A stretch of 64,000 nt of DNA, from NCBI GenBank assembly GCA_963402885.1, contig OY727099.1, forward strand, positions 24,509,001-24,573,000, read 5' to 3'. This document shows, one piece after another, positions 1 to 64,000 of this stretch (position 1 is its first letter; each line of letters opens with the position of its first letter). A model generated the notes under the pieces. That model had not been told where the DNA came from, did not search any database, and saw nothing but the letters and a program-made list of their open reading frames with translations. Both the position numbers and the translations under genes were made by a program. The stretch is from Antedon bifida (lineage: Eukaryota; Echinodermata; Crinoidea; Comatulida; Antedonidae).

Positions 1-385
1 TCTATTCTCTATAGTTTAATGTATTGGCTTACATATCAAATTGATAGCAGAAAATATTTTAAACCTTCATTACATTTACTAACTATATATTTCTTCCCGT
101 CGTCTTGTGCGGTTAAGGACTGTAAACTGTAGGTCCAATGTACACAAAATGCTTGTGTGCACTTTCGAGACGAGTAGGGGGTTACCCCAGTGTACTAGTT
201 CACACTCGGCCACTGTGAGTAGGCTACTGTGCCTTCTGGGAGAACAGTCCTTGATTGAAGAGTTCACACAGTATAAAGAAGAAACAAAAACTGGTTTTAC
301 TAACAAAATGTTAAAAATCAAACAATATATCTGTATACCATATCTATACAACTGTTTGTGGTTCTAGTTTTGTATTTCCAGTATT
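1..385. other. unassigned moderately GC-rich stretch
   Basis: No gene is recognised here. Bases 90-290 are less AT-rich than their surroundings and open on both strands, but neither translation looks like a known family. The stretch lies next to a LINE remnant, so it may be untranslated or flanking repeat sequence. This is inference only. Confidence 0.3.
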
Positions 386-419
386 TTGTTGAGGTTTCTA
401 TTAAAGACACTAGACCTGC

Positions 420-830
420 AATTTTTCAATTCAATTCAATTCAATTCATTTATTTTCCAGAAGACATATAAAACATATAATACAATAATAAAATACAAAC
501 ACAAGAAAACTAACACCAGTCTGGCGGATTGTAGAAAAGTGACAAGTCACTATGCGAGTACTCTCCTTCTGGTGCAGACAAAAACAAGTTAACAGCAAAA
601 TACATTAAATAAGGCAGGGAAAAACTTAGAGGAACCAAAAAGGCACAAATCAGTCACTTCAATAGGGAGGGTATCCCACAACCTCGGAAAGGAAATAAAA
701 ACAGAGTGGTAAAATGCATTGGTACGAGAACCCATATGCCTAAAAACTAATTTATAATTTCTACGAGAAACTGGTGTGGGCAACAATGCTGCCACCACCA
801 ACCAGAAAATCTACGTAGAGACACTTAATA
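420..830 (-). mobile_element. 3' remnant of a non-LTR retrotransposon (LINE)
   Basis: Read on the minus strand, 801-589 encodes a 70-residue open stretch with the pattern RTNAFYHSVFISFPRLWDTL. This resembles the last conserved segment at the C-terminus of many LINE reverse transcriptases (basic RTN-x-FY..., then PxLWxxLP). Downstream on that strand the sequence runs into AATAAATG followed by several AATTG units (440-424), a simple-repeat tail of the kind that ends several LINE clades. Only the 3' end is present, with no catalytic RT core, so this is a dead fragment. The clade is not assigned. Confidence 0.6.
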
Positions 831-1366
831 ACAAATTTTTGACTTTTTGTAAAAATAATGCAACTATATAACTTTAAAAAACATTCAACCAGGTCATTTC
901 TTGTCTTAAATGTGCATTCTACAGGTAATTATGATAAAAAGAGAAAACAATGTACTACCTAAGTAGCTCGCTTAGTTAGGCTTAGTTTTGTAGGCCTAGC
1001 TGGTAAAGAGCAGTAGGCCTAACGTACGAACATCGTTCGCTAGCTAATAGGCCTAGCCTGACATCTCGTTACTAAATTAATTGTCTTTCCTTTTTTGGCA
1101 GAATCTGTAAAAATAAATTGGAGAAGACCTGGTATTTTCGCTGAAAAGTTATGGTTCTTTTATTTGGTTACCCTTTCATTCGATCGGTCGAAGTGGGTGC
1201 ATTACATAAAAATATGGAAATATCAATCTGTGCGCGATATATATTTGGATTTATAACGGACCGCTAAAATTATTAGAATCGACTTATTTTTCACATTTTT
1301 AACCGTTTAAAGACGAAGAAATATCGCAATAGGTCCATATAATATTTGTGTATAGTGTGTAACCTT
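831..1366. other. non-coding, nothing recognised
   Basis: AT-rich sequence with several TAGGCCTA-like palindromic words between about 985 and 1060. No exon, RNA gene or repeat boundary was recognised. Confidence 0.4.
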
Positions 1367-1423
1367 AAATTAGGTCAAAGAAACGTAGGCATAGTGTCTT
1401 TAATTACAGTCTGGAGAATCTAA

Positions 1424-3267
1424 TTTTCAAATTTACATTGTTTTATTTTGATCAAATAAACTACTAGACTTTGTTGGAAATGTAAAGTTCAGATCTTGAT
1501 GTGGCTTGCTTTGATTGCTATTACAGCAACGGATGTGTATCATATCGCTAAAAGCAACTATAAATAATTTATGCAGCTACCAGGAAAGTGTTTGTTAATT
1601 CATATTAATCAAAGTACTGCAATGAAGATACTGTTAGGATAATAATTATGAATTATGATATGTTAAGGTAAACAATGGACTAATTATAATAATTCAAAAG
1701 CCTTCGTTCGTTATTGAATAAACTCTGTTGAGAATTAACGATTAAGAAAGGTCTGTCAATAACAATAACAAAATGAAATTAAACAATATTTATATTATTA
1801 AAATTCTTATTTTTACTTGTGTAAATGTAAAATGCAATTTAAGCTACAACTTTTTTTACTGTATTTAAAGATGTGTTGTCCCTGAAAATCAAGAAAAAAA
1901 GATTTATAAAATTAGACTTTTATTAGGCCATTTTAGTTTTTACAGTTTTTACATATTTTTAAAGATGTCATATAAGTTTTTGTTCAATCAAATCTTCCAA
2001 ACATGATTAAAACAAATTTTAAAGTTTATTTACAAATGATAACGTGTCATAAATCTGGTAGTTAGTTTGGAATGTAATGTAAAAAAAGCCTAAATAATAA
2101 TCATAACGTATAGGTTTAGGCCTAAAAGCTGGTTCCACTAGGATGTAACGCAAGAATGTGAGAACAACGCAAGTGAGTTGACCAATCACAAGCTACAGTT
2201 TGGATGATCCATTGCATCATGATTGGTCAAATTACATATGTTGTGCTCACGTACTTGCGTTGCATCCAAGTAGGAACCAAGTGTATGATATTAATATTAA
2301 TAATAATTCAAAATTATTGTTCAATTTTGCATTAAGGGTTTTATTTTTAGGATTTTAGCATTTAGCACTTTTAAACCTTTTTGTATTTGCAACAATTTCT
2401 ATTTTCTCATTGTGTTTTTTTACTTCTAGTATATTGTATGGTATATTGTATCAACTGCACATATATTAAATTGTGTGTTTATTTTTGTGCTATAATTATG
2501 ATTTTTTTTATATATAATTTATTTTTCTTTTTTTTTAAATTTCTTTTCTAATGGTCTTAAATGTTTATAAAGTTGTTAGTTGTCAAATATTTAAATTTCT
2601 TTGATGTGAGGTGGGTGAAAACATTCTTCTAAAATAGTATTATTTGTGTGCCTCTCTTGTTGAGAAGTGGACTCTTTTCAACTGTGCAAACTACTAGTTA
2701 ATATTACCTGTATATAGTGCATGGAAGGGATGGACCTATTCTCATTCCTCAGCAGTATCTGCACATATTGTGTATAAAGAGTTATTTTAATCATTTTTTT
2801 TTTCAGTTATTGCGTGTGATCATATTAATTTTATATCGAATATAATAATTTGTTTACCCTTGAAAATAATCCTTTTTTTTACTGTACTTTTAATCTTTCC
2901 TTGTAATATGCAATATAAATAAATTGATGTTAATATTAGTTCAAAGAAGTGATAACTATGATTTTAGTGAAATATTTGAGCATATTCTATTACTTTTTTT
3001 TAACATTTTGTATGTAGATGAAAATCCAGTACTGAATAAGAAAAGGCAATATGATATAATGATAATGTTGCTAAAAAATATTTTTAAATTAATATTTTAA
3101 TGTTTACTAAACCATTTAACATCATGTAAAATAAATTACAAGTCATCTACAGTACCACAAAAACTACTTTATATTCTACTAGTGCTTCTATTGTTAAAAT
3201 TACTTTCAGTTTGTTTTTTAATCAAAATGAGTTTACTAGTATTTGGTATGTTCCATTGTTGTTGCAG
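1424..3267. other. non-coding part of left duplicon with one MITE
   Basis: AT-rich sequence conserved with 58091-59897 but without convincing exons. It contains the GGTTCC MITE listed separately. No upstream exon of gene X was found here. Confidence 0.5.
2130..2281. mobile_element. palindromic MITE, GGTTCC family
   Basis: The ends are inverted repeats: CTGGTTCCACTAGGATG on the left and the complement of that word (CATCCAAGTAGGAACCAAG) on the right. The interior has ACCAATCACAAG opposite ATGATTGGT, so nearly the whole element can fold back. Related copies lie at 37731-37873, 37875-38050 and 58830-58964, and a partial one near 5278. It has no coding capacity. The superfamily is not determined. 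Confidence 0.75.
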
Positions 3268-3336
3268 GGAGGTCAGCCAGCTGATTGGAGATCAGGAGCT
3301 TTTTCTGGATAGTTTGTGGCACCTAATCAACAAATG
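3268..3336 (+). pseudogene. gene X exon a, left copy, with premature stop
   Basis: The exon is flanked by TTGTTGCAG and GTATGTC. It is phase 0 at both ends and would encode 23 residues beginning GGQPADWRSGAFSG. Codon 15 (3310-3312) is TAG here but CAG in the right copy (59940-59942). This removes the rest of exon a and the two downstream exons, so the left copy of gene X probably makes a C-terminally truncated product or none. Upstream exons are not in this window. Confidence 0.6.
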
Positions 3337-3913
3337 GTATGTCTCATTTCCTACATATTTTCTGAATTCACAGTTTTGTAGATATAACAAATAATAATAA
3401 TTAATATATAGCTTATTTCCTATGATCCTTTTGTCATGTAAATGTATTTGTACAATAAAGTTACAATGATTCAAAAGCCTTCGTTCATTATTGAAAAAAG
3501 TTTGTCAATACCAATCAATTCAATATAACAAAATAGATAAATTTATACAAAGAATGTTCATGATTTTATAAAGTAAAGCTATGTTGACACGAATATTGGT
3601 CCTGCACTGCCCCGCATTGAATGCATTACAATGTGGGAATAATCATGTGTGCCCTTTTGCGGAAAGTTGCACGTGCATGAAATGCATGCACAAATTTGCG
3701 TCTGCGTCCACATTCCTGAATGGTGCAATGATGCACACCATGGCCGCAGCCGTGTAGTTTATTGCGGGAAATGACACACATTTTATGACTAGGGTATGGT
3801 GCGTAAACTATGGCACAACATTGAATGTGAAACAGTGTGGGCAAAAATGTGTGCTAGTGTAAACGGGACATAACTAATCATTATAATAAGTGTTGATTAC
3901 TTCTTTATTTTAG
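3337..3913. other. gene X intron, left copy
   Basis: Intron between exons a and b. It is conserved with the right copy and contains no other recognised feature. A GC-richer stretch at 3600-3850 is open on the minus strand in both duplicons but lacks recognisable protein features. Confidence 0.5.
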
Positions 3914-3997
3914 GGAATGAGAACAGGTATGGCATACAATGCAGTAGGAGCACAGCAAATACATAGACCACCAACACAGCAAAATACAGATCCATTT
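3914..3997 (+). CDS. gene X exon b, left copy
   Basis: The acceptor TTTATTTTAG precedes and GTAAGTAG follows. The exon is 84 bases, phase 0 at both ends. It encodes a Q/P-rich segment starting GMRTGMAYNAVGAQQ and ending QQNTDPF. The DPF tripeptide and low-complexity composition are reminiscent of endocytic adaptor tails, but that is a weak analogy and the family is not identified. In this copy it lies downstream of the TAG in exon a. Confidence 0.55.
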
Positions 3998-4009
3998 GTA
4001 AGTAGTCAT

Positions 4010-4367
4010 CCAGTAAGCGCCACAGTCTAGTAAGCGCCACAGTCCAGAAAGCGCTGCAGTCCAGTAAGCTCTACAGTTCAGTAAGCGCCATAGTCCAGTA
4101 AGCACCGCAGTCTAGTAAGCGCCACAGTCCAGAAAGCGCAACAGTCCAAAAAGCGCCACAGTCCAGTAAGCGCCACAGTCCAGTAAGCGCCACAGTCCAC
4201 AAAGTGCCACAGTCCAGTAAGCGCCGCAGTCCAATAAGTGCCACAGTCCACAAAGTGCCACAGTCCAGTAAGCGCCACAGTCTAGTAAGCGCCACAGTCT
4301 AGTAAGCGCCGCAGTCCAGTAAGCTCTGCAGTCTAGTAAACTCCACAGTAGTCCAGTAAGGTGCCAC
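4010..4367. repeat. 17-bp minisatellite, left copy (about 21 units)
   Basis: Tandem units of the form AGTAAGCGCCACAGTCC begin a few bases after the splice donor of gene X exon b. Units vary at a few positions (TCC/TCT, GCGCC/GTGCC/CTCTA). Because 17 is not a multiple of three, all frames on the minus strand stay partly open and give repetitive W/L/C-rich translations that are not genes. The right duplicon has about twice as many units. Confidence 0.9.
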
Positions 4368-5096
4368 AAATTCAAAGTTTATTATTAAAATTGACAATTT
4401 TATTTTTTTTAAAGCAATTATTTACCAATTATTATATGCAGTAGATGCCTTTATTTTGATAATATAAATGCATTTATTTAATTAATTTGTATTTCATATT
4501 AAAATGAAATTAAAATTAAAGAGATACATACATTTGATAAATTTGTATTTCATAACAAAGGAAATAGTTACAATATTAAAGGGACAACCTTAGGACCCTA
4601 GAAAGTGTCCCTTTAATTGGGGGTGTCCCGTAAATAGGGGTGTCCCAAAGGAGGGGGTTCAACTTTATGTATATACATTAAATCAAATTAAGAATAGTCA
4701 ACGTCTCTTTTTTTTGTTATGGTCATAGTATAAACACATTTTAGTAAGTAATTCCGAAAATCTTTATTTTATTTATTTCTGATTCTTCATTTGTCTTGTA
4801 TTTTAATTGCTGCCATTGTTTTTAAAACATGAACCAAATACTTTTCCACCTGCAATACTGACCACATGTGCTCAATATGACCCCCAAGTGACCCCATATT
4901 AATTAATTAATAAATTCAGTAACTGATTCATAATGGTAGATTAATTAACAATACTGTACTAAGACTATAAACATGTTTAGTATAATAGTATTGCATGCTA
5001 TGTTGAACTCTATCCGTGTTTATATACAAGTATGTGTACAACTTATACAATAGACTATATGTTCAAACATGGTTGTTACGCCTTCATTTTTTGTAG
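4368..5096. other. rest of gene X last intron, left copy
   Basis: AT-rich intron sequence conserved with 61334-62058. It includes a C/G-run segment around 4600-4660 containing repeated GTGTCCC words. No exon is seen. Confidence 0.5.
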
Positions 5097-5111
5097 ACAT
5101 ATGGCTACTGA
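5097..5111 (+). CDS. gene X terminal exon coding part, left copy
   Basis: The acceptor TTTTTTGTAG is followed by codons for T-Y-G-Y and a TGA stop, in the phase expected from exon b. The same arrangement is conserved in the right copy at 62059-62073. The 3' untranslated region would continue downstream, but no clear polyadenylation site was chosen. Confidence 0.5.
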   Translation, partial: TYGY

Positions 5112-7371
5112 TTTATCTGAATAAGACAATTGAGCAGAGGTGTTTTTATAGACCAGGTTTACGCTAGAAATTGTTATGAATTCATGGTTCACACTAGAGA
5201 GTTGTTATCGGGAGCTAACCAATCGTGTCAGTCTGTGTAAGAAATTATCGATCTGATAGGGCGATCTCAATCTTCATGCTTGGTTCCCACTCGAGACGCA
5301 ACACAAGGACGTAACGCAACATAAGTGATTTGACCAATCACAAGCGTTGGATAACTGTCGCTTGTCATTGGTTATTATCATTGGAAACCGATTTTGATCA
5401 GCCCTAGTATGTATTGCAAATCAGGGTTACCGGTAAAATGACGTCAGTAATTTTGTGCGTGTGAACTGGGAATTTATGCCTGTGATTGGTGACCGTGTGT
5501 AAACAGAGCCTTGGCAGTGGCATACTCATTGGGCATACAAGTATGTTTAGCATAAATTTACATTAACGTGCGCAATATGTATTGCGACAACTGTATTATT
5601 CACTCACTCTTTTCTCAATCAGAGTTAAATATAATCTTACAGATTGACTTGTAATTATATCGGATATTGCCCTGAGACCTTTAGTTATATCGGAGTTATA
5701 ATCGGATAACCCGTAAGCGGTCACCTCCCGTACGTAACGAATATTACATTTTGTTTGACCTTTTGTAGGCCTCTTTGGAAGGAAAAAAACGATAATATAA
5801 TAGTACAATATGCACATAATATTAAGTTATCATTGTCTTATGGAGTCATATTAAGCAATTATGTCAACAAACAAAAAGGTTAAAATTAAAACATTAAATT
5901 ATGCCATAATATTGTTGTAGTATGCGCCTTATATATTATATTATATTATTTAAAAAAATTCTATCTACTATTAGTATGTGAAAAATGTCGACCCTTGTTG
6001 ACATTGACATGCGCAGAATCGCGTACATTTTCGACCTTTTTCTGTTTTGAGAAAAAGTATGGAAAGTATGGAAATATACATGCATATATAGAAATATTAG
6101 AGCATATTAAATGCATTTTAAAAAGGTCTTAATTTGGGTGATTTTGTGACATAACTGGTTACTTAATGACTCTATAAGATAATGATAACGCAACATATGT
6201 ACATATATGGCAATATTATTGCATAATAATTAAATTTTAAAAGGTCGATATTTTGGCAATTTTAAAAAAAATCCCTGTACAGGGAAATTTTCGAAAAATG
6301 ACCAAATTTCGACCCTTTTATTGTTTGACATAACTACAGTTACTATGACTCTATAAGGTGATGATAACGCAATATATGTACATATATGGCAATATTATTG
6401 CATAAGAACTGAATTTTAGAAAGTGGATATTTTGGCCATTTTCGAAAAATGACCAAATTTCGAACCTTTTATTTTTTGACATAACTAGTTACCATGACTC
6501 TATAAGATGATGATAACACAATATATTTGAATTATTACCTTTTTACATTACACTGAACAACAACTGAGGTTTGAATGAGATGACTTCGAATCAGGCTTTT
6601 TTTCGTGTCTTGTTATTATAGATAGGCTAATGAAAGTTACGATGTCAAAAATAATATTTAAGTAAAAGTGTGTACAATTTATTGTCTGGCATAAGATCTT
6701 TGTCAATAGTGTGTGTAACTAGACTTGTCCCAAGTCTGTCGTTTTTATGTTAGTCCACAAGTTGGCTCTTTCGATGTTTGTCAGAAATAGTTTCAAGTCA
6801 AGTAGTATACGTATGAAACGCCATATGTGCCAAAATATCTATCTTTTTATTAATATTCAGTAAAAGCTCCATCTAGAACCTAGACATTACATTCATCAAC
6901 TTGTTTCCCATTAATTAAGTATGAAACTAAATCAAATAATTTTTCCTCTCTTGGGTTTGGTGTGTGCCTCTCTTCATATACATATACATATTATACATTA
7001 TATGCATAAAATACATAAGTAAATAAGGGTTAGTACACTACCAGTATCTAACTAATACTCCTGTTATATTCCCATTATATTCATTTTCTCATTTAGAATG
7101 TTCAATTCTTGCAAACATTCTTAAACAATTATGTTACCTTCAAATTCATTTATCCTTCGTTCTAAAAAACCTTTCGATACACTTTCTTAGAAAATAATCA
7201 ATAGTACATAGTCAATTCACATTCATTACTGTTTATCTTATCTATATATGTAATTACTTATTCGAACAAAACAATTAAATATTAATATCAACCATTACCA
7301 AAGTAATACACCTGGTGAACTGATTTATCTAAATTATTTAAAACTCTTTTGCAACAACACTAAAAGAAACA
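5112..7371. other. intergenic region upstream of LRR-GPCR gene A
   Basis: Bases 5170-5950 are absent from the right duplicon and include a partial GGTTCC MITE near 5278. Bases 6060-6540 hold two to three diverged tandem units of about 170-190 bases sharing GACATAACT, ATGACTCTATAA and TTTTCGAAAAATGACC. The remaining sequence to the start of exon 1 is AT-rich and conserved in both duplicons. It should contain the gene A promoter, but no core element can be singled out. Confidence 0.45.
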
Positions 7372-7534
7372 ATGTTATGTCAAACGTTGACTTTGGGAGA
7401 TAAAGTTTACTACGCACATCACGGTACTGAATTGCGTAAGAAGATGTTTGTCTTTAAAGTGGTAATAATATTGATGGGGTTATCGTTTTCTAGTTGTAAT
7501 GAGTTTGGTTCAGGTTCGGGTTCCAGTATAATTG
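7372..7534 (+). CDS. gene A exon 1: N-terminal extension plus signal peptide
   Basis: Open from the ATG at 7372, with a second in-frame ATG at 7444. The second Met starts a typical signal sequence (MFVFKVVIILMGLSFSSC) followed by a short Ser/Gly stretch. The exon ends in phase 1 at ATTG before GTATGATT, matching the phase-1 start of exon 2. The 24 residues before the second Met are identical in the right duplicon, where a Leu codon differs at two bases without changing the residue (TTG versus CTC). This hints that the first ATG may be used. Confidence 0.75.
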
Positions 7535-10500
7535 GTATGATTACTTCTCTTAATATTTATTATTTGTAATAGATTTTATAATATAGTAGGGCATTATAAT
7601 AATTCATGACCTTTTCAGAATTTGAGGCTAGGTCTAACCATCCTTATTTTACAACATTTATTATTCTATAATGTTTTATTGAAATGAAATGAAAATATTT
7701 TTTCGAACTATACATTTTAGCTTTATTATATACGGTACAGTACTGTGATAAAATTCTTTAGTTAATGTTGTCAATAGTTTACCTAGTAAAATTTGAATTG
7801 CAAGAGTTTTTCCCATTTGTTCATAAACTAATATTTTGCACTATTTTGTTTACCTTTGGGCACTTTACACTCGCTTCAAGTGTCAAACCGAAACGACTCG
7901 CGATTAAGCTTTAAAAAGTTGCCCATGTTGGGGAGCAACAACTGAAAACGGCAGCACCAAAGCTCTCAGCGAGCTGTACAGTTTTAAGATCATTTCGTTT
8001 TCCATAAGTTTGTCAAAACACATTAAAGTATTATTGTAGTTCCCAGAATATATAACATTTTATCATTATTGTTACTGGTGTAGAATATTTCCCAAACATC
8101 TAACTCATTATATGCTAAATAAAATCTTGCTTAAGTGTTTTTATGATTTTCATTAAGAGGGGGCCGACATGGAAAAATACTCGTTTTTTAATAAAAAAAA
8201 ATTCTGAACGCCCGGAATTAGCATCTGAGGCGTTTTGGCCAGTCGATTTTTGTAATATAATTATCTGAATGTAGTGGGTTTTATAGACCATATTTAACAA
8301 TACATACAAAACGGGTTTTTTTTGCGCCAATAGCCTATACTATAAAGCCTGTTTTCCCGTCGACGAAACATTACGACTAATTGCGTTGAATTTTCAAATC
8401 CTTAAAGTTGAAAATAAATAACGATAACAATGATCGAGCCTGACCGCGAATATTTACACATTTTTACGCGATGGTAATAATGGTTTCTTGATTCTTTCGA
8501 GCGTTGCTGGGACACATGGACGTGAAGTTATGCAAAGCCAAGGCCGGTCACGCGCAGCCGGGCCCGCGTGAAAATTGAAAAAGTTACGGGTTTTGATGCA
8601 TTAAACCCAGCATAGGACATTTTCGCTGATATCTTAATCTAGGCTTTACACTATAACGACAAACATTAAATTAAATTGTTTTTATATTACAATTTAGTTT
8701 TACTTACATTTGTTATTTTGAAATATCAGACTTTAAAAGGGTACAAAAAAGGTGAAAAACATCGTCGCGTTGTAAAAATTCAAGAATTGTCAGCGCGTAC
8801 GTATTTTTTCACAAACTATTATGACATAATTTATGAATCGCTTGATTGGTCAATCAGTTTTAACGAGCGTAACATTGAACAACAAAAAATTGAAGATTTT
8901 AACGATTTTTAATGTTGATTTGTAGGGTGTCTAGAAAACTCAGATCTCCGATCTCTGACTTTTCTAGATCTAGACACCCCCTTTTCATGTAAATTTGTTG
9001 TTAAAATCGTATGTATTAACTTGGTGCATAATATATATATATATTACAAAAGGGAAAACTGGGGCCGGAGCGGGAACGTCCCAATTTCCCCGCATGCGTA
9101 CAATGAAAAAGATGACATGATTTCTCTCTATACCGCAAAGACAATACTTTTTTAATAATTATTCTGTGTATTTTTCTTTAGTGTCAAATTAAATTACAAA
9201 TTTCTACATTAATAAATCATATCACAGTAAAACACCTTCTACTTAAAATAGATTACGTCGCCAATAACGATTGTTACGTCACACTTTATAAGATTTGACT
9301 GGTTTTAATCGCCGGACATCACTTCCATTCTGTATGCGTATTATCACATACGATTGTTACGTCACACTTTTTAAGATTTGACTGGTTTTAATCGCCGGAC
9401 ATCACTTCCATTTTGTATGCGTATTATCACATACGATTGTTACGTCACACTTTATAAGATTTGACTGGTTTTAATCGCCGGACATCACTTCCATTTTGTA
9501 TGCGTATTATCACATACGATTGTTACGTCACACTTTATAAGATTTGACTGGTTTTAATCGCCGGACATCACTACCATTTTGTATGCGTATTATCACATAC
9601 GATTGTTACGTCACACTTTATAAGATCTGACTGGTTTTAATCGCCGGACATCGCTTCCATTTTGTATGCGTATTATCAGATACGATTGTTACGTCACACT
9701 TTATAAGATTTTACTGGTTCTAATCGCCGGACATCACTTCCATTTTGTATGCGTATTATCACATACGATTGTTACGTCACACTTTATAAGATTTGACTGG
9801 TTTTAATCGCCGGACATCACTTCCATTCTGTATGCGTATTATCACATACGATTGTTACGTCACACTTTATAAGATTTCACTGGTTTTAATCGCCGGACAT
9901 CGCTTCCATTTTGTATGCGTATTATCACATACGATTGTCACGTCACACTTTATAAGATTTGACTGGTTTTGATCGCTGGACATCACTTCCATTCTGTATG
10001 CGTATTATCACATACGATTGTTACGTCAAACTTTATAAGATTTGAATGGTTCTGATCGCCGGACATCGCTTCCATTTTGTATGCGTATTATCACGTACGA
10101 TTGTTACGTCACACTTTATAAGATTTGACTGGTTTTGATCGCCGGACATCACTTCCATTGTATGCGTATTATCACATACGATTGTCACGTCACACTTTAT
10201 AAGATTTGACTGGTTTTAATCGCCTGACATCGCTTCCATTCTGTATGCGTATTATCACATACGATTGTCACGTCACACTTTATAAGATTTGACTGGTTTT
10301 AATCGCCGGACATCGCTTCCATTCTGTATGTGTATTATCACATACAATTGTTATGTCGCACTTGATAATTTAAAGAAAATAGCACTAATTAATTAATAAT
10401 AATTTATTAATATTTTAAAAAGACGGCACCTTGTGAATTTAGAGCTTAAATCAGAAAATCTAACGAAATAAACAATGCCATTAAATTTAACAGTGTAATA

Positions 10501-13500
10501 TTGAAGCTTAAATATAATATGATTTTATAAGAATTTATGTTCATCTATAAAATACTCATTGTTATCACACCACCATTATTCATCGTCATCATAGTGTTCT
10601 ACTATGTAAGATAGAAACAAAGTACTTTTATTTACTTTTTTGTTTGTTTTACAAAACCATTGTAGTCGGATGCCCAACATATTGCACATGTAATGTCAGG
10701 ACGTGTGACTATAGAGGTTGTTTTAATAACACTAGATGTACTCAATGGAATGAAAATATACATACAGAGCTCGTTAAGTACAATGTGTATGATCCAATAA
10801 CAAGTTTGTAAGTAGAACATTTTTTGTCGATATTTTGAAATTTAACTAAATTTATGTGATACTATGATCAAAATCTACAATTTATATTTTTTTGATAATA
10901 GGTCCATGCTATTTATATTTTACATTGATAATAATGGATTAATATTATTATATAATGTTATTATATTTATACTTATAAAAATAACTCTAAAAGCAATTCA
11001 CTTTCTTGTTCATGAGTGAACTTTTTTTTTGGAGGATATAATAATTCAAAATCCTTTATTGTGAGAATAAAAATTGATAATTATATTCAAATGTTAAAAA
11101 AATAAACATTTATCAAACCAATCAGTATAACCAAGTCTTTATTTGTTTGAATGGTAAAAAAGGGCAGTGGCATCAAATAAATATAAGCACAAAGGAATCA
11201 CCCTAAATAAAACCAAAATTAAGATATAAGATATACAGTATAATGAACAATATCATGTAGAACTATACATTCATACGTTTTGAGATGAATATTTTCTTCT
11301 ATTTATTTTTATATTTTGACATCAATACAATATTGATACAATACAATGCATTGTAGTATCAATTGTAATAATGGACTAATATGTACCTTATGATTTCATG
11401 ATTATTTACAGTAAAAAGAATTTTAAAACAACAATTCTTAAATTTATCCACCATGATTGAACTATTTATTTTGTAAGATAACAATTTAAATATATTAGAT
11501 AATACATTTATTATATGGTTGAACAAACAATTGATTTGTAAAAATAAATTGTTAAAATAATTATATTTACCACATATTTATTTTAACATAACATATTTTG
11601 ACATCACTAATAGAGTAATAATGTACAAGAATGTAGACATTTCAACATTTGAGGTGACAGAAAAACTAAAATAATTTAAAAACAGCTTGGATATTGTAGT
11701 TTACTTATACTGTGCATTCTTTTTACTTTTAAGGGATTTGAGCTCTAACCAAATAAGTACATTACCAGCCAATGCATTTGCTGGTTTGACAGCATTGGAA
11801 ACACTGTAAGTGTATTGCTTATGTTTGCTTACTTTTACCAATTTGGTTTTAATTTAGAAATTAAATTACAAATTATTTGTTTAATTAATTGTTGGTTATG
11901 CAATGATAATAGATTAATATTATTACATAATTTCACAACTTGTGATCTTATAAAAAATAATTTTAATAAATAACTAGTTTTTTGCTCATCCACCATGAAT
12001 GAACTTTATTTTTTTAAATAATAATATTTCAAAATAAATTTTTATTGTAAATATCACAATATAAATATTATTATAACAAATGTTACTAAATAATTAGTAT
12101 TTGTTTATGTATTAATTTTGTCTTATAAATATATATTTTATATTTGTATGTATAGCAAAAAGAATTATTTTAAAATCAACATTTTTAAAATGTATCCACC
12201 ATGATTGAATTATTTATTTTTATAAGATAATAATTGAAATTGAATCGGTTTAACATAAGTTCATTGATACAACAAATATTCTGCAACCAAAGAAAGAAAG
12301 AATTTATATAGGTTCATGCTAATTTAAAGGTCCATGATAATAGTGACCAGAGGGTTGTTAATGTTGAACTACAGCTGATGGTTTAGAGTAATTTTATGTT
12401 GTTTCAATCAGTTTATTTATTTGGTTTTAATTTAGAAATTATATTATACTTGTATGATCAATTGTAATAATGGACTAATATGTACTTTATGATTTCATGA
12501 TTATTTACAGTAAAACTAATTTTAAAATCAACATTTAGTCTTTAGTTCATCCACCATGAAAGAACTTTATTTTTTCTGCTTTGCTTGTATTAATTTTGTC
12601 TTATGAGAATAAAAATTATTAAAATATAATATATAATTATTTTCTATTTTGACATTAAACTGTTTATGCAATAGAGTGCATGCATTGTAGGTTCAATTGT
12701 AATAATGGACTAATATGTACATTATGATTCCATAATTTAATTATTTACAGTAAAAAGAATTTTAAAATCAACATTTTTTTTAATGTATCTACCATGATTT
12801 AATTATTTATTTTTGTAAGATATAACAATAGAAATTGAATCTGTATACATATTAGATAATACATTTATTATATGGTTGCTAACAAACAATTTGAAATTCG
12901 TGTAGAAATTTTCTTTTAAGAAAATAAGTTTTAAAATTTATTTACCACCTTTTTATTTTAACTTAGTATAATGTTGACATATAAGAGTACATGCTGTATA
13001 ACTACTGTATTGTATAATTTACAGGAATGTAGACATTTCAAAATTTCAGGTGACAGAAAAACTAAAATAATTTAGCAGCTTGGATATTGTGATTTACTTA
13101 TACTGTGCATTCTTTTTACTTTTAAGGTATTTGTACAGTAACCAAATAAGTACATTAGGAGCCAATGCATTTGCTGGTTTGACAGCATTGAAAAAACTGT
13201 AAGTGTATTGCTTATGTTTGCTTACTTTTACCAATTTGGTTTTAATTTAGAAATTAAATTATAATTTTTTTTACATTGTTGGTTAAACAATGATAATGGA
13301 TTAATATCATATATAATTTCACAATTTGTGATCTTGTAAAAAATAACTTTAAAAATAGTTTTTTTCTCATCCACCATGAATGAACTTTATTTTTTTAATA
13401 ATACATAATAATTTAAAATCAATATTTATTGTAAAATATCACAATATAAATATCATTATAACAAATGTTACTAAATAATTAGTATTTGTTTATGTATTAA

Positions 13501-16500
13501 TTTTGTCTTATGACAAAAAAATTATTAAAATATAAATATATATTTTTATTTGTATGTATAGCAAAAAGAATTATTTTAAGATCAACATTTTTAAAATGTA
13601 TCCACCATGATTGAATTTTTTTTTTTTATAAGATAATAATTGAAATTGAATCGGTTTAACATAAGTTGATTGATACAACAAATATTCTGCAACCAAAGAA
13701 AGAAAGAATTTATATAGGTTCATGGTAATTTAAAGGTCCATGATATAGTGACCAGAGGGTTGTTAATGTTGAACTACAGCTGATGGTTTAGAGTAATTTT
13801 ATGTTGTTTCAATCAGTTTATTTATTTGGTTTTAATTTAGAAATACAATTAAACATCATTTTACATTAATAATAGAATATATTCTATAATTTCATTATTA
13901 TTTACAGTACAAACATTTTTAAAGCAACAATTTTTAAATTTATTCACCATGATTGTACTACAGTATTTATTTTTTTGTAAGATATAACAATTGAAAACAA
14001 TTTGACTTTGTTGTAGACATTTTGTTTAATATATATATCTACCACATTTTTATTTTAACATAGTATATTTTGAAATAACTAAAGTACATACAAAAGAGTA
14101 CATGCAGTATATGTAGACATTTCAACAAAATAATGTAAAAACAGCTTGGATATATAGCAATTTACTTATACTGTGCATTCTTTTTACTTTTAAGGTCTTT
14201 GAGCGGTAACCAAATAAGTACATTACCAGCCAATGTATTTGCTAATTTGACAGCATTGGAAACACTGTAAGTGTTTTGCTTATGTTTGCTTACTTTTACC
14301 AATTTGGTTTAATTTAGAATTAAATTACAAATTATTTTACATTGTTGGTAAAGCAATGATAATAGATTAATATTATTATATAATTTCACAATTTGTGATC
14401 TTGTAAAAAATAACTTTAAAAATCAATAGTTTTTTTCTCATCCACCATGAATGAACTTTATTTTTTCAATAATACATTATAATTTAAAATAAATATTTTG
14501 TAAAATATCACAATATAAATATCATTATAACAAATGTTACTAAATAATTAGTATTAGTTTATGTATTAATTTTGTCTTATGAGAAAAAAATTATTAAAAT
14601 ATAAATATATATTTTTATTTGTATGTATAGCAAAAAGAATTATTTTAAGATCAACATTTTTAAAATGTATCCACCATGATTGAATTTTTTTTTTTTATAA
14701 GATAATAATTGAAATTGAATCGGTTTAACATAAGTTGATTGATACAACAAATATTCTGCAACCAAAGAAAGAAAGAATTTATATAGGTTCATGGTAATTT
14801 AAAGGTCCATGATATAGTGACCAGAGGGTTGTTAATGTTGAACTACAGCTGATGGTTTAGAGTAATTTTATGTTGTTTCAATCAGTTTATTTATTTGGTT
14901 TTAATTTAGAAATACAATTAAACATCATTTTACATTAATAATAGAATATATTCTATAATTTCATTATTATTTACAGTACAAACATTTTTAAAGCAACAAT
15001 TTTTAAATTTATTCACCATGATTGTACTACAGTATTTATTTTTTTGTAAGATATAACAATTGAAAACAATTTGACTTTGTTGTAGACATTTTGTTTAAAA
15101 TATATATCTACCACATTTTTATTTTAACATAGTATATTTTGAAATAACTAAAGTACATACAATAGAGTACATGCAGTATATGTAGACATTTCAACAAAAT
15201 AATGTAAAAATAGCTTGGATATATAGCAATTTACTTATACTGTGCATTCTTTTTACTTTTAAGGTATTTGAGCAATAACCAAATAAGGACATTACCAGCC
15301 AATGTATTTGCTAATTTGACAGCATTGGAAACACTGTAAGTGTATTGCTTATGTTTGCTTACTTTTAACAATTTGGTTTTAATTTAGAAATTAAATTATA
15401 AATTATTTTACATTGTTGGTTAAGCAATGATAATGGATTAATATTATTATATAATTTCACAATTTGTTATCTTATAAACATATCTTTAAAAATCACTAGT
15501 CTTTAGTTCATCCACCATGAAAGAACTTTATTTTTTCTGTAATATATAATAATTCAAACGTAATCTTTAATTGTAAATATTCACAATATAAATATCATTA
15601 TAATGAATGTTACTAAATAATTAATATTTATGTATTAATTTTGTCTTATGAGAATAAAAATTATTAAAATTTACATATATATTGTATATTTTTACATTAA
15701 AATGTTGATACAATACAATTCATTGTAGGATCAATTGTAATAATGGACTAATATGTAACTTATGATTTCATGATTATTTACAGTAAACAAATTTAAAAAG
15801 CAACAATTCTTAAATTTATCCACCATGATTGAACTATTTATTTTGTAAGATAACAATTTAAATTGAATCTGTATAACATATTAGATACTACATTTATTAT
15901 ATGGTTGCTAACAAACAATTTGAAATTGGTGTAGAAAGTTTTAAAATTTATTTACCACCTTGTTATTTTAACTTAGTATATTTTGACATCACTAAAGTAC
16001 ATACAATAGAGTACATGCAGTATAACTACTGTATAATATACAGAAATGTAGACATTTCAACATTTGAGGTGACAGAAAAACTAAAATAATTTAAAAACAG
16101 CTTGGATATTGTGATTTACTTATACTGTGCATTCTTTTTACTTTTAAGGACTTTGAGCTGGAACCAAATAAGTACATTAGAAGCCAATGCATTTGCTGGT
16201 TTGACAGCATTGACAGAACTGTAAGTGTATTGCTTATGTTTGCTTACTTTTACCAATTTGGTTTTAATTTAGAAATTAAATTATAATTTTTTTTACATTG
16301 TTGGTTAAACAATGATAATGGATTAATATCATATATAATTTCACAATTTGTGATCTTGTAAAAAATAACTTTAAAAATCAATAGTTTTTCTCTCATCCAC
16401 CATGAATGAACTTTTTTTTTTAATAATACATAATAATTTAAAATCAATATTTATTGTAAAATATCACAATATAAATATCATTATAACAAATGTTACTAAA

Positions 16501-19500
16501 TAATTAGTATTTGTTTATGTATTAATTTTTTCTTATGACAAAAAATTTATTAAAATATAAATATATATTTTTATTTGTATGTATAGCAAAAAGAATTATT
16601 TTAAGATCAACATTTTTAAAATGTATCCACCATGATTGAATTATTTTTTTTTTATAAGATAATAATTAAAATTGAATCGGTTTAACATAAGTTGATTGAT
16701 ACAACAAATATTCTGCAACCAAAGAAAGAAAGAATTTATATAGATTCATGGTAATTTAAAGGTCCATGATAATAGTGACCAGAGGGTTGTTAATGTTGAA
16801 CTACAGCTGATAGTTTAGAGTAATTTTATGTTGTTTCAATCAGTTTATTTATTTGGTTTTAATTTAGAAATAAAATTAAACATTATTTTACATTAATAAA
16901 AGAATATATTCTATCATTTCATTATTAATTACAGTACAAACATTTTTAAAGCAACAATTTTTAAATTTATCCACCATGATTGTACTACAGTATTTATTTT
17001 TTTGTAAGATATAACAATTGAAAACAATTTGACTTTGTTGTAGACATTTTGTTTAAAATATATATCTACCACATTTTTATTTTAACATAGTATATTTTGA
17101 AATAACTAAAGTACATACAATAGAGTACATGCAGTATATATAGACATTTCAACAAAATAATGTAAAAACAGCTTGGATATATAGCAATTTACTTATACTG
17201 TGCATTCTTTTTACTTTTAAGGTATTTCTACGTTAACCAAATAAGTACATTACAAGCCAATGCATTTGCTGGTTTGACAGCATTGAAAACACTGTAAGTG
17301 TATTGCTTATGTTTGCTTACTTTTACAAATTTGGTTTTAATTTAGAAATTAAACTAAAAATTATTTCACATTGTTGGTTATGCAATGATAATGGATTAAA
17401 ATTATTATATAATTTCACAATTTGTTATCTTATAAAAAATATATTTAAAAATCAATAGTTTTTGCTCATCCAACATGAACGAATTTTATTTTTTTGAATA
17501 ATATTATAATTCAAAATAAATTTTTATTGTAAATGTCACAATATAAATCTCATTATAACAAATGTTACTAAATAATTAGTATTTGTTTATGTATTAATTT
17601 TGTTTTATGAGAATAAAAATTATTAAAATATAAATATATATTTTATATTTTGACATTAAAATGTTTATACAATAGAGTGCATTCATTGTAGGTTCAATTG
17701 TAATAATGGACTAATATGTACATTACGACTATTTACAGAAAAGGAATTTTAAAATCAACATTTTTAAATTTATCAAATTATTTCAAATAATTTTAAAATC
17801 AACATTTTTAAAATGTATACACCATGATTGAATTATTTATTTTTGTAAGATATAACAATTGAAAGTGAATCTGTATTACATATTAGATAATACATTTATC
17901 ATATGGTTGCTAACAATTTGAATTTGGTGTAAAAATGTTGTTTTAAGATAATAAGTTATTAAAGTTATTTACCAAATTGTTATTTTAACATAGTATATTT
18001 TGACATACTAAAGTTTACATTACATGCAGTATAATGTATTTACTGTACTACAATTTAGTTTTAATTAAAAAGTTAAATTAAAAATATTGTATTTTACATT
18101 GTAGGACAACTATAACAAAATATTTAATATATAATTTCATTATTATTATATTATAAGTTTAAACCCCTCTTTAAATATCAACAATTACTTTGTATTTCTC
18201 TTACTTTGAAGGATATTGCACATCGGGCATTTCAATGATTACAGGTATTTTTTTCATAGTTACTCTTATGAATTTCTTTAGTTCAATATATGTACTGCAA
18301 AAATGAATGCATAAATGCCATGCAATTTTGATAACACACATGTATAATCTTTGCAATTTAATTATTGTTCATTCCGTTCAGGATTTAGTGACACTAGGCC
18401 TACTATCACTACAGTTTGTTTTTTTAAAAAAAAGAAGAGATTTTGCCATGGCTACAACAAACATAATTTACCCTTTTAAAAGATCCATTCGGTTGGTAAT
18501 ACAAATACAATATAACATTTAATTATATTTTCATTTACTGTTACAACCTACGGTTGAGATATATTAAATTGTTATATTTTATTTTAAACATAATTTAGTT
18601 AAACGGTGGGCTATGAGAACAAAATTTATATTTTTTTACTTATGATATTGAATATGAATGAATAAATGAATGTGAACAAAACAAGACTATCAAATTAAAG
18701 TTAGTCGACAAACATATCATATTTCTTGTCTTGCTGCTTAAACCTAGCCTACAGTATTCTTTAAAAATAAAAACTTACCTAAACATTATTTACATATTTA
18801 TTCAAATTGCTTCGTTTATTTCTACTTTTTTAATTCATTTCTTATACCAATGTCTAATTTTGTTTCAATAATCATGATTATTTTATTTTATGTGGTTTTT
18901 ATAAAATGAAGCATCATTCAGTACCATTTCAGTACCTGTTTCATTTATTGAGTTGCAGGCTACACTGCAGCAGTGGAATCAGGATAAAAAAAAAAGTGGG
19001 GGGTATGTGGGTTTACAAAAATAACTGAATTTTTATGTATCTGTGTTGTCCACCTATATCACTACAGTGTAATCCCGTGGAAAACAATGAAAAGTAACAT
19101 TCAGACAAAACACAATATTGAATTAAATTTTGCCAATTGCCCAGTCAGAGAATTAGAATTGTTAGATCTCATCTTTAATGGTAACTAAGGATTTTAAATT
19201 ATAGTTGAAAAAATATAGTTTACCTCTACTGTACTGCAATTATTTCATACTTTTCTTTAAGTTTTTTAGAACCTAATCAAATAAGTACACTGGAAGCCTA
19301 TGCATTTAATGGGTTGACATCACTGCCAGAACTGTGAGTATTTTTTTACTACAAATTCCTAAAACTTTTTAGAATTTTCAAATAAAACTAAATTTTAGAA
19401 AGTTTTTGTAATACTTTTTGTTCCAAACCAAAACCAACAGAAAAACATGGCCACTTACAAGATGGTATATGATATAATAATTATGTAATACATATCGCAA

Positions 19501-22500
19501 AACATGAAATGCTTAATGGTCTGCTACTTGGTTTACTACATTGTTTTACCTTGAAGGTGGTTGAGAGATTTCAAAATAAGTACATTGCCAGCAAATGCAT
19601 TTTTGGGTTTGACATCATTGACATTGCTGTGAGTATTTTTTCATGCTATATACTTTATAATAATGATTGAATTACTTCATAAAAAATGAGTTCATGTTTA
19701 AATTATGTTATGCAGTAAGTCAAAAGTAAATTTAATCGTGTACTGTAACAAATAATGTATAGCATCTAATTCTCCGACATAAAGGCTAGTCTATTACGTG
19801 ACTAGCTTACCTGGATGAACCGACATAGGCCTTTTCCCCTTCAAGGGGAGAACATAACCGAAAAGTAACATTTTATTCATGAACTCCCCTCCAAGACAGT
19901 GGTATCGCCCATGCGCCACGCCCTCAGGTGGGCGGCAACGCCCATGCATACCCCACCATTTCTTTTCGAGACGTCGAAACGTTAACACGTTCCGACAACA
20001 GAGGAGAACAATAGAACCTATTGTGTTTGGACTACTTATAGTATTGTGCGATACTGAGCCTAGCTCTGCCGTTGGAGTGGATTATACACGAAAGATCTGT
20101 TTTGTTGTGTGAGCAGCTACTGCTAGAAGCTAAAGCAACGCTACTCACGTTAAACATATCTGCCAACGAAGCTAAGTATCATTGTAACGGCAGTATGTGT
20201 AGACTAGCAAACAATTACGTAATTGTTGTATCTGGGTTAATTTGCATAAATGCCAGACCAGGCGACGTATAAAAGAATCTCACTGGCTAGTGTGGCTAGT
20301 TGAGATGATGCCAGCGTATAGACCGGAGGTCTTAGTTATTAGTATAAAGAAGTTACACTATATGAAGTACACAATAAAATATTTCGATTGTTGCATGATA
20401 CAGCCTTCCGTGTTCTTTATTACGTATTATTCTCAACTCAAAGAAGTGGCCAGTGAGGCCGCAGTTACAGTCTATACGTGACCATCGATAATAAAGCTTT
20501 GTCAGCCATTTTGTGTTGGTTGAACGATAATACGATGACGACCAGTAAGGTTAGTGCTGAGCAGGTATATAAGGCCAGTGAGGCCGAAGCGTATTATTTG
20601 ATAGAAGAAATAAATACATGCGTGTCACTTAAGACCCTTCAAGAAAATATAAATCGGCTGAGGTCTTATGAGCAGAGATTATTTCGAAGTCATGCTAATT
20701 TATTGTCGTTTATTTTGGATTCACCTCGAATGATTGATCATGGCAGGGATTACGACAGTTTATGCAATAGGATTGAGACTTGTCTTATTAAAGCTGAGAA
20801 CAGGCTATTGGAAACGGCGTCTCTACGGTCAGATCCGAGTGTCGGATTTGCTGCTAGTGTTGCAGTTAGTACTACTAGTTCTATAATGGATAGGAAAATA
20901 AAGCTGGCTGAAAGTAAAGCTTCCCTGAAGGTAGACTTAGAGTTTAGTGCTGAGGAGAATCGTCTAACTAGCGAGCTCATTCGACTTCGCATTGCAAAGA
21001 AATTAGCAAAGAGTGAGGCTCAACTTGAATCATTTAGAGACTTAAATAACGATTTCGTTACGATTGATAAAACAGGATACACTTCTGATATTACAACTCC
21101 TAAAGATACTAGTTATGGAGACAGAATAACACAACTTGAGAGATTTCTGGATAAGAAAGTAAAGAATCATGTGGATAAGGTTGATGTTCAAGTACATAAT
21201 TCTACTCCAAAATATGATCAAGGTACGTTCCAGAATACAGATGTGTATTGTCGTCAACGATGGCGAAGAGTGCAGTATGTTGCGGAGCAGTTCTGGCAAC
21301 GCTGGAAAAAGGAGTACATTACAACTCTTCAGACTCGTCAGAAATGGACTTACCAAAAACGTAATATGGAAATTGGAGATGTTGTTTTGATAAAGGACGA
21401 TAATGCTGCTAGAAACCAGTGGAAACTTGGAATAATAAAAAATGTGTATGCCAGTGAAGATGGACTTGTGCGGAAAGTACAACTCAAAATTGGAAAAGAC
21501 AAGACACTTGATCGACCTGTACACAAATTAATTTTATTGGTTGCAACGGATAAAATGGAACTCTAAATCATACAAACTGTATTGAATGTTCATTCCCCGT
21601 CAGGGAGCCAAGCATAATATTTAGATAGGCGTATAAAAAGTATATATAAAATAAATGATAAAAATTGTAATCTAATATGCAAAGATTGTGAAAACTTTGC
21701 AGGGAGCCATGTAACGGCAGTATGTGTAGACTAGCAAACAATTACGTAATTGTTGTATCTGGGTTAATTTGCATAAATGCCAGACCAGGCGACGTATAAA
21801 AGAATCTCACTGGCTAGTGTGGCTAGTTGAGATGATGCCAGCGTATAGACCGGAGGTCTTAGTTATTAGTATAAAGAAGTTACACTATATGAAGTACACA
21901 ATAAAATATTTCGATTGTTGCATGATACAGCCTTCCGTGTTCTTTATTACGTATTATTCTCAACTCAAAGAAGTGGCCAGTGAGGCCGCAGTTACAATCA
22001 TAGTTTCGGCCGTTATCCGTGGGATTTCGGTCTGGTTTTAGTGTGCTAACTGAACATCGCTAGCCAAGACCCGGTGCCGGGTTTCCTTGGCCGATTGTTG
22101 TGGGCTATACGTGTGCTAGTCACCATGCCCAAGATGGCTTGTGTTGCGTGCGGGGGGCCTCGTGCCACGATAAAGTGGGATAAACATACGAAATGTTTAT
22201 CCTGTAGGGATTGCAGCCAAGCCGATCCGTGTGAAGTGTGTGTCAGGTGGCCTCCGGCGCGATTCGCCGCTCTTCCAACACGCGCTGAGAAGACCTCGCC
22301 TATACCTGAGTCTTCCGCGGAGGCTCCGCCGTTGCCCCCGGTCCCGGTAATTCCGCCGCCGATCCCGGTAATTCCACCGCCAATCCCGGTAATTCCGCCG
22401 CCAATACCGACTGTTACACCGCCGTATGTTGGTCAAAATACGTCAAGTCAAGCTCCTGCGGAGCAACAATTCGACTTGTCTCCCGCCTTTCTACAGGCGG

Positions 22501-25500
22501 TCGCGGCGGCCGTACGGGCGCTGCCCAAGGATGGCCCTCCGCCGGTGCCATACATGCAGCCACCTCCGACTGTCCTTCTTCCCACGCCGGAACCTGAGGA
22601 CGTTGACATGGAGGACGATGAGACACTTGTGTCTTTCTCTGATTGCGACGACAGTGCGGGGGCACCCGGGCTCCAAACGTTGGTAAACCGTGTAGTACCG
22701 GCTGTGCTATCTTACCTCGGGGTAGATTACGCGTACAAGGAGGCTACGCCGCTTCCGGAGTACAAGCGCTTCACGACGTTCGGGGTACGCGCTCCGGTGC
22801 GTCACGCGCGAACGAGCCCAATCGTTCCACTCGAGCCTGAACTGCTAGAACGATTGGAGAGCGTGGCCCGGGAACCGCCGCGACGGCCCGCGCCGGCCGA
22901 GTTTGCTACGGTATTCCCGGTCCCGCCGGCGCACTTTGAAGAAGTTCTTCGCTCCCCACCTATCCCGGATGCCGCGAAGGGGAGAGCGCGGGAGGACCAG
23001 GGTCTGGAATCGACTAGAACTGTTTTCCTTGACCCCACGGCTGCTAAAACCGAGGAGGCCCTCACTGCTTGTGATAAGGCAGCGCGTGAAACACTCCGCG
23101 TGCTCTCGATGGCGGGATACCTGCTCTCATTCTTGGCAGACCCGGAGCGGCCAAAAGAACTTGATCCGGGCGTGATCACGCTACTGCAGCAGATCACGGG
23201 ACTTGCAGCCGACCAGCAAGCGTCAGTCGCATTAACAGCCAATGCCGCACGCCGAGTTAATTTGCTGCAAGCGACGGATATCGCGCCCGGCCATCATAAA
23301 CGCTTTACTACCGTTGAGTCGTTTCGGTCTACGGACCTATTCTTTGGCACGTTCTCCCAGCGGGAGGATAAATGGGCGCGCGAACGAGAGGTTCGTAGGG
23401 AAACGCGCGCGCGCTTCCCTCAGAAGCGTGTTGCTTCTCAATCACGATCTCAAAGGGGCCCCCCGCGGGGGCCACCTCCGCCACCTCTCCAGCCGGCTCC
23501 GGCGCGTCCCACGCATCAACATGTACCACCTCAACCTGCTGCGCAGGCCACAGGTGCGTCTTCTTCACAGCCCTTTCGCGCTAACCCCACCCGCGGTGGG
23601 GCATCGAGGGGCCGTCGTCGCGATCGACGACGATACGCGCGGCATCGATGATGCAAGGGGACGGTCCACTCCCAGCGGGGGGAGTGGACGGTCCACTCCC
23701 AGCGGGGGGAGTGGACGGTCCACTCCCAGCGGGGGGAGTGGACGAGTGGGGGGTCGCCTCCGCGAGTTCGGAGGGGCGTGGGACTCACTCCTACAAGCGG
23801 ACAGTTGGGTCTGCGCGACCGTACAGGAGGGCTACCGTATCGAATTTACAGCAACCCCGGTGCCGGGGACGATAAGCCACACTCGGATCCCGAGCGATCC
23901 AGAGATGCGCGGCGCCCTCCTGGACGGCGTTTCCGACCTTATACGCAAGGGCGCGGTCGTTCCGGTCGACGCTCGACACGCCCCACCAGGACACGAGTCT
24001 ACGATGTTCCTGGCTCGCAAATCCTCCGGCGGATGGCGACCGATACTAAATCTCAAGAGTCTCAACAAGCGCTACATCCGACCAGCCAAATTCAGAATGG
24101 AGACGCTCTCCACGATTCTGCTTGGCCTGCGACGAGGAGACTGGGCAGCCTCAATAGATCTCAAGGATGCGTACTTCCATGTACCCATCTTCGAGGCCGA
24201 TCAGCGGTGGCTGCGCTTCCGCATAAGCAACCAAATTTACCAATTCGTAGCTCTCCCGTTCGGGCTGTCGACAGCCCCACGGGTCTTTACGCGTGTCGTT
24301 CGGGCGCTGGCAGCGTTCCTGCATCGACACGGTATCCGTATACACATGTACTTAGACGATTGGTTGGTTGTGGCCCAGTCACGAGATCAGTTGCTGCGCA
24401 ACATAGATTTCGTCCTCGACGCCACGGAACGAGTAGGTTTCTTAATCAATCGGGACAAGTCGTGCCTGCTCCCGACTCAGTACCCGCAATACCTTGGAGC
24501 CCGGATCAATCTGAACACATGCGTGGCTCACCCGACCGCAGCGCGAGTGGTCTCGGCGCAGGCAGCTCTGGCCGGTCTGCTCGCGAGTTCGGCTCCAACG
24601 GTATTCGACTGGCTCAGGACTCTGGGCTTCCTCGCCAGCTTCGTCGACCTACTCCCATTCTGCCGTCTCAGAATGAGACCGTTGCAGATCCATCTGCTAG
24701 CGTTTTATCGACCCGCGTCAGACTCTATCGACAAAGTGGTGCCGGTGTCCCCATTCGTGGCGACACACATTCGTTGGTGGCTAAACACAAAAACTCTCAC
24801 TGCCGGCCGGTCGTTCGTCAGGTCCACGCCAGACATACGAATTACTACCGATGCCTCCGAAACCGGATGGGGAGGACACTCGGAGACGCAGCACGCTTCC
24901 GGCCTCTGGTCTCACAGCGAGGCCCGTCGCCACATCAACATTCTGGAGCTATGGGCGGTGCAGCGCACGCTAAAAGCTCTCAAAGCGTCAGTGCAGGGCC
25001 GTCATGTGCTCATTCGGTCCGACAGTACCACCGTCGTGGCCTACATAAACAGAGAGGGCGGCACGCGCTCGCCAACACTCTGCTGCCATACGTGGACATT
25101 AATTCATTGGTGCATCGCGCACAAAATAACATTAACAGCAGCCCATATAGCGGGGCGGCTAAACACAGTAGCGGACGCGCTATCAAGGCCTCTGCTTTGC
25201 CCGACGGAATGGCAACTCTCGCCGCGTATAGCCACCCTCATCTTCCACCACTTCGGGCGGCCGCTCGTAGACCTTTTTGCGACAGCGCGGAACACTCAGC
25301 TTCCGACCTACTGCAGCCGGTTCCAAGAAGCCCAAGCGTGGCAGATGGACGCCCTGTCCATCTCGTGGGACGGTCTCTGGGCGTATGCGTTCCCACCGAT
25401 CTCTCTCCTCCCGCTCGTGTTGTCGCATGTTCATCGCCATCACTGCCGGGTGCTCCTAGTGGCTCCATACTGGACGCGCCAGTCATGGTTCCCACTCCTC

Positions 25501-28500
25501 TACAGCTTACTGTACGACCACCCCCTGCAACTACCGGTCCGTGCGGACCTTCTATCGCAGGGCAGAGCACATCTCTCACTAACAAACATCCGATCCCTGC
25601 GCCTGACTGCCTGGCCATTGTCAGGGATCGCCTCCGAGAGTCTGGCATACCAGATGGCCCGGCCGCCCTGGCGGCCAAGTCCCGACGAGAATCGACGCTA
25701 ACAGTGTACAATAGCCGTCTGAAGCACTTCTTCCGGTGGTGCGCCGAGAAGAACACGGACCCCAGGACTGCGTCTCTGGGTCTTATCTGTGACTTTCTTT
25801 TTTACCTGTTCAATTCAGGGTTGCAACCCCGCACGATTGCAGGTTACCGGTCGGCCATCGCGGCCATATTGCCGGCGCTTCCCGACGGTTCGACGATCTC
25901 TAACTCTTCTGTCATCACGCACCTCTTGCGAGGCATGCATCATGAGCGTCCTCCTTCGTCGGTTCTCCTCCCGCGCTGGGACATCAACGTCGTACTCTCT
26001 GCACTCACCCGCGCCCCCTTCGAACCATTACATAATGCCTCTCTTTATAATCTCACCCTCAAAACGGCGTTCCTAGTTGCAGCGTCATCCTGTCGACGCC
26101 GGGGTGAGTTGCATGCTCTATTGCTAGAGCCCGGCCATATTAGGTTCGAACGCGGTGGCGTGCGGCTAACTTTTCGCAGGGGGTTTCTGGCAAAATCGCA
26201 GACGTTGCATCACTCGCCGCCCGCGATCTTCATCCCCACCATAGCTGCCTCTTCTTCTGTCCGCGAGGACAAACTCTGGTGCCCGGTGCGGGCCTTAAAG
26301 TTTTACGTCCATCGGACCAAGGACGTACGAGAAAAGCTCTCTCACCTCTTCTGCGTCACAGTCCCGCCATTCGGTCCGGCATCAAAGGCCACCATAGCTA
26401 GGTGGATCATCGCCGCGATCCAGGCAGGCTACTCGGCGTCTCAAACACCTCCACCTGCACACATGCATCAGGTACGGGGTATGGCTGCGTCATGGGCCCT
26501 GTTCTCGGGTGTTCCTCTAGCAGACGTACTACAAGCAGCATGGTGGCGATCGCATACAACGTTCACAGCTTTCTACCTCCAAGACCTCGCTCAAAACATG
26601 GCACCAGTAGCACACGCTGTGCTGAAGCCACAGTAAACAGGTATGTTGATCAAATTACCTCTTCTTGTCAGCCCACCACCGACTAGATGCCTAGTCCGGT
26701 GCTATTCTGGCCTATGTCGGTTCATCCAGGTAAGCTAGTCACGTAATAGACTACACAAACCAAGAGTGGTGTTGGTAGTCTATGAGTGATAGCTTACCTG
26801 GATGAACAACCCTCCCTCCTCCCCACTTGACAAGCGTCTCGTGGAATGGTGAGGTATGCATGGGCGTTGCCGCCCACCTGAGGGCGTGGCGCATGGGCGA
26901 TACCACTGTCTTGGAGGGGAGTTCATGAATAAAATGTTACTTTTCGGTTATGTTCTCCCCTTGAAGGGGAAAAGGCCTATGTCGGTTCATCCAGGTAAGC
27001 TATCACTCATAGACTACCAACACCACTCTTGGTTTGTGTATTTTAAAGTAAACTAACATAGATTTCAGTATTTAAAAATTGTTTTTAGAAGTTATCTATA
27101 CAAATAAAATGTTTTTCCTGTCCTCTTATGGAAATGTTTGAGATGATTTAAGATGGTACCAGGGAAAATAAGTTCAGTCTTCCCTAATGGTACGTACCAA
27201 TGCACTATATTGAATGAAACTGACACACAGACTTTTACGTGAGTATCCGTTATGAGGTGTCCATTTACAAGTGGTGTCCACAGGAAGTTTCAACTGTATT
27301 ATGGACCATATCTGTCATATTATGAAAAGTAAAGCTGACACAATTTCTTGGATATTTTAATTTCTTTTTTACTGTGCATTCTTTATTGTAGGAGGTTGGA
27401 CAATAACCAAATAAGGAAATTGCCAGCAAATGCATTTAATGGTTTGACAGCATTGACAGAACTGTGAGTATAATATCCCACAAATTTATCCCAAATCACT
27501 ATCATTGTACACTAAACTAAATATGCATGTAGTTTATCATTTTATAATGTGTAATTAAATTTTAATGAGAGATGATGAACCTGGAGCCACTGGTCAACTT
27601 GCCGGAAATAACACTTTTTTAACTATAACAGGGTTACTATTATCTAGCATAAAGGAAAACATTTACAGGGTGGGCAAGTAAAGCTAAAGACTAATTAGCG
27701 CAGTGGTTTTGGTTGCCAACAAAGCTGTAAATGGAAGAATAACTTATAAAAACTTTAACCTGAAAACAAACAAAAATAAAAGGGGTAAATGCAGTGTTTA
27801 TATTAAATCAATAGATAATTTGCAACTAACTTAATTAACTGCTCAAGCCCAAACTAGCAAGACCATAATGTGTATGATTTATCATGTAAGGTCGTTGGAC
27901 GGTAACCAAATAAGTACATTGGAAGCCTATGCATTTTCTGGTTTGGAATCATTGACAAAACTGTGAGTATTTTTTCAATTATAATACTGTATCAAACAAC
28001 TTGGATACTGTATATAATTTTCCTTACTATGAATTATTTTTCTGTATCAAACAACTATTTTATTTTGAAGACGTTTGAATGGTCACAAAATCAGTACATT
28101 GTCAGCTAATGCATTTAATGGTTTGAGAGCATTGACAACACGAAGTGTTTTTTCTTGTTCATATACTTTTATATTTTAATTAATTTTTAAATTACAGTAG
28201 AAGCCATATTATGGGGATACCTTCAAACCCAACAACGTTTTTATTGTTTTTGTAATGGGAAAAAATATTGTCCTCTTAGGGGTTGGCCATAGTATTAAAA
28301 TATATATTGCCCCTCGTTTTGGGGAAAATGTCTCCTGTAAATCTTACTCATTATAGTATATTAATTGGAGCTAATTATATGTTTAATTTTTTTTATTTAT
28401 TTATCTTTAAACAGGAACTTAGATAACAACGCTATAACTACCATAGATCCTGAGGCATTCTCTTCTTTTGCTTCATCACTTTTAATTTTGTAAGTTAACA

Positions 28501-30711
28501 TTATGTAATATATAATTTGCATGTGGTTGCCTTCCTGAATGTCCATAACACATAATTATGATGACCTGAATTGATTTGGTTTGTATCTGGATCAGGGGGA
28601 CATTCCCATTTGACTGCCTCAATTGAATTATTCTTAACAATATTAGTGTGTGTGATTTACCACTAAATTCAATAATGTTCCCCATTCCAGATATCATGGA
28701 TCCACACCTGAGAACACATGACTCCATTACATGCTTATATAATCAGTGCAATGTGTAACTATTAAGCAATAGTGTTAGTTACCTTTACATGGTCATGTGA
28801 CAAAACACCTTTTTGTCTACACTATCAAACTAGTTCAAGGACAAAATGTGTGATGTGCCCAAATATGGTAGTAATATGACATCATCGTGTCCATATGGGC
28901 ACATCAAATTGTTTTCACATAAAGTTTGATAGTGTAGCTTTAACCTATTTTGTGTTGTTCACACACACAAATCTAAACTTATTATTCGTTCTGAACAGTA
29001 TTAAAATATTAATATGTACAGCATATATATTAAGTAATGAAGTGTGAAAAAAAAAAAAAAAAAAAAATTATTGAGTTTGAATTTTTTTTTTTTCTAGAAA
29101 CTTAAGAGGCAACAAGTTACAGGTTTACAGGGACAGGACCTTTCAACAATTGATAAGCTTAAACAAATTGTAAGTAATGATTTATCAAAATTTGGGCAAC
29201 CCAAGTAACTCCCGTTTAAAAATTAATTAATTGTTGAAAAAAAAAAAATCCATAAAAAAAAAATAAAAATAGAAGAATTATTTTACTAATCCCAAAACTA
29301 TCTGTCACCACACTGACTAGTTATACAATCAACATGATGATTGTGGAAACTTACGACGATAAAGATCTCTCTTGTTTTTCAAAATTTAATTTTGCATGTT
29401 TTTGAAATTCACAAATGCGCCACTAAATTTGTGCTTAAGTCACAAGAGCATTCTGTTAATCTAGTCCTAGTGTGGATAAAAGGGAGATACATAAACTTGA
29501 ATTAGTTGCGGGTGGGTATTTCAAGAATGCAGGTGGGTGACTAAAAAATGTGCACAAATTTCAAAATTTAAGAATGTTGGTTCTTGAGTATTTTTAAAAA
29601 TTTCCCAAAATATAATAATATTTTCTTTTAAGATACAACAAAATAATAACTTGGCACTTATTATGTTGCTATATTTGATTCTTTTAGGTACTCGGAATAC
29701 TCTAGTCTCTGTTGCCTTGTTGGCGCCATCGATGTCTGCGAGCCTTCAGATGCATTTGCATCGTGTGAAGACTTGCTAAAAAATGAACTTCTCCGTGTGT
29801 TGATGATGATTATCGGGTTATCTTCGGTCATTGGGAATGTTGTTGTTATCGTTTCACGAAAGTTTAAAAAAGATAATGATATTAACAATGTTAACAAAGT
29901 CCAAACCACACTAATTACCAACCTTGCCGTGTCTGACCTGCTGATGGCAGTCTACCTGATCATCATTGCCAGTGTGGATATACATTACAGAGGAAGATAC
30001 GGAAAGGTTTCCAGAGTTTGGAGAAATAGTGTTCTTTGCAGTTTTGCAGGGGCTATTTCTACACTCTCTGGGCAATGCTCGGTGTTTACACTGATGCTGC
30101 TGAGTGTCGATCGAGCTATTAACATTGTTAATCCATTTAGTACGAAACGCCTCAACCGTACAAAATGTCGAATCATTATCAGCTTCGGATGGCTATTCTG
30201 GATTGTGCTGAGTTTTCTTCCAGTGACAGCCAATGAATTAAACTTATCGTATTTTGGTGACAATTATTATGGAAAGGAAAGTGTGTGCCTTGCACTACCT
30301 TTAACCAGAAGTCGGTGGCCAGGTTGGGAGTATGCTGTTGCCATTTTTGTTGCCTTTAATGGCGTCGGCTTTTTTGTAATTGTACTTAGTTATCTGACAA
30401 TTTTCTTGTCAGTGAAGAGATCGGGGGCCACTGTCAATAGAAGACAGCAGAGAAAAGAACAGTTAAAAATGGCGAGAAAACTAGGCCTGATAGTTTTCAC
30501 TGATTTCTGTTGTTGGGCCCCGATTATAGTAATGGCAATTGGTTCCGAGACGGGTTGGATGATGATTCCTGATGAAATATATGTTTGGGCAGCGACATTC
30601 ATCATACCCATCAACTCCTCAGTCAATCCGTATCTTTACACAATTGCTTATATGTTTAAGTGCAAAGTGCGTCAACCGGCACCTGTACAGATTCCACTTA
30701 ATACATTGTGA
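7372..30711 (+). CDS. LRR-containing G-protein-coupled receptor, gene A (whole gene, spliced)
   Basis: Sixteen exons are proposed: 7372-7534, 10666-10807, 11734-11805, 13127-13198, 14195-14266, 15264-15335, 16149-16220, 17222-17293, 19262-19333, 19557-19628, 27392-27463, 27891-27962, 28071-28142 (no donor, probably skipped), 28415-28489, 29098-29169 and 29688-30711. Skipping exon 13 keeps the frame and gives 731 residues: signal peptide, Cys-rich N-cap, 12 LRRs, Cys-containing hinge and seven membrane segments. All LRR junctions are phase 2. Architecture and TM motifs resemble relaxin receptors and molluscan GRL101, but no LDLa module was found. The ligand is unknown, and coupling to G proteins at the plasma membrane is inferred from family. 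Intron 10 is expanded by a DIRS element on the same strand. Confidence 0.82.
7535..10665. other. gene A intron 1
   Basis: A 3.1-kb intron. Bases 8160-8620 are mixed unique sequence. A short inverted repeat at about 8930-8985 (GGGTGTCTAGA...TCTAGACACCC) could be a small foldback. The 83-bp minisatellite fills 9255-10365. A 78-codon open stretch at 8676-8912 lacks any recognisable feature and is not called a gene. Confidence 0.6.
9255..10365. repeat. 83-bp minisatellite in intron 1, about 13 units
   Basis: The word ACGATTGTTACGTCACAC recurs with an 83-base period from 9267 to about 10263, with a decayed last unit near 10345. Each unit carries TTACGTCA, a CRE/ATF-like octamer, and an internal inverted repeat, GTATGCG...CACATAC. 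Units differ by a few substitutions, for example CACTTCC versus CGCTTCC and GTTACG versus GTCACG. The array ends about 300 bases before exon 2. Confidence 0.92.
10666..10807 (+). CDS. gene A exon 2: Cys-rich LRR N-terminal cap
   Basis: Follows the acceptor ACCATTGTAG and precedes GTAAGTAG; 142 bases, starting phase 1 and ending phase 2. It encodes a Cys-rich module beginning GCPTYCTCN, with further cysteines in CDYRGC and TRC, and ending at DPITSL. The CPxxCxC opening is typical of LRRNT caps. The module directly precedes the first LRR exon, so no LDLa exon is placed between signal peptide and cap. Confidence 0.8.
11734..11805 (+). CDS. gene A exon 3: LRR 1
   Basis: 72 bases with acceptor TTTTAAG and donor GTAAGTG, phase 2 to phase 2. 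One 24-residue LRR whose strand reads DLSSNQ, followed by the ISTLPANAFAGL helix side and TALETL. Confidence 0.85.
13127..13198 (+). CDS. gene A exon 4: LRR 2
   Basis: 72 bases with the same acceptor and donor context as exon 3. The strand reads YLYSNQ, and the fixed part differs only by GAN for PAN and KKL for ETL. Confidence 0.85.
14195..14266 (+). CDS. gene A exon 5: LRR 3
   Basis: 72 bases. The strand reads SLSGNQ. ANVFANL replaces ANAFAGL, a variant shared only with exon 6, so these two are the closest pair. Donor GTAAGTG. Confidence 0.85.
15264..15335 (+). CDS. gene A exon 6: LRR 4
   Basis: 72 bases. The strand reads YLSNNQ, with IRTL in place of ISTL. It shares ANVFANLTALETL with exon 5. 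Confidence 0.85.
16149..16220 (+). CDS. gene A exon 7: LRR 5
   Basis: 72 bases. The strand reads TLSWNQ, then ISTLEANAFAGL and ALTEL. The upstream intron is about 185 bases shorter than those of exons 5, 6 and 8. Confidence 0.85.
17222..17293 (+). CDS. gene A exon 8: LRR 6
   Basis: 72 bases. The strand reads YFYVNQ, the only unit with Phe at the conserved Leu position. The rest (ISTLQANAFAGLTALKTL) matches the array consensus. It is the last exon within the 1.07-kb units. Confidence 0.83.
17294..19261. other. gene A intron 8
   Basis: The first 600 bases are a decayed copy of the array intron, with TAATGGACTAATATGTAC at about 17703. A possible 33-base microexon remnant at 18212-18244 is discussed under rejected items. 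The 71-codon open stretch at 18307-18522 is not supported as a gene. A G-run region near 18990 resembles MITE-end sequence but has no clear boundary. Confidence 0.5.
19262..19333 (+). CDS. gene A exon 9: LRR 7
   Basis: 72 bases after CTTTAAG and before GTGAGTAT. The first AG inside the following TTTTTTAG could look like an acceptor, but the 72-base length, the phase and the LRR pattern favour the AAG at 19259-19261. The strand reads FLEPNQ and the helix part AYAFNGLTSL. It lies outside the amplified units and is more diverged. Confidence 0.78.
19557..19628 (+). CDS. gene A exon 10: LRR 8
   Basis: 72 bases between CCTTGAAG and GTGAGTAT. The strand reads WLRDFK, the one unit before exon 13 in which the usual Asn is replaced (by Phe). 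ISTLPANAF is conserved. It is followed 158 bases later by the DIRS element. Confidence 0.8.
19803..19960. repeat. DIRS left inverted terminal repeat
   Basis: The 158 bases from TAGCTTACCTGGATGAACC to CCCCACCATT are the near-perfect inverse complement of 26845-27002. The outer 16 bases (19787-19802) are unique to the left end and recur only in the internal complementary region. Confidence 0.9.
19961..20182 (+). other. DIRS leader segment before the BEL insertion
   Basis: Leader sequence between the left ITR and the nested BEL element, continuing at 22002-22124. No open frame of note. It ends in ATCAT (20178-20182), which is the target duplication of the BEL insertion. Confidence 0.6.
20183..20469 (+). 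repeat. BEL 5' LTR
   Basis: Starts TGTAACGGCAG and ends GCCGCAGTTACA. A TATA-like TATAAAAG at 20268-20275 could start transcription, and AATAAA at 20373-20378 could direct 3' end formation in the 3' copy. A tRNA primer-binding site after 20469 was not recognised. Confidence 0.92.
20535..21566 (+). CDS. BEL/Pao gag fused to a C-terminal DUF5641-like domain
   Basis: The frame is open from the GTG at 20478; the first ATG is at 20535 (MTTSKVSAEQVYKASEAEA), giving 343 residues. The first 230 residues are charged and helical, as in BEL gag N-termini. The segment from VYCRQRWRRVQYV to about KVQLKIGKDK, including WQRWKKEY and GDVVLIKDD, matches the tail found after integrase in BEL/Pao polyproteins (DUF5641). 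The zinc knuckles, protease, RT, RNase H and integrase normally between these parts are absent, yet the fusion is in frame. It may make a gag-like protein, or simply be packaging template. The role is inferred. Confidence 0.8.
   Translation: MTTSKVSAEQVYKASEAEAYYLIEEINTCVSLKTLQENINRLRSYEQRLFRSHANLLSFILDSPRMIDHGRDYDSLCNRIETCLIKAENRLLETASLRSDPSVGFAASVAVSTTSSIMDRKIKLAESKASLKVDLEFSAEENRLTSELIRLRIAKKLAKSEAQLESFRDLNNDFVTIDKTGYTSDITTPKDTSYGDRITQLERFLDKKVKNHVDKVDVQVHNSTPKYDQGTFQNTDVYCRQRWRRVQYVAEQFWQRWKKEYITTLQTRQKWTYQKRNMEIGDVVLIKDDNAARNQWKLGIIKNVYASEDGLVRKVQLKIGKDKTLDRPVHKLILLVATDKMEL
21698..21709 (+). other. BEL polypurine-rich tract before the 3' LTR
   Basis: TGCAGGGAGCCA directly precedes the 3' LTR and is the likely plus-strand primer region. 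A second AGGGAGCCA occurs about 100 bases upstream near 21601. Confidence 0.5.
21710..21996 (+). repeat. BEL 3' LTR
   Basis: Identical to 20183-20469 as read, followed by the ATCAT duplication at 21997-22001. Confidence 0.92.
22125..23651 (+). CDS. DIRS gag-like protein (ORF1)
   Basis: The frame is open from 22074, but the first ATG is at 22125 in a good context (CACCATGCC), giving 508 residues. The N-terminus has paired cysteines (CVAC, CLSCRDC, CEVC) that could bind zinc. A proline-rich stretch with PVIPPPI repeats follows, then an acidic patch (DVDMEDDE). The last 90 residues are rich in Arg, Pro and Gln and could bind RNA. Position upstream of RT and composition support a gag role. It ends in TGA at 23649-23651, directly before the triple hairpin repeat. 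Confidence 0.75.
   Translation: MPKMACVACGGPRATIKWDKHTKCLSCRDCSQADPCEVCVRWPPARFAALPTRAEKTSPIPESSAEAPPLPPVPVIPPPIPVIPPPIPVIPPPIPTVTPPYVGQNTSSQAPAEQQFDLSPAFLQAVAAAVRALPKDGPPPVPYMQPPPTVLLPTPEPEDVDMEDDETLVSFSDCDDSAGAPGLQTLVNRVVPAVLSYLGVDYAYKEATPLPEYKRFTTFGVRAPVRHARTSPIVPLEPELLERLESVAREPPRRPAPAEFATVFPVPPAHFEEVLRSPPIPDAAKGRAREDQGLESTRTVFLDPTAAKTEEALTACDKAARETLRVLSMAGYLLSFLADPERPKELDPGVITLLQQITGLAADQQASVALTANAARRVNLLQATDIAPGHHKRFTTVESFRSTDLFFGTFSQREDKWAREREVRRETRARFPQKRVASQSRSQRGPPRGPPPPPLQPAPARPTHQHVPPQPAAQATGASSSQPFRANPTRGGASRGRRRDRRRYARHR
23242..25701 (+). CDS. DIRS reverse transcriptase, RNase H and MT domain (ORF2)
   Basis: 819 codons are open, +1 relative to gag. The first 130 codons overlap the gag frame and may not be translated as such. 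RT runs from about residue 190 to 450, with SIDLKDAYFHVP, ALPFGLSTAPRVF and the catalytic YLDD at residues 370-373. RNase H follows with D537, E569, D594 and D645 in TTDASETGWGG, ILELWAV, RSDST and ADALSRP. Residues about 675-770 (VDLFATARN, YAFPP, VLLVAPYW) match the DIRS domain described as methyltransferase-like. All catalytic residues looked for are present. It makes cDNA from the element RNA in the family model. Confidence 0.88.
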   Translation: MPHAELICCKRRISRPAIINALLPLSRFGLRTYSLARSPSGRINGRANERFVGKRARASLRSVLLLNHDLKGAPRGGHLRHLSSRLRRVPRINMYHLNLLRRPQVRLLHSPFALTPPAVGHRGAVVAIDDDTRGIDDARGRSTPSGGSGRSTPSGGSGRSTPSGGSGRVGGRLREFGGAWDSLLQADSWVCATVQEGYRIEFTATPVPGTISHTRIPSDPEMRGALLDGVSDLIRKGAVVPVDARHAPPGHESTMFLARKSSGGWRPILNLKSLNKRYIRPAKFRMETLSTILLGLRRGDWAASIDLKDAYFHVPIFEADQRWLRFRISNQIYQFVALPFGLSTAPRVFTRVVRALAAFLHRHGIRIHMYLDDWLVVAQSRDQLLRNIDFVLDATERVGFLINRDKSCLLPTQYPQYLGARINLNTCVAHPTAARVVSAQAALAGLLASSAPTVFDWLRTLGFLASFVDLLPFCRLRMRPLQIHLLAFYRPASDSIDKVVPVSPFVATHIRWWLNTKTLTAGRSFVRSTPDIRITTDASETGWGGHSETQHASGLWSHSEARRHINILELWAVQRTLKALKASVQGRHVLIRSDSTTVVAYINREGGTRSPTLCCHTWTLIHWCIAHKITLTAAHIAGRLNTVADALSRPLLCPTEWQLSPRIATLIFHHFGRPLVDLFATARNTQLPTYCSRFQEAQAWQMDALSISWDGLWAYAFPPISLLPLVLSHVHRHHCRVLLVAPYWTRQSWFPLLYSLLYDHPLQLPVRADLLSQGRAHLSLTNIRSLRLTAWPLSGIASESLAYQMARPPWRPSPDENRR
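23655..23745 (+). repeat. three 27-bp hairpin repeats at the gag/RT junction
   Basis: GGTCCACTCCCAGCG followed by GGGGGAGTGGAC occurs three times in a row. Each unit is a perfect 10-base stem (GTCCACTCCC with GGGAGTGGAC) around a short loop. In the RT frame it encodes GRSTPSGGS three times. The first unit begins about 10 bases after the gag stop. Confidence 0.9.
25485..26636 (+). CDS. DIRS tyrosine recombinase (ORF3)
   Basis: The frame is open from 23778 to 26636, but its first 570 codons overlap RT/RNase H in another frame and show no domain. The ATG at 25485 is a reasonable start (383 residues). The core-binding part (TLTVYNSRLKHFFRWC, QPRTIAGYRSAIAAI) precedes the catalytic part: an Arg in SCRRRGEL (26094-26102), HQVR (26466-26477), a Trp-rich WWRSHTTF and the nucleophile Tyr in FYLQD (26574-26576). 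These are the R, HxxR and Y of the family. It would integrate the circular DNA without target duplication. The overlap with the end of ORF2 (to 25701) is normal for DIRS elements. Confidence 0.88.
   Translation: MVPTPLQLTVRPPPATTGPCGPSIAGQSTSLTNKHPIPAPDCLAIVRDRLRESGIPDGPAALAAKSRRESTLTVYNSRLKHFFRWCAEKNTDPRTASLGLICDFLFYLFNSGLQPRTIAGYRSAIAAILPALPDGSTISNSSVITHLLRGMHHERPPSSVLLPRWDINVVLSALTRAPFEPLHNASLYNLTLKTAFLVAASSCRRRGELHALLLEPGHIRFERGGVRLTFRRGFLAKSQTLHHSPPAIFIPTIAASSSVREDKLWCPVRALKFYVHRTKDVREKLSHLFCVTVPPFGPASKATIARWIIAAIQAGYSASQTPPPAHMHQVRGMAASWALFSGVPLADVLQAAWWRSHTTFTAFYLQDLAQNMAPVAHAVLKPQ
26711..26807. repeat. DIRS internal complementary region
   Basis: Bases 26711-26752 are the inverse complement of the left end (19787-19830), and bases about 26750-26807 the inverse complement of the right end (26985-27040). 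In DIRS models this segment templates completion of the cDNA ends and marks the circle junction. Confidence 0.9.
26845..27002. repeat. DIRS right inverted terminal repeat
   Basis: Inverse complement of 19803-19960. The unique right extension, 27003-27040 (CACTCATAGACTACC...TTTGTGTA), recurs inverted only in the internal complementary region. Confidence 0.9.
27041..27391. other. remaining part of gene A intron 10
   Basis: Host intron sequence between the DIRS right end and exon 11. Nothing else recognised. Confidence 0.5.
27392..27463 (+). CDS. gene A exon 11: LRR 9
   Basis: 72 bases between TTATTGTAG and GTGAGTAT. The strand reads RLDNNQ, with IRKL in place of ISTL and ANAFNGL. First exon after the DIRS insertion; phase 2 is kept, so the element is removed with the intron. 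Confidence 0.83.
27464..27890. other. gene A intron 11
   Basis: AT-rich intron with no recognised feature. Confidence 0.5.
27891..27962 (+). CDS. gene A exon 12: LRR 10
   Basis: 72 bases after CATGTAAG and before GTGAGTAT. The strand reads SLDGNQ, followed by ISTLEAYAFSGLESLTKL. Confidence 0.83.
28071..28142 (+). pseudogene. gene A exon 13: LRR with lost splice donor
   Basis: The acceptor TTTTGAAG is intact and the 72-base LRR reads RLNGHK, ISTLSANAFNGLRAL. At the 3' boundary, where every sister exon has CT followed by GTRAGT, this one reads ACACGAAGTG with no GT at the junction. Skipping is frame-neutral because all neighbouring junctions are phase 2. It is therefore scored as a dead LRR exon inside a working gene. 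Confidence 0.7.
28415..28489 (+). CDS. gene A exon 14: LRR 11
   Basis: 75 bases between TTAAACAG and GTAAGTTA, encoding a 25-residue LRR (strand NLDNNA, then ITTIDPEAFSSF). It is more diverged and one residue longer than the array units, typical of the membrane-proximal end of LGR ectodomains. Confidence 0.8.
28490..29097. other. gene A intron 14 with MITE
   Basis: Contains the foldback element at 28817-28936, a run of about 23 A at 29049-29070 and a pyrimidine tract at the acceptor of exon 15. Confidence 0.5.
28817..28936. mobile_element. 120-bp foldback MITE
   Basis: The ends CTACACTATCAAACT and AGTTTGATAGTGTAG are perfect inverted repeats, and the inner arms (GATGTGCCCAAATATGG and CCATATGGGCACATC) also pair. 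There is no coding capacity and no target duplication could be fixed with confidence. Confidence 0.75.
29098..29169 (+). CDS. gene A exon 15: LRR 12
   Basis: 72 bases between TTTCTAG and GTAAGTAA. The strand reads NLRGNK, then LQVYRDRTFQQLISLNKL. It is the last repeat before the hinge. Confidence 0.8.
29170..29687. other. gene A intron 15
   Basis: AT-rich with A-runs near 29238-29270. Nothing else recognised. Confidence 0.5.
29688..30711 (+). CDS. gene A exon 16: hinge and seven-transmembrane domain
   Basis: Acceptor GATTCTTTTAG, stop TGA at 30709-30711. The first 30 residues form a Cys-containing hinge (YSEYSSLCCL, VCEPSDAF, SCEDLL). TM1 has IGN, TM2 NLAVSDLLM, TM3 follows the disulphide Cys in SVLCSF and ends in DRA (30109-30117) instead of the usual DRY. 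Extracellular loop 2 holds the partner Cys (ESVCLAL). TM6 has FTDFCCWAPI, and TM7 PINSSVNPYLY (NPxxY at 30625-30639). FTDFxCW and PINSxxNPxLY are characteristic of LGR/relaxin-type receptors. The cytoplasmic tail is only about 20 residues. All seven segments are in one exon, and no break is seen. Confidence 0.93.
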
Positions 30712-31310
30712 TTTGGTTATTTATTGAATTCAATCTTTGATCAGAGAGAGTTTCAATTAATAACTCTCTGCTTTGATCTTGTTTTAATCACATTTTTATC
30801 TACTGTAGACCTGTAAACGTTTTACTAATATCATTTAAAGCATTTTATTTGATAACAATTATCTTAATTCTTGTACAATTCATATTTTTGTTTGTGCTAA
30901 AAAAGATTTAAGAATGTATATGTCAAGATTGTAGAATATATAATTCATTCAATTTATTTTTAAGTTTTGTCATGATTAATTATTATTATATTATATATTA
31001 TTTGTAATTTCATTATTGATATGTGGTTGTTTCATAGATTCAAACTATATACTACTATTATTCATTAATAGTTGTAAATTATTGTTAATAACGCGAGTTT
31101 TATCTAAACCATCTATGGTAATTTGGTTTTTATAAATATTTTTTGTCTGAAAAACTTTCAGTATCTTCTAAATACATAAGTCAATCTAGTCAAGTTTTAG
31201 TTTAAACAATGTTTTGAGTTAAGTACTCCATTAAACATGGTTAAAGTTGTCTAACATTGTTTGAAACATGAAAAGAAATCTGATTTTATCAATAAAGTAA
31301 AATTAAATAA
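30712..31310 (+). other. probable 3' UTR of gene A
   Basis: AT-rich sequence after the stop. AATAAA at 31291-31296 is a candidate polyadenylation signal about 580 bases downstream. There is no other evidence for the transcript end. Confidence 0.45.
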
Positions 31311-33850
31311 TATTTGTTGAATCCAAGTATTTCATTTTTGTTTTAACATTTAAAATCAAGTTCATTTATAAATGCGACAGCTAATTCGTAAACTCCCATT
31401 GGTGACAATAGGACCAACTTTTACTTTAAATTTACAATTTTAATACTGGAAATGAATGTTTCATGAGGACTGCTTCTAAAAGCAAAATTTATACGTGATT
31501 TCGACCTATGACAGACAATTTTGAAAGACTTGATTTGGTGTTTTATACAGGATAAGAAATATGGCAGCCATTTTGAAGTATATTTCAAGTTCAAGTTAAA
31601 TAAAAATAACAACAACATACAATACTATACAAACCATCTTGGATTTTTAAAAGTTGATTTTCTTGCAAAATATATGTTTGCCAAAATCGGATGCTTTAAT
31701 ACTGATATTTGGGTAAAATTGGGAGAAAACGGCCATTTTAGTTATCTGCAAATTAGCAATTTGTCTTCCTTTTCTCCATTTATGTTGTTCAGATGGGTCT
31801 TACTGTTAGGAAGTACAACAAAAATGAATTCTGTTCTAATTTGACCGGACTAATTAATGGTCTTTCACACATGCTCCAGTCTGATACGGCAAATTAAACT
31901 GTGTCTCAATGTTTCATTTTCATGACGAAAACGCGATCAGTGCGTAGCCACATGGAAAGCAGCCAGCAAAACATGTTGAAAAGGCATTACAATATTACAT
32001 TATTATACTAACATTTTTAAATTGAAAATTGTGTTTAAATAGAATAATTAAGAATTAGCCACAAATGTTAACAATTGAGGCTTAAACATTGTGTACATAT
32101 GCCAGTCCTCAGTTGCTGTTAAATCTATTGAGTTGATTGTTTTATACATATTAATTGCTGGTTTATTCCAACCTAGCACTGCCCACTGCATTCTCTGGCA
32201 ACCTTTCTCTAAACCAATGTGAAAAAAATTAGAATGCTGTTATATGAGTTAGAAATTATTTATATATTCATTAATTATTCATGTTTTTCAGTTATTTTTT
32301 TACATAATTACCTCAGCAACCCTTCTCATCATAATTCGTCCGTAACCTCTTCCTATAAAATTTAAGTAAAGAATAACATTGATATTTTCTTTTTTGGTGA
32401 CATGCTAATTGACTTTTTATTGAAATTTGGTTTATATTACCAGAAAGCATTTTTAAAATATTTGGATGCATTCACATACATTAAAGGTCAGTCAGTAGTA
32501 GGTCATAGGTCAGTTAGTAGGTCATTTACCTCTGAACTCTTTCATGATATACAGGTCTTCCATATAAGCCACCTTTCTCTTCCAAGTATTGTATGTAAAG
32601 AAGAAAACTCTGTAACCAATTACTTCAAATGTCTCTACTTCTGGTCTTTTATATTCCGCTACTAGGCAAGACACAATGCTTCCTGGCTCAAATATATCCT
32701 TCTGTAGACCTGAAGAGTTTTAACAAGTTCAATAAACATATCACAGGAAAGCTACATTTCAGAAGACAAGTTTGCGAGTGCGTGATTTAATTATGTACAC
32801 TTTTTTGCACAAACCTTTATAATAATAAACACCGGCGCACATTAAATTGTTGAAATGAAATAGACAGTAGACTTCAATGACATGCATGACGTATGGTACC
32901 ATATGTAATTTCAGAAAAGACAGTATAGAAGAATAGATTTTGCGAGTGACGCATCAGGAACAGTGCCTAAAAAGTGTTTTCCCAAAATAATGGTATTCTT
33001 CTAGGCGGAATTTGTATGTGCTCAAAAATTGATTGAAACGATCTATATATTATTCAAAGAGCCAGGCTTCCGGGGCCCTTGGCGGTCCCCAGCCTAATGG
33101 TGCTCGCTTTGCTCACAAAGTATTTCATTTTTATACGTCCGAATGTTTGTAAAAGTTAACAATGCATGACAGCATTAGACATTGAATTTCATTATGTTAT
33201 TTCCATAAACTCTTTAACACCTTACTTTATACTGTACAGCATGGATCTATTCTCGTTCAGGAAGATAAACTGAAACATTTTGTATTGCGCTTACCTGCTA
33301 ACTAACAAACTTCTGATTTTACAGAATAATGCAAAATATTTAATACCTAGGTGAATGAATGGATTTAATTTGATGGATCTTTTATCTAATATAAAAGAAA
33401 AATAATACAAATCTGGCCTAGCTGCCTTAACCAGCCAGACATAGGTAAAAATCAGGAGGTGATAGAGAAATACTTACATAACATTTTTACTAATTAGCAG
33501 TCTTGTCCAAATAATGGTGCAACAAGTGTGCCGCTGATGAAATATTTATTTTCGCTCATTTTGACTATGCGGTATGGAAGAACATGATACCAAAACCGCA
33601 TATGGTAGTCAACTCACGTAATATTTGACATTTGTCTTCTTTTTGCAACACAATAATATTGGGTGGTACTGTTCGCACCTCAATCTCAACCCAAAACATT
33701 TACCCTCTCGCCATTTGCGCGGCGGTTATCTTTATTTGCAGCAGCGATTTCAAGTTAGGTGCAAAAGTACAGCAGTATTGCCGAACTTATGTATTGAATT
33801 TGAATCTCCGGCCCACAAATCATATAATTATTGAACTGTATTTTTGGGTC
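31311..33850. other. intergenic, nothing firmly recognised
   Basis: Small open frames (for example 31521-31844) have no recognisable domain. A cluster of AGGTCA words lies at 32485-32524 and a short GC-rich patch at 33060-33120. No RNA gene was seen. Confidence 0.4.
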
Positions 33851-33902
33851 AGTCTATTTACCAACAAAAACTGAAAAAAAACCCCTGAAAACAACCATAA
33901 AC

Positions 33903-34045
33903 AAAAAAATCTAAATACCAAAAACAAATTTGTATATTTTGTTTTTTAAATTTCGCCCTATACTGATGGGTGTTTCTAAAGCTAAGACCATGCAGAAAGA
34001 AGACCGCGAACACAAAGCCAAGGAAGACCTTACGAAATGGTATTG
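33903..34045. repeat. direct repeat, copy 1
   Basis: The segment with CTAAATACC, GATGGGT, TTCTAAAGCTAAGACCATGCA and AAGCCAAGGAAGACC recurs in the same orientation at 35369-35500. The two copies flank the minus-strand rolling-circle-like element. They differ by substitutions and small gaps. Confidence 0.75.
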
Positions 34046-34407
34046 TGCACAAAATACAACTAAAAATCGTGCAAATTAAATGATAACACCATACATTTAC
34101 TTACAAAATCTATAAACACATTTCGTTTTTAGTCTTTCGATTTTGATCTAGAAACCAGAAACTGTAAAGTAAACATTTTATGTGTTAAGAATTGCAAAAT
34201 AACTTGCCTATACCTTAAATATTTTTTTAATTTGCATTTAAGCCCTCTAATAAAAAAACGTATGTTACTCTGCGCAACACGGACGAGACCGAAAACCTTA
34301 TTACGACATCTTCAGAAGAGGCCAATCTTCTGATAAAGTTATACAATGGTATGTTGAGAAGATTTAGAGATACAGGCGCAATTCGTGGAAAGACGGGAGA
34401 ATAAGAA

Positions 34408-35365
34408 CTAGATTTGAACTCGTCACTTTGACGAGTTCGGGTTATCCGCGGACACGCAACATGCAAATACGTTAAACAATATGAAGGCCGACAATTATTA
34501 TGCCATCCTAAGACATGAGTTCCATATGTTTACAGTGCTGAATTTAGTCTGGGTTCCAGACGGAGTTTTGTCTTAATATTAGTAAAAAGATATGGCACAT
34601 ATGGCGTTTCATACGTATACTACTTGATTTTGGATATTTTTTTCAGACAAAAATCGAAATAAAAACAAATAAATAAAAAAAGACTTGGGGCAAGTCTATG
34701 CTGAATTGTACCTATATCATTGCGGTATTATAACAGTATTTACAAGATACATTATATGTTATACAGTGTAGCATAGATGAAATTACGAGACCATCTTTTA
34801 ATTCAATTTTTAACATGATGACGTCATCAAAATGAAACACGTAGATAGCAATTTTGGAAGGAAATTATCTGAGCAACAACATATCAACGTGTTGAAGAAA
34901 TTAGGATACGTAGAATATGAGAGCGCGTTCTTTTAAATGTCATATGACGCAAAATATGAAATTACGACTTATATAATTGAACTAGCAATATGATGACGTC
35001 ACAACATCCGATGCGCATAATTCATTGTACATGAATTCTATCTACAATTCAACAGCTTCCAGAAAACGTTTTAATCACTTTTCATTCTGAGGAGCTATAA
35101 CAAATTAAAATTTATTGGAATGATGAAAATAAGTGACCAAAGTTATTCACGTTTTTGCGTATGATGGCGTAATAAAACATTTTAAAATGGTAAATCATGC
35201 GAAAGATAATTGATTGATCTATCAAATATCAAAATATGGGAGAAAGTGCGGATAACCAAAAAAAAAAAGATCCTGACAATAACAAGGGGTTATCATCCGC
35301 CAAGTGCGGATAATCAAAAAAGATCCTGACAATAACAAGGGGTTATCCGCCAAGTGCGGATAACC
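34408..35365 (-). mobile_element. Helentron-like (HINE-type) non-autonomous element, minus strand
   Basis: Read on the minus strand, the element begins TT-GGTTATCCGC at 35365 and ends in a hairpin (AACTCGTCA/TGACGAGTT) followed by CTAG at 34411-34408. GCGGATAACCC lies just before the 3' hairpin and complements the 5' end. The 958-base body has no coding capacity and carries TGACGTCA words, as in the array at 40.5-58 kb. Its 5' part shows three stacked 5' ends, at 35365, 35315 and 35257 approximately. Confidence 0.65.
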
Positions 35366-35368
35366 AAT

Positions 35369-35500
35369 AAAAAAATCTAAATACCTGAAAACAAATTTTG
35401 TATAATTTTTTTTTGATGTCGCCCTCTATTGATGGGTTTCTAAAGCTAAGACCATGCAGAGAAAAGAACGCGCGCGCAAAAGCCAAGGAAGACCCTACGA
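35369..35500. repeat. direct repeat, copy 2
   Basis: Second copy of the 33903-34045 sequence, downstream of the minus-strand element. Confidence 0.75.
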
Positions 35501-36416
35501 AAACAACTGCCGGTTTCTAATGTAATGTAATGATATACTTTTATAATTTAGAAATCAACCTTTGTATTAGAATTCAAATAAGTTCACAAACTTGACCCAG
35601 AAAGTCCAGAGGAGAGTTTGTCCAGATGTTTTAAAAGTCCATTTAGTTTATAATAGAATCCCTAAAGAAAACACTTAGCTTAACTTTGTGACTTTTCCCA
35701 TCGTTAAACCAGGAGAGATTGACACTATTTAAGTACAGATTTGACAGTGTCATCCATCATTGAAATACCTTATTATACCGTTAATCACTCCCACCTAAAC
35801 ACCCCTGGATCAACTTAGGACCAATCGTTACCCTCACAGACGACGTATTAACATATGCAAATGAACCGAAGCCAATATACTCCCAAGTTTCACCTTACAG
35901 CCACCTCACGGAAGACACACCTCACAGCCACTTCTCCAGAAGCAGACCTACACACCTCACCGACAGCATCCTTATCCTTATATTATACTGAAGTATTATT
36001 GTATCAAGTATTACACTGAATAAACAATATATGTGTTACGACAGCAAAGTGAGTAAAGAGTCTTCCTTACAAGTCAGAAACCTCATAACAACATTATATT
36101 ACACTAAGAAAACCGTTCTTTTTTAATAGAAACAGGCCCTTAAGGTAGTAGCCGTTTATTACTGAAATACAATGGAAATTGGAAGAACTATAAATTACTC
36201 CATCATGGGCTAATACAATAATTAATAGGACTAATAGGACTTTCATTAAAAAAGAGTGTACTTGGATTGGATAGACAAAAATTGAAAACAACATAAGCTA
36301 CATTATATGGGGACACAATGTGAAGGCGTATACGTTTTATAACAATTACGTTACTATACTGATCAATAAACTGGAAATTAGCAGACTCAGGTTGGTGTAA
36401 CGTTGACAATCTCGAA
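35501..36416. other. non-coding
   Basis: C-rich stretches at 35750-35970, otherwise AT-rich. No gene or repeat boundary recognised. Confidence 0.4.
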
Positions 36417-36773
36417 TACGATGATACAATGGGAATTGTAGGTACAGTATCCCTCATGATACAATGGGAATTGTAGGTACAGTATCCTTCATGATACAAT
36501 GGGAATTGTAGGTACAGTATCCCTCATGATACAATGGGAATTGTAGGTACAGTATCCTTCATGATACAATGGGAATTGTAGGTACAGTATCCCTCATGAT
36601 ATAATGGGAATTGTAGGTACTGTATCCCTCATGATATAATGGGAATTGTAGGTACAGTATCCTTCATGATACAATGGGAATTGTAGGTACAGTATCCCTC
36701 ATGATACAATGGGAATTGTAGGTACAGTATCCTTCATGATACAATGGGAATTGTAGGTACAGTATCCTTCATG
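36417..36773. repeat. 35-bp minisatellite, about 10 units
   Basis: The unit is CATGATACAATGGGAATTG plus TAGGTACAGTATCCYT. Units alternate mostly between CCCTCATG and CCTTCATG at their junctions, suggesting a 70-base higher-order dimer. It is not coding, because the period is not a multiple of three. Confidence 0.92.
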
Positions 36774-37730
36774 TAAACTGATGTAAACACTGCAAATTAA
36801 AATGAACATACTTTTTGAATACAAATTAGGAAATCCAGAGTAAACAGTGAGAGTCGTCAAAGGGTCGCCGTAATTATAATTAAGATTCTGTATAAGCTGG
36901 TAATTATTCGGCGGATTAGTAGAATAATGAAGAATACTACGTTCAAACCTCAGGTATAACATGGGATTGTGTAGGGACGGACAGGGCTAGAGCATGGAGG
37001 TACAAAATAATTTGTTTTTTACCTCCATGGGACTATACACAGCCAATATGTATACTGTCCACTCCAGAAAATTGTTGAAGGTAAGGTATCGAAATTTCTG
37101 GTTCCAAAGTTGTATTAACTTACCTCCATGGCTAGAGTACGCCTAGAATAATAACAACGTAGCATAAGGTTACAGTAATGATTCGCATTCCCATTGTTAC
37201 AATACAGGTGGCATAGCCGATGTACGATTTTGCACGCAAGAAAAACGAATAAACGTGGAGCCTACACTTCAATTTCTAGAAAGATATAACAATACAGTTA
37301 TATAGCCTACATAAATCATCATATAATATAAATGTTATTACAAATGGAAGTGAACTGAAGTAATCCATGACCACATGGCTTTTCTTGTACTTAACTCTAC
37401 CCTATCGACTCACCTCTCTGAATGGTAATAATGCTAGAGTATACCTAGAATTAAAACGTGGCATAAGGTTGCACTATAATATCTCATACAGTTTTGATTA
37501 AAAGTCACCTAAACGAATAATTTGCATTCCCATTGTTAAAATACAGGTGTCATAGCCGATACGCCGATTTTGTACAAACTAAGAATAAAAAGAAAAAGCA
37601 GGAATGAACATAGGGCCTACACTTCAAATTTTAGTACTTTGCAATGTATAAAGCCTATGTAACGGGCGTTACGCTAAATGAATTTTGTTAACAATTATTG
37701 GGACAATTTCGGGCAAAGGAGAGAGGTTAA
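36774..37730. other. non-coding, with MITE and diverged direct repeat
   Basis: Segments around 37131-37210 and 37430-37560 share GCTAGAGTA, CCTAGAAT, GTGGCATAAGGTT and ATACAGGTG.CATAGCCGAT, so this is a diverged tandem duplication of about 300-350 bases. The MITE at 36993-37130 interrupts the first copy. Confidence 0.5.
36993..37130. mobile_element. 138-bp MITE with flanking target duplication
   Basis: Terminal inverted repeats CATGGAGGTA and TACCTCCATG. Flanked by GCTAGAG at 36986-36992 and 37131-37137, or GGCTAGAG if one terminal base is shared. A 7-8-base duplication and CA...TG ends would suit a hAT-derived MITE. No coding sequence. Confidence 0.78.
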
Positions 37731-37873
37731 AGCGTGGTTCCCACTAGGACGCAACGCAAGGGCGAGTTGACCAATCACAAGCCACTGTTCGAATAATCCA
37801 TCGCTTGTGATTGGTCAAAATCACTTTTGTTGCGTTACGTCCTTGCGTTGCGTCGCTAGTGGGAACCAAGCTT
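37731..37873. mobile_element. GGTTCC-family MITE, tandem copy 1
   Basis: Starts AAGCGTGGTTCCCACTAG and ends with the inverse complement CTAGTGGGAACCAAGCTT. The interior contains ACCAATCACAAG opposite CTTGTGATTGGT. It abuts a second copy. Confidence 0.85.
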
Positions 37874-37874
37874 A

Positions 37875-38050
37875 AAGCGTGGTTCCCACTAGCGACGCAA
37901 CGCAAGGACGTAACGCAAGTGAATTGACCAATCACAAGCGATGGCTTATTCGCTTGTGATTGCTAACTGTCTATAACTTCGCTTGTCATTGGTTAAAACG
38001 CTTGCGTTGCGTTTACGTCCTTGCGTTACGTTCTAGTGGGAACCAAGCTT
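37875..38050. mobile_element. GGTTCC-family MITE, tandem copy 2
   Basis: Same termini as copy 1, with a longer centre that has two ATTGGT-type words. The two copies are separated by only a few bases. Confidence 0.85.
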
Positions 38051-40486
38051 TAGTTGTTATTGCGAGGATGTTTGCAGATTTCGAAGTGAAGAAATCTGGT
38101 AGTATTTGTTATGTTTAATGAAGTTTATTGATTATAATTGGAAGTAGTATGTTTTAGTTATACTACTGATTTGATTGATATAGTTAATAGTTTAAATGAA
38201 TGTCTGAGCTATTCGTAAAATAAGATGTTGATACAACATCGTGACAACCTTGGCATAACGTGCAGAAGTAGTGCACGCGCGCCGTCCTTGTGCGTAAACA
38301 GGGCCAGCATGTTCATGTTTTCATTAATCGTATGTAATCAAGTTTACGTGAGGAATTAGATCATCCGATGCATTTATGTAAGTCAAAGTATGTGTAAGAT
38401 AAGATCGCTATGATGTATTGATAGTTGACTACACTTCGTTCTTGATAGTTATTTAAACATAAATGTTAAGTTGATCGTTTTTCCATAAAGTTTAATGCAA
38501 ATAGCTTGATTTGGCGAGGAACGTCATTGCATGTCTGTGAAGTTGGTTACTAGTTCCTAGTTCCTTATTCAATTATAAAGGAACAGTCACAAATATTTAA
38601 ATAAAAAAACAGATTTCTCTACGGCAAATAAGTAACTGGCTTTACGAACGTTATAACACTTGACCTACTTATATTTTTCACAATTTTTTGGTATGAATCG
38701 ATAACCCTTGACCTACTTTACCATTTTCCACCGTAGTTCCGTGAGCGAACATTTTTGCATCTACGCCCTCTACGGCGAATAAGTAACTGACTTTTACGAA
38801 CATTATAACACTTGACCTACTTATATTTACACAATTTTTTGGTATGTATCGATCACCCTTGACCTACTTTACCATATGCCACTTTAGTTCCGCGAACTTT
38901 TTTGTATCTAGGCCCTCTACCGCGAATAAGTAACTGACTTTTACGAACTTGTACCACTTTGTGTCAATAAGCATGTTACATTTGAAATCAACGTGTTAAT
39001 AATAATATTATCATTTTTACATTACAAAAATAATCAGAAATACTATAAAATTATTTTGTTCAGTGAAATTCTGTGTAGGATTTAATTATCAACATTATTA
39101 CCATATTTGGCTAATTACAAATACTAATAGTAATATTATCATTTTTGGATAACCCGTATCGCCGTAATTGTCTATTTATAAACACACTATACCATTTGGA
39201 TAAACTTATTTCCATATTTAGCTATTAGTATCCCTCAAGGCCCCACCACAGAAAGCTGAAAACATTATTGGATGCAACAGTAGTCAAATACATGATTGCT
39301 ACACAATATATTATTATTTCTTAATTTGTAAGCAACACACTAGAAACAACTATTAGTATTATGTACAACTTGCACCATTTATTTGCATTTATTTATTTTT
39401 ATTTGAATTCAAATTATCACACAGGCACATAAATAGAACAAAAAAAAACCATGACATTAAACTTAGCACTAACAAATTATATTTTTGTATGTACAGTACT
39501 ATAAACTCTATACAACTGCATGTTTCAATATTATTATTTTTCTTTATGTTCTTCTTGTAATTTAGTATACCTTCAGTGGCGTATCCAGGATTTTGAAGTT
39601 GGGAGGGGGGAGGGAGTCGGGAATTGCCAATTTGCCGACAAAATTAGTGTCATTACCTGTACATACACCTGATCAATATATGTTCTAGGATTGCATAGTC
39701 ATATTGTCTTATATGGGATAACGATGCAAAATTAAAACCAAATTAATTTATCTGTTACTATGTTGTATTAATATTATTACAATAAAGAAAGAATTACGAA
39801 AATCTGACTTGTAGTTTTCGAAATATAGGGTCTAAAACATCGCCGAAAATGATCGTTTTTAGCCACGAAAGAAGTAAAACAATTTGCGGCCTCAGTCGAC
39901 AATTCTATTAACTACGCCATTTTTGGTTTAAATAATTACATATAATTTTGTCTTTTAGTAATTTATTTTATATATCACCATTGGAAATATCAATAAAACA
40001 TGTTATTAAATGCTTATAAAATATATAAAGTTGTTTACTTAACGGAATTCGGACAAATTAATTGCTCTAACTTTGTGTAGTAACGATCAGAGAGACAGTA
40101 TGAATTCATGGTACACGCGCGGGAGAGAAAACATTCCGCTGCGGGTGATTCACATCCATCAATCAAATCAGCCAGAATCCAAAATCATTCAACCGTGAGC
40201 AATGCCAATCACGAGAAAGCTCAGCTTTGATTGGCTTACGATGACATCATATCACAAAATTGTGGTTTTGTAGTTGAGACTCACGGAATATTCTGTTCCA
40301 AAAATGAAATATTTTTTATGGTATGTGTGCTTTTTCTTTAAAAAAATTGAATAATAAAGGCCTCATATCGAGTTTTTGGCACTTATAATAAATATATCTT
40401 AGAGAAAAAAGCACATGGCATGTGGAACTATATAATCTTAGCGTAGGAAGACATACAGATCCCAAGTCATGAGAGGCTCAACTGCA
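38051..40486. other. non-coding, with short tandem repeat
   Basis: Bases 38600-38960 hold three diverged units of about 145-150 bases, each starting CTCTACSGCRAATAAGTAACTG and including CTTGACCTACTTA. Around 39573, CAGTGGCGTATCCAGGATTTTG followed by G-runs resembles the end of many DNA transposons, but no partner end was found. No gene. Confidence 0.45.
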
Positions 40487-40542
40487 AAATTAGGTCAAAG
40501 AAACATTGGCCTTAGTGTTTTTACTGTCTGGAGAATCTAATT
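40487..40542. repeat. segmental duplication, right copy, part 1
   Basis: Matches 1367-1422 of the left copy up to GAGAATCTAATT, then is interrupted by the 17.5-kb insertion. Confidence 0.85.
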
Positions 40543-40665
40543 AGGTGATCATTTAGAATAAAATGATCACCTATTGTTATTGTATAAAATCTTTATTATT
40601 ATTTTTGGTTTTCCGCAACGAAGTTGCAGGAAAACCTCTTGTGATTGTACGAAATCATCATCATT

Positions 40666-43600
40666 GGTTTTCCGCAACGAAGTTGCAGGAAAACCTCTTG
40701 TGATTGTACGAAATCATCATCATCAACTTTTTATTAGTTATCCGCATTCAGCGGATAACTCCTTGTAACTGTCCTGTTTCATCATCTTTTTTTCTTCATC
40801 TTTCTTTCTGTCATTTTTGTGCAGAGCGTATCTTTAAAACATGTAAAGTTAAAATTTCATAACTTTGTCAACATATGAGCATTCACGTGAAGTTGTGCTT
40901 TTCTATTTTTGAATGACGTCAGAGTTGCGCAACATGACTTACGCGCGTTTTTATGATTTTCGCGTATTTAACATAGATTGAAAACCATATAACAATTTAA
41001 ATTGAAACTTAGCGAAAGTTTAATTTATGTCTTGCGCTAACTTTTTGTGCAAAAAAAATGTCATGTTTTACAAGAAGTTACGCGCGCACGCGCGTTTAAA
41101 ATTTTAAAATGCGAAAAAAAAAAATTCTAATCAACTTTCTACGCGTTTCATGTCATTTTGAACATGTCAAAAATTCCCACGAGCGCGCAATTTTTTACGC
41201 GCGCGGTGCGCACGTAGCGTTAAAAACATAATTTTTTCGAATGATTTATTTTTTTCCAGCCTTTTCTAGTAATGTTACCCACTTTTAAACAATTTCGACT
41301 TAAAGTTACGTCATACGAGCACGTCGAATTGGACAATTTTCGCACGTTTTTGATGAAAAAGTTCAAAAATTCGTCAAAATTATGCCTTTTTTTAAACAGT
41401 CATAATTTCTAAAATGCACGGTCAACTTTTTGTGGATGACATATTCTGGAAGTTGATGAGTTGTAGATATCAGATCATGTATTAATATGGCTAACCGGAC
41501 ATTGTGACGTCATCGTATGGCCACGCGAATATAAAATTTATGATTTTTGTATCTTTCGTCATAGCTCATCACATTTAATAGAGCGCATCTCCACTTATCC
41601 GTTTTCCATTTTCACCCCGATTTTGATATTGTCTAGGTCAATCAACTATCTTTCGCATGAGTTAAAAATATTTTAATTTTTATGACGTCATCATGCCTAA
41701 AAATTTAAATTACGTCTGGCATTAATTTCATCTTTACAGTAAATTTTAATCTGTTATAGCTCGTAAGAATAAAATGTGATAATCACGATTAAAACGTTTT
41801 CTGGAAGCTATTGGATTTTAGATACGAAATCATGTGAACATTTTGCCAATCGGATGTTGTGACGTCATCATATGGCCAGTTAAATAAAAAATGTCGTATT
41901 TTCATTTTTTGCGTCATAATTCATTACATTTAAATGAGCGCGCATCAATATTTCACGTATTCAAATTTCTTCTACACGTTAATATGTTGTTGCTGAGATA
42001 ATTTCCTTCTGAAATTGCTACCTTCGCGTTTTATTTTAAAACCGTCAACATGTTAAAAATTGTAATAAATGGCAGGTCCCATAATTTCACTTATTCTACA
42101 CTTATGTAATATGTATACATATTATACTATATATACTATATGACACAAAATTGACAGAATTCAGCACTAACAACATATCATATTCTTCAGTTCAGGTCAT
42201 AATGCCATAATCTTTTTCTGTGTGCAATATTCCAACGTATGACGTGCACGTAGCGTTTGTCATGCGGATAACTAACTCGTCAAAGTGACGAGTTACATGT
42301 CTAGTTTATCTTCTTTCTTTCTGTATGATTTTTGTGTATCGCTTTTCTCTGAAACTTGCAAACATAACATTTTGTGAACTATGTTAACATTTTGACATTT
42401 ATGTAACGTCGTCAAGCGAAGCTTTTCATGATGTTTACAATTGCGCAACGTGACGTACGCGCGATTTAACGATTTTCTCGTATTTAACATAGGTCAAAAA
42501 CCAAATAACATTTTATATTGAAACTTTGCACAAATTTAATTTATATCATGCGCTAACTTTCTGTCGAACCAAAATTGCGTGTTTTACACAAAGTTACGCG
42601 CGCACGCGCATTTAAAATTTCAAAATGCGCTAAATTATTTTCTAATCAAGTTTCTACGCGTTTCATGTCGTTTTAAGCATGTAAAAAATTCCCACGCGTG
42701 CGCAAATTTTTACGTGTGCGGTGCGCACGTAGCATTGAAAACGTATTTTTTTCGCGTGATTTATGTTTTTCCAGCCTTTTCTAGTAATTTTACCAAATTT
42801 TAAACAATTTCGACTTAAAGATACGTCATACGAGCACGTCGAATTGGACAATTTGCGCGCGTTTTTTATGAAAAGGTTAAAAAATTCGTTTAAAATATGT
42901 ATTTTTTTAAACCATCGTAATTTCTAAACTAGACGGTCAACTTTTTGTGGATGACATTTTCTGGAAGTTAATGAGTTGTAGATATCGGATCATGTATTAA
43001 TATGGCTAACCGGACATTGTGACGTCATCGTATGGCCACGCTAATATAAAATTTAGGATTTTTGTATCTTTCGTCATAGCTCATCACATTTAATAGAGCG
43101 CATCTCCACTTATCCGTTTTCCATTTTCACCCAAATTTTGATATTGTCTATGTCAATCAACTGTCTTTCGCATGAATTAGAAATATTTTAATTTTTTTGA
43201 CGTCATCATTCCTAAAAATTTAAATTACGTGTGGCATTAATTTCATCTTTACAGTAAATTTTAATCTGTTATAGCTCGTAAGAATAAAATTTGATAATCA
43301 CGATTAAAACGTTTTATGGAAGCTATTGGATTTTAGATACGAAATCATGTGAAAATTTTGCCAATCGGATGTTGTGACGTCATCATATGGCCAGTTAAAT
43401 GAAAAAAGTCGTATTTTCATCTTTTGCGTCATAATTCATTGCATTTAAAAGAGCGCGCATCAATATTTCACGTATTCAAATTTCTTTTGCACGTTAATAT
43501 GTTGTTGCTGAGATAATATCCTTCCGAAATTGCTATCTTTGTATTTCATTTTGATGCCGTCGCCATGTTAAAAATTGCAATAAATAGCGGGTCCCGTAAT

Positions 43601-43858
43601 TTCACCTATTCTACACTGTATGTGATATGGATACAGATTATACTGTGTATACTATATATGAATCAAAATAATAGAATTCAGCAATAATAACATATCATAT
43701 TCTTCAGTTCAGGTCATAATGCCAACGTGGACACTTCCTTTTGTCCTCAACCTATCCCCTTAATGTTCGGTACGGTAAGGTACGTCGTTACACGTTCATG
43801 TTGCACCACTTGCGCGGCGGAAAACCAAACTCGTCAAAGTGACGAGTTACATGTCTAG
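40666..43858 (+). mobile_element. nested element B2
   Basis: 5' end GGTTTTCCGC at 40666; body 42305-43858, ending GCGGAAAACC, hairpin and CTAG. Inserted 59 bases into B1. Interrupted by A1 after its first 70 bases. Confidence 0.65.
40736..42304 (+). mobile_element. nested element A1, uninterrupted, 1569 bp
   Basis: Starts AGTTATCCGC-ATTCA-GCGGATAACT and ends GCGGATAACT, AACTCGTCA/TGACGAGTT hairpin, ACATGT, CTAG. It carries four TGACGTCA words and internally repeats a module of about 360 bases twice (GTGACGTCATC followed by TATGGCC). Confidence 0.72.
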
Positions 43859-43933
43859 TTTTTTTTTGGTTTTCCGCAACGAAGTTGCAGGAAAACCTCT
43901 TGTGATTGTACGAAATCATCATCATCTTTTTTT

Positions 43934-45530
43934 AGTTATCCGCTTAGTAGCGGATAACTCCTTGTAACTGTCCTGTTTCATCATCTTTTTTTTTTTCTGT
44001 ATTCTTCTTTCTTTCTGTCATTTTTGTGTCACGCGTAACTCAAAAACGTGTAAACATAACATTTTATAACTTTGTCAACATGTGGGCGTTCACGTGAAGT
44101 TGTGCACCCGCTATTGTGAATGACGTCAGAGTTGCGCAACGTGACTTACGCGCGTTTTTATGAATTTCGCGTATTTAACATAGATCGAAAACCATATAAC
44201 ATTTTAATTTGAAACTTAGAAAAAGTTTAAGTTATATCTTGCGCTAACTGACTGTGAGGAAAAAATGGCATGTTTTACACGAAGTTACGCGCGCACGCGC
44301 GTTTAAATTTCAAAATGCGAAAAATCAATTTCTAATCAACTTTCTACGCGTTTTATGTCATTTTGAGCATGTCAAAAATTCCCACACGCGCGCATATTTT
44401 TATGCGCGCGGTGCGCACGTAGCGTTAAAAACAATTTTTTCCTCGTGATTTATGTTTTTCCAGCCTTTTCAAGTAATTTTACCAACTTTTAAACAATTTC
44501 GACTTAAAATTAACGTCATACCAGCACGTCGAATTGGATAATTTACGTACGTTTTTGATGAAAAAGTTCAAAAATTCCTTAAAATTTGTCAAAATTATAC
44601 CTTTTTTAAAACAGTCGTAGTTTCTAAACTAAACGGTAAAAGTTATTTTTATTACGTATTCTGGAAGATGATGAGTTGTAGATATCGTATCATGCATCAA
44701 TATTGCTAACAGGACATTGTGACGTCATCGTATGGCCATGCGAATATAAAATATAGGATTTTTGTATCTTTTGTCATAGAGCATCACATTTAATAGAGAG
44801 CATCTTCGCTTATCCGTTTTTCATTTTAACCCAGATTTTGATATTTTTTAGGTCAATCAACTACCTTTCGCATGGGTTAAAAATATTTTAATTTTTTTGA
44901 CGTCATCATGTCTAAAAATGTAAATAACGTGGGTCACTTATTTTCATCTTTACAGTAACTTTCAATCTGTTATAGCTCGTCAGAATAAAAAGCGGTAATC
45001 ATGATTAAAACGTTTTCTGGAAGCTATTGTATTGTAAATACGAATTCATATCAAAATTTTTCCAATCCGACGTTGTGACGTCATCATATGGCCAGTTGAA
45101 CAAAAAAAATTGTATTTTCATCTTTTGCGTCATAGTTCATCACATTTAAAAGAGCGCGCATCTATATTTTACGTATTCAAATTTCTTCTACATGTTAATA
45201 TGTTGTTGCTGAGATAATATCCTTCCGAAATTGGTATTTTAGTGTTTCATTTTGATACCGTCGCCATGTTAAAAAATGGAATAAATGGCGGGTCCCGCAA
45301 TTTCACCTATTCTACACTGTATGTAATATGTATACAGATTATACTGTTTATACTGTATATACTATATGACACAAAATTGACAGAATTCAGCACTAACAAC
45401 ATATCATATTCTTCAGATCAGGTCATAATGCCATAATCTTTTTCTGGGTGCAAAATTCTAACGTATGACGTGCACGTGGCGTTTGTCGTGCGGATAACTA
45501 ACTCGTCAAAGTGACGAGTTTCATGTCTAG
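43934..45530 (+). mobile_element. nested element A2, uninterrupted
   Basis: Starts AGTTATCCGC-TTAGTA-GCGGATAACT; ends GCGGATAACT, hairpin, TTTCATGT, CTAG. Inner loop differs from A1. Followed after TT by A3. Confidence 0.7.
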
Positions 45531-45532
45531 TT

Positions 45533-47134
45533 AGTTATCCGCTTAGTAGCGGATAACTCCTTGTAACTGTCCTGTTTCATCATCTTTTTTTTTTTTTTTC
45601 TGTATTCTTCTTTCTTTCTGTCATTTTTGTGTCACGCGTAACTCAAAAACGTGTAAACATAACATTTTATAACTTTGTCAACATGTGGGCATTCACGTGA
45701 AGTTGTGCACCCGCTATTGTGAATGACGTCAGAGTTGCGCAACGTGACTTACGCGCGTTTTTATGAATTTCGCGTATTTAACATAGATCGAAAACCATAT
45801 AACATTTTAATTTGAAACTTAGAAAAAGTTTAAGTTATATCTTGCGCTAACTGACTGTGGGAAAAAAATGGCATCTTTCACACGAAGTTACGCGCGCACG
45901 CGCGTTTAAAATTTTAAAATGCGAAAAATCAATTTCTAATCAACTTTCTACGCGTTTTATGTCATTTTGAGCATGTCAAAAATTCCCACGCGCGCGCATA
46001 TTTTTACGCGTGCGGTGCGCACGTAGCGTTGAAAACAATTTTTTTCGCGTGATTTATGTTTTTCCAGCCTTTTCTAGTAATTTTACCAACTTTTAAACAA
46101 TTTCGACTTAAAATTAACGTCATACGAGCACGTCGAATTGGATAATTTAAGTACGTTTTTTATGAAAAAGTTCAAAAATTCCTTAAAATTTGTCAAAATT
46201 ATACCTTTTTTAAAACAGTCGTAGTTTCTAAACTAAACGGTAAAAGTTATTTTTATTACGTATTCTGGAAGATGATGAGTTGTAGATATCGTATCATGCA
46301 TCAATATTGCTAACAGGACATTGTGACGTCATCGTATGGCCATGCGAATATAAAATATAGGATTTTTGTATCTTTCGTCATAGAGTATCACATTTAATAG
46401 AGCGCATCTCCACTTATCCGTTTTTCATTTTAACCCAGATTTTGATATTGTCTAGGTCAATCAACTACCTTTCGCATGGGTTAAAAATATTTTAATTTTT
46501 TTGACGTCATCATGTCTAAAAATGTAAATAACGTGGGTCACTTATTTTCATCTTTACAGTAACTTTCAATCTGTTATAGCTCATCAGAATAAAAAGCGGT
46601 AATCATGATTAAAACGTTTTCTGGAAGCTATTGGATTGTAGATACGAATTCATGTAAACATTTTGCCAATCGGTTGTTGTGACGTCATCATATGGCCAGT
46701 TGAATAAAAAAAGTCGTATTTTCATATTTTGCGTAATAGTTCATCACATTTAAAAGGGCGCGCATCTATATTTTACGTATTCAAATTTCTTCTACACGGT
46801 AATATGTTGTTGCTGAGATAATATCCTTCCGAAATTATTATTTTAGTGTTTCATTTTGATACCGTCGCCATGTTAAAAAATGGAATAAATGGCGGGTCCC
46901 GTAATTTCACCTATTCTACACTGTATGTAATATGTATACAGATTATACTGTTTATACTGTATATACTATATGACACAAAATTGACAGAATTCAGCACTAA
47001 CAACATATCATATTCTTCAGATCAGGTCATAATGCCATAATCTTTTTCTGTGTGCAAAATTCTAACGTATGACGTGCACATGGCGTTTGTCGTGCGGATA
47101 ACTAACTCGTCAAAGTGACGAGTTTCATGTCTAG
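45533..47134 (+). mobile_element. nested element A3, uninterrupted
   Basis: 1602 bases, closely related to A2 (same TTAGTA loop). Directly adjacent to A2, with TT between CTAG and the new 5' end. Confidence 0.7.
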
Positions 47135-48740
47135 TCTTGATCTTCTTTCTTTCTGTATGATTTTTGTGGAACGCTTTTCTCTAAAACTTGCAAACATAAC
47201 ATTTTGTAACTTTCTCAACATATCGTCATGCACATGAAGATGTGCTGCGAAGCTTTTCATGACGTTTACAATTGCGCAACGTGACTTACGCGTGATTTAA
47301 CGATTTCCTCGTATTTAACATAGGTCGAAAACCAAATAACATTTCAAATTGAAACTTTCCAAAAGTTTAATTTATATCATGCGCTAACTTTCTGTTGAAA
47401 AAAAATTACGTGTTTTACATAAAGTTACGCGCGCACGCGCATTTAAAATTTCAAAATGCGCAAAATTATTTTCTAATCAACTTTCTACGCGTTTCATGTC
47501 ATTTTAAGCATGTCAAAAATTCCCACGCGTGCGCAAATTTTTACGTGTGCGGTGCGCACGTAGCATTAAAAACATATATTTTTCGCGTGATTTATGTTTT
47601 TCCAGCCTCTTCTAGTAATTTTACCAACTTTTAAACAATTTGGATTTAAGGTTACGTCATACGAGCACGTCGAATTGGTCAATTTGCGCGCGTTTTTGAT
47701 GAAAAAGTTCAGAAATTTGTCAAAATTATGCCTTTTTTTAAACAGTCGTAGTTTCTAAACTGCACGGTCAACTTTTTGTGGATGACATATTCTAGAAGTT
47801 GATGAGTTGTAGATATAGGATCATGTATCAATATGGCTAACCGGACATTGTGACGTCATCGTATGGCCACGCGAATATAAAATTTAGGATTTTTGTAGCT
47901 TTCGTCATAGCTTACCACATTGAATAGAGCGCATCTCCACTTATCCGTTTTCCATTTTCACCCCGATTTTGATATTGTCTAGGTCAATCAACTATCTTTC
48001 GCAGGAGTTAAAAATATTTTAATTTTTTTGACGTCATCATGCCTAAAAATTTAAATCACGTGTGGCATTAATTTCATCTTTACAGTAAATTTTAATCTGT
48101 TATAGCTCGTAAGAATAAAATGTGATAATCACGATTAAAACTTTTTCTGGAAGCTATTGGATTGTAGATACGAAACTATGTAAAAATTTTGCCAATCGGA
48201 TGTTGTGACGTCATCATATGGCCAGTTAAATAAAAAAGGTCGTATTTTTATCTTTTGCGTCATAATTCATTACATTTAAAAGAGCGCGCATCAATATTTC
48301 ACGTATTCAAATTTCTTCTACACGCTAATACGTTGTTGCTGAGTTAATTTCCTTTCGGAAATGCTACCTTCGCGTTTCATTTTAAAACCGGCAACATGTT
48401 AAAAATTGCAATAAATATCGGGTCCCGTAATTTCACCTATTCTACACTGTATGTGATATGGATACAGATTATACTGTGTATACTATATATGAATTTAAAT
48501 AATAAAATTCAGCAATAACAACACATCATATTCTTCAGTTCAGGTCATAATGCCAACGTGAACACTTCCTTTTGTCCTCAACCTATCCCCTTAATGTTAA
48601 TGTTGCACCACTTGCGCGGCGGATAACCAAACTCGTCAAAGTGACGAGTTACATGTCTAGTTAGTTATCCGCATTCAGCGGATAACTCCTTGTAACTGTC
48701 CTGTTTCATCATCTTTTTTTTTTTTTTTTTCTGTATTATT

Positions 48741-50336
48741 AGTTATCCGCATTCAGCGGATAACTCCTTGTAACTGTCCTGTTTCATCATCTTTTTTTTT
48801 TTTTTTTTCTGTATTATTCTTCTTTCTTTCTGTCATTTTTGTGCAGAGCGTATCTCTAAAACTTGTAAAGTTAACATTTCATAACTTTGTCAACGTGTGG
48901 GCATTCACTTGAAGTTGTGCTTTTTTATTTTTGAATGACTTCAGAGTTGCGCAACATGACTTACGCGCGTTTTAACGAATTTCGCGTATTTAACATAAAT
49001 CGAAAACCATATAACATTTTAAATTGAAACTTAGTAAAAGTTTAATTTATATCTTGCGCTAACTGACTGTGAAAAAAAAATGGCATGTTTCACACAAAGT
49101 TACGCGCGCACGCGCGTTTAAAATTTTAAAGTGCGAAAAAATAATTTCTAATCAACTTTCTACGCGTTTCATGTTATTTTAAGCATGTCAAAAATTACCA
49201 CGCGCGCGCAATTTTTTACGCGCGCGGTGCGCACGTAGCGTTGATAACATACTTTTCCCGCATGATTTATGTTTTTCAAGCCTTTTATAGTACTTTTACC
49301 AACTTTTAAACAATTTCGACTTAAAATTACGTCATACGAGCACGTCGAATTGGATAATTTGCGCGCGTTTTTGATGAAAAAGTTCAAAAATTCGTCAAAA
49401 TGATGCATTTTTTTAAACCGTCGTAGCTTCTAAACTAAACGGTAAAAATTATTTTTATTACATATTCTGGAAGTTAATGAGTTGTAGATATCGGATCATG
49501 CATTAATATGGCTAACCGGACATTGTGACGTCATCGTATGGCCACGCGAATATAAAATATAGGATTTTTGTATCTTTCATCATAGCTCATCACATTTAAT
49601 AGAGCGCATCTCCAATTATCTGTTTTCCATTTTCACCCCGATTTTTATATTATCTAGGTCAATCAACTATCTTTCACATGAGTTAAAAATATTTTAATTT
49701 TTATGACGTCATCATGTCTAAAAATGAAAATAACGTGGGTCACTTATTTTCATCTTTACAGTAAATTTCAATCTTTTATAGCTCGTCAGAATAAAACGTG
49801 ATAATCATTATTAAAACGTTTTCTGGAAGCTATTGGATTGTAGATACGAATTCATGTAAACATTTTGCCAATCGGATGTTGTGACGTCATCATATGGCCA
49901 GTTGAATAAAAAAAGTCGTATTTTCATATTTTGCGTAATAGTTCATCACATTTAAAAGGGCGCGCATCTATATTTTACGTATTCAAATTTCTTCTACACA
50001 GTAATATGTGGTTGCTGAGATAATGTCCTTCCGAAATTGCTATCTTAGTGTTTCATTTTGATACCGTCGCCATGTTGAAAATAAGAATAAACGGGGGGTC
50101 CCGTAATTTCACCTATTCTACACTGTATGTAACATGTATACAGATTATACCGTTTGCACTGTATATACTATATGACGCAAAATTGACAGAATTCAGCACT
50201 AACAGCATATGATATTCTTCAGTTCAGGTCATAATGCCATAATCTTTTTCCGTGTGCAAAATTCCAACGTATGACGTGCGCGTGGCGTTTGTCGTGCGGA
50301 TAACTAACTCGTCAAAGTGACGAGTTTCATGTCTAG
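48741..50336 (+). mobile_element. nested element A4, uninterrupted
   Basis: 1596 bases, ATTCA loop type. Very close to A5. The first TGACGTCA is changed to TGACTTCA in this copy. Confidence 0.7.
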
Positions 50337-50338
50337 TT

Positions 50339-51933
50339 AGTTATCCGCATTCAGCGGATAACTCCTTGTAACTGTCCTGTTTCATCATCTTTTTTTTTTT
50401 TTTTTTCTGTATTATTCTTCTTTCTTTCTGTCATTTTTGTGCAGAGCGTATCTCTAAAACTTGTAAAGTTAACATTTCATAACTTTGTCAACATGGGGGC
50501 ATTCACTTGAAGTTGTGCTTTTTTATTTTTGAATGACGTCAGAGTTGCGCAACATGACTTACGCGCGTTTTAACGAATTTCGCGTATTTAACATAAATCG
50601 AAAACCATATAACATTTTAAATTGAAACTTAGTAAAAGTTTAATTTATATCTTGCGCTAACTGACTGTGAAAAAAAAATGGCATGTTTCACACAAAGTTA
50701 CGCGCGCACGCGCGTTTAAAATTTTAAAGTGCGAAAAAATAATTTCTAATCAACTTTCTACGCGTTTCATGTTATTTTAAGCATGTCAAAAATTACCACG
50801 CGCGCGCATTTTTTTACGCGCGCGGTGCGCACGTAGCGTTGATAGAATACTTTTCCCGCATGATCTATGTTTTTCAAGCCTTTTACAGTACTTTTACCAA
50901 CTTTTAAACAATTTCGACTTAAAATTACGTCATACGAGCACGTCGAATTGGATAATTTGCGCGCGTTTTTGATGAAAAAGTTCAAAAATTCGTCAAAATG
51001 ATGCATTTTTTTAAACCGTCGTAGCTTCTAAACTAAACGGTAAAAATTATTTTTATTACATATTCTGAAAGTTAATGAGTTGTAGATATCGGATCATGCA
51101 TTAATATGGCTAACCGGACATTGTGACGTCATCGTATGGCCACGCGAATATAAAATATAGGATTTTTGTATCTTTCATCATAGCTCATCACATTTAATAG
51201 AGCGCATCTCCAATTATCTGTTTTCCATTTTCACCCCGATTTTTATATTATCTAGGTCAATCAACTATCTTTCACATGAGTTAAAAATATTTTAATTTTT
51301 ATGACGTCATCATGTCTAAAAATGAAAATAACGTGGGTCACTTATTTTCATCTTTACAGTAAATTTCAATCTTTTATAGCTCGTCAGAATAAAACGTGAT
51401 AATCATTATTAAAACGTTTTCTGGAAGCTATTGGATTGTAGATACGAATTCATGTAAACATTTTGCCAATCGGATGTTGTGACGTCATCATATGGCCAGT
51501 TGAATAAAAAAAGTCGTATTTTCATATTTTGCGTAATAGTTCATCACATTTAAAAGGGCGCGCATCTATATTTTACGTATTCAAATTTCTTCTACACGGT
51601 AATATGTGGTTGCTGAGATAATGTCCTTCCGAAATTGCTATCTTAGTGTTTCATTTTGATACCGTCGCCATGCTGAAAATAAGAATAAACGGGGGGTCCC
51701 GTAATTTCACCTATTCTACACTGTATGTAACATGTATACAGATTATACCGTTTGCACTGTATATACTATATGACGTAAAATTGACAGAATTCAGCACTAA
51801 CAGCATATGATATTCTTCAGTTCAGGTCATAATGCCATAATCTTTTTCCGTGTGCAAAATTCCAAAGTATGACGTGCGCGTGGCGTTTGTCGTGCGGATA
51901 ACTAACTCGTCAAAGTGACGAGTTCAAATCTAG
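50339..51933 (+). mobile_element. nested element A5, uninterrupted
   Basis: 1595 bases, following A4 after TT. Ends hairpin, CAAAT, CTAG. Confidence 0.7.
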
Positions 51934-53454
51934 TTCTTCTTTCTTTCTGTCATTTTTGTGCAGAGCGTATCTCTAAAACTTGTAAAGTTAACATTTCATA
52001 ACTTTGTCAACATGGGGGCATTCACTTGAAGTTGTGCTTTTTTATTTTTGAATGACGTCAGAGTTGCGCAACATGACTTACGCGCGTTTTAACGAATTTC
52101 GCGTATTTAACATAAATCGAAAACCATATAACATTTTAAATTGAAACTTAGTAAAAGTTTAATTTATATCTTGCGCTAACTGACTGTGAAAAAAAAATGG
52201 CATGTTTCACACAAAGTTACGCGCGCACGCGCGTTTAAAATTTTAAAGTGCGAAAAAATAATTTCTAATCAACTTTCTACGCGTTTCATGTTATTTTAAG
52301 CATGTCAAAAATTACCACGCGCGCGCATTTTTTTACGCGCGCGGTGCGCACGTAGCGTTGATAGAATACTTTTCCCGCATGATCTATGTTTTTCAAGCCT
52401 TTTACAGTACTTTTACCAACTTTTAAACAATTTCGACTTAAAATTACGTCATACGAGCACGTCGAATTGGATAATTTGCGCGCGTTTTTGATGAAAAAGT
52501 TCAAAAATTCGTCAAAATGATGCATTTTTTTAAACCGTCGTAGCTTCTAAACTAAACGGTAAAAATTATTTTTATTACATATTCTGAAAGTTAATGAGTT
52601 GTAGATATCGGATCATGCATTAATATGGCTAACCGGACATTGTGACGTCATCGTATGGCCACGCGAATATAAAATATAGGATTTTTGTATCTTTCATCAT
52701 AGCTCATCACATTTAATAGAGCGCATCTCCAATTATCTGTTTTCCATTTTCACCCCGATTTTTATATTATCTAGGTCAATCAACTATCTTTCACATGAGT
52801 TAAAAATATTTTAATTTTTATGACGTCATCATGTCTAAAAATGAAAATAACGTGGGTCACTTATTTTCATCTTTACAGTAAATTTCAATCTTTTATAGCT
52901 CGTCAGAATAAAACGTGATAATCATTATTAAAACGTTTTCTGGAAGCTATTGGATTGTAGATACGAATTCATGTAAACATTTTGCCAATCGGATGTTGTG
53001 ACGTCATCATATGGCCAGTTGAATAAAAAAAGTCGTATTTTCATATTTTGCGTAATAGTTCATCACATTTAAAAGGGCGCGCATCTATATTTTACGTATT
53101 CAAATTTCTTCTACACGGTAATATGTGGTTGCTGAGATAATGTCCTTCCGAAATTGCTATCTTAGTGTTTCATTTTGATACCGTCGCCATGCTGAAAATA
53201 AGAATAAACGGGGGGTCCCGTAATTTCACCTATTCTACACTGTATGTAACATGTATACAGATTATACCGTTTGCACTGTATATACTATATGACGTAAAAT
53301 TGACAGAATTCAGCACTAACAGCATATGATATTCTTCAGTTCAGGTCATAATGCCATAATCTTTTTCCGTGTGCAAAATTCCAAAGTATGACGTGCGCGT
53401 GGCGTTTGTCGTGCGGATAACTAACTCGTCAAAGTGACGAGTTCAAATCTAGTT

Positions 53455-55049
53455 AGTTATCCGCATTCAGCGGATAACTCCTTGTAACTGTCCTGTTTCA
53501 TCATCTTTTTTTTTTTTTTTTTCTGTATTATTCTTCTTTCTTTCTGTCATTTTTGTGCAGAGCGTATCTCTAAAACTTGTAAAGTTAACATTTCATAACT
53601 TTGTCAACATGTGGGCATTCACTTGAAGTTGTGCTTTTTTATTTTTGAATGACGTCAGAGTTGCGCAACATGACTTACGCGCGTTTTAACGAATTTCGCG
53701 TATTTAACATAAATCGAAAACCATATAACATTTTAAATTGAAACTTAGTAAAAGTTTAATTTATATCTTGCGCTAACTGACTGTGAAAAAAAAATGGCAT
53801 GTTTTACACAAAGTTACGCGCGCACGCGCGTTTAAAATTTCAAAATGCGAAAAATCAATTTCTAATCAACTTTCTACGCGTTTCATGTCATTTTAAGCAT
53901 GTAAAAAATTCCCACGCGCGCGCATATTTTTACGCGCGTGGTGCGCACGTAGCGTTGAAAAGAATTTTTTTTCGCGTGATTTATGTTTTTTCAGCCTTTT
54001 CTAGTAATTTTACCAACTTTTAAACATTTTTGACTTAAAATTACGTCATACGGGCACGTTGAATTGGATAACTTACGTGCGTTTTTGATGAAAAAGTTCA
54101 AAAATTTGTCAAAATTATACCTTTTTTTAAACAGTCGTAGTTTCTAAACTAAACGGTAAAAGTTATTTTTATTACGTATTCTGAAAGTTGATGAGTTGTA
54201 GATATTGGATCATGCATTAATATGGCTAACCGGACATTGTGACGTCATCGTGTGGCCACGCGAATATAAAATATAGGATTTCTGTATCTTTCGTCTTAGC
54301 GTATCACATTTAATTGAGCGCATCTTCACTTATCCGTTTTCCATTTTCACCCCGATTTTGATATTTTGTAGGTAAATGAACTATCTTTCGTATGAGTTAA
54401 AAATATTTTAATTTGATGACGTCATCATGTTGAAAAAATTTAAATAACGTGGGTCACTTATTTTCTTCTTTAAAGTAACTTTCAATCTGTTATAGCTCGT
54501 CAGAATAAAAAGCTATAATCATGATTAAAACGTTTTCTGGAAGCTATTGGATTGTAGATACGAATTCATGTGAACATTTTTCCAATCCGACGTTGTGACG
54601 TCATTATATGGCCAGTTGAATAAAAAAAGTCGTATTTTCATCTTTTGCGTCATAGTTCATCACATTTAAAAGAGCGCGCATCTACATTTTACGTATTCAA
54701 ATTTCTTCTACACGTTAACATGTTGTTGCTGAGATAATGTACTTCCGAAATTGCTATCTTAGTGTTTCATTTTGATACCGTCGCCATGTTAAAAATAAGA
54801 ATAAACGGGGGGTCCCGTAATTTCACCTATTCTACACTGTATGTAACATGTATACAGATTATACCGTTTGCACTGTATATACTATATGACACAAAATTGA
54901 CAGAATTCGGCACTAACAGCATATGATATTCTTCAGTTCAGCTCATAATGCCATAATCTTTTTCCGTGTGCAAAATTCCAACGTATGACGTGCGCGTGGC
55001 GTTTGTCGTGCGGATAACTAACTCGTCAAAGTGACGAGTTCAAGTCTAG
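53455..55049 (+). mobile_element. nested element A7, uninterrupted
   Basis: 1595 bases, following A6 after TT. Ends hairpin, CAAGT, CTAG, then the B1 body resumes. Confidence 0.7.
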
Positions 55050-58000
55050 TTTCATCTTCTTTCTTTCTGTATGATTTTTGTGTAACGCTTTTCTCTAAAA
55101 CTTGCAAACATAACATTTTTTTAACTATGTTGACATTTTGACATTTATGTAACGTCGTCAAGCGAAGCTTTTCATGATGCTTACAATTGCGCAACGTGAC
55201 GTACGCGCGATTTAACGATTTTCTCGTATTTAACATAGCTCGACAACCAAATAACATTTCAACTTGAAACTTTGCAAAAGTTTAATTTATATTATGCGCT
55301 AACTTTCTGTGGGAAAAAAATTGCGTGTTTTACACAAAGTTACGCGCGCACGCGCATTTAAAATTTCAAAATGCGCAAAATTAATTTATAATCAACTTTC
55401 TACGCGTTTCATGTCGTTTTAAGCATGTCAACAATTCCCACGCGTGCGCACATTTTTACGTGTGCGGTGCGCACGTAGCATTGAAAACGTATTTTTTTCG
55501 CGTGATTTATGTTTTTCCAGCCTTTTCTAGTATTTTTACCAAATTTTAAACAATTTCGACTTAAAGATACGTCATACGAGCACGTCGAATTGGACAATTT
55601 GCGCGCGTTTTTTATGAAAAGGTTAAAAAATTCGTTTAAAATATGCCTTTTTTTAAACAGTCGTAATTTCTAAACTAGACGGTCAACTTTTTGTGGATGG
55701 CATATTCTGGAAGTAGATGAGTTGTAGATATCGTATCAGGTATTAATATGGCTAACCGGACATTGTGACGTCATCGTATGGCCACGCGAATATAAAATTT
55801 AGGATTTTTGTATCTTTCGTCATAGCTTACCACATTGAATAGAGCGCATCTCCACTTATCCGTTTTCCATTTTCACCCCGATTTTGATATTGTCTAGGTC
55901 AATCAACTATCTTTCGCAGGAGTTAAAAATATTTTAATTTTTTTTACGTCATCATGCCTAAAAATGTAAATCACGTGTGGCATTAATTTCATCTTTACAG
56001 TAAATTTTAATCTGTTATAGCTCGTAAGAATAAAATGTGATAATCACGATTAAAACTTTTTCTGGAAGCTATTGGATTGTAGATACGAAACTATGTAAAA
56101 ATGTTGCCAATCGGATGTTGTGACGTCATCATATGGCCAGTTAAATAAAAAAGGTCGTATTTTCATCTTTTGCGTCATAATTCATTACATTTAAAAGAGC
56201 GCGCATCAATATTTCACGTATTCAAATTTCTTCTACACGCTAATACGTTGTTGCTGAGATAATTTCCTTTCGGAAATGCTACCTTCGCGTTTCATTTTAA
56301 AACCGTCAACATGTTAAAAATTGCAATAAATATCGGGTCCCGTAATTTCACCTATTCTACACTGTATGTGATATGGATACAGATTATACTGTGTATACTA
56401 TATATGAATTTAAATAATAAAATTCAGCAATAACAACATATCATATTCTTCAGTTCAGGTCATAATGCCAACGTGAACACTTCCTTTTGTCCTCAACCTA
56501 TCCCCTTAATGTTAATGTTGCACCACTTGCGCGGCGGAAAACCAAACTCGTCAAAGTGACGAGTTACATGTCTAGTCTTTTTATTGTTTCTGTACACTAT
56601 TTTGTGTAACAATTATCTCAAAAAGTTTAATGTCAATGATTACAAAAATTTCAGAATATCTTTCAAATAATATAACTTAATCCTAATAAGCTTTCCAGCG
56701 TGATCACTCATCCGTGACGACATTTATACGCCATTTTGCGAAATCACATTATCAATCATATCTCCATAATTCATTATCACATATTAATGAAATTCACAAC
56801 ACGTAAACTTCAGATCAAGGGTAAAAATATTAGCAAATAAAAACGCACGCGCACGTAGGTTCATGCGCGTGATATCGCGCGTTAAAAATTTAAAACGCTC
56901 AAAATTAAGTTTTGATCAATTTAGAGCATGAATTAGGCCATTTGCCTGTTTCAAAAAATTACTGCGCAAAAATGCGTTTTTGCGCACGCGATACTTAAAA
57001 AGCGTAAAAAACATGATTTTTTTTTACAAATCTCATTCTACTCACCATCCTTAGTACATTCACTAAATTTGAGTCAGTTCCGACTTAAAATAACGCTATA
57101 CGAGCACGTTAAAAATGACAAAATGCGCACATTAATTTTACAAAAGTTCTGAAAATGGTGAAAAATAGGTCTTTTTTAAAATGAAAATAATTCTTCAGAA
57201 TGCAAGATGACCCCCGATTTTTTTAACTTATTCTGGAAGCCATTGAGTTGTAGATATGAATTCATGTACACATTTTACGTACAAAATGTTTTGACGTCAT
57301 CAAATGGCCACTTGAATTTAAAAATTAGGATTTGTTATCTTTTTGTGTAGATTATCACATTCAACAGAGCGCATCTTGGTTATGTGTGCTCGAATTTCGC
57401 ACAACTTTCAGTATGTGCTTGCTTAATTAATTATCTTTATCATGAGTTGACACTATCTTCATTTTAATGACGTCATCACGCGTAAAAACTTGAATAACGT
57501 AGGCCGTGTAATTTCACCTTCGCAGTAAATTTGAATATCTTACAGCTCTTCAGAATTGAAGGTTACCTTGATGATTATAATTTATTATGAAAACTGATGA
57601 AATGTAGATATTAATTCATATAAAAATTAAGCCTATCGGATGTTGTGACGTTAACATATGGCCAGTTGAAGTGAAAAAGTAGTTTTTTTCATATTTTTCG
57701 TCAAAGTTATACACAATTCAAAGAGCGCGCACAGCGCTTCTACGTGCCAAATTTTTTTCCAAATCTTATATTTTTTTGCTCAATTAATTATCTTTCGAAA
57801 TTATCATCTTAAAGTTTAGTTTGATAACGTCATCATGCCAAAAAATTAGAACATGTGTGTCCCGTAATTTCACCTATGCTACACTGTATATAGATATACA
57901 GTATATACTGTACATATTGTATATGGCATATAATAGGCACAACTCAGCGCTATAAGCATATAATAGGATGGCATACATCAACATTTTCCGATCGTATGTT

Positions 58001-58090
58001 AACGTACGTGCATGTTTAAAACAAATTAATTTCAGTAAAATGATAAAAATGATCACCTATAATTCGTCAAAGTGACGAATTAAATTCTAG

Positions 58091-59897
58091 TTTTCAAATT
58101 TATGTTGTTTTATTTTGATCAAATAAACTACTAGACTTTGTTGGAAATTTAAAGTTCAGATCTTGATCTGGCTTGCTTTGATTGCTATTACAGCAACGGA
58201 TGTGTAAATCATTAAAAGCAACTGTAAATAATGTATGCAGCTACCAGCGTTTGTTAATTCATTAAAAAAAAGTACTGTCACGAAAACACTGTTAGGATAA
58301 TAATTATGAATTATGAAATGTTAGCCAAGAGTAAACAAGTGAATAATTAAAATTATTCAAAAGCCTTCGTTCTTGAATAAACACTGTTGAGAATGATTTT
58401 AAAAAGTTTGTCAATACCAATATAACAAAACTAAATTAAACCATATTTATGTTATTAAAATTCTTATTTTTACCAACTGACTTTTGAAAAAAATGTAAAA
58501 TGCAATTTAAGCTACAACTTTTTATACTGTATTTAAAGATGTGTTGTCCCTGAAATTTATGAAAAATAAAGATTTATAAAATCAGACTTTTAATAGGCCA
58601 TTTTACAGTTTTAATGAAGTTATTCAATTCCATATAAAACAAATATTTTTAAAGATATCATAAGTGTTTGTTGAATCAAATCTTCCAAACATTATTAAAC
58701 CAACTTTAGAAAGTTTCATTACAAATGATAACGTGTCAGAAGTCTTGTAGTTAGTTTGAAATGTAATGACATAATAGAGTAAAAAAAGCCTAAATAATAA
58801 TCATAAAGTATAGGTTTAGACCTAAAAGCTGGTTCCACTAGGACGTAATGCAAGAATGTGAGTGAGTTGACCAATCACAAGCGACAGTTTGGATGATCCA
58901 TTGCATCATGATTGGTCAAATTACATGTGTTGTGCTCACGTACTTGCGTTGCATCCAAGTAGAAAGTGTATGATATTAATATTAATAATAATTCAAAATT
59001 ATTGTTCAATTTTGCATTAAGGGTTTTATTTTTAGGATTTTAGCATTTAGCACTTTTAAACCTTTTTGTATTTGCAACAATTTCTATTTTCTCATTGTGT
59101 TTTTTAACTTCTAGTATATTTTATGGTATATTGTATCAACTGCACATATATTAAATTGTGTGTTTATTTTTGTGCTATAATTATGATTTTTTTTTAAATA
59201 TAATTTATTTTTCTTTTTTTTTTAAATTTCTTTCCTAATGTTCTTAAATGTTTATAAAGTTGTTAGTTGTCAAATATTTAAATTTCTTTGATGTGAGGTG
59301 GGTGAAAACATTCTTCTAAAATAGTATTATGTGTGTGCCTCTCTTGTTGAGAAATGGACTCTTTTCAACTGTGCAAACTACGTTAATTATTACCTCTATA
59401 TAGTGCATGGAAGGGATGGACCTATTCTCATTCCTCAGCAGTATCTGCACATATTGTGTATAAAGAGTTATTTTAATCATTTTTTCAGTTATTGTGTGTG
59501 ATATTAATTTTATATCGGATATAATAATTTGTTAAGCCTTGAAAATAATCCTTTTTTTTACTGTACTTTTAATCTTTCCTTGTAATATGAAATATAAATT
59601 GATGTTAATATTTATTTGAGCATATTCTATAACTTGTTTTTTACATTTTGTAGATGAAAATCCAGTACTGAATAAGATAAGGCAATATGATATAATGATA
59701 ATATTACTAAAAATTATTTTTAAATTAATATGTTAATGTTTACTAAACCATTTAACATCATGTAAAATAAAATGAGAAGTCATCTACCACAAAAACTACT
59801 TTATATTCTACTAGTGCTTCTATTACAATTACTTTCAGTTTGTTTTTTTAATCAAAATGAGTTTACTAGTATTTGGTATGTTCCATTGTTGTTGCAG
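58091..59897. other. non-coding part of right duplicon
   Basis: Counterpart of 1424-3267. It contains the GGTTCC MITE at 58830-58964. No upstream gene X exon recognised. Confidence 0.5.
58830..58964. mobile_element. GGTTCC MITE, right duplicon copy
   Basis: Orthologous to 2130-2281 within the duplication. It has a small internal deletion and has lost the GGAACCA at its right end. Confidence 0.75.
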
Positions 59898-59966
59898 GGA
59901 GGTCAGCCAGCTGATTGGAGATCAGGAGCTTTTTCTGGACAGTTTGTGGCACCTAATCAACAAATG
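59898..59966 (+). CDS. gene X exon a, right copy, intact
   Basis: 69 bases, phase 0, TTGTTGCAG and GTATGTC flanks. Same 23 residues as the left copy but with CAG (Gln) at codon 15 (59940-59942), so it reads through to NQQM and joins exon b. No upstream exon of gene X lies between the duplication boundary and here, so the right copy may itself be a partial gene. Confidence 0.6.
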
Positions 59967-60555
59967 GTATGTCTCATTTCCTACATAATTTCTGAATTCA
60001 CAGTTTTGTAGATATAACAAATAATAATAATTAATATGGAGCTTATTTCCTATGATCCATTTGTCATGTACAAAAAAGTTAAAATGATTCAAAAGCCTTC
60101 GTTCGTTATTGAATAAACTCTGTTGAGAATGATTAAGAAAAGTTTGTCAATACCAATCAATTCAATATAACAAAATAGATACATTTATACAAAGAATGTT
60201 CATGATTTTATAAAGTAAAGCTATGTTGACACGAATATTGGTCCTGCACTGCCCCGCATTGAATGCATTACAATGTGGGAATAATCATGTGTGCCATTTT
60301 GCGGAAAGTTGCACGTGCATGAAATGCATGCACAAATTTGCGTCTGCGTCCATATTCCTGAATGGTGCAATGATGCACACCATGGCCGCAGCCGTGTAGT
60401 TTATTGCGGGAAATGACACACATTTTATGACTAGGGTATGGTGCGTAAACTATGGCACAACATTGAATGTGAAACAGTGTGGGCAAAAATGTGTGCTAGT
60501 GTAAACGGGACATAACTAATCATTATAATAAGTGTTGATTACTTCTTTATTTTAG
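59967..60555. other. gene X intron, right copy
   Basis: Counterpart of 3337-3913, with no separate features. Confidence 0.5.
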
Positions 60556-60639
60556 GGAATGAGAACAGGTATGGCATACAATGCAGTAGGAGCACAGCAA
60601 ATACATAGACCACCAACACAGCAAAATACAGATCCATTT
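60556..60639 (+). CDS. gene X exon b, right copy
   Basis: 84 bases, identical in translation to the left copy (GMRTGMAYNAVGAQQ to NTDPF), with intact splice sites. Followed by the expanded minisatellite. Confidence 0.6.
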
Positions 60640-60649
60640 GTAAGTAGTC

Positions 60650-61333
60650 CATCCAGTAAGCGCCACAGTAAGCTCTGCAATCCAGAAAGCGCCGCAGTCT
60701 AGAAAGCGCCACAGTCCAGTAAGCGCCACAGTCTAGTAAGCTCTACAGTTCAGTAAGCGCCATAGTCCAGTAAGCTCTACAGTTCAGTAAGCGCCATAGT
60801 CCAGTAAGCACCGCAGTCTAGTAAGCGCCACAGTCCAGAAGCGCAACAGTCCAAAAAGCGCCACAGTCCAGTAAGCGCCACAGTCCAGTAAGCGCCACAG
60901 TCCAGTAAGTGCCACAGTCTAGTAAGTGCCACAGTCCACCAGTAACCTTCGCAGTCCAGTAAGCGGCACAGTCCAGTAAGTGCCACAGTCTAGTAAGTGC
61001 CACAGTCCAGTAAGCGCCACAGTCCAGTAAGCGCCACAGTCTAGTAAGTGCCACAGTCCACCAGTAACCTTTGCAGTCCAGTAAGCGGCACAGTCCAGTA
61101 AGCTCTACAGTCTAGTAAGTGCCACAGTCCAGTAAGCTCCACAGTCCAGTAAGCTTCGCAGTCCACAAAGTGCCACAGACCAGTAAGCGCTACAGTCCAG
61201 TAAGCGCCACAGTCCAGAAAGCGCCACAGTCCAGAAAGCGCCACAGTCCAAAAAGTGCCACAGTCTAGTAAGCGCCGCAGTCCAGTAAGCTCCGCAGTCT
61301 AGTAAACTCCACAGTAGTCCAGTAAGGTGCCAC
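60650..61333. repeat. 17-bp minisatellite, right copy (about 40 units)
   Basis: Same unit as 4010-4367 but about twice as long. A block containing ACCAGTAACCTTYGCAGTCC recurs, showing block duplication within the array. Confidence 0.9.
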
Positions 61334-62058
61334 AAATTCAAAGTTTATTATTAAAATTGACAATTTTATTTTTTTTAAAGCAATTATTTACCAATTATTA
61401 TATGCAGTAGATGCCTTTATTTTGATAATATAAATGCATTTATTTAATTAATTTGTATTTCATATTAAAATGAAATTAAAATTAAAGAGATACATACATT
61501 TGATAAATTTGTATTTCATAACAAAGGAAATAGTTACAATATTAAAGGGACAACCTTAGGACCCTAGAAAGTGTCCCTTTAATTGGGGGTGTCCCGTAAA
61601 TAGGGGTGTCCCAAAGGAGGGGGTTCAACTTTATGTATATACATTAAATCAAATTAAGAATAGTCAACGTCTCTTTTTTTTGTTATGGTCATAGTATAAA
61701 CACATTTTAGTAAGTAATTCCGAAAATCTTTATTTTATTTATTTCTGATTCTTCATTTGTCTTGTATTTTAATTGCTGCCATTGTTTTTAAAACATGAAC
61801 CAAATACTTTTCCACCTGCAATACTGACCACATGTGCTCAATATGACCCCCAAGTGACCCCATATTAATTAATAAATTCAGTAACTGATTCATAATTGTA
61901 GATTAATTAACATTACTGTACTAAGACTATAAACATGTTTAGTATAATAGTATTGCATGCTATGTTGAACTCTATCCGTGTTTATATACAAGTATGTGTA
62001 CCACTTATACAATAGACTATATGTTCAAACATTGTTGTTATGCCTTCATTTTTTGTAG
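61334..62058. other. rest of gene X last intron, right copy
   Basis: Conserved with 4368-5096. Nothing further recognised. Confidence 0.5.
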
Positions 62059-62073
62059 ACATATGGCTACTGA
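62059..62073 (+). CDS. gene X terminal exon coding part, right copy
   Basis: T-Y-G-Y then TGA after TTTTTTGTAG, as in the left copy. Together with exons a and b it gives an intact C-terminus ending NTDPFTYGY. Confidence 0.5.
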   Translation, partial: TYGY

Positions 62074-63422
62074 TTTATCTGAATAAGACAATGGAGCAGA
62101 GGTGTTTTTATAGACCAGGTTTACGCTAGAAATATATTATGTTATTATCTACTATTAGTATAGAAATTTTCGAAAAATTGACATGCGAAAAATGTCGACC
62201 CTTGTTGAAATTACATTGACATGCGCAGAATCGCTTACAATTTCGACCTTTTTCTGTTTTGAGAAAAAGTATGGAAAGTATGGAAATATACATGCATATA
62301 TAGAAATATTAGAGCATATTAAATGCATTTTAAAAAGGTCTTATTTTGGGTGAATTTGTGACATAACTGGTTACTATGACTCTATAAGATGATAACGCAA
62401 CATTATGTACATATATGGCAATATTATTGCATAATAATTAAATTTTAAAAGGTCGATATTTTGGCAATTTTTAAAAAAATCCCTGTACATGGAAATTTTC
62501 GAAAAATTACAAAATTTCGACCCTTTTATTGTTTGACATAACTAGTTACCATGACTCTATAAGATGATGATAACGCAATATATATTGAATTTTTACCTTT
62601 TTACACTACACTGAACAACAACTGTGGTTTGAATGAGATGACTACGAATCAGGCTTTTTTTTGTGTCTGGTTATTATAGGCTAATGAAAGTTATGATGTC
62701 AAAAATAATATTTAAGTAAAAGTGTGTACAATTTATTGTCTGGCATAAGATCTTTGTCAATAGTAAGTGTGTAACTAGACTTGTCCCGAGTCTGTCTTTT
62801 TTATGTTAGTCCACAAGTTGGCTATTTCGATGTTTGTCTGAAATAGTTTCAAGTCAAGTAGTATACGTATAAAACGCCATCTGTGGCAAAATATCTATCT
62901 TTTATTAATCAGTAAAAACTCCGTCTAGAACCTAGACATTACATTCATCAACTTGTTTCCCATTAATTAAGTATGAAACTAAATCAAATAGTTTTTCTCT
63001 CTTGGGTTTGGTGTGTGCCTCTCTTCATATACATATACATATTATACATTATATGCATAAGATACATAAGTAAATAAGGGTTAGTACACTACCAGTGTCT
63101 AACTATTACTCCTGTTATATTCCCATTATATTCATTTTCTCATTTAGAATGTTCAATTCTTGCAAACATTCTTAAACAATTATGTTACCTTCAATTTCAT
63201 TTATCCTTCGTTCTAAAAAACCTTTCGATACACTTTCTTAGAAAATAATCAATAGTACATAGTCAATTCACATTCATTACTGTTTATCTTATCTATATAT
63301 GTAATTACTTATTCGAACAAAACAATTAAATATTAATATCAACCATTACCAAAGTAATACACCTGGTGAACTGATTTATCTAAATTATTTAAAACTCTTT
63401 TGCAACAACACTAAAAGAAACA
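62074..63422. other. intergenic upstream of gene B
   Basis: Counterpart of 5112-7371 without the 780-base segment. It contains the diverged GACATAACT tandem units at 62210-62580. Likely holds the gene B promoter. Confidence 0.45.
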
Positions 63423-63585
63423 ATGTTATGTCAAACGTTGACTCTCGGAGATAAAGTTTACTACGCACATCACGGTACTGAATTGCGTAAGAAGATGTTT
63501 GTCTTTAAAGTGGTAATAATATTGGTGGAGTTATCGTTTTCTAGTTGTAATGAGTTTGGTTCAGGTTCGGGTTCCAGTATAATTG
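63423..63585 (+). CDS. LRR-GPCR gene B exon 1 (partial gene at window edge)
   Basis: 163 bases ending ATTG before GTATGATT, phase 1, as in gene A. The signal peptide differs from gene A in two residues (LVELSF for LMGLSF), and the 24-residue N-terminal extension is unchanged. The cap, LRR and 7TM exons would lie beyond 64000. It is inferred to be a tandem paralogue because the whole upstream block is duplicated. Confidence 0.75.
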
Positions 63586-64000
63586 GTATGATTACTTCTC
63601 TTAATATTTATCATTTGTAATAGATTTTATAATATAGTAGGGCATTATAATAATTCATGACCTTTTCTGAATTTGAGGCTAGGTCTAACCATCCTTTTTT
63701 TACAACATTTATTATTCTATAATGTTTTATTGAAATAAAATGAAAATATTTTTTCGAACTATACATTTTAGCTTTATTATATACGGTACTGTGATAAAAT
63801 TCTTTAGTTAATGTTGTCAATAGTTTACCTAGTAAAATTTGAATTGCAAGAGTTTTTCCTATTTGTTCATAAACTAATATTTTGCACTATTTTGTTTACC
63901 TTTGGATGTATCCACACACTTAAGGCCGGTTTACACTGAGCACTTTACACGCGTGTCAAGCGTCAAACCGAAACGACTCGCGAATAAGCTTGAAAAAGTT
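63586..64000. other. start of gene B intron 1
   Basis: Conserved with 7535-7920, with about 40 extra bases near 63905-63940 (ATGTATCCACACACTTAAGG). No exon before the window end. Confidence 0.5.

Follow-up and report, generated by a model that had tools for sequence, protein, structure and literature searches.

Helitrons inserted into one another, and Helitrons with more than one 5' terminus, have been published before, and the comparisons drawn here refer to the consulted parts of the papers cited. The closest described elements are the HINE/DINE-1-like non-autonomous Helentrons: they have no coding capacity, carry palindromic subterminal repeats, internal repeats and a 3' palindrome, tend to cluster, and target T-rich DNA with Ts on both sides (PMC4067079), at least two on each side in the case of HINEs (PMC4067079). 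In Helitron2, a family defined by its RepHel protein tree, the terminal 5' arm folds with downstream bases, the two arms change together, and the 3' arm sits just upstream of the 3' hairpin, ~20-30 bp from the end (PMC3627910). FoHeli of Fusarium shows repeated short 5' termini of 31-85 nt that were ascribed to self-insertion, mostly as sets of several 5' ends that share a single 3' end, and at a TNAT/A target; three tandem copies in Metarhizium acridum were read either as a double insertion into the 5' end or as a rolling-circle product (PMC5148889). For maize helitrons, too, multiple termini have been traced to rolling-circle elements inserted in one another, the nested state being a hypothesised intermediate (PMC3288121).

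The locus described here lies in a 64-kb window, the whole stretch of DNA that was analysed and probably of feather-star origin, and consists of eleven elements that share the features listed above for HINE/DINE-1-like elements, the folding and co-varying arms of Helitron2, the repeated short 5' termini of FoHeli, and the nested insertion considered for maize helitrons. Whereas the arms of HINE/DINE-1-like elements lie 2-4 nt from the terminus, those of the present elements include the terminal base, and the elements form a deep nest in which both ends of each element are kept, a state not found in the consulted part of PMC4067079. In contrast to Helitron2 they encode no protein, and in contrast to FoHeli none of the eleven has lost an end and insertion is at T/T. 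The elements are known in kind; the depth and tidiness of the nest are unusual. Neither a multi-layer typed nest nor a crinoid Helitron was found in a literature search that covered few subscription journals, which makes this a weak negative.

Terminal anatomy of the elements

Judged from their sequence, the elements have termini built like those of HINEs, the non-autonomous members of the Helentron/Helitron2 group of rolling-circle transposons: a 5' hairpin, its arm repeated near the 3' end, a 3' hairpin, CTAG and T flanks. The 5' arm pairs with bases just downstream, perfectly over 8-12 bp in 11/11 elements, and a minus-strand element (C) has a perfect 5' arm likewise, counted from its second base. 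The same arm recurs ahead of the 3' hairpin, at a distance of 30-32 bp from the 3' end (perfect in 10/11, 9/10 bases in B3). All eleven elements have the 3' hairpin itself, which stops 8-10 nt short of the end and has a 9-10 bp stem closed by a 3-nt loop. No open reading frame of at least 110 codons is present in 40543-58090, and no Rep/helicase gene was seen.

Two other classifications were considered and rejected. A canonical Helitron (Helitron1; 5' TC, A/T insertion) does not fit ends that begin AGTT, GGTT or AGGT after TT and finish with CTAG followed by T. A satellite of uniform head-to-tail units does not fit an array of three types in which 5/11 units are split around others. Searches returned no Rfam match at the gathering threshold in the window, no stretch resembling the 21-base 3' hairpin in viral contigs, and a single one among prokaryote genomes (a Niallia record), which we take as chance; the viral and prokaryote collections may both lack records of the window's own genome.

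Nesting order and restored hosts

The initial annotation had claimed eleven 5' and eleven 3' ends, one, three and seven of three types. A scan of the 64-kb window recovered 11/11 of each on the plus strand: one O, three B and seven A, which are the first and last coordinates of the elements in Table 1. Typing the 3' end of B3 needs the body as well as the arm: its 10-bp 3' arm (48660) agrees at 9/10 bases with the 5' arm of type B and likewise with that of type A, and it was typed B because the body is B-like (95.0% to B1 against 82-86% to A copies).

Table 1 Elements and composite features of the nested locus, with the second nest on the opposite strand.
Feature	Position	Strand	Structure	Basis
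O, outermost host	40543..58090	+	restored 40543-40606 + 56576-58090, 1579 bp	ends, parse, alignment
B1, in O; hosts B2, B3, A6, A7	40607..56575	+	restored 40607-40665 + 55050-56575, 1585 bp	ends, parse, alignment
B2, in B1; hosts A1	40666..43858	+	restored 40666-40735 + 42305-43858, 1624 bp	ends, parse, alignment
A1, in B2	40736..42304	+	uninterrupted, 1569 bp; centre B-like	ends, alignment
B3, in B1, nine Ts past B2; hosts A2, A3	43868..48660	+	restored 43868-43933 + 47135-48660, 1592 bp	ends, parse, alignment
A2, in B3	43934..45530	+	uninterrupted, 1597 bp	ends, alignment
A3, two Ts past A2	45533..47134	+	uninterrupted, 1602 bp; 97.1% to A2	ends, alignment
A6, in B1; hosts A4, A5	48663..53452	+	restored 48663-48740 + 51934-53452, 1597 bp	ends, parse, alignment
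A4, in A6	48741..50336	+	uninterrupted, 1596 bp; 99.0% to A5	ends, alignment
A5, two Ts past A4	50339..51933	+	uninterrupted, 1595 bp; body = A6 body	ends, alignment
A7, in B1, two Ts past A6	53455..55049	+	uninterrupted, 1595 bp	ends, alignment
Stacked 5' stubs of O, B1, B2, A1, each split in T-rich tract	40590..40818	+	59-bp unit twice, 100%	
Stacked 5' ends of A6, A4	48661..48818	+	78-bp unit twice, 100%, incl. T17 run	
Decayed second nest	34408..35365 (~34.2-35.4 kb with host-like body)	-	5' ends 35365, 35315, 35257 stacked; 3' end 34408	

A stack parse of these ends gives O[B1[B2[A1] B3[A2 A3] A6[A4 A5] A7]], a nest of eleven elements in four layers that uses all 22 ends and joins equal types in 11/11 pairs; within a type the pairing rests on nesting only, the 5' stubs of one type being too similar to assign to bodies. 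The nested order stands as it had been worded originally, although the bracket string printed with it contains a slip. A balanced and typed order arose in 34 of 400000 shuffles of the 22 labels, and with the observed bracket pattern held fixed 290 of 400000 type shuffles did as well; array growth is not part of either null. The ten insertions all have the same orientation and fall at only five places: one in the tract of O, four in B1, one in B2 and two each in B3 and A6.

Excision of the inserts in silico, part of the check proposed with the initial annotation, leaves five hosts of 1579-1624 bp. They align end to end with the six uninterrupted copies (1569-1602 bp), which belong to the same locus and are all of type A; the 64-kb window holds no uninterrupted B or O copy. 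The size expected beforehand, ~1.57-1.62 kb, agrees with the 1569-1624 bp measured over all eleven, restored or uninterrupted.

A T-rich tract as target site

Each of the five insertion places is a T-rich tract 59-78 bp inside the 5' end of its host. In 5/5 hosts it has the highest T content of any 21 bp in the element, a value inflated by Ts that the inserts left in the restored tracts. The left flank is TT in 11/11 elements and the right flank T in 11/11 and TT in 9/11: Ts flank all 22 positions, and a TT duplication is here indistinguishable from T-ended elements without duplication. The chance that all five hosts break at 59-78 bp is 1.8e-6 if all TT steps are equal, 9.3e-6 for TT in runs of at least four and 9.8e-5 for T runs of at least five, values computed for a zone of 45-95 chosen post hoc, when the sites were already known.

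The length of the T run was rejected as the cause of target choice: the bodies of O, B1 and B2 contain T runs longer than any in their tracts, and in B3 and A6 the longest run is that of the tract. When T content is measured over 21 bp, the tract stands out in 5/5 hosts, and a further positional signal is therefore unnecessary. Every copy carries such a tract, and every copy therefore supplies a fresh landing site.

Origin of the nest

The locus is very probably a nest of eleven HINEs made by self-insertion into their own T-rich tracts. A partner enzyme would copy an element as a single strand that begins with the 5' hairpin and runs through the 3' hairpin to CTAG, and the copy would be joined to T-rich target DNA, between two of its Ts. 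The tract would make older copies good targets, each insertion adding another, and ten insertions in the tracts of O, B1, B2, B3 and A6 would give the balanced order. The model is built on the observed typed ends, parse, restoration, flanks, tract position and common orientation, and it postulates the enzyme, the strand mechanism and the time order.

The nesting is most likely due to the T-rich landing strip that each copy bears close to its beginning. Self-insertion within one superfamily is supported as an explanation of the 22 ends, the homologous resumption of hosts, the T flanks and the presence of A in B and B in O; plain tandem duplication would not place A inside B or B inside O. Typed ends, host resumption, T flanks and cross-type nesting likewise uphold the earlier description of a 'Russian doll' rather than a simple satellite.

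Likeness among copies and other origins

O aligns to the other ten elements at 61-62%, and A and B copies differ by 14-18%. Copies are mosaics, as in A1 with its B-like centre, and linked A copies resemble one another to a degree reached in 12 of 5040 relabellings. Together these observations show that local exchange or copying has taken place in addition to plain insertion; the mosaic pattern itself may come from template switching or gene conversion.

The near identity of A4, A5 and A6, as originally claimed, was borne out (A5/A6 100.0%, A4/A5 99.0%). As was suggested along with that claim, these three alone could stem from a pair of tandem duplications within a single element (5' stub of 78 bp, body of 1519 bp), or else from conversion, which we consider possible but improbable. 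The bodies of A5 and A6 are identical, their sole difference being two T columns at the joint; the stubs are identical too, TT lies on each side of both breakpoints, and duplication accounts for the identical bodies more cheaply than insertion from elsewhere. However, two events are needed whose breakpoints coincide exactly with the sites at which the element itself is entered and ends, and the 17 columns that separate A4 from A5 still call for an event of A4's own.

A more speculative extension of self-insertion, which we rather doubt, is that the typed arms serve as addresses, with copying started at one 5' arm and stopped only at the matching 3' arm, and that the T tract, carried by the element itself, has been selected as a landing pad and causes the elements to build nests. 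If the arms do act in this way, an outer element of another type would still be copied whole, inserts included. A locus that nests three types of arm and preserves both ends of each element constitutes a natural test of end choice in rolling-circle elements: an outer 5' end may be joined to whichever 3' end comes first, which has been proposed for Fusarium, or exclusively to the 3' end of its own arm type. A self-carried target tract is in itself a simple rule that can turn a dispersed transposon into a long array.

It is unlikely that the pairs A2 A3 and A4 A5 are head-to-tail multimers, formed by a rolling circle running past the 3' end or from circles. The two-T spacers between pair members are consistent with this, tandem Helitrons of bat and silkworm have been ascribed to bypassed termination (consulted part of PMC4067079), and circles and head-to-tail junctions are described for Helraiser (consulted part of PMC5876387). 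Copies made in this way are expected to be identical, whereas A2 and A3 are 97.1% and A4 and A5 99.0% identical, though later mutation is possible, and the neighbours B3-A6, A6-A7 and B2-B3 are of different types or more divergent. B3 adjoins A6 despite the difference in type (82.4%), so adjacency can arise without a multimer.

A satellite grown by unequal exchange, with the stubs and orphan bodies as breakpoints in T tracts, is very improbable for the entire array: it would suit the mosaics and the local likeness, but not three nested types with typed closures in 11/11, nor the distances between A and B and from O. Least credible is an assembly artefact, which the long identical stretch common to A5 and A6 might suggest; beyond A4-A6, A and B copies are ~3-18% apart, enough to distinguish them, and matching Antedon protein records on contigs of 26-41 Mb suggest, without showing, a long-read assembly.

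A second nest on the minus strand

The minus strand of the window carries a decayed second nest with the same layout as the main array: three stacked 5' ends and ~185 bp of host-like body below 34408 (Table 1). It has a single 3' end as far as found and is, in contrast to the main array, unbalanced. A receptor gene in the same window is 99% identical to that of the crinoid Antedon mediterranea.

Eleven elements form one balanced nest

Scans of both strands of the locus found eleven 5′ ends (one of arm type O, three of B and seven of A) and eleven 3′ ends, each with CTAG and a common hairpin core, all on the forward strand. A stack parse pairs 11 of 11 ends with equal types in the order O[B1[B2[A1] B3[A2 A3] A6[A4 A5] A7]], where brackets denote nesting, confirming the numbers, types and proper nesting read in the initial annotation. 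Such a balanced and typed order arose in 34 of 400,000 random label orders, and types shuffled inside the observed bracket pattern did as well in 290 of 400,000, both under nulls without array growth. B3 was assigned to type B because its body is B; its 3′ arm by itself ties A and B (9/10 to each).

All eleven elements display the same terminal anatomy: a 5′ hairpin is formed by perfect pairing of the opening 8-12 bases to those immediately downstream, this 5′ arm is repeated 30-32 bp from the 3′ end (perfectly in 10/11), and a 3′ hairpin with a 9-10 bp stem and 3-nt loop precedes the terminal CTAG by 8-10 nt. The O arm matches 3′ arms of the other types at no more than 8/12 positions, the A 5′ arm matches those of B1, B2 and B3 at 8/10, 8/10 and 9/10, and the B arm those of A copies at 8/10. 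Together these arms make up the asymmetric terminal inverted repeat known from Helitron2, whose arms are reported to change jointly in excerpts of one study (PMC3627910). Excerpts of another, on non-autonomous Helentron/Helitron2 elements (HINEs), describe subterminal repeats to which the present arms are near, and frequent internal repeats (PMC4067079). The bodies of A4, B1 and O, the three examined, each contain two diverged blocks ~355 bp apart (74.2% identity over 178 columns, 72.8% over 147 and 68.2% over 314, respectively; shuffles scored far lower). No ORF of at least 110 codons was found in the locus.

Coordinates of features in the window, with lengths and insertion points of interrupted elements
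Feature	Position	Strand	Restored length (bp)	Host break position
Nested locus	40543-58090	+
Host O		+	1579	64
Host B1		+	1585	59
Host B2		+	1624	70
Host B3		+	1592	66
Host A6		+	1597	78
~29 bp ahead of B2 3′ arm	43765-43793
Second nest, 5′ ends	35365, 35315, 35257	-
Second nest, 3′ end	34408	-
~137-bp repeat	35366-35502, 33900-34037	-
17-bp minisatellite	4009-4349, 60666-61315
Tandem repeat (83-bp unit, 13.3 copies, 94% matches)	9267-10368
Tandem repeat (35-bp unit, 10.1 copies, 96% matches)	36421-36773
DUF5641 protein fragment	20457-21563
Retroelement	22050-26636
Receptor gene	29650-30708
Acetyltransferase (GNAT) gene	32090-32710	-

Restored hosts and their target tracts

Once inserts and the T spacers separating neighbouring inserts were removed, the five interrupted elements (hosts) and the uninterrupted copies A1-A5 and A7 (1569-1602 bp) aligned end to end in 11/11 cases; their overall range, 1569-1624 bp, bears out the ~1.57-1.62 kb unit initially claimed. 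B and O joints were judged against A copies, because the window holds no uninterrupted B or O copy. Identities are 81.7-86.0% between A and B, 61.3-62.1% between O and all others, and 95.0% (B1/B3), 94.3% (B1/B2) and 91.9% (B2/B3) among B copies. The ~29 bp ahead of the B2 3′ arm are absent from B1 and B3.

The ten insertions share one orientation and occupy five T-rich tracts 59-78 bp inside host 5′ ends (one in O, four in B1, one in B2, two each in B3 and A6). Left flanks are TT in 11/11 elements, and right flanks T in 11/11 and TT in 9/11. The chance that 5/5 breaks fall in zone 45-95, fixed post hoc, is 1.8e-6 with all TT steps equal, 9.3e-6 with TT steps from runs of four or more and 9.8e-5 when T runs must reach at least five. 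In 5/5 hosts no other 21 bp is as rich in T as the tract (0.71-0.86 T vs 0.62-0.67 elsewhere, the former inflated by insert-left Ts); in O, B1 and B2 the body holds longer T runs.

The typed nesting, the restored hosts and the T flanks support the original proposal of repeated self-insertion over a simple satellite. As in the family generally, a partner enzyme would copy the element rolling-circle-wise from 5′ hairpin to CTAG, and the copy would be joined at T/T. The addition made here is the landing place, most likely each element's own T-rich tract; an element carrying its own landing tract would let the nest feed itself.

The locus is a fine example of an already-known phenomenon. Excerpts of published accounts describe repeated 5′ termini (31-85 nt) in Fusarium Helitron2-like elements, attributed to self-insertion, and a Metarhizium double insertion into the 5′ end or rolling-circle product (PMC5148889), nested helitrons inferred in maize (PMC3288121), helitron clusters and tandem arrays (PMC4067079), circles and head-to-tail junctions (PMC5876387), and a preference of oyster HINEs for TT within T-rich DNA (PMC7492417). 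The literature searched, likewise in excerpt, yielded no single locus with ten self-insertions, all ends retained and three arm types balanced.

Probable local copying, conversion or exchange

Relative to A5, differing columns number 96 in A7, 17 in A4 and two in A6, both of the latter being Ts at the joint (identities: A5/A6 100.0%, A4/A5 99.0%, A2/A3 97.1%, A4/A7 94.2%). For A4-A6, two tandem duplications would yield an identical sequence and may have acted in place of insertion; the initial annotation had suggested tandem duplication of these units.

Mosaic copies and the likeness of linked A copies are results outside pure insertion. Across ten triplets (2000 permutations each), A1 has a B-like stretch against A4/B3, A3/B3, A4/B1 and A4/B2 (0/2000 each); its columns 670-1125 are 95.9% identical to B3 and 90.5% to A4, and both its ends are A-like. 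B1 has one B2-like and one B3-like stretch (0/2000 each), B3 a short A-like one (columns 162-196; 0/2000 in two triplets), A7 an A3- or A2-like one (~403-752; 0/2000 and 1/2000) and A2 a weak A7-like one (5/2000). Converse stretches were not significant in 9/10 triplets. Identity of A7 to A4 is 99.2% in columns 100-360, 90.2-90.7% in 360-1125 and 94.5-97.8% beyond. A copies linked by nesting or common tract are 97.7% alike vs 92.6% for A pairs overall (12/5040 relabellings as high). Copying, conversion or exchange is therefore local.

A decayed nest and other features

The second, minus-strand nest has 5′ ends 50 and 58 bp apart, with every break inside a T run. It is unbalanced, since a single 3′ end follows three 5′ ends; scans found no further 3′ ends of this nest. 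The ~185 bp past that 3′ end resemble the beginning of an A body, aligning to it with a score of 69, against a maximum of 40 among 300 shuffles. Element C, on this strand, has an equal plan, with arms measured from the second base. The ~137 bp upstream of the nest recur, diverged, below its 3′ end (compared without shuffle control).

Across 96% of its length, the receptor gene shares 97-99% identity with three records from the feather star Antedon (Crinoidea), which rank highest among the 71 listed; by this one gene, an origin of the window in A. mediterranea is probable. The minisatellite unit is arrayed, rotated, near both window ends. The retroelement (~60% G+C) encodes a reverse transcriptase, with a weak, below cut-off match to a phage-integrase N-terminus, and is reminiscent of DIRS/Ngaro; the DUF5641 fragment is reminiscent of BEL/Pao retroelements. 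Exons of the acetyltransferase gene were joined by eye.
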